Below, piece after piece: positions 1-64,000 of a stretch of DNA of 64,000 nt. Every line of letters starts with the position of its first letter. Positions within the stretch are counted from its first letter, which is position 1. The notes below the pieces were generated by a model. The model was not told where the DNA came from, ran no database searches, and was given only the letters and a program-made list of their open reading frames with translations. The stretch spans positions 8,424,214 through 8,488,213 of the forward strand of contig OZ024871.1 in NCBI GenBank assembly GCA_964017185.1. The letters run 5' to 3'. The position numbers and the translations under genes were made by a program. The stretch comes from Rugalucina vietnamica. Taxonomy: Eukaryota > Mollusca > Bivalvia > Lucinida > Lucinidae.

Positions 1-735
1 AGGAACTTCTTATGTAAACTGATGTAATAAGTTTCCACGCTATTTCTAAATTTTTACTCACTGATATGCACAAAGTTTACAGTTTTCTCCTAAAAGTTAA
101 TGATTAACAGTAAAATCAAAACTAAAGTCCCACCCTAAAAGCCCATATTCTTTATACCACACACAAGATCACCAGCAGCTGTAAGGTCGTCTCTGGTAAT
201 AAAAATGAAGTTAACAAGTAGAATCTATTAGACTTTGATGGTAAAAGCCCATATTCAGAAACAGCCAACATTTCACCTTTAAAATGATTGTGATGAGTCA
301 TTGGTTTGTTGAGGACCGAACTACTAACCACTGCCGAACACGGGGGACAGGTTGGGCCCACATTACGAAAACTTGCCCATGCAATATACAGAGTTTTAAA
401 AGTTTAAAAAAATGAAAATTTTCATTAGAAAAAAGAAGAAGATATTTTTTTTTATTTTTGACCAGAACATAGATTGTGGGTACACGTTAGAACCGCCTCA
501 GCACGGACATGTTTTCCTGATGCATAACGTAGATTTTATTCCCAGTGGTTTTTATTACTGACCGTACCAAGGTGATACTTCTCTTGTGGTTCTATTGGTT
601 TCGTGCTTTATGTCGATTTTTGCTCATTTGTTTTTCTTCAAAATTACGCTATTTCAATAGATCGACCAAAGGCGGGTTTCAAGACAAAACATATACATGT
701 AACTTGCAGTTTCTGTGAAAGTGCTGTTTGGTTTA
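1..735. repeat. Duplicated segment, copy 1
   Basis: This non-coding segment is repeated at 7123-7727 and continues at 9268-9318. The copies share long collinear stretches, beginning AGGAACTTCTTATGTAAACT in both. Copy 1 is interrupted by a MITE-G remnant at 361-522 that copy 2 lacks. The stretch GACCAAAGGC...AAGACAAAAC around 662-690 is uninterrupted here, while copy 2 carries a PLE at that point. No convincing coding region is present. Confidence 0.8.
361..522. mobile_element. MITE-G remnant (one arm deleted)
   Basis: It begins CATTACGAAAACTTGCCC and ends CATGTTTTCCTGATG, the two ends of the MITE-G family. It keeps one copy of the internal AACATAGATTGTGGGTAC arm and GTTAGAACCGCCTC, then jumps to the far end, so most of the second half of the palindrome is deleted. 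The matching place in copy 2 of the duplicated segment, near 7540, has no element. Confidence 0.75.
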
Positions 736-891
736 AACAATATTTATTTTTTCCATTAATACATATATATGTTACAAGCATATAATATTGAGCATTTGGA
801 TTGGAAAGCAAGCTGTAATAGCTTATATATATCCTCTCCAAGAGATGTATAGTTACGTTTAAATGAAAACGCATGTCATGGATATCACTTG

Positions 892-1717
892 ACAATAAAG
901 CGGTTTAAAGGAATAAATGATTTTTCTCTTCAGTTCGGAAAAATCATATCACGTTACAGACGTATAGGTTATAACTTGAATGTTATGCGACAGTCTGCAT
1001 GCTTAGTTTTTAACCCAATCATGGTTGATAACTATGCTGCCTTCTTTAATTGCACGCCGGTGGGTCGGGCGTCAGACTCTATGATGGCCCCGACTTAAAG
1101 CTATTCATTTTAGTTGGTTGGGGCCGGAGCTTCTTGTCTGTTGCTTGGCCCACCGGGGTCCAACTGGTGTTTTTCTTTTGCTCCGGAGTTAGTAGGTTAT
1201 TCGGCGCCCAGGGATCTCCATCGTCGGGCAGCTTACTCAATCTGTGAGTCCTGGTTTTTGATTCATCAGGATGTTTATCATGATTTATTTGTTTGTTCTT
1301 GATGATTCATTGACTAGTTAGAGATTCACCACGAGGACCGAAGAACTAACTAAATGTTGTGAACCACTGCAGAAGCTGAGGGTGAGGTTAGGTACCTGTA
1401 AAACCGGTTTAAGCCCGCCAGTAACTTTGTGTTACTGATCGTTCCAAGTCGATACTTCTGTAGTGGTTCTTTTTGTTTTATGTCTTGGTGTTTAAAATTT
1501 TTTGTGCTGTTGGCGCCTTATGTATGTTTTCATATTTTTAGTTAAGTTAAGGTAACTGAGTGGCCACCTATTGGGAAAATAGCTGCTCATTCGGCTTACG
1601 ATATGTTTCATGGTATAAGTACCTGATTGTTAGTTTGGTTTTTTCCCACCTCGGTTTTTGGAGTGGGAATCTTTTTCTGATTGCGCCTTTTCCTGATCTT
1701 TGCCTACTTGTACCTTT
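892..1717 (+). mobile_element. Penelope-like element, 5'-truncated 3' portion (PLE-1)
   Basis: The sequence parallels 8455-9263 almost base for base. It contains the last codons of the element's reverse transcriptase ORF (about 900-1098, with residues YRRIGYNLNVMRQSACLVFN), then the long 3' non-coding region. It stops at the family terminus CTACTTGTACC near 1717. Everything upstream, including the catalytic RT core, is missing. Beyond the terminus lies the 3' end of the reverse-strand LINE. Confidence 0.8.
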
Positions 1718-1852
1718 GGATAAAATGCACCAATGATCAAAAGAAAAGAAAAAAAAGTGTGTATGTTGCTCATCGAGGCCGCGTCACCAGATGACCCCCA
1801 ACAATCCCGCACCGCACCCACGTGATAGGCAAGGTTACAGTAAAGATCATGT

Positions 1853-2100
1853 TTAGGAAAAGCGCTTTGTTCGTTCAATGAATGTTTGAACTGCTTTGAA
1901 AATATTTTGGTTTGCTTCGTCGTTTAAAAGTGGATCTCCGCTCAATAATGTTTTAATTGGCGTGTTTAAATAGTTGCTAAGCACTTGATTTCGAACTGCA
2001 GTGTAATTAGGACAGATTAAAAGGTAATGTTTTGTGGTTTCTATTGCCCCACAAGAACAAATTGCTGGGTCAACTATATTTTTCTAAGAAAGATGGTGAT
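1853..2100 (-). pseudogene. LINE-1 C-terminal Cys/His domain
   Basis: Read on the reverse strand, this stretch encodes ICSCGAIETTKHYLLICP, a CxC...H....C arrangement found at the C terminus of many Jockey/CR1-type LINE proteins, and ends at a TAA at 1853-1855. It is in a different frame from the RT fragment upstream (2101-2406), so a frameshift near 2100 separates them. It probably contributes to RNA binding in intact relatives. Confidence 0.7.
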
Positions 2101-2406
2101 TTAATGAACTACATTTGTTTGAAGAACTTGCAATGTTCTGGGGCCGTAATTAAAGTATGAAGGTGGCCTACGTCTGTTGGCGTACAGTTTAGATTTAAAG
2201 ATTGGGAACGTTTGTGAATTTCTTATTTCTTCTGATAAATTATTCCATTCTCGTATTGCTGTTGGTAGGAACGAATCATAATGTAAATTTGTGTAAGACC
2301 TTAGGGTAGATATATTTCTTGCATTCCTTAAAGAGTATTGTGAAACTTCCTGGACTAGTGGAGGTACCAAGTTGTTCAGGTAATTAGGAGTTAGACCGTG
2401 CACCAT
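2101..2406 (-). pseudogene. LINE-1 RT C-terminal extension fragment
   Basis: About 101 codons in the same frame as 2437-3576, separated from it by in-frame stop codons. The residues YSLRNARNISTLRSY, SFLPTAIREWNNLSEEI and FKSKLYANRR are typical of the region after the RT thumb in LINE proteins of this group. It is not an independent gene. Confidence 0.7.
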
Positions 2407-2436
2407 TTTATAGAATATTAAAAGTTTTTGCTTAGT

Positions 2437-2652
2437 TCATCTTGTCTGTAATAATTCCCATCCCGTATCATCATAGAGTTTAGCAATACTGCACAACTTT
2501 GTTGCCCCTGTTACAATTCTCATAGCTTCAATTTGGATGGCTTCAATGCGAGTTTTATCATCTTTTATACAATTGTCCCATACTGTTCCACCATATTCAA
2601 GAACGGGTCGTATAAAAGAAAAATACATACGTTCTAAGGAATTTTTATCCAA
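2437..2652 (-). pseudogene. LINE-1 RT thumb fragment
   Basis: A 71-codon piece with the residues YFSFIRPVLEYGGTVWDNC, the usual thumb-region signature downstream of the FADD motif in non-LTR reverse transcriptases. It lies in the same frame as the main RT block (2656-3576) and is cut off from it by a single stop codon. Confidence 0.75.
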
Positions 2653-2655
2653 TTT

Positions 2656-3576
2656 CTATTTAAAAGCCCTTAATATGTTTATCCTTTGCCATGCCTTTTT
2701 CGTAATTTCATTAATATGTATATGCCAGGAACTGTCATTGGAGAAAATTAAGCCTAAATGTTTATGTGAATTCACTGTATTTAGCACTGTGTTGTTCATC
2801 ATGAGTTGAGGGTGAATAGGTTTAATTGATTTGCGAGATAAAAGCATCGTTTCCGTTTTAGTTTCATTAAAGTCTACTAGCCAGTCACCAGCCCATGAAT
2901 ATATGCGGTTAAGATTATAGTTCAAGACGTTAGCAGCGGTTGCAGGGTCTTCTACAATGATAAACAAACTCGTGTCATCAGCAAATAGTCGAACATTACA
3001 ATTAAGTTCACGAACTATATCATTAATGTATATTAAAAACAATAAGGGGCCTAATATAGAGCCTTGAGGAACACCTGATTCTACTAACTTGAATTCCGAA
3101 GTACTACCATTGATGACAACACGTTGTTTTCTATCCGCCAGATAATTTCGAAACCATTCTAATAACCTTCCTGAAATTCCTATGCTTTTGAGTTTATGTA
3201 GGAGGCCTGCATGCCAAACTCTATCGAAAGCTTTGCTGATATCGCAAAATACTACGCGAACCTCTTTTCCAGAGTCGACAGCCTCACAAAACGAATCATA
3301 AATGTCTGTCAGCTGATATGTGGTAGAATCGCCACGAACGAACCCTGACTGGAGCGGTGTAATAATATTATTTGAAATGCAATAGTTATAAACATGTTTA
3401 TGAGTACAGCGTTCCATAGTTTTACCTACATTGCTTAATAGAGATATGGGTCGGAAGTTTGACGGCAAAGACCGGTCACCCTTTTTATATATCGGTATTA
3501 CGTTTGATTCCTTATAAACTATGGGGAATTTCCCCTCCCGAATCAGGCGATTAAAGAATATACTGATGGCCCACAT
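2656..3576 (-). pseudogene. LINE-1 reverse transcriptase core
   Basis: A 306-codon block with the RT palm and fingers in order: FRPISLL at residues 41-47, FCDISKAFDRV with D112, GVPQGSILGPL from residue 168, and LFADDTSLF with the catalytic DD at about 200-201. HKHLGLIF follows further on. All catalytic residues are present. The block overlaps the endonuclease block in another frame by about 34 bases, so a frameshift separates the two halves of what was one polyprotein. As it stands it cannot make an intact retrotransposase. Confidence 0.85.
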
Positions 3577-5054
3577 AACACTGATGATCCTTCTTTTAAT
3601 AAACGCGGGCTAATTTGGTCTGGACCAGTTGCTTTCGTCACATTAAGATTTCGTACGACATCATTGACTTCCTGTTCACTTATATTGATTATTTCCAGAG
3701 TACGATAAGGAGACGGTATAGATCTCGGAAGAACCGGTACATTATCCCGGTACATTAGTTTCGACTGACTAATAAAATAAGAGTTTAATGCATCTGCCTT
3801 GTCATTATTTGTTTCATACGTATTCCCATTATATTCAATACAAGGTATAGTATCACCTTTATTATCAATATTCAGAATTTGTTTTGATAATTTCCACCAA
3901 GTTTTAACATTTGTATTACTATCTTTGAGCCGCGAAGCTGTATTTGTTTCATATAATATTTTTGCTGTTCTGGCTTTTTGTATAACTTTATTTCTTAGTC
4001 TTCTATATTTGGCCCATTTATGATCGTTATTAGTTCTTTTTGCTTGTTTATGTACCCGTTTTCTTTGTCTTATTAATTTCCGTATTTCGTTATGCATCCA
4101 GGGGGAGTCTGTCGGTCGAATTGTTACTATCTTATTAGTAATCGATTGTTCCGCAGCATTTAATATAGAAGTATTTAGTTTTCGCGCTATAGAATCGACA
4201 TTGTCTTGCGCACTATTAACGATTGTATATAAATCTACTTCTGTTAATATTTGGCGATATCTATTATAATCAGCTTCGTCGTACTTCCATATTCTCCGCT
4301 TGTAGTTTTGAGATTTGGGTTTGAGGAAAGCGAAAATAACTGCGACAGGACAGTGGTATCTTATGCGGTCTGGTATAAAGGGATCACATACTTCGCTAAG
4401 AAGGATACTATTTACATTGGTTGTCAAGATGACATCTATTAACGTGGAAGAAATCTCAGTATAATGAGTAGGTTCGTTTATTAACTGTGATAACCCGTAG
4501 TCAAGCATCACGTCACGTAATTTTTTACATCTGGATGGAACCAACATATCGTTATTAAGATCTCCCAAGATTATTATACCTGAAATATTAGTAGTTTTTG
4601 CCCTATCGATCGACTCTGAAATCAAATTCCAATAATTTGGACTTGCATCTGGCGGTCTATAAATACCCGCAACAAGTATTAAGCGACCATATATCTTCAA
4701 TTCTATCCACACACATTCTAGATTATTTATTTCTAAGTCCGAACGTCTTTTGCAGGCGATATTTTCTTTAACATAGATTGCTACTCCTCCGGCCCTGATA
4801 TCTCGATCACAGCGGAACGGATCCTTGAAATTGATTATTTTTAGTTCGTTTGAATTTATATCGTTATTGAGCCATGTTTCAGAAAAAATAAAAACGTCAA
4901 AGGGTTGTATTTCATACTGAAGAAGATCTATTTTTGGTAGTAAACTTTGAATATTATGGTGACAAATACTAAGTTGCGTATCATACGGAAGCTGTTTGCG
5001 CCTTTTATGAGCGTCCCCGTATATTTCGTTAAGTTCAGATAACTGAATGGCCAC
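3543..5054 (-). pseudogene. LINE-1 APE endonuclease and start of RT
   Basis: A 503-codon open frame. The N-terminal ~240 residues form an exonuclease-endonuclease-phosphatase fold with N34 (HHNIQSL), E59 (SETWL), Y132 (GIYRPP), D165 and N167 (GDLNND), D207 (LIDVILT) and H234 (YHCPV), so the nicking site looks complete. The usual terminal SDH motif reads RYHCPV here. A linker rich in K/R follows, then the RT lead-in NLNVTKATGPDQISP. The frame ends shortly afterwards at the frameshift. The Met at 5054 is simply the first in frame; the true start is unknown. Confidence 0.85.
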
Positions 5055-5159
5055 CAGTTCCTTATTATATAGTCTTCTTTAACATCTGTTATGATTTTGT
5101 TTATTTATTTGTTATAAATAAACATGAAAACAGTTGAAAAGTCAAATGATAAAACAGTT

Positions 5160-5292
5160 ATTGACTTCAATTTCGGTAGATATAAGGATTTATCTACCCT
5201 CAAAAGTGATATTTATTCACCGAGGCCACAGGCCTCGGTGAATATCATTTTTCAGGTAGATAAATCCTTATATCTACCTCATTGAAGTCAAT
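5160..5292. mobile_element. Foldback MITE, about 133 bp
   Basis: Two arms of about 62-68 bases form a near-perfect inverted repeat around GCCACAGGC. The outer ends read ATTGACTTCAAT and ATTGAAGTCAAT, and the inner stem is TATTCACCGAGGCC. There is no coding capacity. It lies just beyond the 5' end of LINE-1. Confidence 0.8.
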
Positions 5293-5686
5293 AATTGTAT
5301 ATTATTATATAACCATAAATAGACACTATTTCAGACAATGCTTTCAGCCCGTTGCATATTTTGTCATATTCTATGACCTAGGGTTTTTTCCAATTAAATA
5401 TATGATGCTAAATCTAGAACACTGTATCTATCATCAAATGTACATTGATTGATGTCTTGCAGTCCTGCTGATGAACTACAGATGATATTTACTACTGTTT
5501 AATTTATTTGAATTAAGACTTCATGTCCCAATGAACATTTCTTCAGTCATGCTGGGACTATATACATGTAAGCTGTTGAAAACAATCCATTTTCAGATAT
5601 AAGATATTTTTTCTGCTCATTTTTTTTAAAACTTTTGTATTAAAAAAGGAAGCGTTATAAAAATAATAATAATAAAAAAATAAGTA
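5293..5686. other. AT-rich stretch, nothing recognised
   Basis: I see no coding region, splice-bounded exon or known repeat here beyond short A/T runs such as the AAT-rich stretch at 5660-5682. Confidence 0.5.
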
Positions 5687-5755
5687 TTGAGTCATTCAAT
5701 ATGATGTGATATCCAACAGAGACTACCAATATTCACATCATATTCAATGACTCAA
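5687..5755. repeat. Small inverted repeat
   Basis: TTGAGTCATTCAATATGATG at 5687-5706 is mirrored by CATCATATTCAATGACTCAA ending at 5755, with about 20 bases between. It is a small foldback element or remnant. Confidence 0.7.
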
Positions 5756-5888
5756 ATAGTCAACAATTGTATAATATAAAAATGACTTGGTGCTAGTGTT
5801 ATATACATGAAGTATTATAGGTTATAATTGTTTTGTCTTTCTTTTGCTATACAGAAGTTCTGATCGCACATTCATATCCAATTCATTT

Positions 5889-5891
5889 GAT

Positions 5892-5952
<61 letters not shown>
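5889..5952. repeat. (TTTA)n microsatellite
   Basis: About 15 consecutive TTTA units. It is simple-sequence DNA with no gene content. Confidence 0.95.
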
Positions 5953-6114
5953 TTAGTAAGTAAGATAGTTAGTTAGCGATTCACCCCATGCACAGAATAT
6001 TATCAAATATTGATATTCATAATATGAAATAAAATTTAATTGTAAGAATCTATACAAACGCAGGATATATCTACACCCGGCAACTGTCGACTACAGAACG
6101 TCCTGTATATACAC

Positions 6115-6391
6115 TATCAGGAAAACATGTCCGTGTAATGTGTACCCCCCTGAACCCCACTTTCATATAGCAAAACTGGGGTATGCAGGGGTATACCTAT
6201 TTTTGTTATTTTTGCTCCAAAACATAGATTGTGGGTACTCGTTAGAACCGCTCGGTGAGGCGATTCTAACGTGTACCCACGATCTATGTTTTGAGCACAA
6301 ATATGAAAAACATCAAAACTTTTCTGATGAAATTTTCAATTTTTACAGTTGAAAAAATCTCTGTATGTTGCATGGGCAAGTTTTCGTAATG
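6115..6391. mobile_element. MITE-G, near full length
   Basis: It runs from ATCAGGAAAACATGTCC to TTTTCGTAATG. The core is a palindrome in which AAAACATAGATTGTGGGTAC is followed by GTTAGAACCG and then the mirror image ending GTACCCACGATCTATGTTTT. A second, outer level of inverted repeat is given by the terminal ~25 bases. It has no ORF of its own. Confidence 0.85.
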
Positions 6392-6538
6392 TATACACTT
6401 AGTTTAGCTGTCTCAACTGCAACATAGCTAATGAATTGATGCCATCACAATCAGAGATTAATGAAAAAAAAATGGCAAGGTACTAAATTAATGCAATCAC
6501 AACGAACATTAGAATTATAAACACCCACATTCATATGT

Positions 6539-6739
6539 ACCGCGTCATAAGAAAACCGGATTTTTGCCTATGGGAAACAAAGGCGCAGCTCTGCTGTGCA
6601 GCTGATCAGCGACTTTGCTTTTCTACTTCTACTTATATTCAAAATTTTAAGATTCTGTCTATCTTCTGTGGCTGCAAAGCTCGGTTGGTGTCGAACCCGT
6701 TCGGAAAGCTCACTGTTGGTTTTCTCATGACGCGGCTCA
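6539..6739. mobile_element. MITE-C copy
   Basis: It has terminal inverted repeats CCGCGTCATAAGAAAACC and CTCATGACGCGGCTCA and the family interior, including CAAAGGCGCAG and TGTGGCTGCAAAGC. It lacks the first bases of the left end. Two apparent ORFs on opposite strands here are artefacts of the repeat. Confidence 0.75.
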
Positions 6740-7122
6740 TGGAGAACCGAGTGACATAATACTAAAATATAGTAAATGGAACGCATTATTTAATTAGAAA
6801 GAAACAGAGACAAAATATGTTGTTTACTCAAGAGTAAATGAAATCACCACAGGTATTAGCCATACTTACGACATTTTATCTTAAATTTTGATGGATTGCA
6901 AATAGTTGCCATGTTTTGCCGATTAATAAAGCACAAAACAAGTCTGAAGGAAGAAAAACAGTAAGGAATTACCAAGTACTGATATAATCTATATGAATAT
7001 GTCCGCGCCTTCTAAATTAAAGATGAATCACAGCAATAAATAGGAAATATGCGGTTTGCTTCGTATTATTTATGTGCTGTCATTGTTCTTTCGTGTAGGT
7101 TCTTGCTGTTATTTGACATAGG
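6740..7122. other. Unassigned sequence
   Basis: No gene, clear repeat or exon signal was recognised between the MITE-C copy and the second copy of the duplicated segment. Confidence 0.5.
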
Positions 7123-7659
7123 AGGAACTTCTTATGTAAACTGATGTAATAAGGTTTCACGCTATTTGTAAACTTTTACACACTGATATGCACAAAGTTT
7201 ACAGTTTTCTTCTAAAAAGTTAATGATTAACAGTAATCAGCAACTACTAAAGTCCCACCCTAAAAGCCCATATGTTTTAGACCACACACAAGATCACCAG
7301 CAGCTGTAAGGTCGTCACTGGTCAGACTACCCTCTGACTTATTCTGGTAATAAAAATGAAGTTAACAATTAGAATCAATTAGACTATGATTGTAGAATCC
7401 CATATTCAGAACAACCAACATTTACCTTTAAAAAGATCGTGATGAGTCATTGGTTTGTTTAGAAAATCACAACGAGGACCGAACTACTAACCACTGAAAT
7501 GTTTTGATCCACTGCCGAAGATGGGGGGCAGGTTGGGCCCTTAACGTCGATTAATTTAATTCCGTAGTGGGTTTTATTACTGACCGTACCAAGGTGATAA
7601 TTAACTTGTGGTGCTATTGGTTTCGTGTCTTATGTCGATTATCTTCTTCTTCTTCTTCT

Positions 7660-7692
<33 letters not shown>

Positions 7693-7727
7693 CAAAATTG
7701 CTCAAAGGTCTCATAAGTTCGACCAAA
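7123..7727. repeat. Duplicated segment, copy 2
   Basis: It repeats 1-735 with scattered substitutions and small indels. It has gained a pyrimidine tract at 7641-7692 ((CTT)n followed by about 30 T) where copy 1 has a short T-rich run. The homology stops at GACCAAAGGC, where PLE-2 is inserted, and resumes at 9268 with ACAAAACATATACATGTAAC. Confidence 0.8.
7641..7692. repeat. (CTT)n / poly-T tract
   Basis: Simple pyrimidine repeat immediately upstream of PLE-2. Confidence 0.95.
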
Positions 7728-9267
7728 GGCCGAACTTATGAGATGTAATGGTGTATCCTATCTCCTTGATAATATTTATATTAGATTTGGGACCAAGTTA
7801 TACAGACAAATTGTTGGAATTCCGATGGGTACAAATTGCGCACCTCTCGTAGCTGATTTATTTTTATACTGCTACGAAAGAGATTTCATGGATTCTCTTA
7901 ACCATGATAATCAAGCTGATGTTATCGAGGCTTTTAATTCCACATCTAGGTACCTCGATGACCTTTTGAACATTGACAACCCTTATTTTGAAGGTATGGT
8001 CAATCAAATTTATCCACCTGAACTTCAGTTGAACAAAGCCAATATCACAGATACTGAAGCCCCCTTTTTAGATCTACATCTTTCTGTTGCAAATGGATTT
8101 GTTTCTTCTAAAATTTATGATAAGCGCGATGACTTTGATTTTGATATAGTAAATTTTCCTTTTTTGGATGGTGACGTTCCTCGTCGTGCTTCTTATGGTG
8201 TATACATTTCGCAACTTATTAGGTTTGCTAGAGTCTGCAATCATGTTACAGACTTCAACGCTCGAAATAAATGTTTAACGGCAAAACTTCTCCAACAGGG
8301 CTATCGGTATCATAAACTTCGAAAAACATTTTCTAAATTTTATCGTAGACACTATGAATTGATTTCCAAATATAATGTTGGGTTAAAGACGCTTTTAAGT
8401 GAGGGCCTTTCGGAACCTGAATTTTATGGTGACTTGGTTTACAAATTTAAGAAACTTAAAGGAATTAATGATTTTTCTTTTCAGTTCAGAAAAATCATAA
8501 CACGTTACAGACGTATAGGTTATAACTTAAATGTTATGCGACAGTCTGCATGCTTAGTTTTTAACCCAATCATGGTTGATAACTATGCTGCCTTCTTTAA
8601 TTGCACGCCGGTGGGTCGGGCGTCAGACTCTATGATGGCCCCGACATAAAGCTATTCATTTTAGTTGGTTGGGGCCGGAGCTTCTTGTCTGTTGCTTGGC
8701 CCACCGGGGTCCAACTGGTGTTTTTCTTTTGCTCCGGAGTTAGTAGGTTATTCGGCGCCCAGGGATCTCCATCGTCGGGCAGCTTACTCAGTCTGTGAGT
8801 CCTGGTTTTTGATTCATCAGGATGTTTATCATGATTTTTTTGTTTGTTCTTGATGATTCATTGACTAGTTAGAGATTCACCACGAGGACCAAATAACTAA
8901 CTAAATGTTATGAACCACTGCAGAAGCTGAGAGTGAGGTTATGGCCATGTAAAACCGGTTTAAGCCCGCCAGTAACTTTGTGTTACTGATCGTTCCAAGT
9001 CGATACTTCTGTGGTGGTTCTTTTTGTTTTATGTCTTGGTGTATAAAATCTTTGTGCTGTTGGCGCCTTATGTATGTTTTCATATTTTTAGTTAAGTTAA
9101 GGTAACTGAGTGGCCACCTATTGGGAAAATAGCTGCTCATTCGGCTTACGATATGTTTCATGGTATAAGTATCTGATTGTTAGTTTGGTTTTTTCCCACC
9201 TCGGTTTTTGGAGTGGGAATCTTTTTCTGATTGCGCCTTTTCCTGATCTTTGCCTACTTGTACCTTT
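7728..9267 (+). mobile_element. Penelope-like element with RT domain (PLE-2), 5'-truncated
   Basis: The most complete PLE copy in the window: an RT-containing ORF (7738-8649) followed by about 610 bases of 3' non-coding sequence ending at GCCTACTTGTACCTTTTT. It splits copy 2 of the duplicated segment. Copy 1 (662-690) preserves the unoccupied target GACCAAAGGC...AAGACAAAAC, with seven target bases missing in the occupied copy. The left junction forms a short palindrome, CTCATAAGTTCG...CGAACTTATGAG (7709-7741). Confidence 0.8.
7738..8649 (+). CDS. Penelope-like reverse transcriptase, partial (C-terminal two-thirds)
   Basis: An open frame of 303 codons. The RT signature is IPMGTNCAPL at residues 28-37 and STSRYLDDLL, with catalytic YLDD at 72-75. 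A conserved C-terminal region follows (QIYPPELQLNKAN, SSKIYDKRDDFDFDIVNFPF, SYGVYISQLIRFARVCNHV, FYGDLVYKFKKL). No GIY-YIG endonuclease domain is seen after it. Related fragments elsewhere in the window carry the preceding motif YWLPKLHK, which is why I place the family with Penelope-like elements rather than LTR or LINE retroelements. The first Met lies at the truncation point and is not a natural start. Upstream RT motifs are missing, so activity is unlikely. Confidence 0.75.
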   Translation: MRCNGVSYLLDNIYIRFGTKLYRQIVGIPMGTNCAPLVADLFLYCYERDFMDSLNHDNQADVIEAFNSTSRYLDDLLNIDNPYFEGMVNQIYPPELQLNKANITDTEAPFLDLHLSVANGFVSSKIYDKRDDFDFDIVNFPFLDGDVPRRASYGVYISQLIRFARVCNHVTDFNARNKCLTAKLLQQGYRYHKLRKTFSKFYRRHYELISKYNVGLKTLLSEGLSEPEFYGDLVYKFKKLKGINDFSFQFRKIITRYRRIGYNLNVMRQSACLVFNPIMVDNYAAFFNCTPVGRASDSMMAPT

Positions 9268-9383
9268 TTAAGACAAAACATATACATGTAACTTGCAGTT
9301 CTCTGTCAAAGTGCCGTTTGTGCCTTTTATGTGCGTTTCCGTATATTTCGTTAAGTTCAGATAACTGAATGGCCATCTGTAAG
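9268..9383 (+). other. Chimeric spacer between inverted Penelope copies
   Basis: 9268-9318 matches 681-730 of the duplicated segment. 9316-9378 matches the 5' part of LINE-1 (about 4996-5057, same orientation relative to the + strand), including GTATATTTCGTTAAGTTCAG. The spacer is therefore two unrelated pieces joined between the 3' ends of PLE-2 and PLE-3. Confidence 0.75.
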
Positions 9384-10775
9384 AAGGTACAAGTAGGCAA
9401 ATATCAGGAAAAGGCGCTATCAGAAAAAGATTCCCACTCCAAAAACCGAGATTGGAAAAAACTAAATTAACAATCAGGTACTTATACCATGAAAACATAT
9501 CGTAAGCCGAATGGGCAGCTATTTTCCAAATAGGTGGCCACTCAGTTACCTAAACGTAACTAAAAATATAAAAGGCGCCAACAGCACAAAACTTTTAAAC
9601 ACCAAGACATAAAAGGAAAGAAGCACCACAGAAGTTTGGCATTGGAATGATCAGTAATATAAAATTACTGGCGGGCTTAAATGGATTTTACAGGTGCTTA
9701 ACCTCACCCTCAGCTTCTGCAGTGGTTCATAACATTTAGTTAGTTCTTCGGTCCTCGTGGTGAATCTCTAACTAGTCAGTGAATCACCAAGAACAAACAG
9801 ATAAATCATGATAAACATCCTGATGAATCAAAAAACGAGGACTCAACAGATTCAGTAAGCTGCCCGACGATGGAGAACCCTGGGGCGCCGATGAACTTAC
9901 TAACTCCGGAGCAAAAGAAAACCACCAATTGGACCCCGGTGGGCCAAGCAACAGGCAAGAAGCTCCGACCCCAACCAACTAAAATAAATAGCTTTAAGTC
10001 GGGGCCATCATAGAGAAGGCAGCATAGTTATCAATAGTTATTGGGTTAAAAACTAAGCATGCAGACTGTCGCATAACATTCAAGTTATAACCTATACGTC
10101 TGTAACGTGTAAAGATCTTTCTGAACTGAAAAGAAAAAATCATCTATAAGTTTCTTAGATTTGTAAACCAAGTCACCATAAAATTCTGGTTCCGAAAGGC
10201 CCTCACCTAAAATCGTCTTTAACCCAACATTATATTTGGAAATCAATTTTATCAATTGTCTGCGATAAAATTTAGAAAATGGTTTTCGAAGTTTATGATA
10301 CCGATAACCCTGTTGGAGAAGTTTGGCCGTTAAGAAATTATTTCGAGCGTTGAAGTCCGTAACATGATTGCAGACTCTAGCAAACTTAATAAGTTGAGAA
10401 ATGTATACACCATAAGAAGCACGACGAGGAACGTCACCATCCAAAAACGGAAAATTTACTATAAAATCAAAGTCATCGCGCTTATCATAAATTTTAGAAG
10501 AAACAAATCCATTTGCAACAGAAAGATGTAAATCTAAATAGGGGGCTTCGGTATCTGAGATATTGGCTTTGTTCAACTGAAGTGCAGGTGGATAAATTTG
10601 ATTGACCACACCTTCAAAATAAGGGCTGTCAATGATCAAAATGTCATCGAGGTACCTAGAAGTCGAATTAAAAGCCTCGATAACATCAGTTTGATTATTC
10701 TGGTTAAGATAATCCATGAAATCTCTTTCGTAGCAGTATAAAAATAAATCAGCTACTAGAGGTGCGCAATTTGTC
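9384..10775 (-). mobile_element. Penelope-like element, inverted copy (PLE-3)
   Basis: A reverse-strand PLE with its 3' terminus at 9384 (AAGGTACAAGTAGGC), facing the terminus of PLE-2. It extends to the RT motif region near 10775 and is then truncated. The 3' non-coding region has many small indels compared with PLE-2, so this is an older or separately evolving copy. Confidence 0.8.
10085..10717 (-). pseudogene. Penelope-like RT fragment in PLE-3
   Basis: A 210-codon frame with STSRYLDDILIID (YLDD at residues 22-25), YPPALQLNKANISDTEAPYL, SSKIYDKRDDFDF and FYGDLVYKSKKL. It covers only the second half of the RT. The family's usual ending (…ITRYRRIGYNLN) is lost to a frameshift at the 3' end, and the sequence upstream of residue 1 stops at the truncation near 10775. 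Confidence 0.75.
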
Positions 10776-10786
10776 TTCTCTTCTTT

Positions 10787-10876
10787 TTATATCAGTACCT
10801 GATTGTAAATTGGATTTTCCCACCTCGGTTTTCCGGATCGGGACTTGTGTTTTTATTGCACCAGGTCCTGACCAAT
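10787..10876 (+). mobile_element. Decayed Penelope 3' terminus
   Basis: It resembles the last ~90 bases of the PLE consensus (GTACCTGATTGT, TTTTCCCACCTCGGTTTT), but with many changes and no clean end. Confidence 0.55.
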
Positions 10877-11400
10877 GATTTTTTTTTCCTTTTCTGTATT
10901 ATCACAAGAAGAAGGTTTATGCATATCAACAAAGCCAACTTCAATAACAACTTGATGACCTCGAGCGCTTTTTCAAAAGCAGTAAGACATAACAGTTTTA
11001 TGAAAACGCAAGTTTGATGTATTTGACGTGAAATCAAAAATTGCACTGAGTTTAGTTTATTCCTTTATAGAAATAGATTCACATTTGCAAAACAAATTGA
11101 TTTCATTAAATCTACAGATAGCGCAACAAATGAGTCTGACATGTAAATCATTTACTCTGTGGAATTTTCATATGATTTATCTTGAGCATAGTGAATGTCA
11201 TTAGTAATAAAACAGCGAGTTCTTTAAAGTAGCCCGACAGTATTCAAATTTGTGCTCTGTATATTTCACACCAAACCAAAATAACTGAATATTCTGTCAG
11301 ACCACCATTGACATTGACTTGATCACTGGTGATTTTCTGTCATGCATGATATAAACAGACGATTGCTGATTTGCCTTTCTAGATTTGTGTCTGAACCATT
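10877..11400. other. Unassigned sequence
   Basis: No gene or recognised repeat. The short open frames here have no recognisable protein features. Confidence 0.5.
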
Positions 11401-12639
11401 TTAGCTCACCTGAGCCGATGGGCATGCTCTGGTGTCCGTCGTCGTCGACGTTGTCATTGGTGTTGTTGCCGTTGTTCACACTTTTCAGAAACCGCTGAAC
11501 TTTATCTGGAGCATCCTTAGGATGAGGGAAAGAAAAGTTATATAAATGGTATAGGTCACATGACCACGATGACCACCCAAACCTTTAAAATATCTGTACC
11601 AGAACCAAAAGGCCTAAATTCTTGAAACTTTGCATGAGGCATAATGGTCTCCTGCTCTACAAAACGTTATACAAATCTTGACCCTGGGATGACCTTAACT
11701 TATTTTACAGCAATGCCAGCTTAGGTGGCATGTGCATTTAAATTGGCAAAATGGCATTGTATGGATGAAAACGTGATGTGAATTGGCAAATGGGCAAAAT
11801 ATTTATGTTGTGAAATCAAGCTGGTCCCAAGGGATTGTCTGTGCCTGTCCCGGGGCAAAATCCATGTATATGGTCTTCTGTACCTTAAACAACTCCTCTA
11901 AAACCACTTGGCCAATCAAAATCAAATTTCATAAGAAGCCTTCTTGCAAAAGGAGAATCATTTCAGAAACATCTCTTATATAGTTATGCTGATTTTGATT
12001 GTATTTTTGCATTTATTACACTTGTTTTCCATAAAATCATCAATTTTGAGTACCTGTTATGTTTGCCTCATTGATTCGATTTTTCGATTTAACAGATACC
12101 TACTGTATGTGCTTTTTTGGATGATTACTTAAAATCCATAAAATCTATAATTTTATACCAACCCCTGATTTCCCCCATTTTTACTATATGTAAGGTGCAA
12201 ATCTGTGGTAGCTTTCATATGGAGATGTTTCCCTGATGGAATGTTTAAATGATCAATTTATAAATGATAATGGTCAAATGACCAAGATGGCTGCCAAATA
12301 CTTTAAAAGTCTTCTTCTCTAAAGCCAAAAAGCTTGTGAATTTGTAACTTGGCATAAAACATCAATAAATGGAGCTATACAAAGTTTATATATATCATGA
12401 CCTTGACATTACCTTTATCTCTTTTAAGACAATGTCGATTTATGTCATCTAGCTCATTTTGGATGGTAGAAAATGATAAAATGACATTTGATGGGGAAAC
12501 ATAGCAGAAATAAGCAAATGGATAAAAAAATTATATGTAAGTTCTCTGTCAAAGGTTGTCTCATGGCTATGCATAAGGACATGTATTCGAGTATATAGTA
12601 GATCTCAGGTGAGCGTTTACAGGACCATTGGTCCTCTGG
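11401..12639 (+). mobile_element. TRE copy 1 (degenerate)
   Basis: The left end is AGCTCACCTGAGCC and the right end is CTCAGGTGAGCG followed by the hairpin AGGACCATTGGTCCT and CTGG. The interior has two or so degenerate monomers with the family phrases TTGGCCAATCAAAATC and CATGACCTTGACATT. The ERR/NR5A-like TGACCTTGACC motif is mutated in both monomers, which contrasts with copies 2 and 3. No ORF. Confidence 0.8.
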
Positions 12640-14080
12640 TAAAACGTAGTAGTCGCGGTGATTACAGCAGACAATTGTTGCGGAGTCTTTTGGTAGGCAT
12701 TTGAAAACAACATTGGTCCAGATCGGACGCCGTAAGACTCTTTTTGTGTCAGTACTTGAATGGATTCTGGTTGCTTCTATCCTTGTATCTTAGGGTGGGA
12801 CTTTCGCTCCGATTTTCTGAGACTGGTCATATATCATTAGTTACGTACTGGTGAATGCGTCCAAGATCGCAAAGTCAGGGACTTTATACAGCCTAGTTAA
12901 CCATTGTCATTTTGGCGTGAAACTAATGAATAAATTATTCACAATTCACAAATTAAAACTATGTAACCGTAAAGCAGTCTTTTTGTAATGTTAGTGAAAC
13001 GGTATTGAAAACGCGCATAATGTTTGGCATGGATGCAACGGTATTCTAGTGACATGTTCAAGAGAAAAAAAATAAAAAGAAAAAAAAAATAATAATCTGA
13101 TTTCTTACATTTTAGGGCTGTGTCAAAGTCAGTTTACTAGGACAGCCCGAATTTGCAGATGAATGCCTCCATAAATCTCTATTTCCATTTGTTTAAAAGA
13201 TTGTGGTGAATTTCTCATTTACACCAATACAACCTGGCTTAAAAAGGAACGGAGTTTTATTGAATTGGGTTCCACATGCGTACTCTTTCATTTTATGTGT
13301 GTGTATATGCATCTTATATTTAGCAGGTTTTCTTTTTTTCTGATTGCGCATTTTCCTGATCATTCCTTACTTTTACCTTATCATACACAATACTGATTGG
13401 CAATGTGGGCAGCTCTTGTGTTGGTTATAGTCGGTCGGCAACTATGTGCATTGGCTGTATTTTATTCTACTGTTCCTGACTGTTTTTATATCATAGATGC
13501 GCCGATCAGACGATAATAATATTTTTCTGTCTGATGGGTTGTCTTTAATTAGCGATTGTACAGTATAATGCAATTTTATTAGTGATAATAGCAGCAAATG
13601 AAACAGTGAGATGTTCCAGTATTTTCGTCAAAAACAGATGCTATGAGTGACTGTTCATTGCTCAGTACTAAGGAAAAGTAAAAGTAAAGTCCAGGCTACA
13701 CCATGAAATTTTGCTATATCTAGCATGAAATATATATTATGATATTCTTGTAGTCCATGCTGTGTGCAACTTGTTCGAGCTTCATCAACCATTTTTAAGA
13801 TAGGACATGTGCTATTTCTCCCACCTTACTAGATGGACCTTTTTCGTTATCTCAATGACTCATTTATTTGTAGCCAATAAAATTCCAGGTAGTAGGGTCT
13901 GGGAGCATTTATGTAAACATTCAGAGAAAGAAGGCTGGAGCGAACACAGACCTGATTAGGAATGTAGTTACTGTGAAGCTTATCTGTGCCGTTGTTTTCA
14001 CATATGAACAACTGTTCTTATGATGTGGCTATAATGCTCAAAGCCAAAACCATGTTATTATAATGGGAGGAGAAATCATT
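12640..14080. other. Unassigned sequence with an ancient PLE 3'-end remnant
   Basis: Mostly unique-looking DNA. At about 13325-13379, TTTCTGATTGCGCATTTTCC followed by TTACTTTTACC resembles the PLE terminus and is probably an old solo 3' end. No exon could be supported. Confidence 0.5.
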
Positions 14081-14316
14081 TGAGCCGCCTCGTGGAAAAA
14101 ACAACAATGTGGTTTCCGACCAGGTCCGACACAAACCGACCTGTACAGTCACTGAAAAGAGCTAGAAGCTTGAAATTTCAGATTTAAGTAGAAGAGGAAC
14201 TGTACAATCCGAGTAGAGAAAACAAAGGCGCTGATCAGCTTCGCAGTTACTGCGAAGCTGATCTGCGTCTTTGTTTTCGCATATGCAGATTGTTGGTTTT
14301 CTCATGAGGCGGCTCA
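14081..14316. mobile_element. MITE-C, complete
   Basis: It runs GAGCCGCCTCGTGG...CATGAGGCGGCTC, flanked by ATTT on both sides (a 4-bp target duplication). The centre is a hairpin of GATCAGCTTCGCAG against its complement. Confidence 0.85.
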
Positions 14317-14336
14317 TTTGTTTTATTTGCGGAACA

Positions 14337-14684
14337 TCAAAAGCTAATTTGCCTGTGCCTATGTTTTTGTTCTATTATGTCGACTGCAAGTCTATAGCTG
14401 GCGATGGCTTTTGACTCTGGCCTGACGTTATTTCTATATAATATTGTTCGTTTGGCGTTATCATAGAAGTAAGAAATCTGTGTTTTTATGTTTGCTTTAA
14501 GCAGAACATACAAGACGTGTGCATTACTGCTTACCATCCTTGTAAGAAGTGAAGTACGGTCTAAATCAGAGAGACCTTTCAGCATAATTTTAAATGGAAC
14601 TGCATATTTGATATTGGTCCGAGGACGAAGTCTATTGTTATACCATTTGTACGTATGGGTAATCGAAGCAAGTGTTTTGGTCAT
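14337..14684 (-). CDS. Hypothetical ORF between two MITEs, 115 codons
   Basis: An uninterrupted reverse-strand frame starting at an ATG. It is basic and mixed in composition (YKWYNNRLRPRTNIKYAVPF, SKAIASYRLAVDIIEQKHRH), with no signal peptide, no transmembrane segment and no domain I recognise. It lies exactly between two MITE-C copies that could have captured it. A frame on the opposite strand overlaps it. There is no splice or promoter evidence. It could be a remnant of an exon or chance. Confidence 0.2.
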   Translation of the reverse strand: MTKTLASITHTYKWYNNRLRPRTNIKYAVPFKIMLKGLSDLDRTSLLTRMVSSNAHVLYVLLKANIKTQISYFYDNAKRTILYRNNVRPESKAIASYRLAVDIIEQKHRHRQISF

Positions 14685-14852
14685 TATTTTGTTGTACTTA
14701 TTTCTGGCTGTAATTGGAACATTTCTAAGCTTTGAAATAGTTTGTTATAGATACCATTCATTCAAGATAACGATAAATCATAAAGGATCACTTGCATTTA
14801 AAGCAAGGTAATTTGTACTACTTGGCAATATGGCATAATTAGAATTGTATTT

Positions 14853-15087
14853 TAGCCGCCTCGTGGGAAAACCTACAATGTGGTTTCCGAACAGGTCTGA
14901 CACAAGCCGGCCTGTACAGCTACAGATGCAGGCTAGAAGCTTGGAATTTTGGCGTTAAGTAGAGGAGGAATTGTACTATCTGAGTAGCGAAAACAAAGGC
15001 GCTGATCAGCTTCGCGGTTACCGCGAAGCTGATCTGCGCCTTTGTTTTCGCCTATGCAGATTGTTGGTTTTCCCATGAGGCGGCTCA
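14853..15087. mobile_element. MITE-C, complete
   Basis: Ends AGCCGCCTCGTGGGAAAACC and CCCATGAGGCGGCTC, with a central hairpin of GATCAGCTTCGCGG and its complement. The right flank is ATTT and the left flank nearly so. This is the second of two same-family insertions within 800 bases. Confidence 0.85.
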
Positions 15088-15712
15088 TTTTAGCTCACGG
15101 TCAGAATGTTTCAAAGGATAATGAACACTCATTACTGCAAAGTAATGGAGCTCATTAACCCAGTATTTTTTATGTTTTATTTCCGCGTAACATCTGGACA
15201 CATTCAAATGGTTACACCTTTCTCATACCGTTTTATACCTGCCAAATGCGCGAGATAATTTCACTTACGAAACTGTAAAAGAATTGCTATGAAAAAAGCA
15301 TGTAAACAAAATATGGAATTATTTGCATGTGGGCCTGGATAGTTAACAGATAACCGCCATTTATATTCCGATCCACAGACCAGCCCTCCAGTGCTGAGTG
15401 GGTGTGCGCTGCTCCTTCATTACACTTGATGTTTTTGTCTTTCGATTACGACCTGCAAAAAGACCAGCGCAGAAACGGATCAGCGAAGCTGGTTATAGAC
15501 GTTGATTCCGATATAAAGACACTCATAAAAACGCGTACTTGTAAGTATTTTTATGAAAAAAAAAATCCGTGGCCTCAGTCAGTAATAAAGGGGTGCGGGA
15601 GTGACTGGGCGTCAATTGACAAATCATCAAAACAGAACTTCGGTCACGATATAACCAAGACAAGATTTTCTTAGAGGATTCCAACCATCCGGTTTCTTTC
15701 TTCTTTCTCCCT
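15088..15712. other. Unassigned sequence
   Basis: No recognisable gene. Open frames around 15402-15893 overlap on both strands and run into simple TC repeats, so they are not credible proteins. Confidence 0.5.
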
Positions 15713-15734
15713 CTCTCTCTCTCTCTCTCTCTCG
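15713..15734. repeat. (TC)n microsatellite
   Basis: About 11 CT units. Confidence 0.9.
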
Positions 15735-15764
15735 AATTTTCGCTCCAAATGGTATACCCACAAT

Positions 15765-15999
15765 CCATATGGAAAACATGTCCGTGCAATTTATACCCCT
15801 TAACCCCACTTTTATGTAGATAAAAACTGGGGTGTGCAGGGGTAAACCTATTTTTCTTATGTTTGCTCCAAAACATAGATTGTGTGTACCCACAATTATG
15901 TTTTGAGCAAAAGGAAGAAAAATATTTTTAAAAATCTTCTGAAAATTTTCAATTTTTACACCTCAAGAATATTACGTACATGGGCGTGTTTTCGTAATG
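15765..15999. mobile_element. MITE-G, missing much of the core palindrome
   Basis: It runs from GGAAAACATGTCCGTGCAAT to TTTTCGTAATG, but the inner GTTAGAACCGCC arms are deleted, leaving AACATAGATTGTGTGTACC against CACAATTATGTTTTG. A further MITE-G-like end (GCATGTTTTCCTAATG) follows at about 16019-16034. Confidence 0.75.
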
Positions 16000-16034
16000 A
16001 TCTTTCACCATGATGTGCATGTTTTCCTAATGCT

Positions 16035-16441
16035 TTAGAAATGATTTCTTTTTTTTACGCTTTAAATTATAAACAGACGCAAGTACGAACTTGTTTCCTC
16101 TGTTTATGGGCAGTCAAATTACACTTGAAGAGAGTCGCAATGTTGCCTTGAATTAGACGCACGGACGATGCAGAAAACGATTATGTCGCCATATATAACA
16201 TCAAATGTCGATTAGGCTAATTAAGGGCTCTCTGCTAGACAACGCTGTCTGCGATTTTTGTTATTATGTTCAACTTGCTTAATTTCCTGCTTTGGCTTAC
16301 TCTATGAAGTGCATAAATCAATCACAATTACCAATAATTATTTCATACTGTTCCGGCGAAACCGATCCAGGATTGTCGGGAAATCATACTGACACTGCTA
16401 GTAGGCGAATGTATAAATTTAATACATTACGCAATATATTA
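16035..16441. other. Unassigned sequence
   Basis: Nothing recognised. Confidence 0.5.
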
Positions 16442-16498
16442 TTAGCTCACCTGAGCCGTCAGGCTCACAAGGTGAGCTTATAGTATACCCATGCTCCG

Positions 16499-16556
16499 TC
16501 GTCCGTCCGTCCGTCCGTCCGTCCGTCCGTCGTCCGTCGTCCGTCCGTCCGTCGTC
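16499..16556. repeat. (GTCC)n microsatellite inside TRE copy 2
   Basis: Tandem GTCC units with occasional GTC slips. The same tract occurs in shorter form in TRE copy 3. Confidence 0.9.
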
Positions 16557-16620
16557 CACCATTTTCAAAGATCTTCTTCTCTGAAACAGCTTGGCCAATC
16601 AAAGCCAAATTTTACATGAA

Positions 16621-17055
16621 AAGGTACAAGTAGGCAAAGATCAGGAAAAGGCGCAATCAGAAAAAGATTCCCACTCCAAAAACCGAGGTGGGAAAAAAAA
16701 ACAAACTAACAATCAGGTACTTATACCATGAAACATATCGTAAGCCGAATGAGCAGCTATTTTCCCAATAGGTGGCCACTCAGTTACCTTAACTTAACTA
16801 AAAATATGAAAACATACATAAGGCGCCAACAGCACAAAAAAATTTTATACACCAAGACATAAAACAAAAAGAACCACCACAGAAGTATCGACTTGGAACG
16901 ATCAGTAACACAAAGTTACTGGCGGGCTTAAACCGGTTTTACATGGCCATAACCTCACCCTCAGCTTCTGCAGTGGTTCATAACATTTAGTTAGTTATTT
17001 GGTCCTCGTGGTGAATCTCTAACTAGTCAATAAATCATCAAGAACAAACAAACAA
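16621..17055 (-). mobile_element. Penelope-like 3' fragment inserted in TRE copy 2
   Basis: A reverse-strand PLE 3' non-coding region, 5'-truncated, with its terminus at 16621. The interrupted monomer is recognisable: ACATGAA just before and GAAGCATC just after, where other monomers read ACATGAAGCATC. This gives a 3-base GAA target duplication. Confidence 0.85.
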
Positions 17056-18439
17056 GAAGCATCTATGGGAAGGGGGAACCAATGTGTATATAAATAATCC
17101 AGGTCACATGACCAAGATGGCCGCCATGCCCATATATGGTAAAAACCCTTCAAAAATCTTCTTCTCCGGAACCACTGGACCGATTTCAACCAAACTTGGC
17201 ATGAAGCATCGATGACTCAAGTACTACAATGTATATATAAATCATGACCTTGCGGTGACCTTGACCTATTTTACGGCAAGGTCAACATAGGTCGCCTTTG
17301 CATTTGAATGGGAAAAATTGTTAAATTGTCATTTAAAGGAAAATCTTGCAGAAAATGAGCAGTAGGACTAAATATTAATGATTCTGAAAAAAATTGGGCA
17401 CCAGGGGCTCATCCGCCCCCACCCCGAGGCAATATACATTTATATTATCATAATATTCAAACATCTTCTTTTCTGAAACCGCTTGGCCAATCAAAGCCAA
17501 ATTTTACATGAAGCATCTATGGGAAGGGGGAACCAATGTATATATAAATAATCCAGGTCACATGACCAAGATGGCCGCCATGCCCATATATGGTAAAAAC
17601 CCTTCAAAAACTCTCTTCTCCGGAACTACTGGACCAATTTCAATGAAACTTGGCATGTAGCATCGATGACTTAAGTACTACAACGTATATGTAAATCATG
17701 ATCTTGTGATGACCTTGACCTGTTTTACGGCAAGGTCAACATAGGTAGCGTATGCATTTTAATGGGTAAAATTGTTAAATTGCCATTTAAAGGAAAAAAC
17801 TTGCAAAAAATTAGCAGTAGGACTGAATTTTAATGATTCTGAAAAAAAAAAATTGGGCCCCAGGGCCTCATCTCTCCCCCACAAAAAATGGACAAAATAC
17901 AGGTAAATGTAGCTGAAGACTCTAGGTGTTAATTAGTTCATTTACATAATAGGTGCATAACTGCAAGATAAGAATTCTTGTTTACAGATATAAGAGATGT
18001 TCTCATCATGTTTAGGTCACATGACCAAGATGGCCACCATGCCCATATATGGTAAAAACCCATCAAAAATCTTCTTCTCTGATAGACTGATTTCAAGGAA
18101 ACTTGGTGTGAAGCATCAATGGTTAAGTACTCCAATGTATATATAAATCATGACCCTGTGATGACCTTGACCAAGTTTATGGCAAGGTCAACATGGGTTG
18201 TCTTTGCATTTGAATTGGGAAAACTGTTAAAATGTCATTTGAAGGGAAAAGCCAGCAGGAAAAGTGGCAAATGGACGGAATATTGAAGATTCTAAAAAAA
18301 CAAAACAGCCCAAGGGCTTCATCTGCCCCTGCACTGGAACTAAATACCATAATATTCAAACATGTTTTTTGTATAAGCAGCAGATCTCAGGTGAGCGGTT
18401 ACAGGACCATTGGTCCTCTGGTATATATATTTCAGCTGA

Positions 18440-18645
18440 AAAAAAATGAAAGTTTGATCAAATATTTTTATTCTATATTTTTCTTATATTTGCTAAAAAT
18501 ATAGATTGCGGGTACATGTTATAAGTGCGCGGTTCTAACAAGTACCTTCAATCTATGTTTTGGATAAAAAATGAGAAAAATAGGCATACCCCTAAAAACC
18601 CCAGTTTACAATATAAATACATTACATGGACTTTTTTTCGTGATG
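18440..18645. mobile_element. MITE-G, damaged copy
   Basis: It carries the core arms ATATAGATTGCGGGTACA and CAATCTATGTTTTGGAT and the outer sequence CATACCCCTAAAAACCCCAG. Both ends are eroded. Confidence 0.65.
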
Positions 18646-19047
18646 AATATGACAGTTGGAGTGCAAAAGATTTTGCGGCAATGTGATATACAAAATAGAA
18701 AAATCTTATGTGGACAAGCGAGTTTGACTTTAATTTGCTATTCACATCGTCGGCAAAACAGTTCTTATCCGAATTTGCATACACCGTACTACTGTACCTT
18801 TTTATGGGTTCCTAGAGCAGTAAGACAGGAAGGTAATAATTTCAAAAGATCAGTAGGAGTACAAGAACTAGAATTCGCAAAAATAATGTTCTATATGTCT
18901 TTGTGAAGTTTACTCGTTGACCAATACATTCTAGCAAGTTTGTCTTGGTTTAAACAAACAGAAACCGGAAAACACCATTTGTTTAATCTGGCATTCAATA
19001 CCGACATTTGATCAGTATCTGTCTCCTGGTAGGCCCTGATACTATCA
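18646..19047 (-). pseudogene. Penelope-like RT N-terminal fragment
   Basis: On the reverse strand the residues ELDSIRAYQETDTDQMSVLN, MYWSTSKLHK and related pieces match the N-terminal region also seen at 54549-54962. Frameshifts and stops are frequent. The fragment ends abruptly at 19047, where LINE-2 begins. Confidence 0.6.
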
Positions 19048-19054
19048 AGCTCTT

Positions 19055-19444
19055 GTGTCATTATACAAAGAACTGCGCAATAAAGTAACAAATATGATTA
19101 AAACAGCAAAGACTAAAACATACCAAACTAAAATTGAAGAAGGAAAATCAGACCCAAGAACTATTTGGAAGTTGTTCAAAGAATTTGGAATGAAAGGTAA
19201 AGGAAATAGTGGTGAAAATAATCTTGGAGTAAAATGTGAAAATGAACTTATTACAAAGGAATCAGATTTGGCAGACATTTTTAATAATTACTTTGTAAAC
19301 ATTGCTTCCAAACTTAAAGAGCCAATTGTTGATTCGGAATTTGAGGAGTTAAATATGTTTGTGCAATCAAAAGTTCCAAATAATGTTGAATTTGATATTC
19401 CTTTTACCAATGTTGGATTTGTAAGACAATCCTATCAAACTTAA
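19055..19444 (+). pseudogene. LINE-2 pre-RT region
   Basis: About 129 codons rich in Lys and Glu with SDPRTIWKLFKEFG and SDLADIFNNYFVNIASKLKE. This is the segment that lies between endonuclease and RT in CR1/L2/Jockey-type LINEs. It ends at a frameshift just before NLNVTKSTGLDNIKP. Confidence 0.7.
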
Positions 19445-20161
19445 ATGTAACTAAATCTACGGGTTTGGATAACATAAAACCGAAGATTCTCAAACTATCT
19501 GCTGATATTATCTCCAACTCTCGTATCGATCATAAATAAAAGCATAATTTCTGGGTCATTTCCCAGTATATGGAAAGAAGCAAAGGTTAAGCCGCTTTTC
19601 AAATCTGGAGATAAAGACGACGTAAACAATTACAGACCCATTTCTATTCTTCCCACTTTATCCAAAATTATTGAAAAATGGGTTGATTTAATTGTTTCCT
19701 CATTTTTGAACAATTTTAGTTTGCTTCATAAGTCTCAAAGTGGTTTTCGCGCTAAGCACTCTACAGAATCTGCTTTGATTCTTATGGTAGATTCTTGGCT
19801 AAAAGCTTTAAACGCTGGCAAACTAGTTGGTTGCGTAATGGTATATTTCCGAAAAGCGTTTGATCTTGTTGATCATCAAATTCTATTGAAAAAATTACAG
19901 TCTTATAAATGCATTAATTCTTGCTTATCCTGGTTTAAATGATATTTATTTCACAGAACTCAGCGTGTTGCTATAAACAATGAATTGTCTGAGACGTCAA
20001 AACTCAGTTGTGGAGTCCCTCAAGGATCTATTCTAGGTCCATTACTATTTTTACTTTTCATCAACGACCTTCCCTTATCTTTGCATGGCACATCTTTTGT
20101 AGATTTATATGCCGATGACACAACCATATATGAGCAGCATTCTGATATGAAAATTCTTTAA
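19445..20161 (+). pseudogene. LINE-2 reverse transcriptase core, broken
   Basis: Recognisable RT blocks in order: NYRPISILPTLSKIIEK (near 19629), SQSGFRAKHSTESAL, FRKAFDLVDHQILLKKL, then after a stop at 19942 GVPQGSILGPLLFLLFIND and LYADDTTIYEQ with the catalytic YADD at 20108-20119. The first aspartate block reads VYFRKAFD where the usual D-x-x-KAFD has lost its first Asp, another sign of decay. Confidence 0.8.
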
Positions 20162-20297
20162 AGCAATTTGCAAAAGTCCTTGAACTCCCTTCATGACTGG
20201 TGTAGGAAAAATGGAATGGTTTTAAACACTTTAAAGACAAAAGTCATGCTTATCACAAGTAGACAAACTTGAGCGAAATAATTTACTAGAAGACACG

Positions 20298-21053
20298 TTG
20301 TCTCTTAAATACAATGATATAGATATTAAAATGACCACAAGCGATAAGATATTAGGTGTTTGTGATGATGAAAATTTATCACGGAATGATCATTATCAGC
20401 ATGTATCGAAGAAAGTCTCGTCATCCTTGTGGCTTTTAAGTAAAATTAAAACTTACTTATCAAGGGAACACAGACTTTTATTCTACAATTCTTACATTAA
20501 ACCGCAGTTTGATCTCTGTAGTGTGATTTGGAGTAATTCGTCAAATTTCAACATTGATAAAATAAATAAATTGCAAAGAAGGGCATGTTAATTGAATTTA
20601 TTACACGAGTACGTAAGTTTGAATGAATCACTTGAGCAACTAGATATCCTATCTTTCGATCAAAACGTTTTCCTTGCTAAGGCTAAAATTATGTACAAGA
20701 TCTATAATAACTTGGCCCCCTGTTACTTGCATGAAATGTTCCAAATGAGAAACGTAAACTTAGACAGCACAATGTCAAATTTAAGATCAGTAGCAAACAA
20801 ACACTACGTTTTACCTCAGGCAAAATGCAATTTATTCAAAGGAAGCTTATCTTTTTCTGGAGTTCTGATATGGAACAGTCTTCCGCTAGACATGAAAAAC
20901 TCATCTTCCCTGAATGTATTCAGCAAAAGATGCGCTGAATGGATTAAGTACTATTTTGAGTCTTTAACCTCCACCGCCATTACACATTTTTATGCATACA
21001 TCCATCTACATGTGTGCTTTTGTAAAGTTATTGTTCATGAATTTTGTATGTAA
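20298..21053 (+). pseudogene. LINE-2 RT thumb and C-terminal region
   Basis: Two same-frame pieces (20298-20591 and 20592-21053) split by one stop. They contain KILGVCDDENL, LLFYNSYIKPQFDLCSVIW, INKLQRRAC and GVLIWNSLPLDMKNSSSL, the standard downstream region of this LINE type. The frame differs from that of the RT core upstream. Confidence 0.75.
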
Positions 21054-21240
21054 AATGTAAATATGATCAGTTTTCACCGTAAACATGCCTCTGCAGTTAC
21101 CAAACGTACAATTATTCATGTATTTCTTAACATTGTTGTTTTCACCCAGTATGTTAATATTATGTTATATGTTAACTTGCTATAGAGGGCCCCAAGGAAG
21201 ATTGGTTCCTTCCAATTGGGTCACCCTCTTTAAATAAAGA

Positions 21241-21294
<54 letters not shown>
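21241..21294. repeat. (TTAC)n tail of LINE-2
   Basis: About 13 tandem ACTT/TTAC units forming the 3' end of LINE-2. Confidence 0.95.
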
Positions 21295-21295
21295 G

Positions 21296-21394
21296 GATTT
21301 CAACGCGCAAAGTTCGTAGCGCGAAGCACGGCGAGGAACGTCAGCATCCAAAAAACGGTAAATTTACTATATCAAAATCAAACTTATTGCATTT
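21296..21394 (-). pseudogene. Penelope-like RT fragment, part 1 of a split copy
   Basis: It matches the reverse-strand PLE coding region near 10415-10490 (GAGGAACGTCAGCATCC). It is cut off at 21394 by the foldback element. The same copy resumes at 25446. Confidence 0.7.
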
Positions 21395-23141
21395 GAGCCT
21401 GTCCGTGGGAAAAGGTACAAGTTGGTCACAAAATTCAAAATTTAGTTTTTTGCATAAAACAGTAGTTAAATATCATAAGATTAATTTTTAGGTAATTTTA
21501 TAACCACATTTTCAATATAACTAGTAAATGACGTCATCATACGAGATCACCATGGTGACGTTTTTTACAATATTTTATGATTTTTTTAAGAATACTTTAA
21601 AATAGTACGTTTCAGGTGTCAGTGACCTCATTGAAACCATAGAAGATGTATTATAAATGTCAAAGTGGATGCTGGAACCAATTAGCTATTGACTTATTTG
21701 ACAATTTCATTTGAAATTGTATCGTTTCCATGGCAACACTGGTTAATTTTGGGAAATTGGTATGACTTTTGATATAACATCGGTATCTATGTGTCTGTTC
21801 AATACTTAAGCATCGTTTGAATTGAATTAAAGGGATTTGCACAAGCATCACCACCGTCACAGTTGATATTTTTGTTTATGCAAATACACTCATTTGAATA
21901 TTCATAAAGGTAATGCCATTAATATTCATTAAATTGATTTTCCTACCTCAGTTTTTCTGACAAATGACATCATACTTGGATCACATGAGCGCACACTTTT
22001 GTGTTTATTTTATCTGCATGCATGATGCTAATGGTAGCACTTGTTTCAAGTAAGAAGGCAACAACGCCAACAAGGTTAACTTATAGATTTTTAACCTGGC
22101 TGTCGCCATGGTAACCTTAGATTGTCATTATTCAAAATAAAATCTCATGAAAATTGTAAATGTACCACAGTGTAATCTAATTTTGAAGCACCCTTAGTAT
22201 TTAGTTACAAGACTAATACCAAACTTAAGCTAATAATGCTCTAAAAACCAAGATATGCAAATACAGATATGTAAATGAGCTCATTTGAATATTCATATAT
22301 AAGTTTTAAATACATGTATTTAAGAACTAACACAAATCACAATGCTAAAATGTAAAAATAGTAACGAAAAGATTATGTGAACATGCAAAGCGCACTGGAA
22401 GAACATTCGTCGTACTGAATTAATGGAGGTTTATGGCAAAAATGTGTATTGTGATTATTGCTGAAAGCATCTCAGTTTTATTTTTATTTACATCATCTCA
22501 TCATTACCATGGCAATCAATGTTATAGCGAGGTGCTGCTTAAACATCATCGATACAGATCAGGTCATGTCAGGCCAGCCGGCTATAACTTTGTTGGACTT
22601 TTTCCTATCACGGAGATGATTGATAATCTCCCAAAAATAGATAAATCCAACTTGACCTCAGAAATAGGCTAGGGTTTTCATTATTAATATACAAAACTCT
22701 GGTAGCACAGGTCAGCAAGACATATAATCTGATCATTAATTCCAGGCAAATTTGCACTTTTTGACGCGTGTTTTACGTGAATTTTATTCTTTGCATGTGG
22801 TGTAACTCTCTTAGAAATATAAACCAAACATATATGACTTATATGGAATATATTTTGTTGAGTGTCTAATGCGCACCAGAATCTAAAGGAATGGTGTTTT
22901 ACAAAGCCAATATCACTTGCGTTGCTTTTTTGCATGCTTGGTATACTTCTTGATTCTCTGTGCTCTTGCATATACAAGCGAATAATTGATAAATGTTTAG
23001 ATGTGTTTATATGTGTAACATGCATTAATTGTCGCAATTCGTTTTGTTGTGTGATTTCTCAGGTCCAAATTGATGTCAAAGCAGATATAATGTATTACAA
23101 TTGACAAATTAAAATGCAACTTCAGATTTTCAGTGATGTAG

Positions 23142-23480
23142 TTTGGCACCCAGAGATCTCCATCGCCGGTCAGCTTTTTGTATCTGTGAGTCCTCGTTTT
23201 TGATTCATCATGGTGGTTATCATAATTGATTTGTTTGTCCTTGATGATTCATTGACTAGTTAGAGATTCACCATGAGGACTGAACAAGTAACTAAATGTT
23301 GTGAACCATTGCAGAGGATAAGGGTGAGGTCAGGGCCTGTGAAACGTGTTTAATCCCCCTGTTATTTTATATTATTGATCGTTCCAAGGCGATACTTCTT
23401 TTGTGGTTCTCATTGTCTTATGCTTTGGTGTTTAATTGCTGTGCTGTTTGCACCTTACATGTCTGTACGTTTTCATATAA
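23142..23480 (+). mobile_element. Penelope-like 3' non-coding fragment nested in the foldback element
   Basis: It matches the PLE 3' region from GGCGCCCAGGGATCTCC onward (compare 8753-9085), through TTGACTAGTTAGAGATTCAC, and stops before the usual terminus. About 85% similar by eye to PLE-2. Confidence 0.75.
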
Positions 23481-23914
23481 CGGCATTGAACGATAGCCAC
23501 TTAATGTTTAGTACATGTATACTTAAACGCAAACATTTCGCAACACTTATACAATGCAAATTTCTTCTTATTGACTGAAACATTTCTTTCGGTGTAATTA
23601 TGATTTACAAATCCAGTTCTTTGCCTCGCATACAACATGATACTCAGAACGGTGTGACTTAGGTTGCCGAGAAAACGTCAAAACTTCGATGTTGGTGCAA
23701 CACCTTACATTGTATGCGAAAATGAAAATTCAACCAATGTTTGTTTTCAAAAGCAAAAAGGACAGTAAACACAAATTTGGAAATTTGATGAACCGGTAAA
23801 ACATTTTTTTCTGAATGTTTGCAAATTTATGTTAGGTTTGTGCATCATCAGACATGTATATAGATCAGGATCGGCTAGGTCTTATGTTGGTATTAACTGT
23901 CTTGCTTTTATCAA

Positions 23915-23922
<8 letters not shown>

Positions 23923-23946
<24 letters not shown>
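23923..23946. repeat. (ATT)n microsatellite
   Basis: About eight ATT units. Confidence 0.9.
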
Positions 23947-23947
<1 letters not shown>

Positions 23948-24377
23948 TTAGATCAGCTCATTTATAAAACACATCTTGTCATAATCTGATGTGAAAAGAT
24001 ATCAGTTACAGACATGGTTGCCATGCCCCTCTGGCAATGATTTTCAAAATAGCTTCGCGAATGTCATCTACCTTTTATTATGGCCAAGTATATGCATTTC
24101 TCCCTACATGCATTTCTCTGTAATTTGAATATTTTGAGTGTAATGCCCTAACAAAGTAAGATGTTCTTGGGTGTGTGCGTATGACTTATACAAATTTGTG
24201 TTGTGGGAGTTTGAAGTCTTGCTTTAATTTTAAATTTACATACTCACTTGCACACATAACAGCATATAATACTCAGAGATAAGGATGCCGTAGTATCTAT
24301 ACACATTACATAGGAATTAAAAATAAAATGTTTGTCTTTGAAAATTCAGGAAACAGTAAGTTCACTTATTTGGATAA

Positions 24378-24383
<6 letters not shown>

Positions 24384-24414
<31 letters not shown>
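24384..24414. repeat. Poly-A tract
   Basis: 31 consecutive A within the foldback element, with no retroposon body upstream. Confidence 0.9.
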
Positions 24415-24418
<4 letters not shown>

Positions 24419-24515
24419 ATTAAAATTTGACATTGTATCTGCTTTGAAATACAAAGTGAAATAATGACAATAGCAAGTAGCCGTTTGTATCGTTAGCATG
24501 TCTTATGAAACATTG

Positions 24516-25235
24516 GTTGCCATGGAAACAGAAATGCTTTAACACTGCTAACACAAATATACTTACTCGTGTTTTGCATCATAATCAACTTTTACATCTA
24601 AGGTATTTAGACGATTACCTATAACATTTTGGTATGATTTTTGCATTTTAATAATATTTATGTTCAACTAATGACTAAAATGGTAAAAATGCTATATTTC
24701 AATGAATATTCATGATTATGCAAATGAGTTTATTTCTTTATGGTGATATAATGATATAGAAAATTTATTCTCTTTAATCTGTATCCAGTTTTGCTAAAGT
24801 GAATTGAGTATTAAGTAAGTTATGGTTGAATAATCATTTGCTATGTCAGCTCTGTCTTTGATACATGGGTTACCATGGAAACATAATTCTTTAAATATGG
24901 TATATTACCTATCTTGATTTTCTTGTATTTTGCAATGGACAATGTTCTAAAATATTTATAGCTGGTATTTAAGTACTGACGCCTTGTATTTGACATTGCC
25001 TTTAAGTCTAAAGTCAAAATAATATGAAAAAGTTAAAATAAAAATGGATTATTAATGAATATTCATGAATATGCAAATAAGCTAATTCAACGCTACTATC
25101 AAAATAATAAAGGGCATTCACTAACCTTTCATTTGATACTATTTTTAAGAAAATACATTAGGTACAAGTATAGATATCACAGTTTACTATTTGCGATTTC
25201 ACTTCTAAAATTGTGCTACTGGTTGCCATGGCAAC
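24516..25235. promoter_or_regulatory. Array of RFX X-box-like and octamer motifs (353-bp period)
   Basis: GTTGCCATGGAAAC at 24516, GTTACCATGGAAAC at 24869 and GTTGCCATGGCAAC at 25222 are spaced exactly 353 bases apart. ATGCAAAT occurs at 24718 and 25071, also 353 apart. The left half has GTTTCCATGGCAAC at 21724, GTCGCCATGGTAAC at 22102 and ATGCAAAT at 21878 and 22255. The RFX X-box consensus is GTNRCC-N(0-3)-RGYAAC and ATGCAAAT is the POU octamer. Binding or function is inference. Confidence 0.5.
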
Positions 25236-25445
25236 ACAAATGATCTTGTGTTGCTATTAGTAACAGACCTAATATCACTCAGATTGATATGCTGAACAAT
25301 ATTTGCATCAATGCGAATTAATTTCAAAGGCTGAAAGGTAGTTTTGATAAATATATGACCAATAAATGACATTAATTTTTTTAAAATGAATTTTCCAGAA
25401 AATTAGAATTTGTGCCAACTTGTACCTTTTCTCACGGACAGGCTC

Positions 25446-26093
25446 ATTTATCATTAAAAAGAAACAAATCCATTTGCAATAGAAAGATGTAAACCTAAAA
25501 AGATGTCTTCAGAATAAGGATTGTCAATGTTCAAATGGTCAAAGAGGTACCTAGAAGTCGAATTAAAAGCCTCGATAACAGCTTGGTTGTCATGGTTAGG
25601 AGAATCCATGATATTTCTTTCGTAGCAGTATAAAATAAATCAGCTACGAGAGGGGTGCAATTTGTACCCATCGGAATTCCAACAATTTGTCTGTATCACT
25701 TGGTTCCGAATCTAATATTAATATTATCCAGGAAATAGGATATGGCGTTGCATACATTCTGACATGACCAACGTGTATATCGACTTTAGTCAGAGGAAGT
25801 GTAAAACGTATTTTCTTTAATCAGATTATGTAGCAATGTGGTATACAGAGTAGAAAAATTGTATGTGGACAAACTCGTCGCACTTCAGTTTGCTGAGCAC
25901 CTCGTCAAACTTTTTATTGACCAAAGCCAATTTTTATTTGAAGTTTGAAGTTTGAAGTTACACCGTCTCACAGTATCGTATGTCATGAGATTTGATAGCA
26001 GTGAGACAGGAAGTTAATAATTTAGAAAGTTCAGTGGTAGTACAAAAACTAGACTTTGCAATAAATCTAGACTTCACTATAAAATTAAAAAGA
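25446..26093 (-). pseudogene. Penelope-like RT fragment, part 2 of a split copy
   Basis: It continues the copy interrupted at 21394. On the reverse strand it passes from the region after YLDD, through the YLDD block itself near 25540 (with VPLDHLN-like changes) and the IPMGTNCTPL block near 25655, into the upstream TTELSKLLTSCLTAIKSH region around 26000. Stops and indels are frequent. Confidence 0.7.
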
Positions 26094-27294
26094 CTTACCA
26101 GGCGAAATGTCGTTAAAGCAGCGATCAACATCGCGAAGTTGAGTGAAAGTGTATGATTTATAGACACACCTTAAAAGCCTGTATATAGAATCTTGATGTC
26201 ACCCGACAACTCAGCACCGTTTTACCGTTAGAAGTTGACAGAACTGTTGAAAATAAAGTGATCCGCAGTTATGCAAAGCCTGTGTTGGTTCGAACATACA
26301 TTGCGAGAATCTCACCCCTTGGTTCTTTGTATCAAGGTAGCCATATATTGTAACTGAATACTCACTCACTCCAGGCGTGCAAGCGGTTTACTCTATGTAC
26401 GAAAGTATACATGTCAATAAACATTAAGTAGCCCGTCTGTGGTTCTTGTTGTTGTTTCTTTCAGTGCGGTAAGCTGTGTGCCGTGGCTGTGTTGGTTTTG
26501 CCGTTAGCTTTAGCCGTAGAGTGACCAAATGACCAAGGCGTTTGGATAGTTTAAAACTTTTGTAGTCTTGCCTACCGCTTTTTTTGAATTATATGTTTAT
26601 TATTGTTTCTTCATTAAATTGTTTTCTTATTATGAGCCATGGTTTTGAGAACACTTGTTCCGACTGTTCTTTCATATTAACTACATTTATGTGTTTTATC
26701 TTAAAAGCTTGAAGCTTTCAAATTGGGATTCAGTCTAAAATACAGTACAGTTGTCGCAATGCTTTCAGCGTACGCGCACTCGTGGTGGCGCGTAGGGGAT
26801 TATCTTCACTCGCGAGTGACTCGCAAGTGACTCGCAAAGTACGCGCAATCTTGCGCGATCATCTCGCAAACGCGCAAAACCATTTGTCAAACACGCGCGA
26901 CGTGAATCAGATATGCGCGATTTACACAATTTAAACAATCTTGCTTGTAAGGTGTGTTGTAAAAAATGTTTCATGTAGAATTTTCATGCCCGCCTGATGT
27001 CAACATGTATGTCAATTGATTACTGTCTGATCCATCCAAGTATTCATACTTAATACGTGTAGATATACTTCGTACAAAGGTAGTACAAAGCGACTAGGTT
27101 AAAGATACATGTAGAATATTCGTCTGACCCGAAGAAAATTTATACACTGTATATTTTCTATAATATAAATAATGAGAAGAAAATAGTGTAAATAGAAGGT
27201 CTGCGGTGAGCCCCCTCACATACCTTAGCTATCCCAAATACAGGTATGGAGAATATTTTTTCTATTAAACCAAGCATTCTTTTCTCAATCTACA

Positions 27295-27476
27295 GATACA
27301 GATACAAGTAGGCAATGATCAGGAAAAGGCACAATCAGAAGGAAATTCTTACTCCAAAAACCGAGGTAGGAAAAAACAAAATGACAATTAGGTACTCATA
27401 CTTAGAGAACATATCGTAAGTCGAGTGAGCAGCTACTTCCCAATAGGTGGCCCCTCAGTTACCCGAACTTAACTAA
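27295..27476 (-). mobile_element. Penelope-like 3' terminus nested in the TA-flanked element
   Basis: A reverse-strand copy of the last ~180 bases of the PLE (GATACAAGTAGGCAATGATC, then CTCCAAAAACCGAGGTAGG), moderately diverged. Confidence 0.75.
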
Positions 27477-27477
27477 A

Positions 27478-27757
27478 CATCACGAACACATTTCAGTGTA
27501 ATGTATACTCACTTGAACCCCACTTTTCTAATAGCAAAACTGGGGTATACAGTGGTTTACCTAATTTTCTAATTTTGGCTCCAAAACATAGATCGTAGGT
27601 AATCGTTAGAACCGCCTCGCCTCGCGGAGGCGGTTCTAACGTATACCCACATTCTATGTTTGAGCAAAATAAGAAAAGTAAACAAAATCTACAGAAAATT
27701 TTCAGTTTTTACAACTTTGGAAAAATCAGTATATTACATGGGCATGTTTTCGTAATG
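27478..27757. mobile_element. MITE-G, near full length
   Basis: The outer ends are similar to other copies and the right end is GGGCATGTTTTCGTAATG. The core is a strong hairpin around GAACCGCCTCGCCTCGCGGA with the AACATAGAT...ATCTATGTT-like arms. It is nested in the CAGTACAG element. Confidence 0.85.
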
Positions 27758-28349
27758 ACTATAAAAACGTGCACTGTAGTTGTTCGGTCTTCGTGGTGAA
27801 TCTCTAATCACCATTGGATTTAAACACACAAACATGTACAGTATGTCGTGTTTGTATATTTATATGCAGCCGTAAAACCAACTTGTTACAACATAAATCT
27901 GTGTTTTTTTGATTTGTGGTTTTACATCCCGATTAACAATTTAAGTTACACGAAAAACAAAAATTATAAAAAGCAGGAAAATATAAATAAAACTCCAGCA
28001 AGTTCATATGCGAATACTAGTCTAAACTGTTTGCGCGCAAGCAATTTTACGCGTGGGCTGTGGTTTAATTTACGTAGATGATGGTAAAAGTAAGATGACC
28101 AAGATGAGCCTCAATCATTTTTTTCATTTGATAAAAATGACTTGTTATGCTTCAAACAATTTTGATGATTGACTAACAACAACTCACTGTCGTACAGTAG
28201 TCTGGGTAATTGGCTAGCCTGTACTTCACAGTGAACAATTGTTTTGTTTTGTTTTGTTTTATGTCCGAAATAGCCCCAAACATAAAGGACAAAACAACTG
28301 ATTAATAGTCAAACGTATATGTAGTTGTAGTAAAATTGAGCGTCATTTA

Positions 28350-28352
<3 letters not shown>

Positions 28353-28383
<31 letters not shown>
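28353..28383. repeat. Poly-A tract
   Basis: About 31-34 A, inside the TA-flanked element. Confidence 0.85.
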
Positions 28384-28386
<3 letters not shown>

Positions 28387-28667
28387 GAGCAAAAAAGTAG
28401 TAATTTACAAATACTTTTATAAGCACATGTACTTGAATGTTATAGTGCAATGAATCACGTCACGCATCGCGCAAAGATCCATGCGCGATGCGCGACGAAC
28501 CAAAAGAACTTTGCGCGTCACTCGCAAACTGTATTATGTAAAACTTGCGCGTCACTCGCGAGTCACTCGCGAGTGACGCGCGAGTCACTCGCAAAACGTT
28601 TTTAGAAGGGATTAAAAAATTTTGCGCGTTGCGCGATCGCTCAAAGCATCGTGACAACTGTACTGTA

Positions 28668-29117
28668 CCACACTTAATAAACACCAAGATTTCACCATTG
28701 CCTGTTCAAGTGTTGCCATGTTCGGATGAAATGAAAGTTTTCGATACGACGGAGATAAAGTTGTCTACTCCTCTATGAGATTAGATATCAGTCTACCGGG
28801 GGTTAAATATTGGCGAGTATGCTTCTTTATTTCATAGACGTTACCAGTGTTTAATCCTCGTTTCTGCTTTGTCGTTATGCTTTATTTGTTGTTTTCTGTG
28901 CTGTTTCATTAACGTGCCGTGCAGAAGACTTAGGACGAAGAGTAATATTGATGTAGCACTGTCATGGCATTCGATTTATTTATGTAAGTTCTTTTAAGAC
29001 GCATTTCGTTTTGTTTTGGAACTGAAGTGTCTGGCTATCAACAGCTCGTTATATCGTTTCCTCAATTGTATTAGTTTCCCCTCACTCAAATGATGCAAAT
29101 GATGCATGTACAGGTTC
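28668..29117. other. Unassigned sequence left of the tandem array
   Basis: No gene or repeat recognised. The homology to units B and C begins at about 29118. Confidence 0.5.
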
Positions 29118-29399
29118 GGCGTTTCAGGTCTTTAAGGCCCCTGTTTTTATGAGACACTCTGGACCTCCCATGTAACTGGCATACTAGCTTATTTTACTGT
29201 GACTGATATGAATATACAAATCAATTATTTTACCTAATTCATTATTAAGAGGTTTTTACTTAATAATGCATGAGTCAAAGATGTTATCTATTATGACTTC
29301 CCACGTATAGGATTATATACATTTGTTGTCTTGTTAGTTCATGGATGGCACCATTATTGAATATCGAATCGAGGCTGTATGCAAGCATTTGACTGACTG

Positions 29400-30951
29400 T
29401 CACATTAGCATACACGTGTTAAATGATAAGAAAATATAGAATCAGTATACAAATGAAAAAAAAAAAAAAAAAAAAGAAGCATGATGCACCATTTTCCTGT
29501 CCAATTCGTGCTGCAATTTTAACATTTAACGTAAGCCTTGACAAATCAACTCAGCTCCAATTTTACAATTTCACACTGGTCAATCTATACGTTGCATTGC
29601 CGGGGTCTACGCGGACTTGCCGGGGATTGATACGCTGATTTTTGGAATAAAATGGCGGCCAACAATAAACAAACTGCGGAAGTGGTACATATTATCCTGC
29701 TTTTCTTCAGTTATAGTTTATTCCAAAACATCTCGTATGCCAAAGGGACTATACAATTACATCGGAAAGACGTGCGTGGCATGTACTTGGTGATTTATTT
29801 AAGCATTTAGGAATACATTCGAGTACCGATACGGTGGGTGGGACGATTTTGAAGATTTCTTGTAAATTCACGACTTTCAAATGATATAGTTTTCATCTGT
29901 TCTACTTTTCTTTCTGCACGAGTCATCATTTGGCCCCATAGCATCGGAAACTAGCAACAGTAGGGAAGAGGTATTTGATTTTTGAAAAATATCTCGAAAA
30001 ATATTGTTGAACGCCGGAGCTGGCGGAACCATGTGCTACGCGGTTTGCCAGGTACCTTTTTTAAGCACCTGGTATACTGAATAAAAATAAAACTGAGATC
30101 CTTTAAGAGCAGTGAGCATATTAATGAGAAATACGTCCAAATACGTCCAAAAAGCATCAGAATTACCAATCCTTCTTTTACAGCATGCCAGCCAACCATT
30201 TCCCTCTACTATCTAAAGCGAATGGAACTACTTTTTGACCATCAACACTGCCTAAAAACGGGCATGTTGCACTCCGCGCCCACACTCGTTCTCTGCACTG
30301 CCTTTAATTGTTGCCAAATATCGCCGAAACTACATGTAACTTGATGATGACGGTGTCTTACTAGTGCATATTCAGAATAGAAACAGAGTACCTTTGTGAT
30401 ATAGGCTGTAATAAAATCAGAAGTTTGAAACGTGTTGCAGACCCCGTTAAGGAGTTTGAAACGTGTAACACATACAAACTAACAAAGAGAATATCTACGT
30501 ACATGTGGCAGAGAAACTCGTCACATGCCTAATATACACTCTATAAGGTATTTCTTTGGCACCACTATACTGGAAGCGCTTCCGAAAGTACACATTATTG
30601 ACTCGGATACATAGATTGTGAAACATCGAAAGGCGCCATTCTCATGACGTCAACGTCACTTACGGAAAATTAAGATTTTTAGCTTACCTGTCTTCATTCG
30701 TTGACAAATACCGCCGAAAACAACCTGGTAGTCAAGAACTTTTATTTTACTTTTTGACTCACAATATAAAAACGAGACTATATTTAGTTGTTGTTTTTTT
30801 TAATCTATGGATTAGTTCTCTTGTAAACGGCGCTCATGTGCAAAAAGCGACGCGTTTTTATTACTTTCCCATTACGTCACGTACAACTTAAGGCATTTTT
30901 AGCCATTTTAGGGTAGCGGTTTGCGGGAAAACCGACCTGGTAACCATGTTT
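29400..30951. other. Unit A sequence without recognised genes
   Basis: It contains a short poly-A at 29457-29475. A sentence-like block, AAAACTGAGATCCTTTAAGA..., occurs at about 30085-30130 and again at 34605-34650, so these two points share an uncharacterised repeat end. No exon is supported. Confidence 0.5.
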
Positions 30952-32843
30952 TTAGCTCACCTGAGCCGAAGGCTCACAGGTGAGCTTATAGTATACCCAT
31001 GCTCCGGCGTCCGTCCGTCGTCCGTCGTCCACCATTTTCAAAGATCTTCTCCTCTGAAACCACTTGGCCAATCAAAGCCAAACTTCATGTGGAGCATCCT
31101 TAGGAAGGGGGAACGAAAGTTTATATAAATGGTCCAGGTCACATGACCAAGATGGCCGCCATGGCTATAAATAGCAAAAACCTTTAAAAATCTTCTTCTC
31201 CAGAACAAGTGGGTCGATTTCCACGAAACTTGGTATGTAGCATTGAGGACGCGGGCCCATCATAGTTTATATAAATGATGACCCTAGGATGACCTTGACC
31301 TATTTTATGGCAAGGTCAACTTAGGTCGCCAATGCATTTGAATGGGAAAAAATGGTAAAATGCTATTTAATGGGTAAAACTTACTGGGAATAGGCAAATG
31401 GACAGAAGATTAATGTTAATGGAAAATTTTAGCCCCTGGGGGGTTGTCTGCCCCTGCCCTGGGGCTATAAACATGTATATGACCATAATATTCAAACATC
31501 TTCTCCCGTGAAACCGCTTGGCCAATCAAAGCCAAACTTCATGTGGAGCATCCTTGGGAAGGGGGAAAGAAAGTTTATATAAATGGTCAAGGTCACATGA
31601 TCAAGATGGCCGCCATGGCTATAAATAGAAAAAAACCTTTAAAAATATTCTTCTCCAGAACCAGAAGGCCAATGATTTTGAAACTTGGTGTGAAGCATCA
31701 GTGACTAGAGCTCTACAAAGTTTATATAAATCATGACCCTGGGATGACCTTGACCTATTTTACGGCAAGGTCAACATAGGTCGCTCATGCATTTGAATGG
31801 GGAAAAGTGTTAAAATGTCATTTGTAGGGAAAAACTTGCAGGAAATGGGCAAATGGACTTATGATTGATGATTCTGAAAAAATTTGGACCCCAGGGGTCT
31901 GTCTGCCCCCACCCCGGGGCAATATACATGTGTATGACCAAATTATTCAAACATCTTTTTCTCTGAAACCGCTTGGCCAATCAAAGCGAAACTTTATGTG
32001 GAGCATTCTTAGGAAGAGTGAATGAAAGTCTATATAAATGGTCAAGGTCACATGATCAAGATGGCCGCCATGGCTATAAATAGCAAAAACCTTTAAAAAT
32101 CTTCTTCTCCAGAACCAGAAGGCCTATGATTTTGAAACTTGGCATGAAGCATCAGGCAATGGAGCTCTACAAAGTTTATATAAATCATGACCCTGGGATG
32201 ACCTTGACCTTTTTTACAGCAAGGTCAACTTAGGCCGCCCATGCGATTGAATGGGAAAAAATAAGAAAATGTCAATTAATGGCAAAAACTTGCTAGGAAT
32301 GAGAAAATGGACAGAATATTCATGTTTATGAAAATGTTTTTGGCCCAGAGGGTTGTCTGCCCCTGCCCAGGAGAATTCTTAGGAAGAGTAAATGAAAGTT
32401 TGTCAAGTTGGTCAAGGTCACGTGACCAAGATGGCCGCCATGGCTATAAATAGCAAAAACCTTTAAAAATCTTCTTCTCCAGAACCAGAAGGCCTATGAT
32501 TTTGAAACTTGGCATGAAGCATCAAGCAATGGAGCTCTACAAAGTTTGTTTAAATCATGACCCTGAGATGACCTTGACCTTTTTTACGGCAAGGTCAACT
32601 TAGGTTGCCCATGCATTTGAATGGGGAAAATTTTTACAATGTCATTTGAAGGGCAAAACTTGCAATAAATTGGCAAATGGACTGATCATGAATCTTTATG
32701 ATTTAAAAAAGAAATTGACTCCAGACGTTGCTCTGACCCTGCCCTGGGGTTATATACATGTATATTACCATTCTAGTCAAACAAGTTTATTGGTATATAT
32801 CTCAGGTCTCAGGTGAGCGTTTACAGGACCATTGGTCCTCTGG
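30952..32843 (+). mobile_element. TRE copy 3 (best preserved)
   Basis: The left terminal hairpin is AGCTCACCTGAGCC-GAA-GGCTCACAGGTGAGCT. The right end is CTCAGGTGAGCG, then AGGACCATTGGTCCT and CTGG. Four ~450-bp monomers start near 31031, 31488, 31942 and 32376, the last truncated at its start. Each carries GCCAATCAAAGC-type, RGGTCACATGAYCAAGATGG and TGACCTTGACC words in a fixed order. No ORF. The hairpin-plus-CTGG right end is reminiscent of Helitron ends, but the left end and target site do not fit well. Confidence 0.85.
31290..32580 (+). promoter_or_regulatory. Repeated ERR/NR5A-like, E-box and YY1-like motifs in TRE monomers
   Basis: TGACCTTGACCT (complement AGGTCAAGGTCA) occurs at 31290, 31745, 32199 and 32569, each followed after about 10 bases by AAGGTCAAC in the opposite orientation. 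Each monomer also has CAAGATGGCCGCCATGG, containing the YY1 core, preceded by GTCACATGAY. In the last monomer this becomes GTCACGTGAC (32417-32426), a perfect E-box palindrome that overlaps TCAAGGTCA. These are matches to known vertebrate/insect consensus sites; binding in this animal is inference. Confidence 0.45.
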
Positions 32844-32987
32844 GTTTTTTTTATTACAAAAATCGATAGATATAAATGTTTTCTCTAAAATATAAAACAA
32901 TAAAAAAATCTATGGATCAGCAACTTTATGGTTCTTTACCTTAAGCAGTGGATCAAAATCATAATTCTGAAAAAATAAAACACAAAA

Positions 32988-33338
32988 TTACCAATTACAG
33001 TAATTCTTGTGATTAATTTCGTTCATGGTATTGGAAAATAGTGTTTTCAACTTGTTTCTACAGACTTTTAATTGCTGAATGAACGTGTGGCAGCCGTCCA
33101 ATTCGTCATTCCCGTGTATCAAATGAAGTTTCCGTCGCTTAGGGCGTAGATCAGTGAAGGAATGAGATTGATTATACCGCCGATGAAGACTGTCTTCCAC
33201 AGATATACGACAATTATCGTAAATAAGATCATTACATGGGATGCTTACTAGAATTAACGACAATGAGAAAAGTGCCGTAAACTCCAGACAGAAATTAGGG
33301 TTTGGTACTAAATCAATAAAATAAGTCTCAGGTTAGAT
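32988..33338 (-). CDS. Candidate exon, small Cys-containing secreted-like protein
   Basis: A reverse-strand frame stays open for about 115 codons to a TAA at 32988. It contains a hydrophobic run resembling a signal peptide (LEFTALFSLSLILVSIPC), then a charged, helical-looking stretch with further Cys (YDNCRISVEDSLHRRY, DGCHTFIQQLKVCRNKLK, NYCNW). There is no in-frame ATG before the hydrophobic run, so a start would have to come from an upstream exon. In unit B the equivalent (about 47800-48110) has a stop inside the hydrophobic run and others later. I do not recognise the family; it may be a remnant or chance. Confidence 0.3.
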
Positions 33339-33856
33339 CATAATTTTGCAAGTGTAGGAGAATTGTAGGCTTTGTAATTATGTTTTGTTTCTTTTGTTTC
33401 AATTTCTAACCGAATAAAGAAGGAAATAAGAGAAAATCAGACTTTGCTACCTAAATGGTTTAAACGATTTCAATTCTTCCATCGTTAAGGTGTGGTTACT
33501 TGGAGCAACGAAATTATACTCAGAGGAAAGGTTTAGTCAGTCAGCAACTTCGACTAGCCCAACATCTATTACGGCCTGCTGCTTGCCTTAGCTCCTCCCC
33601 CTTGTGTAATTTGTAAAGGCAAATTTTTGCTTATTGTGATATGAGTTACACATTTCAACACAGTTATTGGTCCTTTATTTTTGCAAAACTTCAATTTTTT
33701 AAGTAGCTGATAAACGGTAATCTTCGTGCTTTGATAATACAAATTGTTGTCAGTGACAAAAATCGAAAAAAAAATCCCAGGAAATAATAGGTCAAATATT
33801 CGGAATTTGGTAATTACCTGACTTTCATGTACTATGAAAAAAAAACACACATGATA

Positions 33857-34092
33857 TGAGCCTGTGCATGAGAAAACCAACAATTTGCATAGGCGAAAAC
33901 AAAGCCGCAGATCAGCTTCGCGGTGACCGCGAAGCTGATCAGCGCCTTTGTTTTCGCTACACGGATAGTGCAATCCCTCTTCTACTTAAATGCAAAATTT
34001 CAAGCCTCTAACCATCCTCTGTGACTATACAGGTCAGTTTGTGTCAGACCTGGTCGAAACCCAAATTGTTGGTTTTCTCATGCACAGGCTCA
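33857..34092. mobile_element. MITE-C, complete
   Basis: GAGCCTGTGCATGAGAAAAC at the left and its inverse at the right, flanked by ATAT on both sides. The central hairpin is GATCAGCTTCGCGGTGACCGC and so on. Its arms use the CCTGTGCATG variant of the end, intermediate between MITE-C and the 4-kb foldback element. Unit B has no element at the equivalent place. Confidence 0.85.
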
Positions 34093-35512
34093 TATTCTAT
34101 CGTCTTTCATGGTCTGATTATTGTAATAACAAACAGTATTGTCAAGGACTTGCGCAGGTACAGTGATTTAAATCGTCAAAATGGGAGTGTACGTGTATTT
34201 TCACTGTCTGAACTTTTACTTCTGAACATATTGCATCGTAAGAGATTTATTTTGCAAATTGCTTGTTTCTTTATTACATAAACCCATCATAGATAATAAA
34301 TTATGTCATACTATACTTATTGTAGAGTGATGGAGAGAAATATATACCCAAGCTGTGTTTGTTTGTTCTATACGTTACTGATTACTAGACATAAGCAAAA
34401 CTGTTGGCGAGGAATTTTATCAACCCTTTGTTACATTGTCTTGTTACGTTACGACCATGAGGAACAGCTACAAACATGTCGGGGTGTCCGGGTATACATA
34501 AGAGAGAGTCGTTTGAAAAGTGAGCCGAAGCACATTTCGGTTGAAAAGATTAATGTTGTCATAGTCTTTGATGAACTATTTATCGTACATAAAATTGTAA
34601 ATAAAAATAAAACTGAGCTCCTTTAAGAGCAGTGAACATATTAATGAGAAAGGGGGTGGGCTGTACCTTGTTTTCGGCTACGTGAGCCTCTTTTCTGACC
34701 ATATAAATTTGGCAAAATGGAGCAAAGGAATTACTGCAATTTCGCAACGTTCAACAGGGTAGTCTATACAAAGACAAGTATAATCCAAATTGGGCCAAAT
34801 ATATTAAAGTGAGTCTAAACCGATAATAATTTTCTGGTTTCTCAAAAAATCCTCGCTGATCTCAATGGACCAAACGCAAAATATAATCTGCGCTCATTCA
34901 TTTTCAATGGTGCGATTGCTGTATTTTTCTCTCTATTGTACAACCTGTAGTGTTTCACCAGTAAACTATCATTCTGATTCTGATGCTGCAGTATTTAGAT
35001 TTTTTTCAGCTGGTACCAATAATGCTTAGGATAAGTTTATTCCACAAGTCTAGAGCGTTCCGTAAAGTTCTGAGTAGCGTTTTTGCAATTGTCTTTAGAA
35101 AGATGCTTCCCTAATCAAACATTACGTTCTAACATATCAGCAATTATTGTAGAGATGTTGTTACACAAATGATCAGCGTCATGAGAAGACTTTCGTTACA
35201 CATACCAAGGAAGATCAGCGATCTTGTAGTTCGCTGCAAATGTACCAACAACTTTCTTTCTTAGTTTAACGGGGTTTTAAGATCAGCGTGTGCCGAATCT
35301 GGCAAATATTTTAAGACACGTTTTAAGACACGATGAAGTTTGGTTCCATTGTAAAGAAATATTGACTATTTAATTGCAGCATCGTAACCTTTTGATGCAA
35401 ATGGTAATACCAGCATTATATCTTTTGTTTTCGAGGTAACCCCTTGAACTGTTATACAAGACAAACATTCTAAGCGTTTTCACAGTTTCTGTTTTTGCCT
35501 TCCTACATTAAA
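34093..35512. other. Unit A non-coding sequence
   Basis: Homologous in part to 50100-51150 of unit B. A single-copy version of the block that is duplicated in inverted orientation in unit B lies at about 34140-34260. Nothing coding is supported. Confidence 0.55.
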
Positions 35513-35680
35513 TGAGCCGCGTCATGAGAAAACCGGCTTTTCGCCACTCGGATAGTACAATCCTTCTTCAACATACATCTGAAATTTTAAGCTTCTAGCT
35601 GTTTTCTGAGACTGTACAGGCCGGTTTATGTCGGACCTGGTCGGAAACCCAGAAGACCGGTTTTCTCACGACGCGGCTCA
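35513..35680. mobile_element. MITE-C, short form, with empty site in unit B
   Basis: GAGCCGCGTCATGAGAAAAC...CGACGCGGCTC, flanked by AAAT on both sides. Unit B reads CTTACATTAAAGCCTTCTG at 51141-51159 without the element, so the insertion and its 4-bp duplication are directly visible. The central hairpin is missing. Confidence 0.9.
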
Positions 35681-36059
35681 AATCGTTCTGATCTTTTCAT
35701 TAACTTCGAAGAAAACATCATTAATTGAATACGCCTCGTATAATCTGATTTGGCATTGAAAATGATAAATGGTTTTGTTAATTTCGAAGTTTATAATAGA
35801 AGCGGTACATATTTATAGTATGCATGTAGCTAGTGTATAGCTATGTATAAGAACTCCAGGGGATCGCCATACCACGAAACTATAGTCTGTTCAAAAAATG
35901 GGGGCGAGGCAACTCTTACTGGCGAAATCTTGTTTAGTCGTTTCCCTCACTAATGAGGAAGACCATCGTTATTTCGTGAATAAGGTCCATGTGTGTTAGT
36001 GAGTTCTTTGATGGCTGACTATACCAAATTCTAGCTCAAAACTGTCGGTTGCAACACAT

Positions 36060-36402
36060 AGAGAATCAATATCATGGAATCTGCTGGTGGCCCATCGTTA
36101 TTGGCTTTGCGTTCTTTGCGCTTCTTTTCAGCTTCACAGATTCTCTTTTTTTTATTTCCTTTGTTGATGAGACCTCGCCTCTTTGATCATTCCTGTGCAG
36201 TCTGTTCCCAAGACCCGAAAATCTTCAGAGAGGCTTTGAGGGTGTCTTTGTAGCGTTTTTTTCTGGCCACCTTGAGAGCGCTTTCCCTCCTGTAGTTCTC
36301 CATAGAAAACTTTCTTTGGAGGTCTCGCATCGGCCATTTTAATAAAATTGCTAGTCCATAGGACTGTACGCATGCTTATTCTGTAATCATGCTGGGGACT
36401 GT
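36060..36402 (-). pseudogene. LINE-3 C-terminal fragment
   Basis: On the reverse strand, residues PPKKVFYGELQEGKRSQGG, then LSEDFRV and GMIKEARSHQ, resemble the C-terminal tail of RTE/CR1-like LINE polyproteins (the ...LFYGEL..GKR..G.. region). It is split from 37661-37935 by PLE-4. Unit B lacks this whole block. Confidence 0.65.
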
Positions 36403-36789
36403 ATGCATTCTTATTTTCAAGGCATTGTCAAACAAATTTATCCCCCAGAACTACAGTTGAATAAAGCAAACACCAGAGATACCGAAGCCCCCTTTTTAGA
36501 CTTACATCTTTCTATTGCAAATAGATTTGTTTCTTCTAAAATTTATGATAAAAACGATGACTTTGATTTTGATATAGTAAACTTTCCGTTTTTGGGTGGT
36601 GACGTTCCTCACCGTGCATCTTATGGTGTATACATTTCGCAACTTATTAGGTTTGCTAGAGTCTGCAATCATGTTGCGGACTTCAGTGCGCGAAATAAAT
36701 GTTTAACAGCCACATTTCTCCAGCAGGGCTATCGGTATCATAAACTTCAAAAAAGAATTCTAAATTTTATCGCAGGCACTATGCATTGA
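36403..36789 (+). pseudogene. Penelope-like RT C-terminal fragment in PLE-4
   Basis: It contains QIYPPELQLNKAN, SSKIYDKNDDFDFDIVNFPF and SYGVYISQLIRFARVCNHVA, then a frameshift near 36760 after YHKLQK. The following 36780-36960 is still recognisable in other frames. Confidence 0.75.
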
Positions 36790-37660
36790 TCTCAAAATTT
36801 AATGTTGGGCTAAAGACCCTTTTACGCGAGGGCCTTTCGGAACCAGAATTTTATGATGACTTGGTTTACAAATTTAAGAAACTTATAGAAAGGAATGATC
36901 GTTCCTTTCAGTTCAGAAAAAATCATTACACGTTACAGACGAATAGGATATAACATAAATGTTATGCTTAGTTTTTAACCCAATCATGGTTGATAAATAT
37001 GCTGCCTTCTTTAATTGCACGCCGGTGCGTCGGGCGGCAGACTCAATAGTCTCACTTAATGCTATTCATTGTAGTTGGTTGGGGCCGGAGCTTCTTGTCT
37101 GTTGCTTGGCCCACCAGGGTTTAACTGGTGTTTTTCTTTTGCTCCGGAGTTAGTAAGTTATTGGCGCCCAGGGATCTCCATCGTTGGGTAGCCTTTACTC
37201 AATCTGTGAGTCCTCGTTTTTGATTCATCATGCTATATTTGTTTGTCCTTGAAGATTCATTGACTAGTTAGATGTTCACCACGAAATATTGTAAACCACT
37301 GCAGAAGCTGAGGGTGAGGTTAGGTACCTGTAAAATAGATTTAAGCCCGCCAGTAATTTTATATCACTTATCGTTCCAAGGCGGTACTTCTGTGGTGGTT
37401 TTTATTGTTTTATGTCTTGGTGTTAAAACGTTTTGTGCTGTTTGCGCCTTATTTATGTTTTCATATTTTTAAATAAGTTTACGTGCTTTAGTGGCCACCT
37501 ATTGGGAAAATAGCTTCTCATTCGGTTTACGATATGTTTTCGTGTGGTATAAGTACCTGATTGTTAATTTAGTTTTTCCCCACCTCAGTTTTTGGAGAGG
37601 GATTCTCTTTCTTGATTGCACCTTTGCCTAATCGTTGCCTACTTGTACCTTTTTGTACCC
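36403..37660 (+). mobile_element. Penelope-like element PLE-4, inserted in LINE-3
   Basis: 5'-truncated after the YLDD motif. It keeps the RT C-terminal coding part, then the full 3' region to the terminus CTACTTGTACCTTTTT at about 37656. LINE-3 coding sequence resumes immediately after in reverse orientation. Confidence 0.8.
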
Positions 37661-37935
37661 CTGCTTTCTTCAGGACCTTTGTGTCTGAAATCTTGTCTTG
37701 CCTTGATTTTAACAGGTTTCTTAAACAGCTTGCGTGGAAATGGTTAAGTCTCTTTGCATGACGTTGTTATACTGTCCAGGTCTCACATGCATACAAGAGG
37801 GTTACAAGTACCACAGCCTTGTAGACTTTCTGCTTGGTGTCATTCTTGATTCCATTTCTCTCCAAGACATTTGCACGGAGTCTTCCAAATGCCACACTGG
37901 CTTTTGCCACTCTTGTTAGAGAGGCTTCAAATACA
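37661..37935 (-). pseudogene. LINE-3 RT thumb-region fragment
   Basis: On the reverse strand it reads SLTRVAKASVAFGRLRANV, VYKAVVL...LLYACETWTV..RHAK and NLLKIK...KISDTEVLKKAG, the typical post-RT region of RTE-like or related LINEs. Continuous with 36060-36402 before PLE-4 inserted. Confidence 0.7.
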
Positions 37936-37954
37936 CAAAAATTAAAAATATTTT

Positions 37955-38525
37955 AAGGCGCAATCAGCAAAAGATTCCCACTCCAAAAACCGAGGTGGGG
38001 AAAACTAAATTAACAATCAGGTACTTATGCCATGAAAACACATCCTAAGCCGAATGAGCAGCTATTTCCCCAATAGGTGGCCACTCAGTTACATAAACTT
38101 AACTAAAAATATGATAACATACATAAGGCGACAGCAGCACAAAACATTTAAACACCAAGACATAAAACAATAAGAACCACCACAGAACGATCAGTAATAT
38201 AAAATTACTGGCGGGCTTAAACTACCTAACCTCACACTCAGCTTCTGCAGTGGTTCACAGCATTTAGTTAGTTATTCGATCCTCGTGGTGAATCTCTAAC
38301 TAGTCAATGAATCATCATGGGGCAAACAAATAAATCATGATAAACTCCATGATAAATCAAAAACGAGGACTCATAAATTGAGTAAGCTGCCCGACGAAGG
38401 CGATCCCTGGGGCCCAATAACTTACTAACTCCGGAGCAAAAGAAAATCACCAGTTGAACCCCGGTGGGCCAAGCAACAGACAAGAAGCTCCGGCCCAGCC
38501 AACTAAAATGAATAGCTTGATCGGG
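37955..38525 (-). mobile_element. Penelope-like 3' region, inverted relative to PLE-4 (PLE-5)
   Basis: A reverse-strand PLE 3' non-coding region with its terminal part at 37955 (AAGGCGCAATCAGC), missing only the last ~25 bases, extending to about 38525. It faces PLE-4 tail to tail, with a LINE fragment between. Absent from unit B. Confidence 0.8.
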
Positions 38526-38539
38526 GGTGGGGTTAAAAA

Positions 38540-40805
38540 CTGTGATCACGTATCAATGAAACGACTACGTTTGACACATACATTTTCGGACAAGGGTAAA
38601 TCATGAGGTGGATTTTACGCCAGTTCTTGTAATCACTAATTTCTCAACATGCAAAACTGTGTCATGCCGACCTCTCAGATGGTTCGGCATTTTAGCTTCA
38701 GCTTTTAGAGCTTTTGATATATGTTTTATTATTAACTAGGTATCCTGCTAATCCTTTCAAGTGTTTGATGCCTGATTATCGACTCTTAGGCAACAGTTGA
38801 AACCACATTATACAATGAAATTTTCTGTTTCGGAATCATTTAAGTGCTTATAATAACATAACTTACATGTAATAGTAGATGATTGTATTCATCAGCGAAT
38901 TTAACTTGAAGCGAGTGTTCTTACATTCGACTACGTTTTATGCTTAAACTGCATATTCCACTTTACGTCCATTCGAGATTATTTCGCTCATATAAGGGAG
39001 CGACCATTTGATTTCTATCGGGGGTAGGATGGACGAGTTTTTGAGAGAAAATATCCAGGACCAAATTTCGTCTGAAAAAAAAAATGTGTAGGACATGGTA
39101 AATTATGCTGTACGCACTATATCATTTACAAATAAAAAGACAGGATTGTGCTGCAAAGGAACAATATCCAGGCCCAAAGACATATTTCAACACCCCCACA
39201 CACATACAATAAAAGTAGGCCAGGCGAAAACATAAGTAGCCCAAGAATCAAAACCATAGCTCCAAACAGAACTAGTTTGCCCTGTTAAAATACAATACAA
39301 TTACAATAAACCATAGAAGATATTACTAGTGAAATGCCATAACTATATTTACATGCCTAACCGAAGCGGTTACCTTTATCTTTTCGCAAGAATAGTAACG
39401 GTATATGTTATATTAACGTTCGGACCAACTTGCTGAATCAGAATTTCATTGCTTTGATGATTAACTTTTGTCCCATCATTGCTGAATAAGAACACTCAGA
39501 CAAATTCTGGCTGAACTGTGGGGGAGATAGGATCTGCTTATTAGACCGGATGAGGAATGATATGTATCTTGTTTTTATTACAGACATCAAGTGAGGCGAA
39601 TAATGGCAAGTCGAAACGAATTTGTCATGACCTCAAACAAATTAAACACCCGTGGAAAATAGATAAGATTGAATGTAATAGTATGTTTCTAAGGAATCAA
39701 ATTATGTCTAGCGAACTGCTTTTTCACGTTGAAGCAAATCTATCATGTTATTGAAATGTTTAGTGACCTAAGATAAATCTATCAAAATTCTTTATAGTTA
39801 ATCTTTGGGATCTTTGACTGGCTATAAACATTGTGGTAGTCCAGGAAACTATATATACGTCTATTTATCTGTCCAGTCCATGTGTCGATACCGCAAAACC
39901 CACACTACATTATGTAGAACAGAATGGAACTTGATTTACGTGACTCTGAGCAGTCTCGTTGACTAAATCCAAGCTCAGGCATTATTCCTTTTAATAATAG
40001 CATTCATAAAAAAGTACACGAATAAAAGAAATTATATATCTATACTTACAATGTAAGACTTTTATACGCCAGGATAACCGCCTAACCACCAAACCCAAAT
40101 TTTATACTATTTTGTACTCCCCGTACATCATCCATAGTGCAGATTATATTTTTCTTTTGATCCTTTGGTATCAGTGAATATATTTGGAGTATTTCAAATG
40201 TATTGTACGTTAAGAATCATCTTCTTAACTGTATATTGATTATTTGGACCCTTTGGGAATATGAGTCTTTGATTTAGTATACAAATGTAAATTATTGAAA
40301 TTGCAGCAAAAATGTCTGGCTTTTACTGTCAGTTTTGTAAAGGGTCACTGATGAAGGTTCATTACCCGAAATTGTACAATATGGCCCATCTTCTCGCTTT
40401 GAATGTTTTACTGCTTCCAAAGGATCTAACAAATATTTTTATTATCTAAAAACTGAGCTTAGCAGAGCAAATACTCTAGTGCATTATGTGTATCGTAAGA
40501 ACCGTCATAAAGAAAAGGTCGTAACTTCGCTAACCGCCCATGACCTAATAAGTAAATCAGTATTAAATCGAACATATATATTTTTTCTTTAAAATGCCGT
40601 TTTTATGATATAGAAAATAGTCGTTGTTTTCCGGCAAATGCGAATTACCTTAATCCATCATGAACCATATGTCCTCTTTATTGCGACGCCCACATGTTAC
40701 TATTCTGTTGCCTTATAGAAATTTAATCGAAAACTCATGCATCATAAAAAGATTTATCTGCTGTCGAAAATGACTAATTTCAGGTTCCGTTTCTTCTATT
40801 TCCAG
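38540..40805. other. Unit A intron-like sequence upstream of the TM6-TM7 exon
   Basis: Homologous to unit B 51470-54050. One place deserves mention: a good acceptor (TTGTTTTTATTACAG at 39569-39583) followed by an open frame of about 55 codons (SSEANNGKSKRICHDLK...). In unit B the AG is changed to TG and the differences are mostly amino-acid changing, so I do not call an exon. Confidence 0.5.
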
Positions 40806-41018
40806 GTGGTGAAGATGCTGGTTATTGTCGTTGCCATGTTTGGTGTTTGCTGGCTCCCACTTCATTTGTTTACATTAGTGCTAGACTTCTACCCTGCTGT
40901 CATGACAACTGTCGACATTCACGTGCTCACGAGCCTCTTCATCTGCTGCCATTGGCTGGCGATGTCCAATAGCTTTGCTAATCCAATCATATATGGTTTT
41001 ACAAACGAAAGTTTCAGA
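40806..41018 (+). CDS. Neuropeptide-type class A GPCR, exon with TM6-TM7 (partial gene)
   Basis: A 71-codon internal exon, phase 0 at both ends. The acceptor is TTCTTCTATTTCCAG and the donor GTGAGT. TM6 is VVKMLVIVVAMFGVCWLPLH with the CWxP motif at residues 15-18. A short extracellular loop 3 follows, then TM7 with CCHWLAMSNSFANPIIYGF, whose NPxxY motif is NPIIY at 59-63. The exon ends at the start of helix 8 (NESFR). This is a plasma-membrane peptide receptor signature; the HWLAMS and NESFRADL words suggest the tachykinin/leucokinin/NPY/GPR83-like group, but the ligand cannot be told. TM1-5 must be encoded by exons not found here, presumably upstream. It joins in frame to the exon at 41540. 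The equivalent exon in unit B has been lost. Confidence 0.88.
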
Positions 41019-41539
41019 GTGAGTAGCTTTAGAATTCGTCGTGTCAATGCATTGTTCTCCGGTTTCTTCTACCAGCAGATCATTTTATGAATCCTTGTCA
41101 TTAACAAAGCGTTGCTTTACTCAGGAGATATTACTAGAGTCGTTATTTAGATGCGGCGACTTAAATAAATTTCATACGAAATGTGAAATACGTCACGGCA
41201 AGCGGCCAAGCGTCAACACCTTGTAGCTAAAGCACTGAGGGTTGGGCCAGGCTGATGCCAGTGATAAGCTGTTTTTAAAACCAGTCAATGTGTTCAAACG
41301 ATTTACACGTGATCTTTGTCAGACCAACGTTGAATGAATGTAGATACATGTGGTTAATGTCATACTATGATGTGTAACGCTGTTATGATGCTGGCTTTGC
41401 CTGAACAAAAACATATCAGTAGTGCCAAACCAAATCGTTAAGATTGTTCAACATGTATTTGATGTCAAACCGATTTCTTTACAGTGTATTAAACAAATGT
41501 ATAATCTGATCTTTGCCTACTTGTACTTTTTTATTTCAG
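41019..41539 (+). other. GPCR intron with a Penelope 3' tip at its acceptor
   Basis: A 521-base intron, GT...AG. Its last ~35 bases include TGATCTTTGCCTACTTGTAC, which is the PLE terminus. The equivalent unit B sequence runs from ACAAATG straight to TTTATTCCAG without it. Confidence 0.75.
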
Positions 41540-41971
41540 GCCGATTTGGTAACATTGTTCTATATGTGGTTCCCGTGCTGTGTGTGCCTCACTAAGATAT
41601 TACCTAGACATTCCAGTGGGTCTACATACGAGACGGTGGTCTACCGGCGACAGAGTCTCTACAAACAGGGTGCCAAACAAAACGGACAATATATCACTAG
41701 AACCGTCAGACAATCCCGGGATTGTAAACCCTACTTAAACGGACATAGGAACAAATCTGAATATGAAGATTTATGTGATAGAAACAATTCGTTTAAAAAC
41801 AAAAAGGTGGCCAATGGCAGGCTGATTAATAGTCACGTGACCCATTTAAAAGGTGAACTAGAATACGTCCGGTTAAAGAGACTGTCCAGAGAAGCGGATA
41901 ATTCTGTCAGTGAAGACTCGGCACATAGTGTCAACGAGTCTGTTCCAAATGCCGCTGTGACCGTTACTTGA
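41540..41971 (+). CDS. GPCR terminal exon: helix 8 and cytoplasmic tail
   Basis: 143 codons and a TGA stop. After the acceptor (TTTTTTATTTCAG) it reads ADLVTLFYMWFPCCVC, which completes helix 8 and supplies a Cys cluster suited to palmitoylation. A hydrophilic tail follows, rich in Arg, Lys, Asn and Ser (STYETVVYRRQSLYKQ, NGQYITRTVRQSRD). It closes with a Ser/Glu/Asp-rich cluster (EADNSVSEDSAHSVNES) that looks like a kinase/arrestin region, and the last residues VPNAAVTVT. The junction with 41018 is in frame without loss. The final 25 codons are conserved in unit B (55930-56007). AATAAA directly follows the stop at 41972-41977, but it is too close to be assumed the poly(A) signal. Confidence 0.85.
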   Translation, partial: ADLVTLFYMWFPCCVCLTKILPRHSSGSTYETVVYRRQSLYKQGAKQNGQYITRTVRQSRDCKPYLNGHRNKSEYEDLCDRNNSFKNKKVANGRLINSHVTHLKGELEYVRLKRLSREADNSVSEDSAHSVNESVPNAAVTVT

Positions 41972-41977
41972 AATAAA

Positions 41978-42477
41978 CTCATGCCAATGAAATCTTGAAT
42001 ATATTTGTGGTCATCGTAGGGAAACTTAGTTACCCACTCATGCACGATTGAATCATAAATGACTGATAAGTATCGCTGTTATTTGCGAATATACTATCAG
42101 CATTGATCAGCTAACGACAAAAATATTATTTCTCGGACAGACTCTGGTGTCTTAAGTGACAAAGGGGGGTAAAGTTAGCAATACGGTATATTCGCTAGAC
42201 GGCAAATTAGTTAAATTCAAGAGTTTATATTTTAAACATGAAGCGGCAAAAAAAACAATCAAAATTGAGCCTCGTATCCTGCTTTGTGAGCCACAGGCAA
42301 CCAGTGTAACCCCAGATATGACGCCTGGACCCGTGAGCGACAGGGAACCAGTGTAACCCTAGATATGACGCCTGGACCTGTGATGTGAATATCCAGACTC
42401 TATTTAAAATATATAGCAAAGGAGATTTTTTTGTTGACAGTATATAGTGATATAATCACTCTTCATAGTTAGGCCTA
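41978..42477 (+). other. Probable GPCR 3' UTR and downstream sequence
   Basis: It is strongly similar to unit B 56013-56570. It contains a 40-base direct repeat around CCAGTGTAACCC..AGATATGACGCCTGGACC (about 42300-42380). The mRNA end could not be placed. Confidence 0.45.
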
Positions 42478-42978
42478 ACTGAAAACCGGCTTTTTGCTTA
42501 TGCAAAAGACGCAGATCAGTGCTTTTGTTTTCGCTTCACGCATAGTACAATCCCTCTTATCTTTACATCCCCGAAATTTCAAGCTTCAAGCAATTTTCTT
42601 TGGATGCACAGGCCGGTTTGTATCAAACCAGATCGGAAACCCCGAAGACCAGTTTCTTGTGTCGCGGCTCTTATATAATCCTCACCGAAAGCTTACCTGC
42701 CCAGGTGTGACTAGAATCTGACCGTCACGAGCAAGACTAGAGGCTCGTTACCTGTTTTGTTTGAGCTTCGCATAAAAAAAAAACAACCCAGCAACATCAA
42801 TTTGAGTTTCAGACCAGGTCAGACAAAAACCGGCCTGTACAGCCACAGAAGCAAAAGAGGAATTTTACTATCCGAGTAGCGAAAACAAAGGCGCTGATCA
42901 GCTGTGCAGTACTGCACATATTATTTGTGTCTTTGTTTTCGCATATATAGATTGATATTTTTCTGATACGTCGGCTCA
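42478..42978. mobile_element. Two MITE-C remnants in tandem
   Basis: The first is about 42478-42672 (AAAACCGGCTTTTTGC...GTCGCGGCTC), the second about 42780-42978 (ends TGATACGTCGGCTC). Both have eroded ends. Counterparts exist in unit B at about 56575-56776 and 56885-57060, so these insertions predate the A/B duplication. Confidence 0.75.
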
Positions 42979-43339
42979 ATTTCTCATGTTACAACGCACT
43001 AAGCGTTTCAGCTTGTGGGCAATAATGCGTTTAAGGAGAAAATTCTTTCATTGTTTTAATCATGTTTCTTTAAGTTTATCATATCATATCATTAGTTCAT
43101 ATTTTATATCAGAAAATATATTGTTGACCCTGTGTTTTGTTGGTTTACTCCTTGAAACGCCTCCTATGACATCACTAAATAGCAGTGATAAAGAGCAGGG
43201 TCAGACACAATGATACGCATTGCCATTTCCACGACATTTATAGTGGGTAACAACTGAAACAACAAGTAGACTAATTACAATAACAAACCGTTTCTAACGA
43301 CAGCAGATTCCCTAATATGTCGAAACAATTGACCTAAAA

Positions 43340-43450
43340 CAATAATGCAGAGTCAAATAACAGGATAAGTGAAGGTAAGCAATGATCAGGAACTATTGCA
43401 GTCAAAACCAAAGTCCATCTATAAAACCTCAGTGGGAAACAAACAAAACT
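43340..43450 (-). mobile_element. Old Penelope 3' terminus shared by units A and B
   Basis: GAAGGTAAGCAATGATCAGG at about 43371, followed by AACCAAAGTCC and CCTCAGTGGGAAAC, is a diverged reverse-strand PLE end. Unit B has the same at about 57375-57450, so it is older than the duplication. Confidence 0.6.
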
Positions 43451-43471
43451 ACATAGATGCACTGATATATA

Positions 43472-44432
43472 CGAGGGGTGATCGGAAAGTACGTATAAAA
43501 ATGCTGTAAAATAACTTTGCGTCAACCGATTGATATGAAATTTTGTACAAATAAACATTGATCCTTTTGTATTTAAATGACATTGCCATTTTAAAATAAT
43601 GACGTCAGACTTTCATGCACGAGACAGCGTCATGACGTCACTTCACGTGACCCGGCGCACCTGTACCCCTGGGTTGACTTTGTTAGTGTATTTGGGGGGT
43701 TTGGAAAAGTTGGTCGACATTTGTTTAATGAAAATAATTTTCTAACATTAATTGACCATTTTTCGAAAGCATATGGCATTCTGATGCTTTATCTACTAAT
43801 ACGGTGAAATTGAATTCAACAGGTTAGCGTAAAATATGCAAGAACGTCGATTTGATTTTGTAAATTTAAATTCAATACCTTGTTTTCTGGCCGATTTTTA
43901 ACGAAATGATAAAAGATTGACATAAACTATAACTAGTAGAGGCAATGTCAAGAATAGATATGTTTCGAGCTTGCAGTAAATATTATACTTTTAAAAAATG
44001 ACTATCCGAAAATGCAACATTTTCGAAAATCTTAACCGTTTTGTCTATTTGACACAGTCGGATTTTGCAAGACTCTACAGACCAATCCATTCGATAAACA
44101 ACCTCGTAACTTTACAAATATAAGCTGTGTACGTTGCAGTTTATAGGTATTAAATAAAATGTGGGCATACGCAATCAAAACGGATGTTACAGTACTTTGA
44201 ACTAAGAAGTATTTTGAAATAAGAATAAAACTTCGACGTTACGTTGCGCCGCATAACGTTAGGCGGTGTTTCCATAACGACAGATGCAACGCACGTGTGC
44301 GTATTATGCATGCGTTATTGCAATGGAATAACTGCATATATATTGCTGCATTATTTGATGAAATTTCATTTCGAAATAACAAACGATAAAGAAATGACAA
44401 CATTTTCATACGTACTTTCCGATCACCCCACG
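43472..44432. mobile_element. Mariner-like non-autonomous element, 961 bp
   Basis: Inverted ends CGAGGGGTGATCGGAAAGTA (left) and TACTTTCCGATCACCCCACG (right) differ at one position and are flanked by TA. The GGGTGATCGGAAAGT-type end is seen in mariner elements. No transposase frame. No copy at the corresponding place in unit B. Confidence 0.75.
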
Positions 44433-44467
44433 TACAAAGAGAACTTACGAAGACATAACGAAAGCAT

Positions 44468-44733
44468 GACCATGCAATATACAGATTTCGTTTTTCAGCT
44501 GTAAATATTAAATTTCCAATGGAAAAAGTTTGATATTTTTAATATTTTTGCTCAAAACATACATTGTGGGTACACGTTAGACGGCAAGGCGGTTCTAAAG
44601 AGTACCCACAATGTATGTTTTGGATCAAAAACAAGAAAGATAGGTATACCCCTGCAAACCCCAGTTTTTCTAAATAAAAATGTGGTTAATGGGGGTATAC
44701 ATTTCACGGATATGTTTTCCTGATGTATATCCC
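44468..44733. mobile_element. MITE-G in unit A
   Basis: Left end eroded (CATGACCATGCAATATACAG), core arms AAAACATACATTGTGGGTAC and GTACCCACAATGTATGTTTT, right end GATATGTTTTCCTGATG. The corresponding unit B region lacks the element. Confidence 0.8.
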
Positions 44734-45002
44734 CAACGGTGTCGACTCATTTACACGAATTTAAGTCAGTTGACGATGTTAGCAAAATCTTGCATCCCAG
44801 ACTAATCTGCCCAGAGCTTATCCCTTACCAAGGTCTCACAGACCGAACAATTATCATTAAGCTATATATCACATTTAATGTCGATTAAACAGTATTAAGA
44901 ACTGTCTTATAGACGAAAAAGTCAGCAATTTCTAGTTATTTATAAACATCTTGTTAATTTCCTGTTTTGACGGTTCCTCAAAATGGTCTATAGAATACAT
45001 CA

Positions 45003-45215
45003 GACGAGCCGCATCATTCAAAAACCTTTACAGATACTGCACAGCTTATCAGCGCCTCTGTTTTCGCTCCCCGGAGAATACAACACATCTTCTTTCATTC
45101 GAAATTTAAAGCTTCCAGCCTCCTTCTGTGGATGTACAGGCCGGCTTGTGTCAAACCTAGTACGAAACTCCGCAGTATAACGTGCATTCTCTTAGATTCT
45201 CTCACGATGCGGGTC
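45003..45215. mobile_element. MITE-C remnant shared with unit B
   Basis: GACGAGCCGCATCATTCAAA...CACGATGCGGGTCTG, with TGTACAGGCCGGCTTGTGTC inside. The counterpart is at about 58030-58250. Confidence 0.7.
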
Positions 45216-45765
45216 TGATTTCAGTCACATACTTTATCCAAAATATTATATGCGCCAAATATATGTTGACAACGGCCTTTAATTTCCTACCAGTCGGATT
45301 CGAATCTTGTTTAAAAATCTACGAGCACATATTGTCACTCCTTTAAAAACATCTCGCATGCTTGTTAGGCTGATTCAATTTTGAGGCTGTTTAGATCCAT
45401 ATGATCATTAGACTACATGTATCGTACCGCTGAATCCATCGTAACCGGAAATTGCGATCATGTCATCCGGTTTAATAAAACTTGTTGTACGTAAAACTCA
45501 TGCACTGAGCTGCTTTTTTTCTGTTTGATTGATCTGTTGCATTGACATTATGGAATGTGGAACACTATATATTACCATTTGGCGATGCATAATAGTGCCC
45601 TAAATGTTTATTAATGGTCAGCTGGTAATTGATAGAAAGAAAGGATTTGATCCAGTTCAATTGAAATCCCAAACCAAGATACAAGTACAACACAAGACGC
45701 CACCTTCATTTGAAGAACCTGAATGAATGGCAAGATAACTAGCTCTTTCCCAGCAATCTAGCCAT

Positions 45766-46011
45766 CTGGGGCCTGTCGTTCAAAGCTTTGTTAGCTTAAC
45801 GCCATCATTAATACCTCAACTCGTTAAGTAAATGCCGACTACAAAAGCAAACACACTTACATTTTTGTTGATAAAATGTGAGAATCCTTTGCATTGCAAA
45901 TGATTCTCATATTTTACAACAAAAACAACAGTGTATTTGTAATATTGCCATTTGTAATTTTAACAACTCGTTAACTAACGACATCGTTAATTTTGAAAAA
46001 CTGGCCCCTGG
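45766..46011. mobile_element. hAT-like MITE with empty site in unit B, 246 bp
   Basis: Ends CTGGGGCCTGTCGTTCAAA and (inverse) CAGGGGCCAGTTTTTCAAA. The interior contains a hairpin of GTGAGAATCCTTTGCATTGC and its approximate complement. Unit B reads AGCCATCTCACTAGAATAAAC without it. Flanks CTAGCCAT and CTAGTATA could be a decayed 8-bp duplication, which with CAGGGGCC ends suggests hAT. Confidence 0.75.
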
Positions 46012-46189
46012 CTAGTATAAACTAAAACAAGGAATGGCGTTTACAACAGAGAGGTCGATACACTGTACAAAAAGAGCAACATACACCTACTGGACATTAA
46101 ATGAATGATGAACATACATTTATCAAAAGACTGTAAATGGTAATTCCAATGGACAGCTCTTTCCCAATTTGCTGTCCCTCAATTACCCC

Positions 46190-46250
46190 GTAAATAACTG
46201 CGAAGCTGGTCTGCGTCAGCAAATTGTTGGTCTTCTCTGACGCGGCTCAA
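46190..46250. mobile_element. MITE-C right-end remnant
   Basis: ACTGCGAAGCTGGTCTGCGT through CTGACGCGGCTC. The fuller unit B version is at 60078-60305. Confidence 0.6.
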
Positions 46251-46894
46251 TTTTTATGGCTGTAATCAAATAACACGCATTGATACAAATTTACAGATGT
46301 AATATTCTATCAAAAATGGAAATATTGCCTGTTGGGGTTACTATGTTTTAAAAATTTAGATACATATCGTGGGCCTCTGAAAAAATAAAACATTTATCGT
46401 TTAGGTAAAGTGCCAAAGTCGGGGTACCAACAAGCGGATGACAAGACCGCTGAACAAGTTTTTCGATTTTTCTTAAGCATCAAAAATATTAGTTGCGAAA
46501 CCTCACTCCACTACGTTCTTTTGCGGACCTTGATGGTTTCATTTGATCAAAACAATATATCCGATTGCATAAAGAAGATTACACATGGTTGGCACGTGGT
46601 GAGTGAATCCAAAATTCACCTTGCCGTCACGGCGCGCGCCTTGACGTCACAGCGCGCGCTTTGACGCGTAACCGACGAGAAATCTTATATTAAGATCTGA
46701 AATATATGATATTAGTTTATCGCGTAAATAAAAGCAAAATGATTTTCAATTTTGACATATTTGGGAGTAGGATATATGCAAAGTGTTGGTTGTATTACAA
46801 AGTATACAAAAAGAAACATAAACACTTGTATCTTTCAGGTCGTTTTGGGTCTTCGAGGTTTTCATGAGATACTGTGGACCTCCATTGCAACTAG

Positions 46895-47171
46895 CATTAC
46901 GAAAACATGCCCAATGTAATATGCATATATTTCTAATGTTGTAAAAATTTAAAATTTTCATCAGAAAATTTGATATTTTTCTTATTTTTGCTCAAAACAT
47001 AGATTGTGGGTACACGTTAGAACCGCCTCGCTGAGGCGGTTCTAACGAGTACCCACAATATATGTTTTGGAGCAAAAATAAGAAAAATAGGTAAACCCTT
47101 GCATACCCTAGTTTTGCTATATAAAAGTGGGGTTCAAGGGGTATACATTACACGGACATGTTTTCCTGATG
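46895..47171. mobile_element. MITE-G, full length, absent from units A and C
   Basis: CATTACGAAAACATGCCC to CATGTTTTCCTGATG with an almost perfect central palindrome (GTTAGAACCGCCTCGCTGAG and its mirror). The corresponding positions near 29175 and 63590 have no element, so it arrived after the unit duplicated. Confidence 0.9.
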
Positions 47172-47799
47172 AATAGATTATTTATACTGTGACTGACGTG
47201 GAAATACAAATCAATAATGATAAATAATTCATTTATAAGAGATTTTGACTTAATAATGCATAAGTCATAGATATTATCCATCATGGCTTCCCACGTATAG
47301 GATTATGCATCTGTTGTCTTGTTAGCTCATTGCATCATTACATAATACAAAGGCTGCATGCAAGCATTTGACTGACTGTGATTAGCATACACTTCATTAA
47401 GAGTAAGAAAATAAAGATTCAATATAAAAAATGAAAAAGGCCCAAAATTTAAGCACGATGCATGATGCATCATTTCCCAGTCCACTTCGTGTCGCAATTT
47501 TAACATACAACAAAACAACTAAAATCCAGTTGATACAAAGGGACACAAAGTAATAAGCATACGTATGTTTTTGTTTTTATTTAATGCCGTGGACAGAGTG
47601 ACCGTTATTCAGTTATTTTTTGCATTAACGAAAGAGAACAAACAGATGTTTCTTGATATCAATAGAGAATTTATTAATTTTGGGAATACACACAGACTAG
47701 TTGTTTTGATACGCAAGAGCACAAAATCATAGAAAGGAACAGTAAATCAGTTAGATCAAAATCATCATTCTGAAATAATAAAACACAAAATTACCAATT

Positions 47800-48115
47800 A
47801 AATGTACAGTAATTCTTACCATTATTGTTTCATGATTTCGTTCATGGTATTGGAAATTGTTGTTTTTCAACTCGTTTCTACTGAGCTTTAATTACTGAAT
47901 GTTTTATGTGTCAGCCGTTTCCAATCCGTCTTTCCTATGTATCAAATGAAGTTACAGTCGCTTAGGGCGTAGATCAGTGTAGGAATGAGATTGATTATAA
48001 CTCTGATGAAGACTGTCTTCCACAAATATACGACAATTATCGTAAATAAGATCATTACATGGTATACTTACTAGAATTTACGACAATGAGAAAAGTGCCG
48101 TAAACTCTAGAGAAA
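47800..48115 (-). pseudogene. Unit B counterpart of the 32988-33338 frame, with stops
   Basis: Clearly homologous to unit A, but TTA has become TAA within the hydrophobic run (SLS-stop). Further stops follow (for example after PKRL and TAD). It cannot encode the unit A product. Confidence 0.55.
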
Positions 48116-48207
48116 AATTAGACTTACGGTTTCGTACTAAAACAATGAAATAAGTCTCAGGTTAAAGCATAAGTTTGCCAGAGCAGGAGACATGTATGCT
48201 TTGAAAT

Positions 48208-48241
48208 TAGATTTTGTTGTTGTTGTTGTTGTTGTTGTTTT
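48208..48241. repeat. (TTG)n microsatellite
   Basis: Tandem TTG/GTT units. Confidence 0.9.
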
Positions 48242-48557
48242 TCTAACAGAGCAAAGAAAGAGAAACATAGAAAATCGAACTATGCTGTCTAAATGCTTTG
48301 AATGATTTCAATTCTGCCATCTAAGATTTCTTGTTGAGGTGTGGTTACTTGGAGCAGCGAAATTATACTCAGAAGAACAGGTTTAGTCAGTAACTTTGAC
48401 TAGCCTTACACTTATTGTGGCATGCTGCGTATCTTAGCTGCTCCCCCTTGTTAAATATGAAAAGGCAAAGTCTTGCTTATTGCGATAAAAAAAACCTGTA
48501 TGAGTAGTACATTTCAACACAGTTACTGGCCCTTTTTTCAAAAATCGATTTTTTACC

Positions 48558-49832
48558 TGTTACGAGCAAGCGTAACTGGCAAATAAAAGAAACTTTCAAC
48601 CCTAAAAATGATATAAAGGATCTGGCTAAACCAGCAAAGAACAACCAACAAAGTTTAAAACTTAATATTCTAATTTACAAATAAACAAATAAATGCAATC
48701 AAAACATACCAATAAATGAGTAAATAAGTAAATAAATAAGTAAATAAATAATTAAATAAACAACTTACAGTATAAGTGTAAATAAATCCTTGTCCCTCAA
48801 AATGTCAGTTCACAGATATCCTCAATCCAGTTTCCTCCATAAGAGTACAAGATGTATGTCCATCGTTTATAATCATAATCCATCAAAAACTAGAAACAAG
48901 CAAAACTATAAACATTAACTAACTTCGAATTTCTGAATGCCCGAGACTGGATTGAGACCTGAATATATACATCTGAGAAAAATCTACTAGCTTCTAGCAA
49001 ATTATATAATAAACTGTTCTCTAGAACAGTAAAGAATGTAACAATTGTTATTCAGAAGCCTTCGGCAAGAAAAACTTCCCGAAGGATCAAGGACCGAAAA
49101 GACCATTTAAGATTTAACCAGAGAAAACTGGAATATTAGGGAACTATATATTTAAAGTACATTATTTCATATGACAAATAAGTTATTTCAGTTTCATCTG
49201 GAATTCACTATAATGTACTAATAGAATTTTATATAGTGTGCACATAACTTCTTAATTATATAATATTCTAACACGACGTTATCGTTTTTCCCATTGAACC
49301 TAATGGAAACGGCATCCTGTGCAAATTAACAATAATTCACTGTAAACAAGATTACGCGCGTTAGGTGGCGTATTTGTGACGTCGCACATAAAGATTCTTG
49401 TCCGCCGAGAATGAGTCCACTGGCTAACATTTCAAAATGTAAGCATTTAATTATTAGTCGCGTTAGAATCGAAATAATTTTACTTTACGCTGAATTATGT
49501 TTGATTAACGCGTGATATTGTCGAGCAGATGCAATCTGCCCTCCAACATCCCGCGTTAATCACGATAATTCACCGTAAAGTAAAATTATTTCTCAAGTCA
49601 TAATAATAATCAACGACACACTTCCATCAAATTCCAGGCTATAAATTCTAGAAACAAAAGGATAACATACAACGAAATCAAAGTTACTCCCCTTTGATCA
49701 CAAGTAAACCCTTTTATTAAAGCAAGCAAATACTAGCCAACATCATTAAGAGATAAAGCCAATATTATTAAATTTATCATATACATAACATAACAACCAG
49801 ATAAATAGTAATAATAGTTCTTTGATTACTAG
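48558..49832. mobile_element. Unit B-specific 1.27-kb insertion with a foldback core
   Basis: Unit A runs from the block ending TTTTTT (about 33700) to TTGTTGTCAGTGAC (33750), while unit B carries about 1.27 kb extra. It is AT-rich with a degenerate TAAA-type repeat (48695-48770). A ~40-bp inverted repeat lies at 49471-49512 and 49552-49592 (GAAATAATTTTACTTTACG and its inverse). No ORF. Element boundaries are approximate. Confidence 0.5.
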
Positions 49833-50045
49833 CGTTGTCGAATAGACATTGTTGCCATTGACAAAAAAAAAACGAAAAAATCCCAGCAAATTCAGTCGAA
49901 GTCTCGAGAAATAACAGGTCAAATAGTCAGAATTTGGTTATTATCTCTCCTTTATTTAAAACAAGAACAGAAATTGGTAAATATACTCTGACATAATCAC
50001 ACATGATAGTTCTTTTTTCATTGAAATGGTAGGCACCATTTATAA

Positions 50046-50201
50046 ATTTATCACTGGTTATTGCTATAACAAACTGTCGAGGAGTTTTAGAGCTACAGCG
50101 ATTTAAATTGTCCAAATGGGATTATACCCGTATTTTCTCTATTTTCACTGACTAAACTTTCGCCTCTGAGCATATTACATCGTAAGAGATTTATTTTGGC
50201 A
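50046..50201. repeat. 156-bp inverted duplication, left arm
   Basis: By eye it is identical to the reverse complement of 50581-50736, with 379 bases between. The equivalent block occurs once in unit A (about 34140-34260) at much lower identity. Confidence 0.9.
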
Positions 50202-50261
50202 AATTGCTTGTTTCTTTATTACATAAACCCAACACAGATAATAGATTACGTCACAATATAT

Positions 50262-50438
50262 ACAACAATGTGGTTTCCGACCAGGTCCGACACAAACCGA
50301 GCTGTACAAGCACAGAAGACAGCTAGAGGCAGGAAATTTCGGATTTAGAAAGTAGAGGAGTTGTATTATCCGTGTAGAGAAAACAAAGTGTCTTTGGTTT
50401 CGCAAATGCTGATTGTTGGTTTACTCATTAGGCGGCTC
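50262..50438. mobile_element. MITE-C, left end missing, in the inverted-repeat spacer
   Basis: It starts inside the family at CAACAATGTGGTTTCCGACC and ends TTACTCATTAGGCGGCTC. Unit A continues across this point without an element. Confidence 0.8.
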
Positions 50439-50580
50439 AAATATTTACCCAAGCTGTGTTTGTGTGTTCTATGCTACTGATTACCAGATATAAGCGAAAC
50501 CGTTGCCTTGATATGACTTTCGCGGAATTTTATCAACTCACTATTACATTGTCTTGTTACGCTACGATCACGACGTGTCG

Positions 50581-50736
50581 TGCCAAAATAAATCTCTTAC
50601 GATGTAATATGCTCAGAGGCGAAAGTTTAGTCAGTGAAAATAGAGAAAATACGGGTATAATCCCATTTGGACAATTTAAATCGCTGTAGCTCTAAAACTC
50701 CTCGACAGTTTGTTATAGCAATAACCAGTGATAAAT
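50581..50736. repeat. 156-bp inverted duplication, right arm
   Basis: Mirror of 50046-50201. Frames in this region (50456-50689 and 49927-50115) are mirror shadows. Confidence 0.9.
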
Positions 50737-51847
50737 ATATATGGGTTATATGCATTAACAGAGAGTTCTGTGACAACTGAGCATCAAGCATATTTACAAG
50801 GTTAAGACAGTTTGAAAAAAATGGAGGTTGCCTAAAAGTCTTGCCGGATGAATTACATTAAATTGTAAAGCAATTATTTTCACATTTCATTTTGAGGAAT
50901 TGGTCGTATTTTTCTCCCTATTTTACAACCTGCATAATTATTATGTTTGTCAGCGGGTATCAATATTTAGGATAACTTTGTACCACAAGAACGTTTTTAA
51001 TTGTAGCCTCGTAACCTTGTGATACTCTTAAGCATACAAATGGAAATTACAGCATTTATATCTTTTGTTTTCGAGATCACCCATTGAACTGTTAGACAAA
51101 ATGAACATTCTAAGCGTTTTCACAGTTTCTGGTTCTTTTTGCTTACATTAAAGCCTTCTGATCTTTTCATTAACTTCCAAAAAACAATAATGAATTGAAC
51201 ACGTCTCGCATATTCAGCATTGAAAATGATAAATTCTTCTGTTACATGTAATAAAAGCGATGTAAGTTTTTAAGTATGCAAGTATGCATATAGCAAGTGT
51301 ATACATGTAACGATGTATTAGAGGAAGTGATCGTCAGAACACGAAACTATAGTTTGCTCAGAAGACTGAGACAAGCCAAAGCTCTTACTGGCGCGAGCTT
51401 ATTAGAGAGGCTGCGAATAAACCAAGAAGTTCATAATTATATTGTGAGACTGCGTTTATAAAAACTTTGATTGACACATAAATTTTCTGACAAGGGGTAA
51501 ATCATGAGGTGGCTTGTACTTAAATTCTTGTTAGCATTTCACAGCATGTAACACTGTGTCATGCCGACCTTTCATTTGGTTCGGCATTTTATCTTCAGAT
51601 CTTCTAGAGCTTTTGATATATGTTTTATTATCCTGCTAATCCTATCAAGTGTTTGATGTCTGATTATCAACTCTTTAGCCAACAGCAGAAACCACAATAT
51701 ACAAGGAAATGTTCTGTTTCGTTATTATACCATAACTCAAAAGTAGATGATGGTATTTATCAGCGAGTTTTACTTTTACTTAAAGCGAGTATTTAATGTT
51801 CTTCGAGAAAAACAACAACACAAAGTATGTTTTTATCATAGGAATGA
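50737..51847. other. Unit B non-coding sequence
   Basis: Homologous to 34880-35930 and 38540-38930 of unit A. It contains the empty site for the unit A MITE-C at about 51149. Nothing coding. Confidence 0.55.
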
Positions 51848-51988
51848 ATTTTATTTTTGTTGATTTTATCGATGTGTAAACTCAGGCGAATCACTCACAA
51901 ACTAAATAAAGCCCGAAGGGCTTTAAGAAAAAGTTTGTGAGTGATTCGCCTGAGTTTACACATCGACAAAATCAACAAAAATAATAAT
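51848..51988. mobile_element. Near-perfect foldback MITE
   Basis: Arms of about 55 bases (TAAACTCAGGCGAATCACTC with its inverse) around a second hairpin, AAAGCCC-GAA-GGGCTTT (51907-51924). Only one or two mismatches, so it is young. It lies in a block absent from unit A. Confidence 0.85.
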
Positions 51989-54045
51989 TGATTCCTTATA
52001 ATTCCAACTTTGTTTCATTACTCTGCATTTGTCTACATTGATTTAAATGTTTATAGCCAGCGGAAGGAAAATAGAGCAAAACGGATCTTCATGAGGCAGC
52101 CATCTTGAAAATTTCCAAATCATAAAACACACTTCTCGCAATGAATAGAAGCTATAACTGGCTTGCTATAGGCAGGCTGTCAAAGCGGGAGCTGTAAAAC
52201 GTCTCCCCTTCATTCAAAATTGTGCGTTTGGGAGAAAATATCGCTGTCTGGACCGATAGAAAGACATGTCGATTTTGAACTGGGGCTCGGAATATTAGAA
52301 ATTCAAACATCAAATTTCAACACACAACAGGAAGATTAAAACACTTACCACGCGATGTTCTGTTAAAAGAAAAGGCTTCCATGTTAACAAAAATTCCAAA
52401 TATTCATTTCGACGCCTTCAAAACGCGTTCATCCATTGTTTGTATGACGTTTAGATTTGATGACGTCAACGTTTTTGAGAAGAAACGTCACGTTATCACG
52501 TAACGTCGCGCCGTGTCAAGGTAAAAACTGAGTATTCTTACGCATTGCTTTTATCGAAGTATAAAATCAAAATAATTGTTAGATCCTTTGGAAGCAGTAA
52601 AACATTTAAAGCGAGAAGATGGACTATATTGTACAAAGTCTTCCAAACAACCAACCAGAATGTAGGGAATTAGAAAAGTTGGAATTATTACTACATATAC
52701 TCTACGTCCACGTCTTTTTAATGTTATGCCATTCATATAATAGAACGACCATTTGATTTCGGGTGGAGGGGACCAGTTTTTGAGGACCGAATTTTGTGAT
52801 ATTTCCTGATATTGTAATAACAGTATACCATGGAAGGGATTACTGCAAATGCATTCTACTGATTAAGTTTGATCAATTTCTTGTAATTCCCAAATACATA
52901 TAGTGCAATATCATAACCAGATTTACATGCAGTTAACCGACTTTAAGTGTTTATCTTTTCTAAAGAATGTTATATGAAGTATTAAAGTACACTGGATCTA
53001 TTACAGTTGCTGAATCAGAATTTCATTTCTCTGAGAATGATCTTCGCCCCATCATTGCTGAAAAAGAAAAATTCAGACAAATTATGGCTGAAGTGTGTGG
53101 GGAGATAGGATCTGCTTATTAGACCGGATGAGGAACGATATGTATCTTGTATTTATTACTGGCATCAAGTGAGGCGAATAATGGCAAGTCGAAACGAATT
53201 TGTCATGACCTCAAACATATTAAAGACCCGTGGAAAATAGATAAGATTGTATGTAATAGTATGTTTCTACGGAATCAAATAGTATGTCTGGCGGATTGCT
53301 CTACCACGTTGAAGCAAATCTATTATGTTATTTAAAAGTGACCTTATATAAATCTATCAAAATTCCTTATAGTTAATCTTTGGGGAAATGTGTCTGGTTA
53401 CAAACATTAAGTGGTATTTCCATGAAACGATATATACGTCTGTTTATACATGTTTGTCCATGTGTCGATACTGCAAAACCCACATCGCATTATGTAGAAC
53501 AGAATGGAATTTGATTTATGTGATTCTTAATTTTACATGGAGCAGTATCGCTGTCTTAAACCAAACTCAGGCATTATTCTGTTTATAATTAGCATTCATA
53601 AAAAGTACGAAATTGCTAATATGAAAGAAAGTAAAATATCTATACTTAAGACTTTTATACGCTCGGGTAGTTTGGCAACCGCCTAACCAACAACCCCCCA
53701 ATCTTATTCGCCAAAACTGAGCTTAGCAGGGCAAATACTCCCATCAAGCTTCCTGGTCCATCATTATGTGTATCATATACAACCGTCATAGAGAGACGGT
53801 CGTAACGTTCGATAACACCGCCTATTACTGTATCAGTATAAAATCCTTAAAATGCCAATTTTATGATATAGAAGTTATAATCATTGTTTTTCGGCAAATG
53901 CAAATCAACTTAATCCCACATTAACCATGTATCCTCTTTGTTACGACGCCATATGTTGCTATTCTGTTCCCTTAAAGAATTTAAATAGAAAATTCGCCCA
54001 TGAAATATAAAAAAAAACTCTGCCTATGAAAATGACTAATTTTTT
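51989..54045. other. Unit B intron-like sequence
   Basis: 52740-54045 is homologous to 38990-40780. Homology stops a few bases before where the TM6-TM7 exon should begin. A stretch at 52560-52650 is an inverted copy of a motif also found at 40365-40450 (GGATCTAACAAATATTTTTA region). Confidence 0.55.
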
Positions 54046-54100
54046 AGATATTTTCAATAAATTTTGCTCAAAACATAGATAGTGGATACACGGTTCTTAG
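54046..54100. mobile_element. MITE-G fragment
   Basis: TTTTGCTCAAAACATAGATA and GTGGATACACGGTTCT match one core arm of MITE-G. It sits at the breakpoint replacing the receptor exon. Confidence 0.6.
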
Positions 54101-55010
54101 TAGTATAAAATAAATCAGCTACGAGAGGTGCGTAATTTGTACCCATCGAAATTCCAATAATCTAATATAAATATTATCCAGGAGATAGGATTAGGCGTCG
54201 CACACATTCTGACATGACCAAAGTGTATACCGACTTTGGTCAGAGGAAGTGAAAAAAGCCTTTCTGTCATTACATGCCAAATAAAGTGAACCATAGTTTT
54301 TAATGCCCTTTTGAAGGTCCACTCTATCAATTCCAGAAGTTTTTCTTTGATAAGATTATGTGGTACTGTTGTATGCAGAGTAGAAAAATCATAGGTGGAC
54401 AACCTCGTCGCACGGAACCCTCTACACTTCAATTTACTGAGCACCTCGCCAGAATTTTTATTGACCAAAACCAATTTTTATTTGAGGTTTCATACACTGT
54501 CTCATAGTATCTTATAACATGAGATTTAATAGCAGTAAGACAGGAAGTTTATAATTTAGAAAGTTCAGTAGTAGTACAAGAGCTAGAATTTGCAATAAAT
54601 CTAGCTTTGTATGGTCTCTTGTGAAGCTTAGGTAACCAATACATCGTAGGAAGTTTGTATTGGCCTTCATTGACACAAGCAGAAAACTTAACAGGTAAAT
54701 CGTTTAAGTGAGCAGTAACTACAGACATTTCATCAGTATCTGTCTCCAGATAAGCCCTGGTACCATCTAGCTCCTGTTTTAAGGTGTTAACGTAGTGAAG
54801 CCTACAAACGACAATCACATAGTTTGCGGCTTTGTCTACCGGAACCAAGACATACTTTCTATGAAATTCTTGGATACCCTGCTTCAAATGCCTAAATGAC
54901 GATTTAGGGTTTTTTTTTGAAAGATTAGTATTTTGTGAATAAAACTTTATACGTTTATCCACGATAGTGAAGATACTTCTTTTCCATTCTTTAAGAGCAT
55001 TATCCTCAAC
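54101..55010 (-). pseudogene. Penelope-like RT, N-terminal half, inverted
   Basis: Reverse-strand coding region in two main frames: 54549-54962 with VLVPVDKAANYVIVVC, ETDTDEMSV and MYWLPKLHKRPYKARFIA, and 54115-54474 with NSGEVLSKLKCRGF and STYDFSTLHTTVPHNLIKEK. It ends near 54101 just after the ...MGTN.APLVADLF region. PKLHK-type and DFSTLYT-type motifs are what tie this family to Penelope-like RTs. Frameshifts and stops make it non-functional. Confidence 0.75.
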
Positions 55011-55064
55011 ACCCTCTCGTTTACACCATCGATTACCGAAATCATTCTATGCAAAGCAATAGAA

Positions 55065-55418
55065 TCTCTGCTGAAGCTGAGGGCGAGGTTAGGTACCTGT
55101 AAAACTGGTTTAAGCTCGCCAGTAATTTTAGATTTCTGATCGTTCCAATGCGATACTTCTGTGGTAGTTTTTATTGCTTTAAGTCTGTGGCGTTGAATAT
55201 TTTTGCTGTTTACACCTTATGTACGTTTTTTATATTTATAATTAAGTTTAGGTAACTGAGTGGCCATCCATTGGTAAAATAGCTGCTCATTCAGCTTACG
55301 ACATGCTTTCATTGTATAAGTACCTGATTGTTTATTTATTTTTCCCACCTCGGTTTTTGGAGTGGGAATATATTTCTGACTGCGCCTTTTCCTGATCATT
55401 GCTTACTTTTAGCTTTTC
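55065..55418 (+). mobile_element. Penelope-like 3' region (tail), opposite to the fragment before it
   Basis: It starts inside the 3' non-coding part (CTGCTGAAGCTGAGGGCGAG) and runs to a diverged terminus (CCTGATCATTGCTTACTTTT). With 54101-55010 it forms a head-to-head pair that occupies the place of the lost TM6-TM7 exon. Unit A homology resumes just after it at 55420. Confidence 0.8.
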
Positions 55419-55929
55419 ATATGAAATTTGAAATACATGTTTCATGTAAGACTCTGCCATACGACGTGAAAATGAATTTATGGTCACAAAGTATGATTAT
55501 GGCATTCACAATGTCATTGAAAATGGCGCCATGTACCTCTCTACAGAACAGTTTATTAATATCAAGTTGTCGCCAAATAACAGCGATGCCATATAAAATA
55601 TATTACATATTGATACCTGGGGGTAAACTGGTGGTAAACTGTCGACACATATTGTACCTTAAGCACTGAGGGTTGGGTAGGCTGATCTCAGTGGTAAGCT
55701 ATTTTTAAAGTCCCAACGTTTTATAGGTGGTCTTTGCCAGAAAAACTTTGAATGAATGTAGATACATGTGGTGAATGCCATACTCTGATGTGTAGCGCTG
55801 TTACGAAGTAGGCTATGCCTGATCAGAAACAAATCAGTAATGCCAAACCGAATCGTTAAGACTGTTAAGCATGTGGTTGATGTCAAACCGCTTTCTTGAC
55901 ATTGTACTACTACAAATGGTTTATTCCAG

Positions 55930-56007
55930 GCGGATAATTCTGTCAGTGAAGACTCGGCACATAGTGTAAACGAGTCTGTTCCAAACGCTGCAGTGACCGT
56001 AACTTAA
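55930..56007 (+). pseudogene. Conserved GPCR tail exon in unit B (25 codons), possibly an alternative terminal exon
   Basis: After an acceptor TTTATTCCAG it reads ADNSVSEDSAHSVNESVP..., identical in protein to the last 25 residues of the unit A receptor, then TAA. Six nucleotide differences are seen, all synonymous (including TGA to TAA). Relative to unit A exactly 354 bases (118 codons) are missing between GCCGAT at the exon start and GCGGAT at 41894, so the frame and acceptor are preserved. A TM6-TM7 exon no longer precedes it in unit B, so it is either a relic or is spliced from elsewhere, for instance from 41018, which is phase-compatible. Confidence 0.6.
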
Positions 56008-57310
56008 AATAAATTCATGCCAATGAAATCGTAGATATATTTGTGGTCATCGTAGGGAAACTTAGTTACCCACTTGTGCACGATAGAGTCATATAAACGA
56101 CTGTTTAGCATCGCTGCTATTTACAAATATACTATCAGAATTGCTCAGCTAACGACAAAAATATTATTTCTTGGCCAGACTCTGGTGTCATTAGTAGAAA
56201 ACGTGAGTACAATGAGCAGTACGGCATATTCGTTAGACGCCAAATTAGTAATAGTAATATTCACGCATTTTCATGTAATATTATAAAAATAACCTGGCTT
56301 TGTCTATGTCGGGCGTCATTCCTCAGGCTGATCAAAAGCCAAAGCATATTTGCTTTTCGAAAAACAAGCAAGCAAAATGTGAGCCCCGTATCCTGTTTTG
56401 TAAGGCAACCAGTGCAACCCGAGATGTGTCACCGCAAACACGCAGTATCCCATTTCGAATTACATGTATTATGTTTGCTAAATGGAATATCATCGAGTCC
56501 TAAAATATAAAATATAACCACTCCGGATGCCCCTAATATAACTGAAAGTTTACTAATCACTATTCATAGCTAGGCCTTACCGAAAAGCGGCTTTTGCGCT
56601 AAATGCGAAAACAAGGACGCAGATAAGTGTCTTTGTTTTGCTGCACGGATAGCAAAATCCCTCTTCTTGTTTCATCCAAAATTTCAAGCCTCCGGCAATC
56701 TTCTGTGGCCGCACAGGTCGGTTTGTGTCAAACCTGGTCGGAAACTCCGAAGATCAGTTTCCTGCGTCGCGGCTCACATATATGCCTCACCGAAACCTAC
56801 CTGCCAGGTGTGACGGTGTGACTAGGATCAGGCTGCCGTGGTAGCAAGACTAGAGGCCGGTGGCCCTTTATATTTGAACAGTCGCATGAGAAAAAAAAAC
56901 ACAACAATTTGGGTTTCCGATCATGTTCGATACAAACCGGCCTGAACAGTCACAGCCGCAGGAAATAGAAACTTGAAATTTCTGATTTAAGAAGAAGAGA
57001 AACTGTTATATCTCAGTAGCGAAAATAAAGGCGGTGATCACCTGTGCAGCTGGGCATATGCGTTGAAGGAGAAAATGTTTTCATTGTTTTAATCATGTTT
57101 CGTATCATTAATTTATATTTTATATTAGAAAATATATTGTTGATTCTGTGTTTTGATGGTTTACTCCTTGAAATGCATCCTATGACATCACTAAATAGCA
57201 ATAACGATGAGCAGGATCAGACAATGATACGCATTGCCATTTCAACGACATTTATAGTGGGTAACAACTGAAACAACAAGTAGACTTATTATCATAACAA
57301 ACTGTTTCTT
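56008..57310. other. Unit B downstream region, with two MITE-C remnants
   Basis: Collinear with 41972-43300 of unit A. It contains MITE-C remnants at about 56580-56776 and 56885-57060. No other gene. Confidence 0.6.
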
Positions 57311-58029
57311 ACGACAGCCCATTCCCTAAAATGTCGAAACAATTGGCCTAAAACAATAATGCAGGGAGAAAAGTAAAGGTAAGCAATGATCTTGAACTAG
57401 TGCAGTCAGAACCAAAGTCCCTCCCAAAAACCAAAGCGGGAACCAACCAAAATTACGAGTACATAGTCGTACTGAGGTGAAGTAAAGGAGTCAAGGTACC
57501 GAAATCGTATGTCGTAGCTCATTAACATCCGTAATAAAATTGACGAATACATAATATGTAGTCATACAGGCATGGACCCCCCTAAACAGAGGGTGTGGAT
57601 AGGTGTTCGCGAAGGGTGAGCATCACCTGCCCATTATAATGCACACGCCATATCCATATATACAAATATAACTTACGAAGCTTTTTCCCTAACGGTGTCG
57701 ACTCATTTACATTAATTTGACGTAAGTGGTTTATACTGGATAAATTACAAGCTAATTTTTCTATTGACTTGTAAATGGTTTGTCATTGAAGATGTTAGCA
57801 AAATCCCGTATCCAAGACAATCTTTCTGCACCGTGTGTCTAGTGCTTATCCCTCACCAAGGTCAGACAGACCGAACAATTATCATTGAGCTATATATCAC
57901 ATTAAATGTCGATTAAACAGTATTAAGAACTGTCTTATAGACGAAAGACTCAGCAATTTCTAGTTATTTATGAACATCTTGTTAATTTCCTGTTTTGACG
58001 GATCCTCAAAATGGTCTATAGAATACATC

Positions 58030-58250
58030 AGACGAGCCGCATTATTCAAAAACTTAAACAGATACTGCGCAGCTTATCAACGCGTCTGTTTGCGCTCCGC
58101 GGACAGTACAATACATCTTATTCACTCGAAGTTTAAAGCTTCCAGTCTCCTTCTGTGGCTGCACAGGCCGGCTTCTTTCAAACCTAGTACGAAACTCCGA
58201 CGACAGTGTAACGTGCATACTCTCAGGTTCTCTCACGATGCGAATCTGAT
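58030..58250. mobile_element. MITE-C remnant shared with unit A
   Basis: GACGAGCCGCATTATTCAAA...CTCACGATGCGAATCTG, counterpart of 45003-45215. Confidence 0.7.
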
Positions 58251-58311
58251 TTCAGTCACATACGTTATCCAAAATATTATATGCGCCAAATAAATGCTGA
58301 CAACGGCCTTT

Positions 58312-58490
58312 ATAGTTAAGTAAGGTAACTGAGTGGCCACCTATTGGGAAAATAGCTGCTCACTCGGCTTACGATATGTTTCATGGTATAAGTGCCTGAT
58401 TGTTAGTTTGGTTTTTCCCACCTCGGTTTTTGGAGTGGGAATCTTTTTCTGATTGCGCCTTTTCCTGATCTTTGCCTACTTGTACCTTTT
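58312..58490 (+). mobile_element. Penelope-like 3' terminus, first of two
   Basis: Starts in the last ~180 bases of the PLE (TAAGGTAACTGAGTGGCCAC) and ends TTTGCCTACTTGTACCTTTT. Unit A has the uninterrupted site ACGGCCTTTAATTTCC at about 45275. Confidence 0.85.
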
Positions 58491-58550
58491 TTTTAGTCGG
58501 TAACTTTGACTAGCCTAACATCTATTGTAGCATGCTGCTTGTCTTAGCTG
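58491..58550 (+). other. 60-base copy of array sequence between two Penelope ends
   Basis: It matches about 48382-48440 of unit B at roughly 52/59 positions and shares other words with unit A 33536-33592. It has been copied from some member of the array into this insertion. Confidence 0.75.
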
Positions 58551-58637
58551 TTTGGTTTTTTCCCACTTCGGTTTTTGGAGTGGGAATCTTTTTCTGATTG
58601 CGCCTTTTCCTGATCTTTGCCTACTTGTACCTTTTTA
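58551..58637 (+). mobile_element. Penelope-like 3' terminus, second of two
   Basis: TTTGGTTTTTTCCCACTTCG to TTTGCCTACTTGTACCTTTT, followed by the resumed unit sequence AATTTCCTACCAGTCGG. Confidence 0.85.
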
Positions 58638-59047
58638 ATTTCCTACCAGTCGGATTCGAATCTTGTTTAAAAATCTACGAGTACATATTGCCACGCCTTT
58701 AAAAAAATCTCGCATGCTTGTTAGGCTGTTTAGATCCATCGATAGGCGCATATGATACCTCATTAGACTACATGTATCGTACCGCTGAATCCATCGTACC
58801 CGGAAATTATGATCATGTCATCCGGTTTAATAAAAAAGTTGTACATGAAAACTCATGCTCTCAACTGGAATCTGGAACACTATATATTACCATTTGTTGA
58901 TGCATGATATTGCCCCAAATGTTTATAAATGGGCAATTGGTAATGGATTTGGTCCATTAAAATGGAACCCCCAATCAAGATGCCAGTATGGTAATAGTGA
59001 CAACACAAGACGCCATCCTCATGTTAAGAACATGAATGGCAAGATAA

Positions 59048-59298
59048 AAAGGTACAAGTAGGCAAAGATCAGGAAAAGGCGCAATCAGAAAAAGATCTCC
59101 ACTCCAAAAACCGAGGTGGGAAAAAACCAAACTAACAATCAGGTACTTATACCATGAAACAAATCGTAAGCCGAATGAGCAGCTATTTTCCCAATAGGTG
59201 GTCACTCAGTTACCTTAACTTAATTAAAAATATGAAAACATACATAAGGCGCCAACAGCACAAAAAGACATAAAACAAAAAGAACCACCACAGAACAT
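59048..59298 (-). mobile_element. Penelope-like 3' fragment with empty site in unit A
   Basis: A reverse-strand, 5'-truncated PLE flanked by ATAA on both sides (59044-59047 and 59299-59302). Unit A reads GGCAAGATAACTAGCTC at the same place, so both the insertion and its duplication are visible. An internal deletion near 59262 removed ~50 bases of the consensus. Confidence 0.9.
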
Positions 59299-59787
59299 AT
59301 AACTAGCTCTTTCCCAGCAATCTAGCCATCTCACTAGAATAAACTAAAACAACGATGTTAATTACAACAGAGAGGACGATACACTGTGCAAAAAGAGAAC
59401 ATAGCCTACTGTATATTAAATGAATGATAACATACATTCATCATTATAGAGACAATAGGTAAATCGAATAGACAGCTCTTTCCCAAAACGCTGTGACTCA
59501 GTTAGTAGAAATAAACCACGGTTACTTAAGGCATGCAACGATGCCAGCATTTCCAACAATGATACACTGAAAGAAGAAAACATATGCAGTTTAAAAGTCA
59601 TTATGTTTGAAACGATGTAAAGTTGCTTTTCTTTTTACTATACAACCTGTAAAAATGGAAAGAAAAACTGCAGACAAGTTGAAGAGATAACTATCCCTGA
59701 TTTCCTTGTTAGAAAAATCATCACTACATCTGGAATACTGCTATATTGCATGTTGTAGGCATCTGTTATGCACTTTCAACATACTAT

Positions 59788-60012
59788 GAGCCACTGCATG
59801 GAAAAACCAACAATCTGCATAGGCGAAAACAAAGGCGCAGATCAGCTTCGCAGTAACTGCGAAGCTGATCAGCGCCTATGTTTTCGCTACACGGATAGTA
59901 CAACTCTTCTACTTAAATCAAAAACTTCCAGCCTCTAAGCATTTTCTGTGACTGTACAGTCTGGTTTGTGTCAGATCTGCTCGGAAACCCAAATTGTTGG
60001 TTTTCTCATGCA
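59788..60012. mobile_element. MITE-C
   Basis: GAGCCACTGCATGGAAAAAC...CTCATGCAAAGGCT, with a perfect-looking central hairpin (GCAGATCAGCTTCGCAG). The CTGCATG end variant resembles the 33857 copy. Confidence 0.8.
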
Positions 60013-60077
60013 AAGGCTACTATATCTGATGTTTGAACACTCACCGTTTGTATGGTGCCAGGTATTGAAGCCAAATG

Positions 60078-60305
60078 AGCCGCGTCATGAGAAAACCACC
60101 AAGATGGTTTACGAACAAGACCGACACACAAACAGAGCTGTACAAGCACCGAAGCCGGGCACAGAAGATGGCTAGAAGCTGAAAAGGTTTTATTTGAATT
60201 AAGAAAGTAGAGGAATTGTACTATCAGTGTAGCTTACTGCGAAGCTGATCTGCGTCTTTGTTTTCGCATAAGCAAATTGTTGGGTTTTCTCATGACGCGG
60301 CTCAA
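60078..60305. mobile_element. MITE-C
   Basis: GAGCCGCGTCATGAGAAAAC...CTCATGACGCGGCTC, flanked by AAAT and AATT. Part of the centre is deleted. The unit A counterpart survives only as the right end (46190-46250). Confidence 0.8.
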
Positions 60306-60795
60306 TTTTTTATGGCTGTAGTCAAAGAACATACGTTGATGCAATTTTACAGATGTAATATTCTATCAAAAATGGTAAATTTTATATTGCCTGATAGGGC
60401 ATTAAGAATGTGTATCGTGGGTCTCTGAAAAAAATAAAACGTTTATCGTTTAGGTAAAGTGCCAAAGTCTGGTACCAACAAGCGGATGACAAGACCGCTT
60501 AACAGCACCTTGATGGTTCCATTTGATCAAAACAATATCCGATTGAATAAAAAAGATTACACATGGTTGGCAAGTGACGAGTGCATCCAAACCTGACCTT
60601 GACGTCACGGCGCGCGCCTTGACGTCACAGCGCGCACTTTGTCGCATGTACGAGGAGAAATCTAACATTAAGATCTGGAATATATTCGTTTATCGCGTAA
60701 ATAAAAGCCAAATTCCCGGGGCAAAATTATTTTTAATTTTGAGATATTTGAGAGTAGGATATATGCAAAGTCTTGGTTGTATTACCAAGAATACA

Positions 60796-62904
60796 CACCG
60801 TCTATCAACGTACACCGGATATAGCGATTGACCTATCGAGGAAATTAGGACGCGGTGCACTACGAGGTCAGTTTTTGTTCTATTATTTTTCATATAAAAT
60901 CAAAGTCGGCTTGTCAAATATGGAAAATACATCGTTGATACATTGATCTTTATCTGTGACTATGTGACACAGACAGGAAATGCGTGTATGTGTGATATTC
61001 AATAAAAAAATACCTGCCCAATCACTAATATTTTTCATGACAATTACCTGCCTAACTCCAATCTGCACTTTTAAGAGCTATAAGTTGTTAATTATGACCA
61101 AACTTCGCATCGGCAACTATTCCTTATTGCCCAACGTCCTTGAAAACGAAGTTTCACATTGCAACTGCTCCTGGCTTTGTGGATATTTATGAAAAACAAA
61201 ACTTGCCGGTGTACCGTCTATAGCAGTCTGTTGCTATGGTAGTGTACCGTTTATAGCTAAAGCAGTGTACGGACTATAGCTATGAAAATATGACTTTTTG
61301 GACGAAAAAAATACGTTTTTAGTTAAAATTATGTACGAATAATAATAAAACATTATTGTACATGCAATTATGGAATATTGCCACTGACCAGATCAGTATT
61401 TTCTGCATTGTCGTGGTCTGAAATCGGATGAAGAAAGACAGGTATAATAGCTTGAATGATTACACATGACGTTCGACGTGACATTCACTTTCCCGTTTAC
61501 ATATTGATAATCGAGAAACACCAAACAAAAATAGAGCATATGTCACGACAATAAGCACGAAAAGGAGTATAATAAAGCAGTTATTGCATCGTTTTACAGT
61601 TTGTTGTAATCCACTTTTAAAGCGAAACATACACGAACTTGTTTCATGAAATAATTGCTCAGCTATTTTAGATGTCCTTACTTAGAATATGTTCATATGT
61701 TTCTTTCTTTGTTTTTTTTCTTCCTTTCACTCTTTCTTTTTTAGTCTTTCTTTCTTTATAGTATTCGTTCGAAAGTGCACCAAATTTTTCGTTTTAGTAA
61801 TGCAAAAGTTAAGGAATTTCACTTCCTTTTTAAGAAGTGTTAGAGCTTATTCATTAAATAGAATATTGGTCAATTTTGAAATTGTCAACCCGGAGTTCGG
61901 TAGAGTACGACGATACATACCTCCGCCGCGGTGTTTCCTTGAACAAAACATATATCCAGGAATCACTGGCCCCGTCCCGACATGACAAAATTGGGATATG
62001 TATAGTTTGACTGGAACGTTAAAACCCATACCAAACTAAACCTGTGGAATTTTTGTTTCAAAAACTAACGTCGTCTTAGCCGTGTTCATATGCGACATTT
62101 GCACCCAGGTGTATTTTTGTACCTCGGGTGTAGTTTAGGACTCCGGAGCGAGAGGAATTAGTTCGATACATACGTCTTTGAGGACGACATTTTAAGCGCT
62201 ACATAGTACTGATTTACACGCAGCCGCTGAGCATATGAACGCAAATAGAAGAGAAAATGTAACGTAATTACATCTAATACTCCAAAAGTAGCAATTTTGT
62301 TATTAAGAAAGGATGGGGTTGGGGTCTGTGGTATGTCCGAATTGCAAAAACTTGTACTCCATCGTCAAAATTAACGTTTACAAGCACTAAACGGTTTCAT
62401 CCGAGATGATTTCATCTTGCTATAGACCGTACACTACGAAAAGGGCGTTTTACTATAGGTGGTACACCACTGCGCTATAGACGGTACACCAGATAACTTT
62501 GGAGAAGAGGAAATTATCGACAATTGCAATTTCAAAAGTAACTTTAGAGTATTTCTAGTGACTGTCCTCGATTTGCTAGTCATTCTATCAGGTATTCCAT
62601 AACATTGTAGATTGATATTTTACCGACACATTTGTTACATCATGTATTTTCGCGACTGACTAAAGAATGTAAACAGTGATTATGGACAGATTTTTGTTAT
62701 TCGTAGCTCTTGTAGATGTTTGCTAAACACCTGTTATTCTAATAACCATTCATTAATATCTAAGCGACTAGAGTGAAAATTACTTACAGAGTATTTTAAG
62801 GTATTTACACGAAAAAAAAAGAGAAATACTGACCTCGTAGTGCACCGCGTCCTAATTTCCTCGATAGGTCAATCGCTATATCCGGTGTACGTTGATAGAC
62901 GGTG
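60796..62904. mobile_element. 2.1-kb DNA transposon with 77-bp TIRs, 5-bp TSD and visible empty site
   Basis: The terminal inverted repeats 60796-60872 and 62828-62904 look identical over 77 bases, beginning CACCGTCTATCAACGTACAC. ATACA flanks both ends (60791-60795, 62905-62909). The unit A/B junction at 46802-46812 keeps the single ATACA. Inside, copies of GTGTACCGTCTATAGC-like words occur near 61209, 61240 and 61262, and inverted near 62421 and 62473. They may be transposase-binding sites. The longest frame (61689-61985, low-complexity Phe/Ser start) has no transposase features, so the element is non-autonomous. A CAC start with a 5-bp duplication is compatible with Transib/RAG-like elements but does not prove it. 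Confidence 0.85.
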
Positions 62905-64000
62905 ATACAAAAAGAAACATGAACACCGGTTTTTGGTCTTCGTGGTTTTCATGAGAGGCCCGTGGGGGCGCTCTCTGGTCCGCGGCGTACCGATGCGCGA
63001 ACAAAGGATTGTTAAACATACCCTAAACAGTGTGATCGACATTTTGAATTTGACCCCCCTTTTCACTGTGTTCTCTTTAAAATGTGACCATACCCTTTCC
63101 AGTGTAGTCAATTAAAACACTAGGAAGCACTATTTTTCCCTCAATTCATTCTTTATTAACCATCTTCATCCAGGATGCCTCTACCCAAACCAAAGGGATC
63201 ACAATAAACGAAACAGATTTTGTTGGGAAATTGAATCTGTCAATGACACTATGAATAATAAGCACAACTCGTTTAACCAAACTATAGATACAACTGCAGT
63301 TTACTATAGATACAACTGCAGTTTTGGGAAGACGAAGTCATTTCGGCCCCGCTGCCGTGTTAAGTTTGGTGCTCAGCACACCCCCGTATCACACAAACAT
63401 ACCATTTTTCATCAAAATCAGCATTTTTCCTACCCTAAACGATGCACAGCGCTGCGCACTGCCCTGCCTGAAAAAAGTACCCTTTCTCATCGTTTTTTTG
63501 TTCACGCATCGGTACACCGCTGACCAGGGAGTGCCCCCTCCCCCCGGGATGAGAGGTTTTCATGAGTCACTCTGTGCCTTCAATGTAACTTTAATAGCTT
63601 ATTTATACTGTGACTGACGTGGAAATACAAATCAATAATTATAAAAATTCATTTTAAGAGATTTGACTTAATAATGCATACGTCATAGATATTATCTATT
63701 ATGGCTTTCCACGTATAGGATTATGCATTTGTTGTCTTCTTAGCTCATTGCACCATTATTGAATACAGAGGCTGCATGCAAGCATTTGACTGACTGGCAT
63801 TAGCATGCACTTCATTAAGAATAAGAAAATAAAGAATCAATATCATGAAATAAATGAAAAAGGCCAAAAATTTCAGCATTATGCATAATGCATCATTTCC
63901 CAGTCCAACTTGTACTTATAAGTATGTGCAACATATAACAAAACAACTTAAATCCAATTGATACAGACGGGCACAAAACAATAAGCATATGCATGGTTTT
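62905..64000. repeat. Start of tandem unit C
   Basis: From 62905 the sequence matches the B start (ATACAAAAAGAAACATGAAC...GGTCTTCGTGGTTTTCATGA). It is interrupted at about 62953-63552 by an unrelated ~600-base block bounded by GGTTTTCATGAG on each side, then matches B 47187 onward and A 29180 onward to the window end. The block contains a 22-bp tandem duplication (ACTATAGATACAACTGCAGT twice, 63283-63326). No exon is reached. Confidence 0.75.

Follow-up and report, generated by a model that had tools for sequence, protein, structure and literature searches.

Does a peptide-receptor gene that is followed, about 14 kb downstream of its last exon, by a second and shortened copy of its own C-terminal tail use that copy as an alternative last exon, or is the copy what is left of a duplication? 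The question arises in a window of 64 kb (C3:8424214-8488213), which is the whole stretch of DNA that was analysed and to which all coordinates without a contig name refer. The full tail belongs to unit A of a tandem array and the short one to unit B. We rather favour the view that the short copy at 55930-56007 represents the shortened remains of a duplication of the 3' end of a peptide-receptor gene present in single copy, most likely a leftover, and the evidence that supports or opposes this view is set out below.

The Receptor Gene and Its Relatives

The exons of the intact receptor in the window are as follows.

40806..41018, plus strand: intact TM6-TM7 exon, 71 codons, both boundaries in phase 0 (Pfam 7tm_1, 3e-12)
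41540..41971, plus strand: complete unit A tail exon, 143 codons and stop, with a Cys cluster in its first part

Judged by its motifs and domain matches, the intact receptor is a PrRP/NPY/tachykinin-like class A (rhodopsin-like) peptide GPCR. Pfam 7tm_1 matches both of its coding parts, the DRY-type, CWxP and NPxxY motifs used as the mark of class A are present as IDRF, CWLP and NPIIY, and its nearest solved relatives lie among the PrRP, NPY, NPFF and tachykinin receptors. For the TM6-TM7 exon the best of these are the PrRP receptor (1.1e-12) and NPY2R (1.2e-12). One intact copy of the exon was found in the genome, 38 further matches (E <= 0.001) reaching no more than 52% identity, and a search of viral contigs with it returned no relative. 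It ends at the donor AGA|GTGAGT (41018/41019), with phase 0 on both sides of the junction, and the tail exon starts at 41540 as cag|GCCGAT. From its position, helix 8 presumably lies in the first part of the tail exon. A protein query with this tail exon across the genome matches only itself and the copy in unit B.

No TM1-TM5 exon was seen in the 64-kb window by motif and hydropathy search. It is located in an open stretch at C3:8346132-8346932, whose coding end corresponds to window position -77281 and which ends RSKRK|GTATGT in phase 0, matches Pfam 7tm_1 at 9.5e-42 and has the PrRP receptor as its best solved relative (1.4e-31). The intron from this exon to 40806 is about 118 kb long, and the fit of the two parts, their phase and their strand suggest that the TM1-TM5 part and the TM6-TM7 and tail parts form one gene. 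Downstream of the TM1-TM5 exon lie two partial copies of its TM4-TM5 end (C3:8355365-8355682 and C3:8367763-8367981), both decayed by stops or frame gaps; the copy at C3:8367763 retains an intact donor. Another receptor match, at C3:8274692-8275150, lies about 71 kb upstream of the TM1-TM5 exon and is 51% identical to its residues 81-236.

A likely paralogue is found at the other end of C3, with a TM1-TM5 match at C3:82536412-82537116 and a TM6-TM7 match at C3:82619000-82619200. The two matches probably belong together; they are about 82 kb apart, in a layout that resembles that of the intact receptor. Long introns at the TM1-TM5/TM6-TM7 junction may be old in the receptor family. About 0.8 kb past the TM6-TM7 match, a stretch that begins with Ala-Asp (GCTGAT) behind an acceptor, at the same junction, runs open to a stop, and its end is not alignable with the tail of unit A. 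Because the paralogue tail also starts with Ala-Asp, the long tail is probably the ancestral form and the short tail of unit B the derived one.

The Two Copies of the Tail

The stretches compared between units A and B are listed here.

41540..41893, plus strand: 354-nt segment without a counterpart in unit B, between GCCGAT and GCGGAT
41894..41971, plus strand: last 25 codons and TGA of the unit A tail, the stretch common to A and B (pairwise comparison)
55920..55929, plus strand: acceptor-like TTTATTCCAG immediately before the unit B tail
55930..56007, plus strand: shortened tail copy of unit B, identical 25 residues, stop TAA (pairwise comparison)
56008..56083, plus strand: start of the unit B 3' flank, with AATAAA at 56008-56013; 6/76 differences from A 41972-42047

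Pairwise comparison of the common stretch shows six differences in 78 bases, falling in six separate codons (41932, 41950, 41953, 41956, 41965 and 41970 in A; 55968, 55986, 55989, 55992, 56001 and 56006 in B), and all six are silent. Both copies translate to ADNSVSEDSAHSVNESVPNAAVTVT followed by a stop, TGA in A and TAA in B. The initial annotation, which had reported six silent differences with the change of stop codon among them, is exact base by base. No replacement is found among the six changes, and no stop or frame change interrupts the 25 codons of unit B. The tail occurs twice in the 1.09-Gb genome (47 contigs), in A and in B, by DNA query as well as by protein query; a search for more tail exons in unit C and beyond had been suggested, and by these DNA and protein searches none was found in unit C, in unit D or in the rest of the genome.

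The copy in unit B lacks 118 codons of the tail. In unit A, an internal GCGGAT at 41894 lies 354 nt (3 x 118) from the exon start at 41540, and the GCCGAT at the exon start forms with it a direct repeat with one mismatch. Alignment and phase bear out the earlier description of a gap that begins at the exon boundary and keeps the frame behind an acceptor. The frame is kept because 354 is a multiple of three, and since the repeats lie at the ends of the deletion, its exact position at the exon boundary needs neither selection nor a hidden intron. The sequence has the shape that a repeat-mediated deletion would leave, and such an event would account for the position of the gap. A junction of 41018 with 55930 would be in frame, given phase 0 at 41018, and phase, acceptor, stop and poly(A) signal are all present at the tail of unit B as sequence, which speaks of their presence and not of their use. 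The stretch upstream of the acceptor has 10 pyrimidines of 18 in B vs 14 of 18 in A.

The difference in pyrimidines is connected with an insertion in unit A.

41506..41532, plus strand: 27-nt retroelement 3' end in the intron of unit A, 7 nt before the tail exon, absent from unit B

Indels in the flanks had been part of the earlier description, and a second length difference is indeed found just upstream of the tail, where A is the longer; most of it is due to 27 nt inserted into A rather than to a loss in B. That B had lost 28 nt was considered as the cause and rejected, since 27 of the extra bases of A are the end of a retroelement. The first 21 nt of the insertion have 12 exact matches in 264 kb, 41506-41532 included, and the fragment differs from the usual 3' end of the retroelement family by one mismatch, in the T run. 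With the insertion removed, 18 nt in A and 16 nt in B lie between AAATG and CAG, and the remaining 2 nt, a target duplication or a small indel, stay unexplained. The insertion supplies most of the pyrimidine tract of the A acceptor. The B acceptor is probably the older form, the tract of A being mostly retroelement-derived.

The Tandem Array and Its Decay

At least four tandem units, A-D, make up the array that contains the 3' end of the receptor gene; their limits come from alignments.

29185..47171, plus strand: unit A
47174..63592, plus strand: unit B
from 63556-63593 to 77933, with more pieces at 135979-138178 (window coordinates): unit C
138178-149935 (window coordinates): unit D
54094..55417: old retroelement sequence at the place of the TM6-TM7 exon of unit A; 5' part 54094-55057 on the minus strand (inverted), 3' part 55062-55417 on the plus strand

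Over 17 aligned blocks, the tail block excluded, units A and B show 697 differences in 5690 positions (12.2%), and units B and C show 141 in 1559 (9.0%); the counts are 337/2906 for A and C, 233/2101 for A and D, and 62/681 for B and D. On one shared stretch A and B differ by 55/573 (9.6%), so that the separation of A from B, C and D as a group is weak. No TM1-TM5 sequence was found in the units of the array, and the exons of unit B would therefore probably be usable just as alternative 3' exons of one gene. The earlier claim that unit B has no TM6-TM7 exon is confirmed, with the old retroelement sequence occupying its place. No Pfam match at 0.001 was obtained for the ORF of the retroelement family, and its PDB match (0.018) is weak and unrelated. 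Of the TM6-TM7 exon, unit C retains just the final 15 codons (46 nt), in which the Asn of NPxxY is changed to Tyr and a Glu to Val. As would be expected of decayed duplicates, the other coding remnants of the array are broken. All three of the other coding remnants examined are damaged, whereas the tail of unit B keeps its acceptor, frame, stop and AATAAA and has no replacement or lesion inside its 25 codons.

When unit B lost its TM6-TM7 exon bears on how long its tail could have been of use. A tree was built from 25 copies of the 3' part of the retroelement (24 from 264 kb and one from another locus, copies below about 250 nt or short of the 3' end being dropped), and in it the copy in unit B is sister to the copy beside the exon remnant of unit C with 96% support, and the terminal branches are 0.070 each. 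The two copies differ at 36 of 343 positions (10.5%) and four other B/C blocks at 105 of 1216 (8.6%), and the flanks of the retroelement, which correspond in B to A 41170-41191 and in C to A up to 41182, point to one intron site. The sister relation holds among the 25 copies of the tree; genome-wide, there are copies on other contigs no more distant from that of B than that of C is, the one at C8:51296502 being likewise 87% identical to it and ranked above that of C (40 of 10247 candidates scored). The inverted 5' part of the retroelement in B was not found in C. Unit C keeps the last 46 nt of the exon and the intron up to 41182, and as both are absent from B, unit B lost that part after the B/C split. 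Since A 40781-40972 is missing from both, the exon may have broken before the split, and the loss is undatable. The probability of zero replacements since the loss of the TM6-TM7 exon is about 0.02 if the loss came with the duplication, about 0.06 if it coincided with the B/C split (0.048 per site over 58 replacement sites), and higher if later. Selection on the tail of unit B after this undated loss is neither shown nor excluded by these values.

Selection on the Shortened Tail

The rate of change gives no sign of selection on the tail of unit B, because the divergence of the tail is ordinary: when the A/B alignment is cut into 5040 overlapping windows of 78 nt, 14.7% of them show no more than six differences. 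The tail exon and the next 76 nt (41894-42047) have 12 differences in 154 positions vs 63 in 414 for the flanks (one-sided Fisher p 0.012). The earlier statement that the flanks differ more is correct locally but does not extend to the array at large, where so many windows are as low. With a flank rate of 0.152 locally, a held A and a free B would together give 154 x 0.076 = 11.7 differences, and since 12 are seen, the low local rate needs no constraint on B.

The pattern of change is more informative than its rate. If all changes were random, six silent differences out of six would have a p of 2-7e-4. This overstates the signal, since most of the changes that accumulate in A, the working copy, are themselves silent. 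On a model in which A is held and B is free, the chance that a difference is silent is 0.39-0.46, which gives a p of 0.003-0.010 for six running; a working exon compared with a free copy will still show about 39-46% silent differences, and caution is needed in that six silent ones amount to no more than moderate evidence. Three decayed copies of other coding parts of the gene have 28 silent and 33 replacement changes in 61 changed codons (18/40, 9/18 and 1/3 silent in the single copies), when 15 codons with gaps are set aside and changes to stop are counted as replacements. The six silent changes of the tail differ from these with a Fisher p of 0.013, the first two copies being related and not independent, and against each of these two alone with a p of 0.014 and 0.037. 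With branch lengths of 0.08-0.05, a Poisson model gives a p of 0.010-0.055 for a free B without any replacement. All of these values rest on six changes in a finding that was chosen for being striking. Taken as they are, they favour purifying selection on the tail of unit B during part of its history over neutrality throughout. The proposal that the tail stayed under purifying selection after the duplication is to that extent supported, while its continuation since the loss of the TM6-TM7 exon is neither supported nor excluded.

Origin and Use of the Shortened Tail

A sequence of events can be proposed from these comparisons. The 3' end of the gene (TM6-TM7 exon, short intron, tail exon and 3' flank) was copied in tandem into the at least four units now seen. 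In unit B, a deletion between GCCGAT and GCGGAT would have joined the acceptor in frame to the last 25 codons. In the likeliest history, the cassette of unit B was usable for a while, then lost the TM6-TM7 exon and the 118 tail codons, and is now a relic, so that the tail of unit B is most likely unused today. The silent-only differences would come partly from the constraint on A, and probably also from a period in which B was held. A decaying duplicate is suggested by the array itself with the broken remnant of unit C, by the decayed TM4-TM5 copies, by the presence of just two tails genome-wide, by the direct repeats and by the Ala-Asp start of the paralogue tail; the ordinary divergence, the count of 12 in 154 that a free B would give and the smaller number of pyrimidines at the B acceptor are also consistent with it. 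Against decay speak the absence of replacements among the six changes, with the p values given for a held A and a free B and for the decayed copies, and the intact acceptor, frame, stop and AATAAA compared with the three damaged coding remnants. An early loss of the TM6-TM7 exon would moreover make zero replacements unlikely without selection.

These same observations are what a working alternative last exon would explain, a distinctly less probable reading. The donor at 41018 would then splice either to 41540, giving the 143-codon tail, or to 55930, giving the 25-codon tail, with 41540 and its poly(A) signal skipped. The resulting receptor would lack the Cys cluster and keep the Ser/Thr-rich end, and helix 8, placed where we assume it to be, would go too, since the junction lies at NESFR|AD. 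The acceptor, phase 0 on either side of the junction, the unbroken frame with its stop, the AATAAA and the silent-only change all suit such an exon, as does the absence of TM1-TM5 from the units, which would leave the exons of B a role as 3' exons of the one gene. The weaker pyrimidine tract of B is a point against it, as is the need to skip a nearer acceptor and poly(A) signal across about 14 kb, and the undatable TM6-TM7 loss means that constraint since that loss cannot be claimed. The fuller version, in which a tandem duplication of 3' exons only, with a repeat-mediated deletion beginning at the exon start, made an alternative last exon, the receptor without helix 8 is now expressed and its 25-residue phosphosite-rich end is selected, is slightly more doubtful still. 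Local gene conversion, by which A would have refreshed the B exon and its proximal 3' flank and made the copy look younger than its surroundings, fits the lower divergence of 41894-42047 but is improbable: alone it would not make all six exon changes silent, 14.7% of the array windows are similarly low, and a constraint confined to A would halve the rate. That the 25 codons were ancestrally a separate exon, whose preceding intron A lost exactly and whose preceding exon B lost in an intron-to-intron deletion, is more improbable still. It would give the boundary in B its exact position without calling for a chance breakpoint, but the direct repeats already account for that boundary, the GAA|GCG of A at the supposed junction is a poor donor context by the donor consensus, and the tail exon of the paralogue starts at the same Ala-Asp and is open to its stop, with an end that is not alignable.

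Relation to Known Systems

The decaying duplicate, our preferred reading, has a familiar background, as unprocessed tandem duplicates of parts of genes decay in place and leave pseudo-exons. Like these, the units retain introns, are about 9-12% diverged and have damaged coding remnants elsewhere; unlike them, the tail of unit B itself has so far no replacement, stop or frame change. Splice signals derived from retroelements are also known as a kind, and the retroelement end that forms most of the pyrimidine tract of the A tail acceptor resembles them. It differs in being a 27-nt terminal fragment only and in that the exon start is common to the paralogue, so that the acceptor probably predates the insertion.

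The closest comparison for a used tail is the human chemokine receptor CCR2, for which PMC9102224 describes C-terminal tails of CCR2A and CCR2B that come from a local and a second exon and differ in the helix 8 region and in Ser/Thr content. As in that system, one class A receptor body would here potentially receive two C-terminal tails by way of a second exon. The CCR2A and CCR2B isoforms, unlike the present case, are described there as shown by RT-PCR and function, and their second tail differs in sequence, whereas the tail of unit B, seen here in genomic sequence, reproduces the first in truncated form. No matching published arrangement was found in the open-licence literature, searched by title and the start of the abstract. 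Use of the tail of unit B, if it occurs, would provide a clean example in which partial duplication of a 3' end and one small deletion give rise to a GPCR signalling isoform.

Other Repeats in the Window

The abundant retroelement carries an open frame of 310 codons at 7717-8646, without a Pfam match at 0.001. At 2656-5078, on the minus strand, an ORF of 317 codons overlaps another of 511 codons; the longer matches an endonuclease family and the shorter resembles, by eye, a reverse transcriptase; this is probably a fairly fresh element of the non-LTR type. Unit A contains a tandem repeat array of 455 bp in 2.9 copies at 31037-32368, with many related copies along 264 kb. In unit B, a 161-bp inverted repeat (50041-50201/50581-50741), with arms 99.4% identical and about 380 bp apart, looks like a recent inverted-repeat element.
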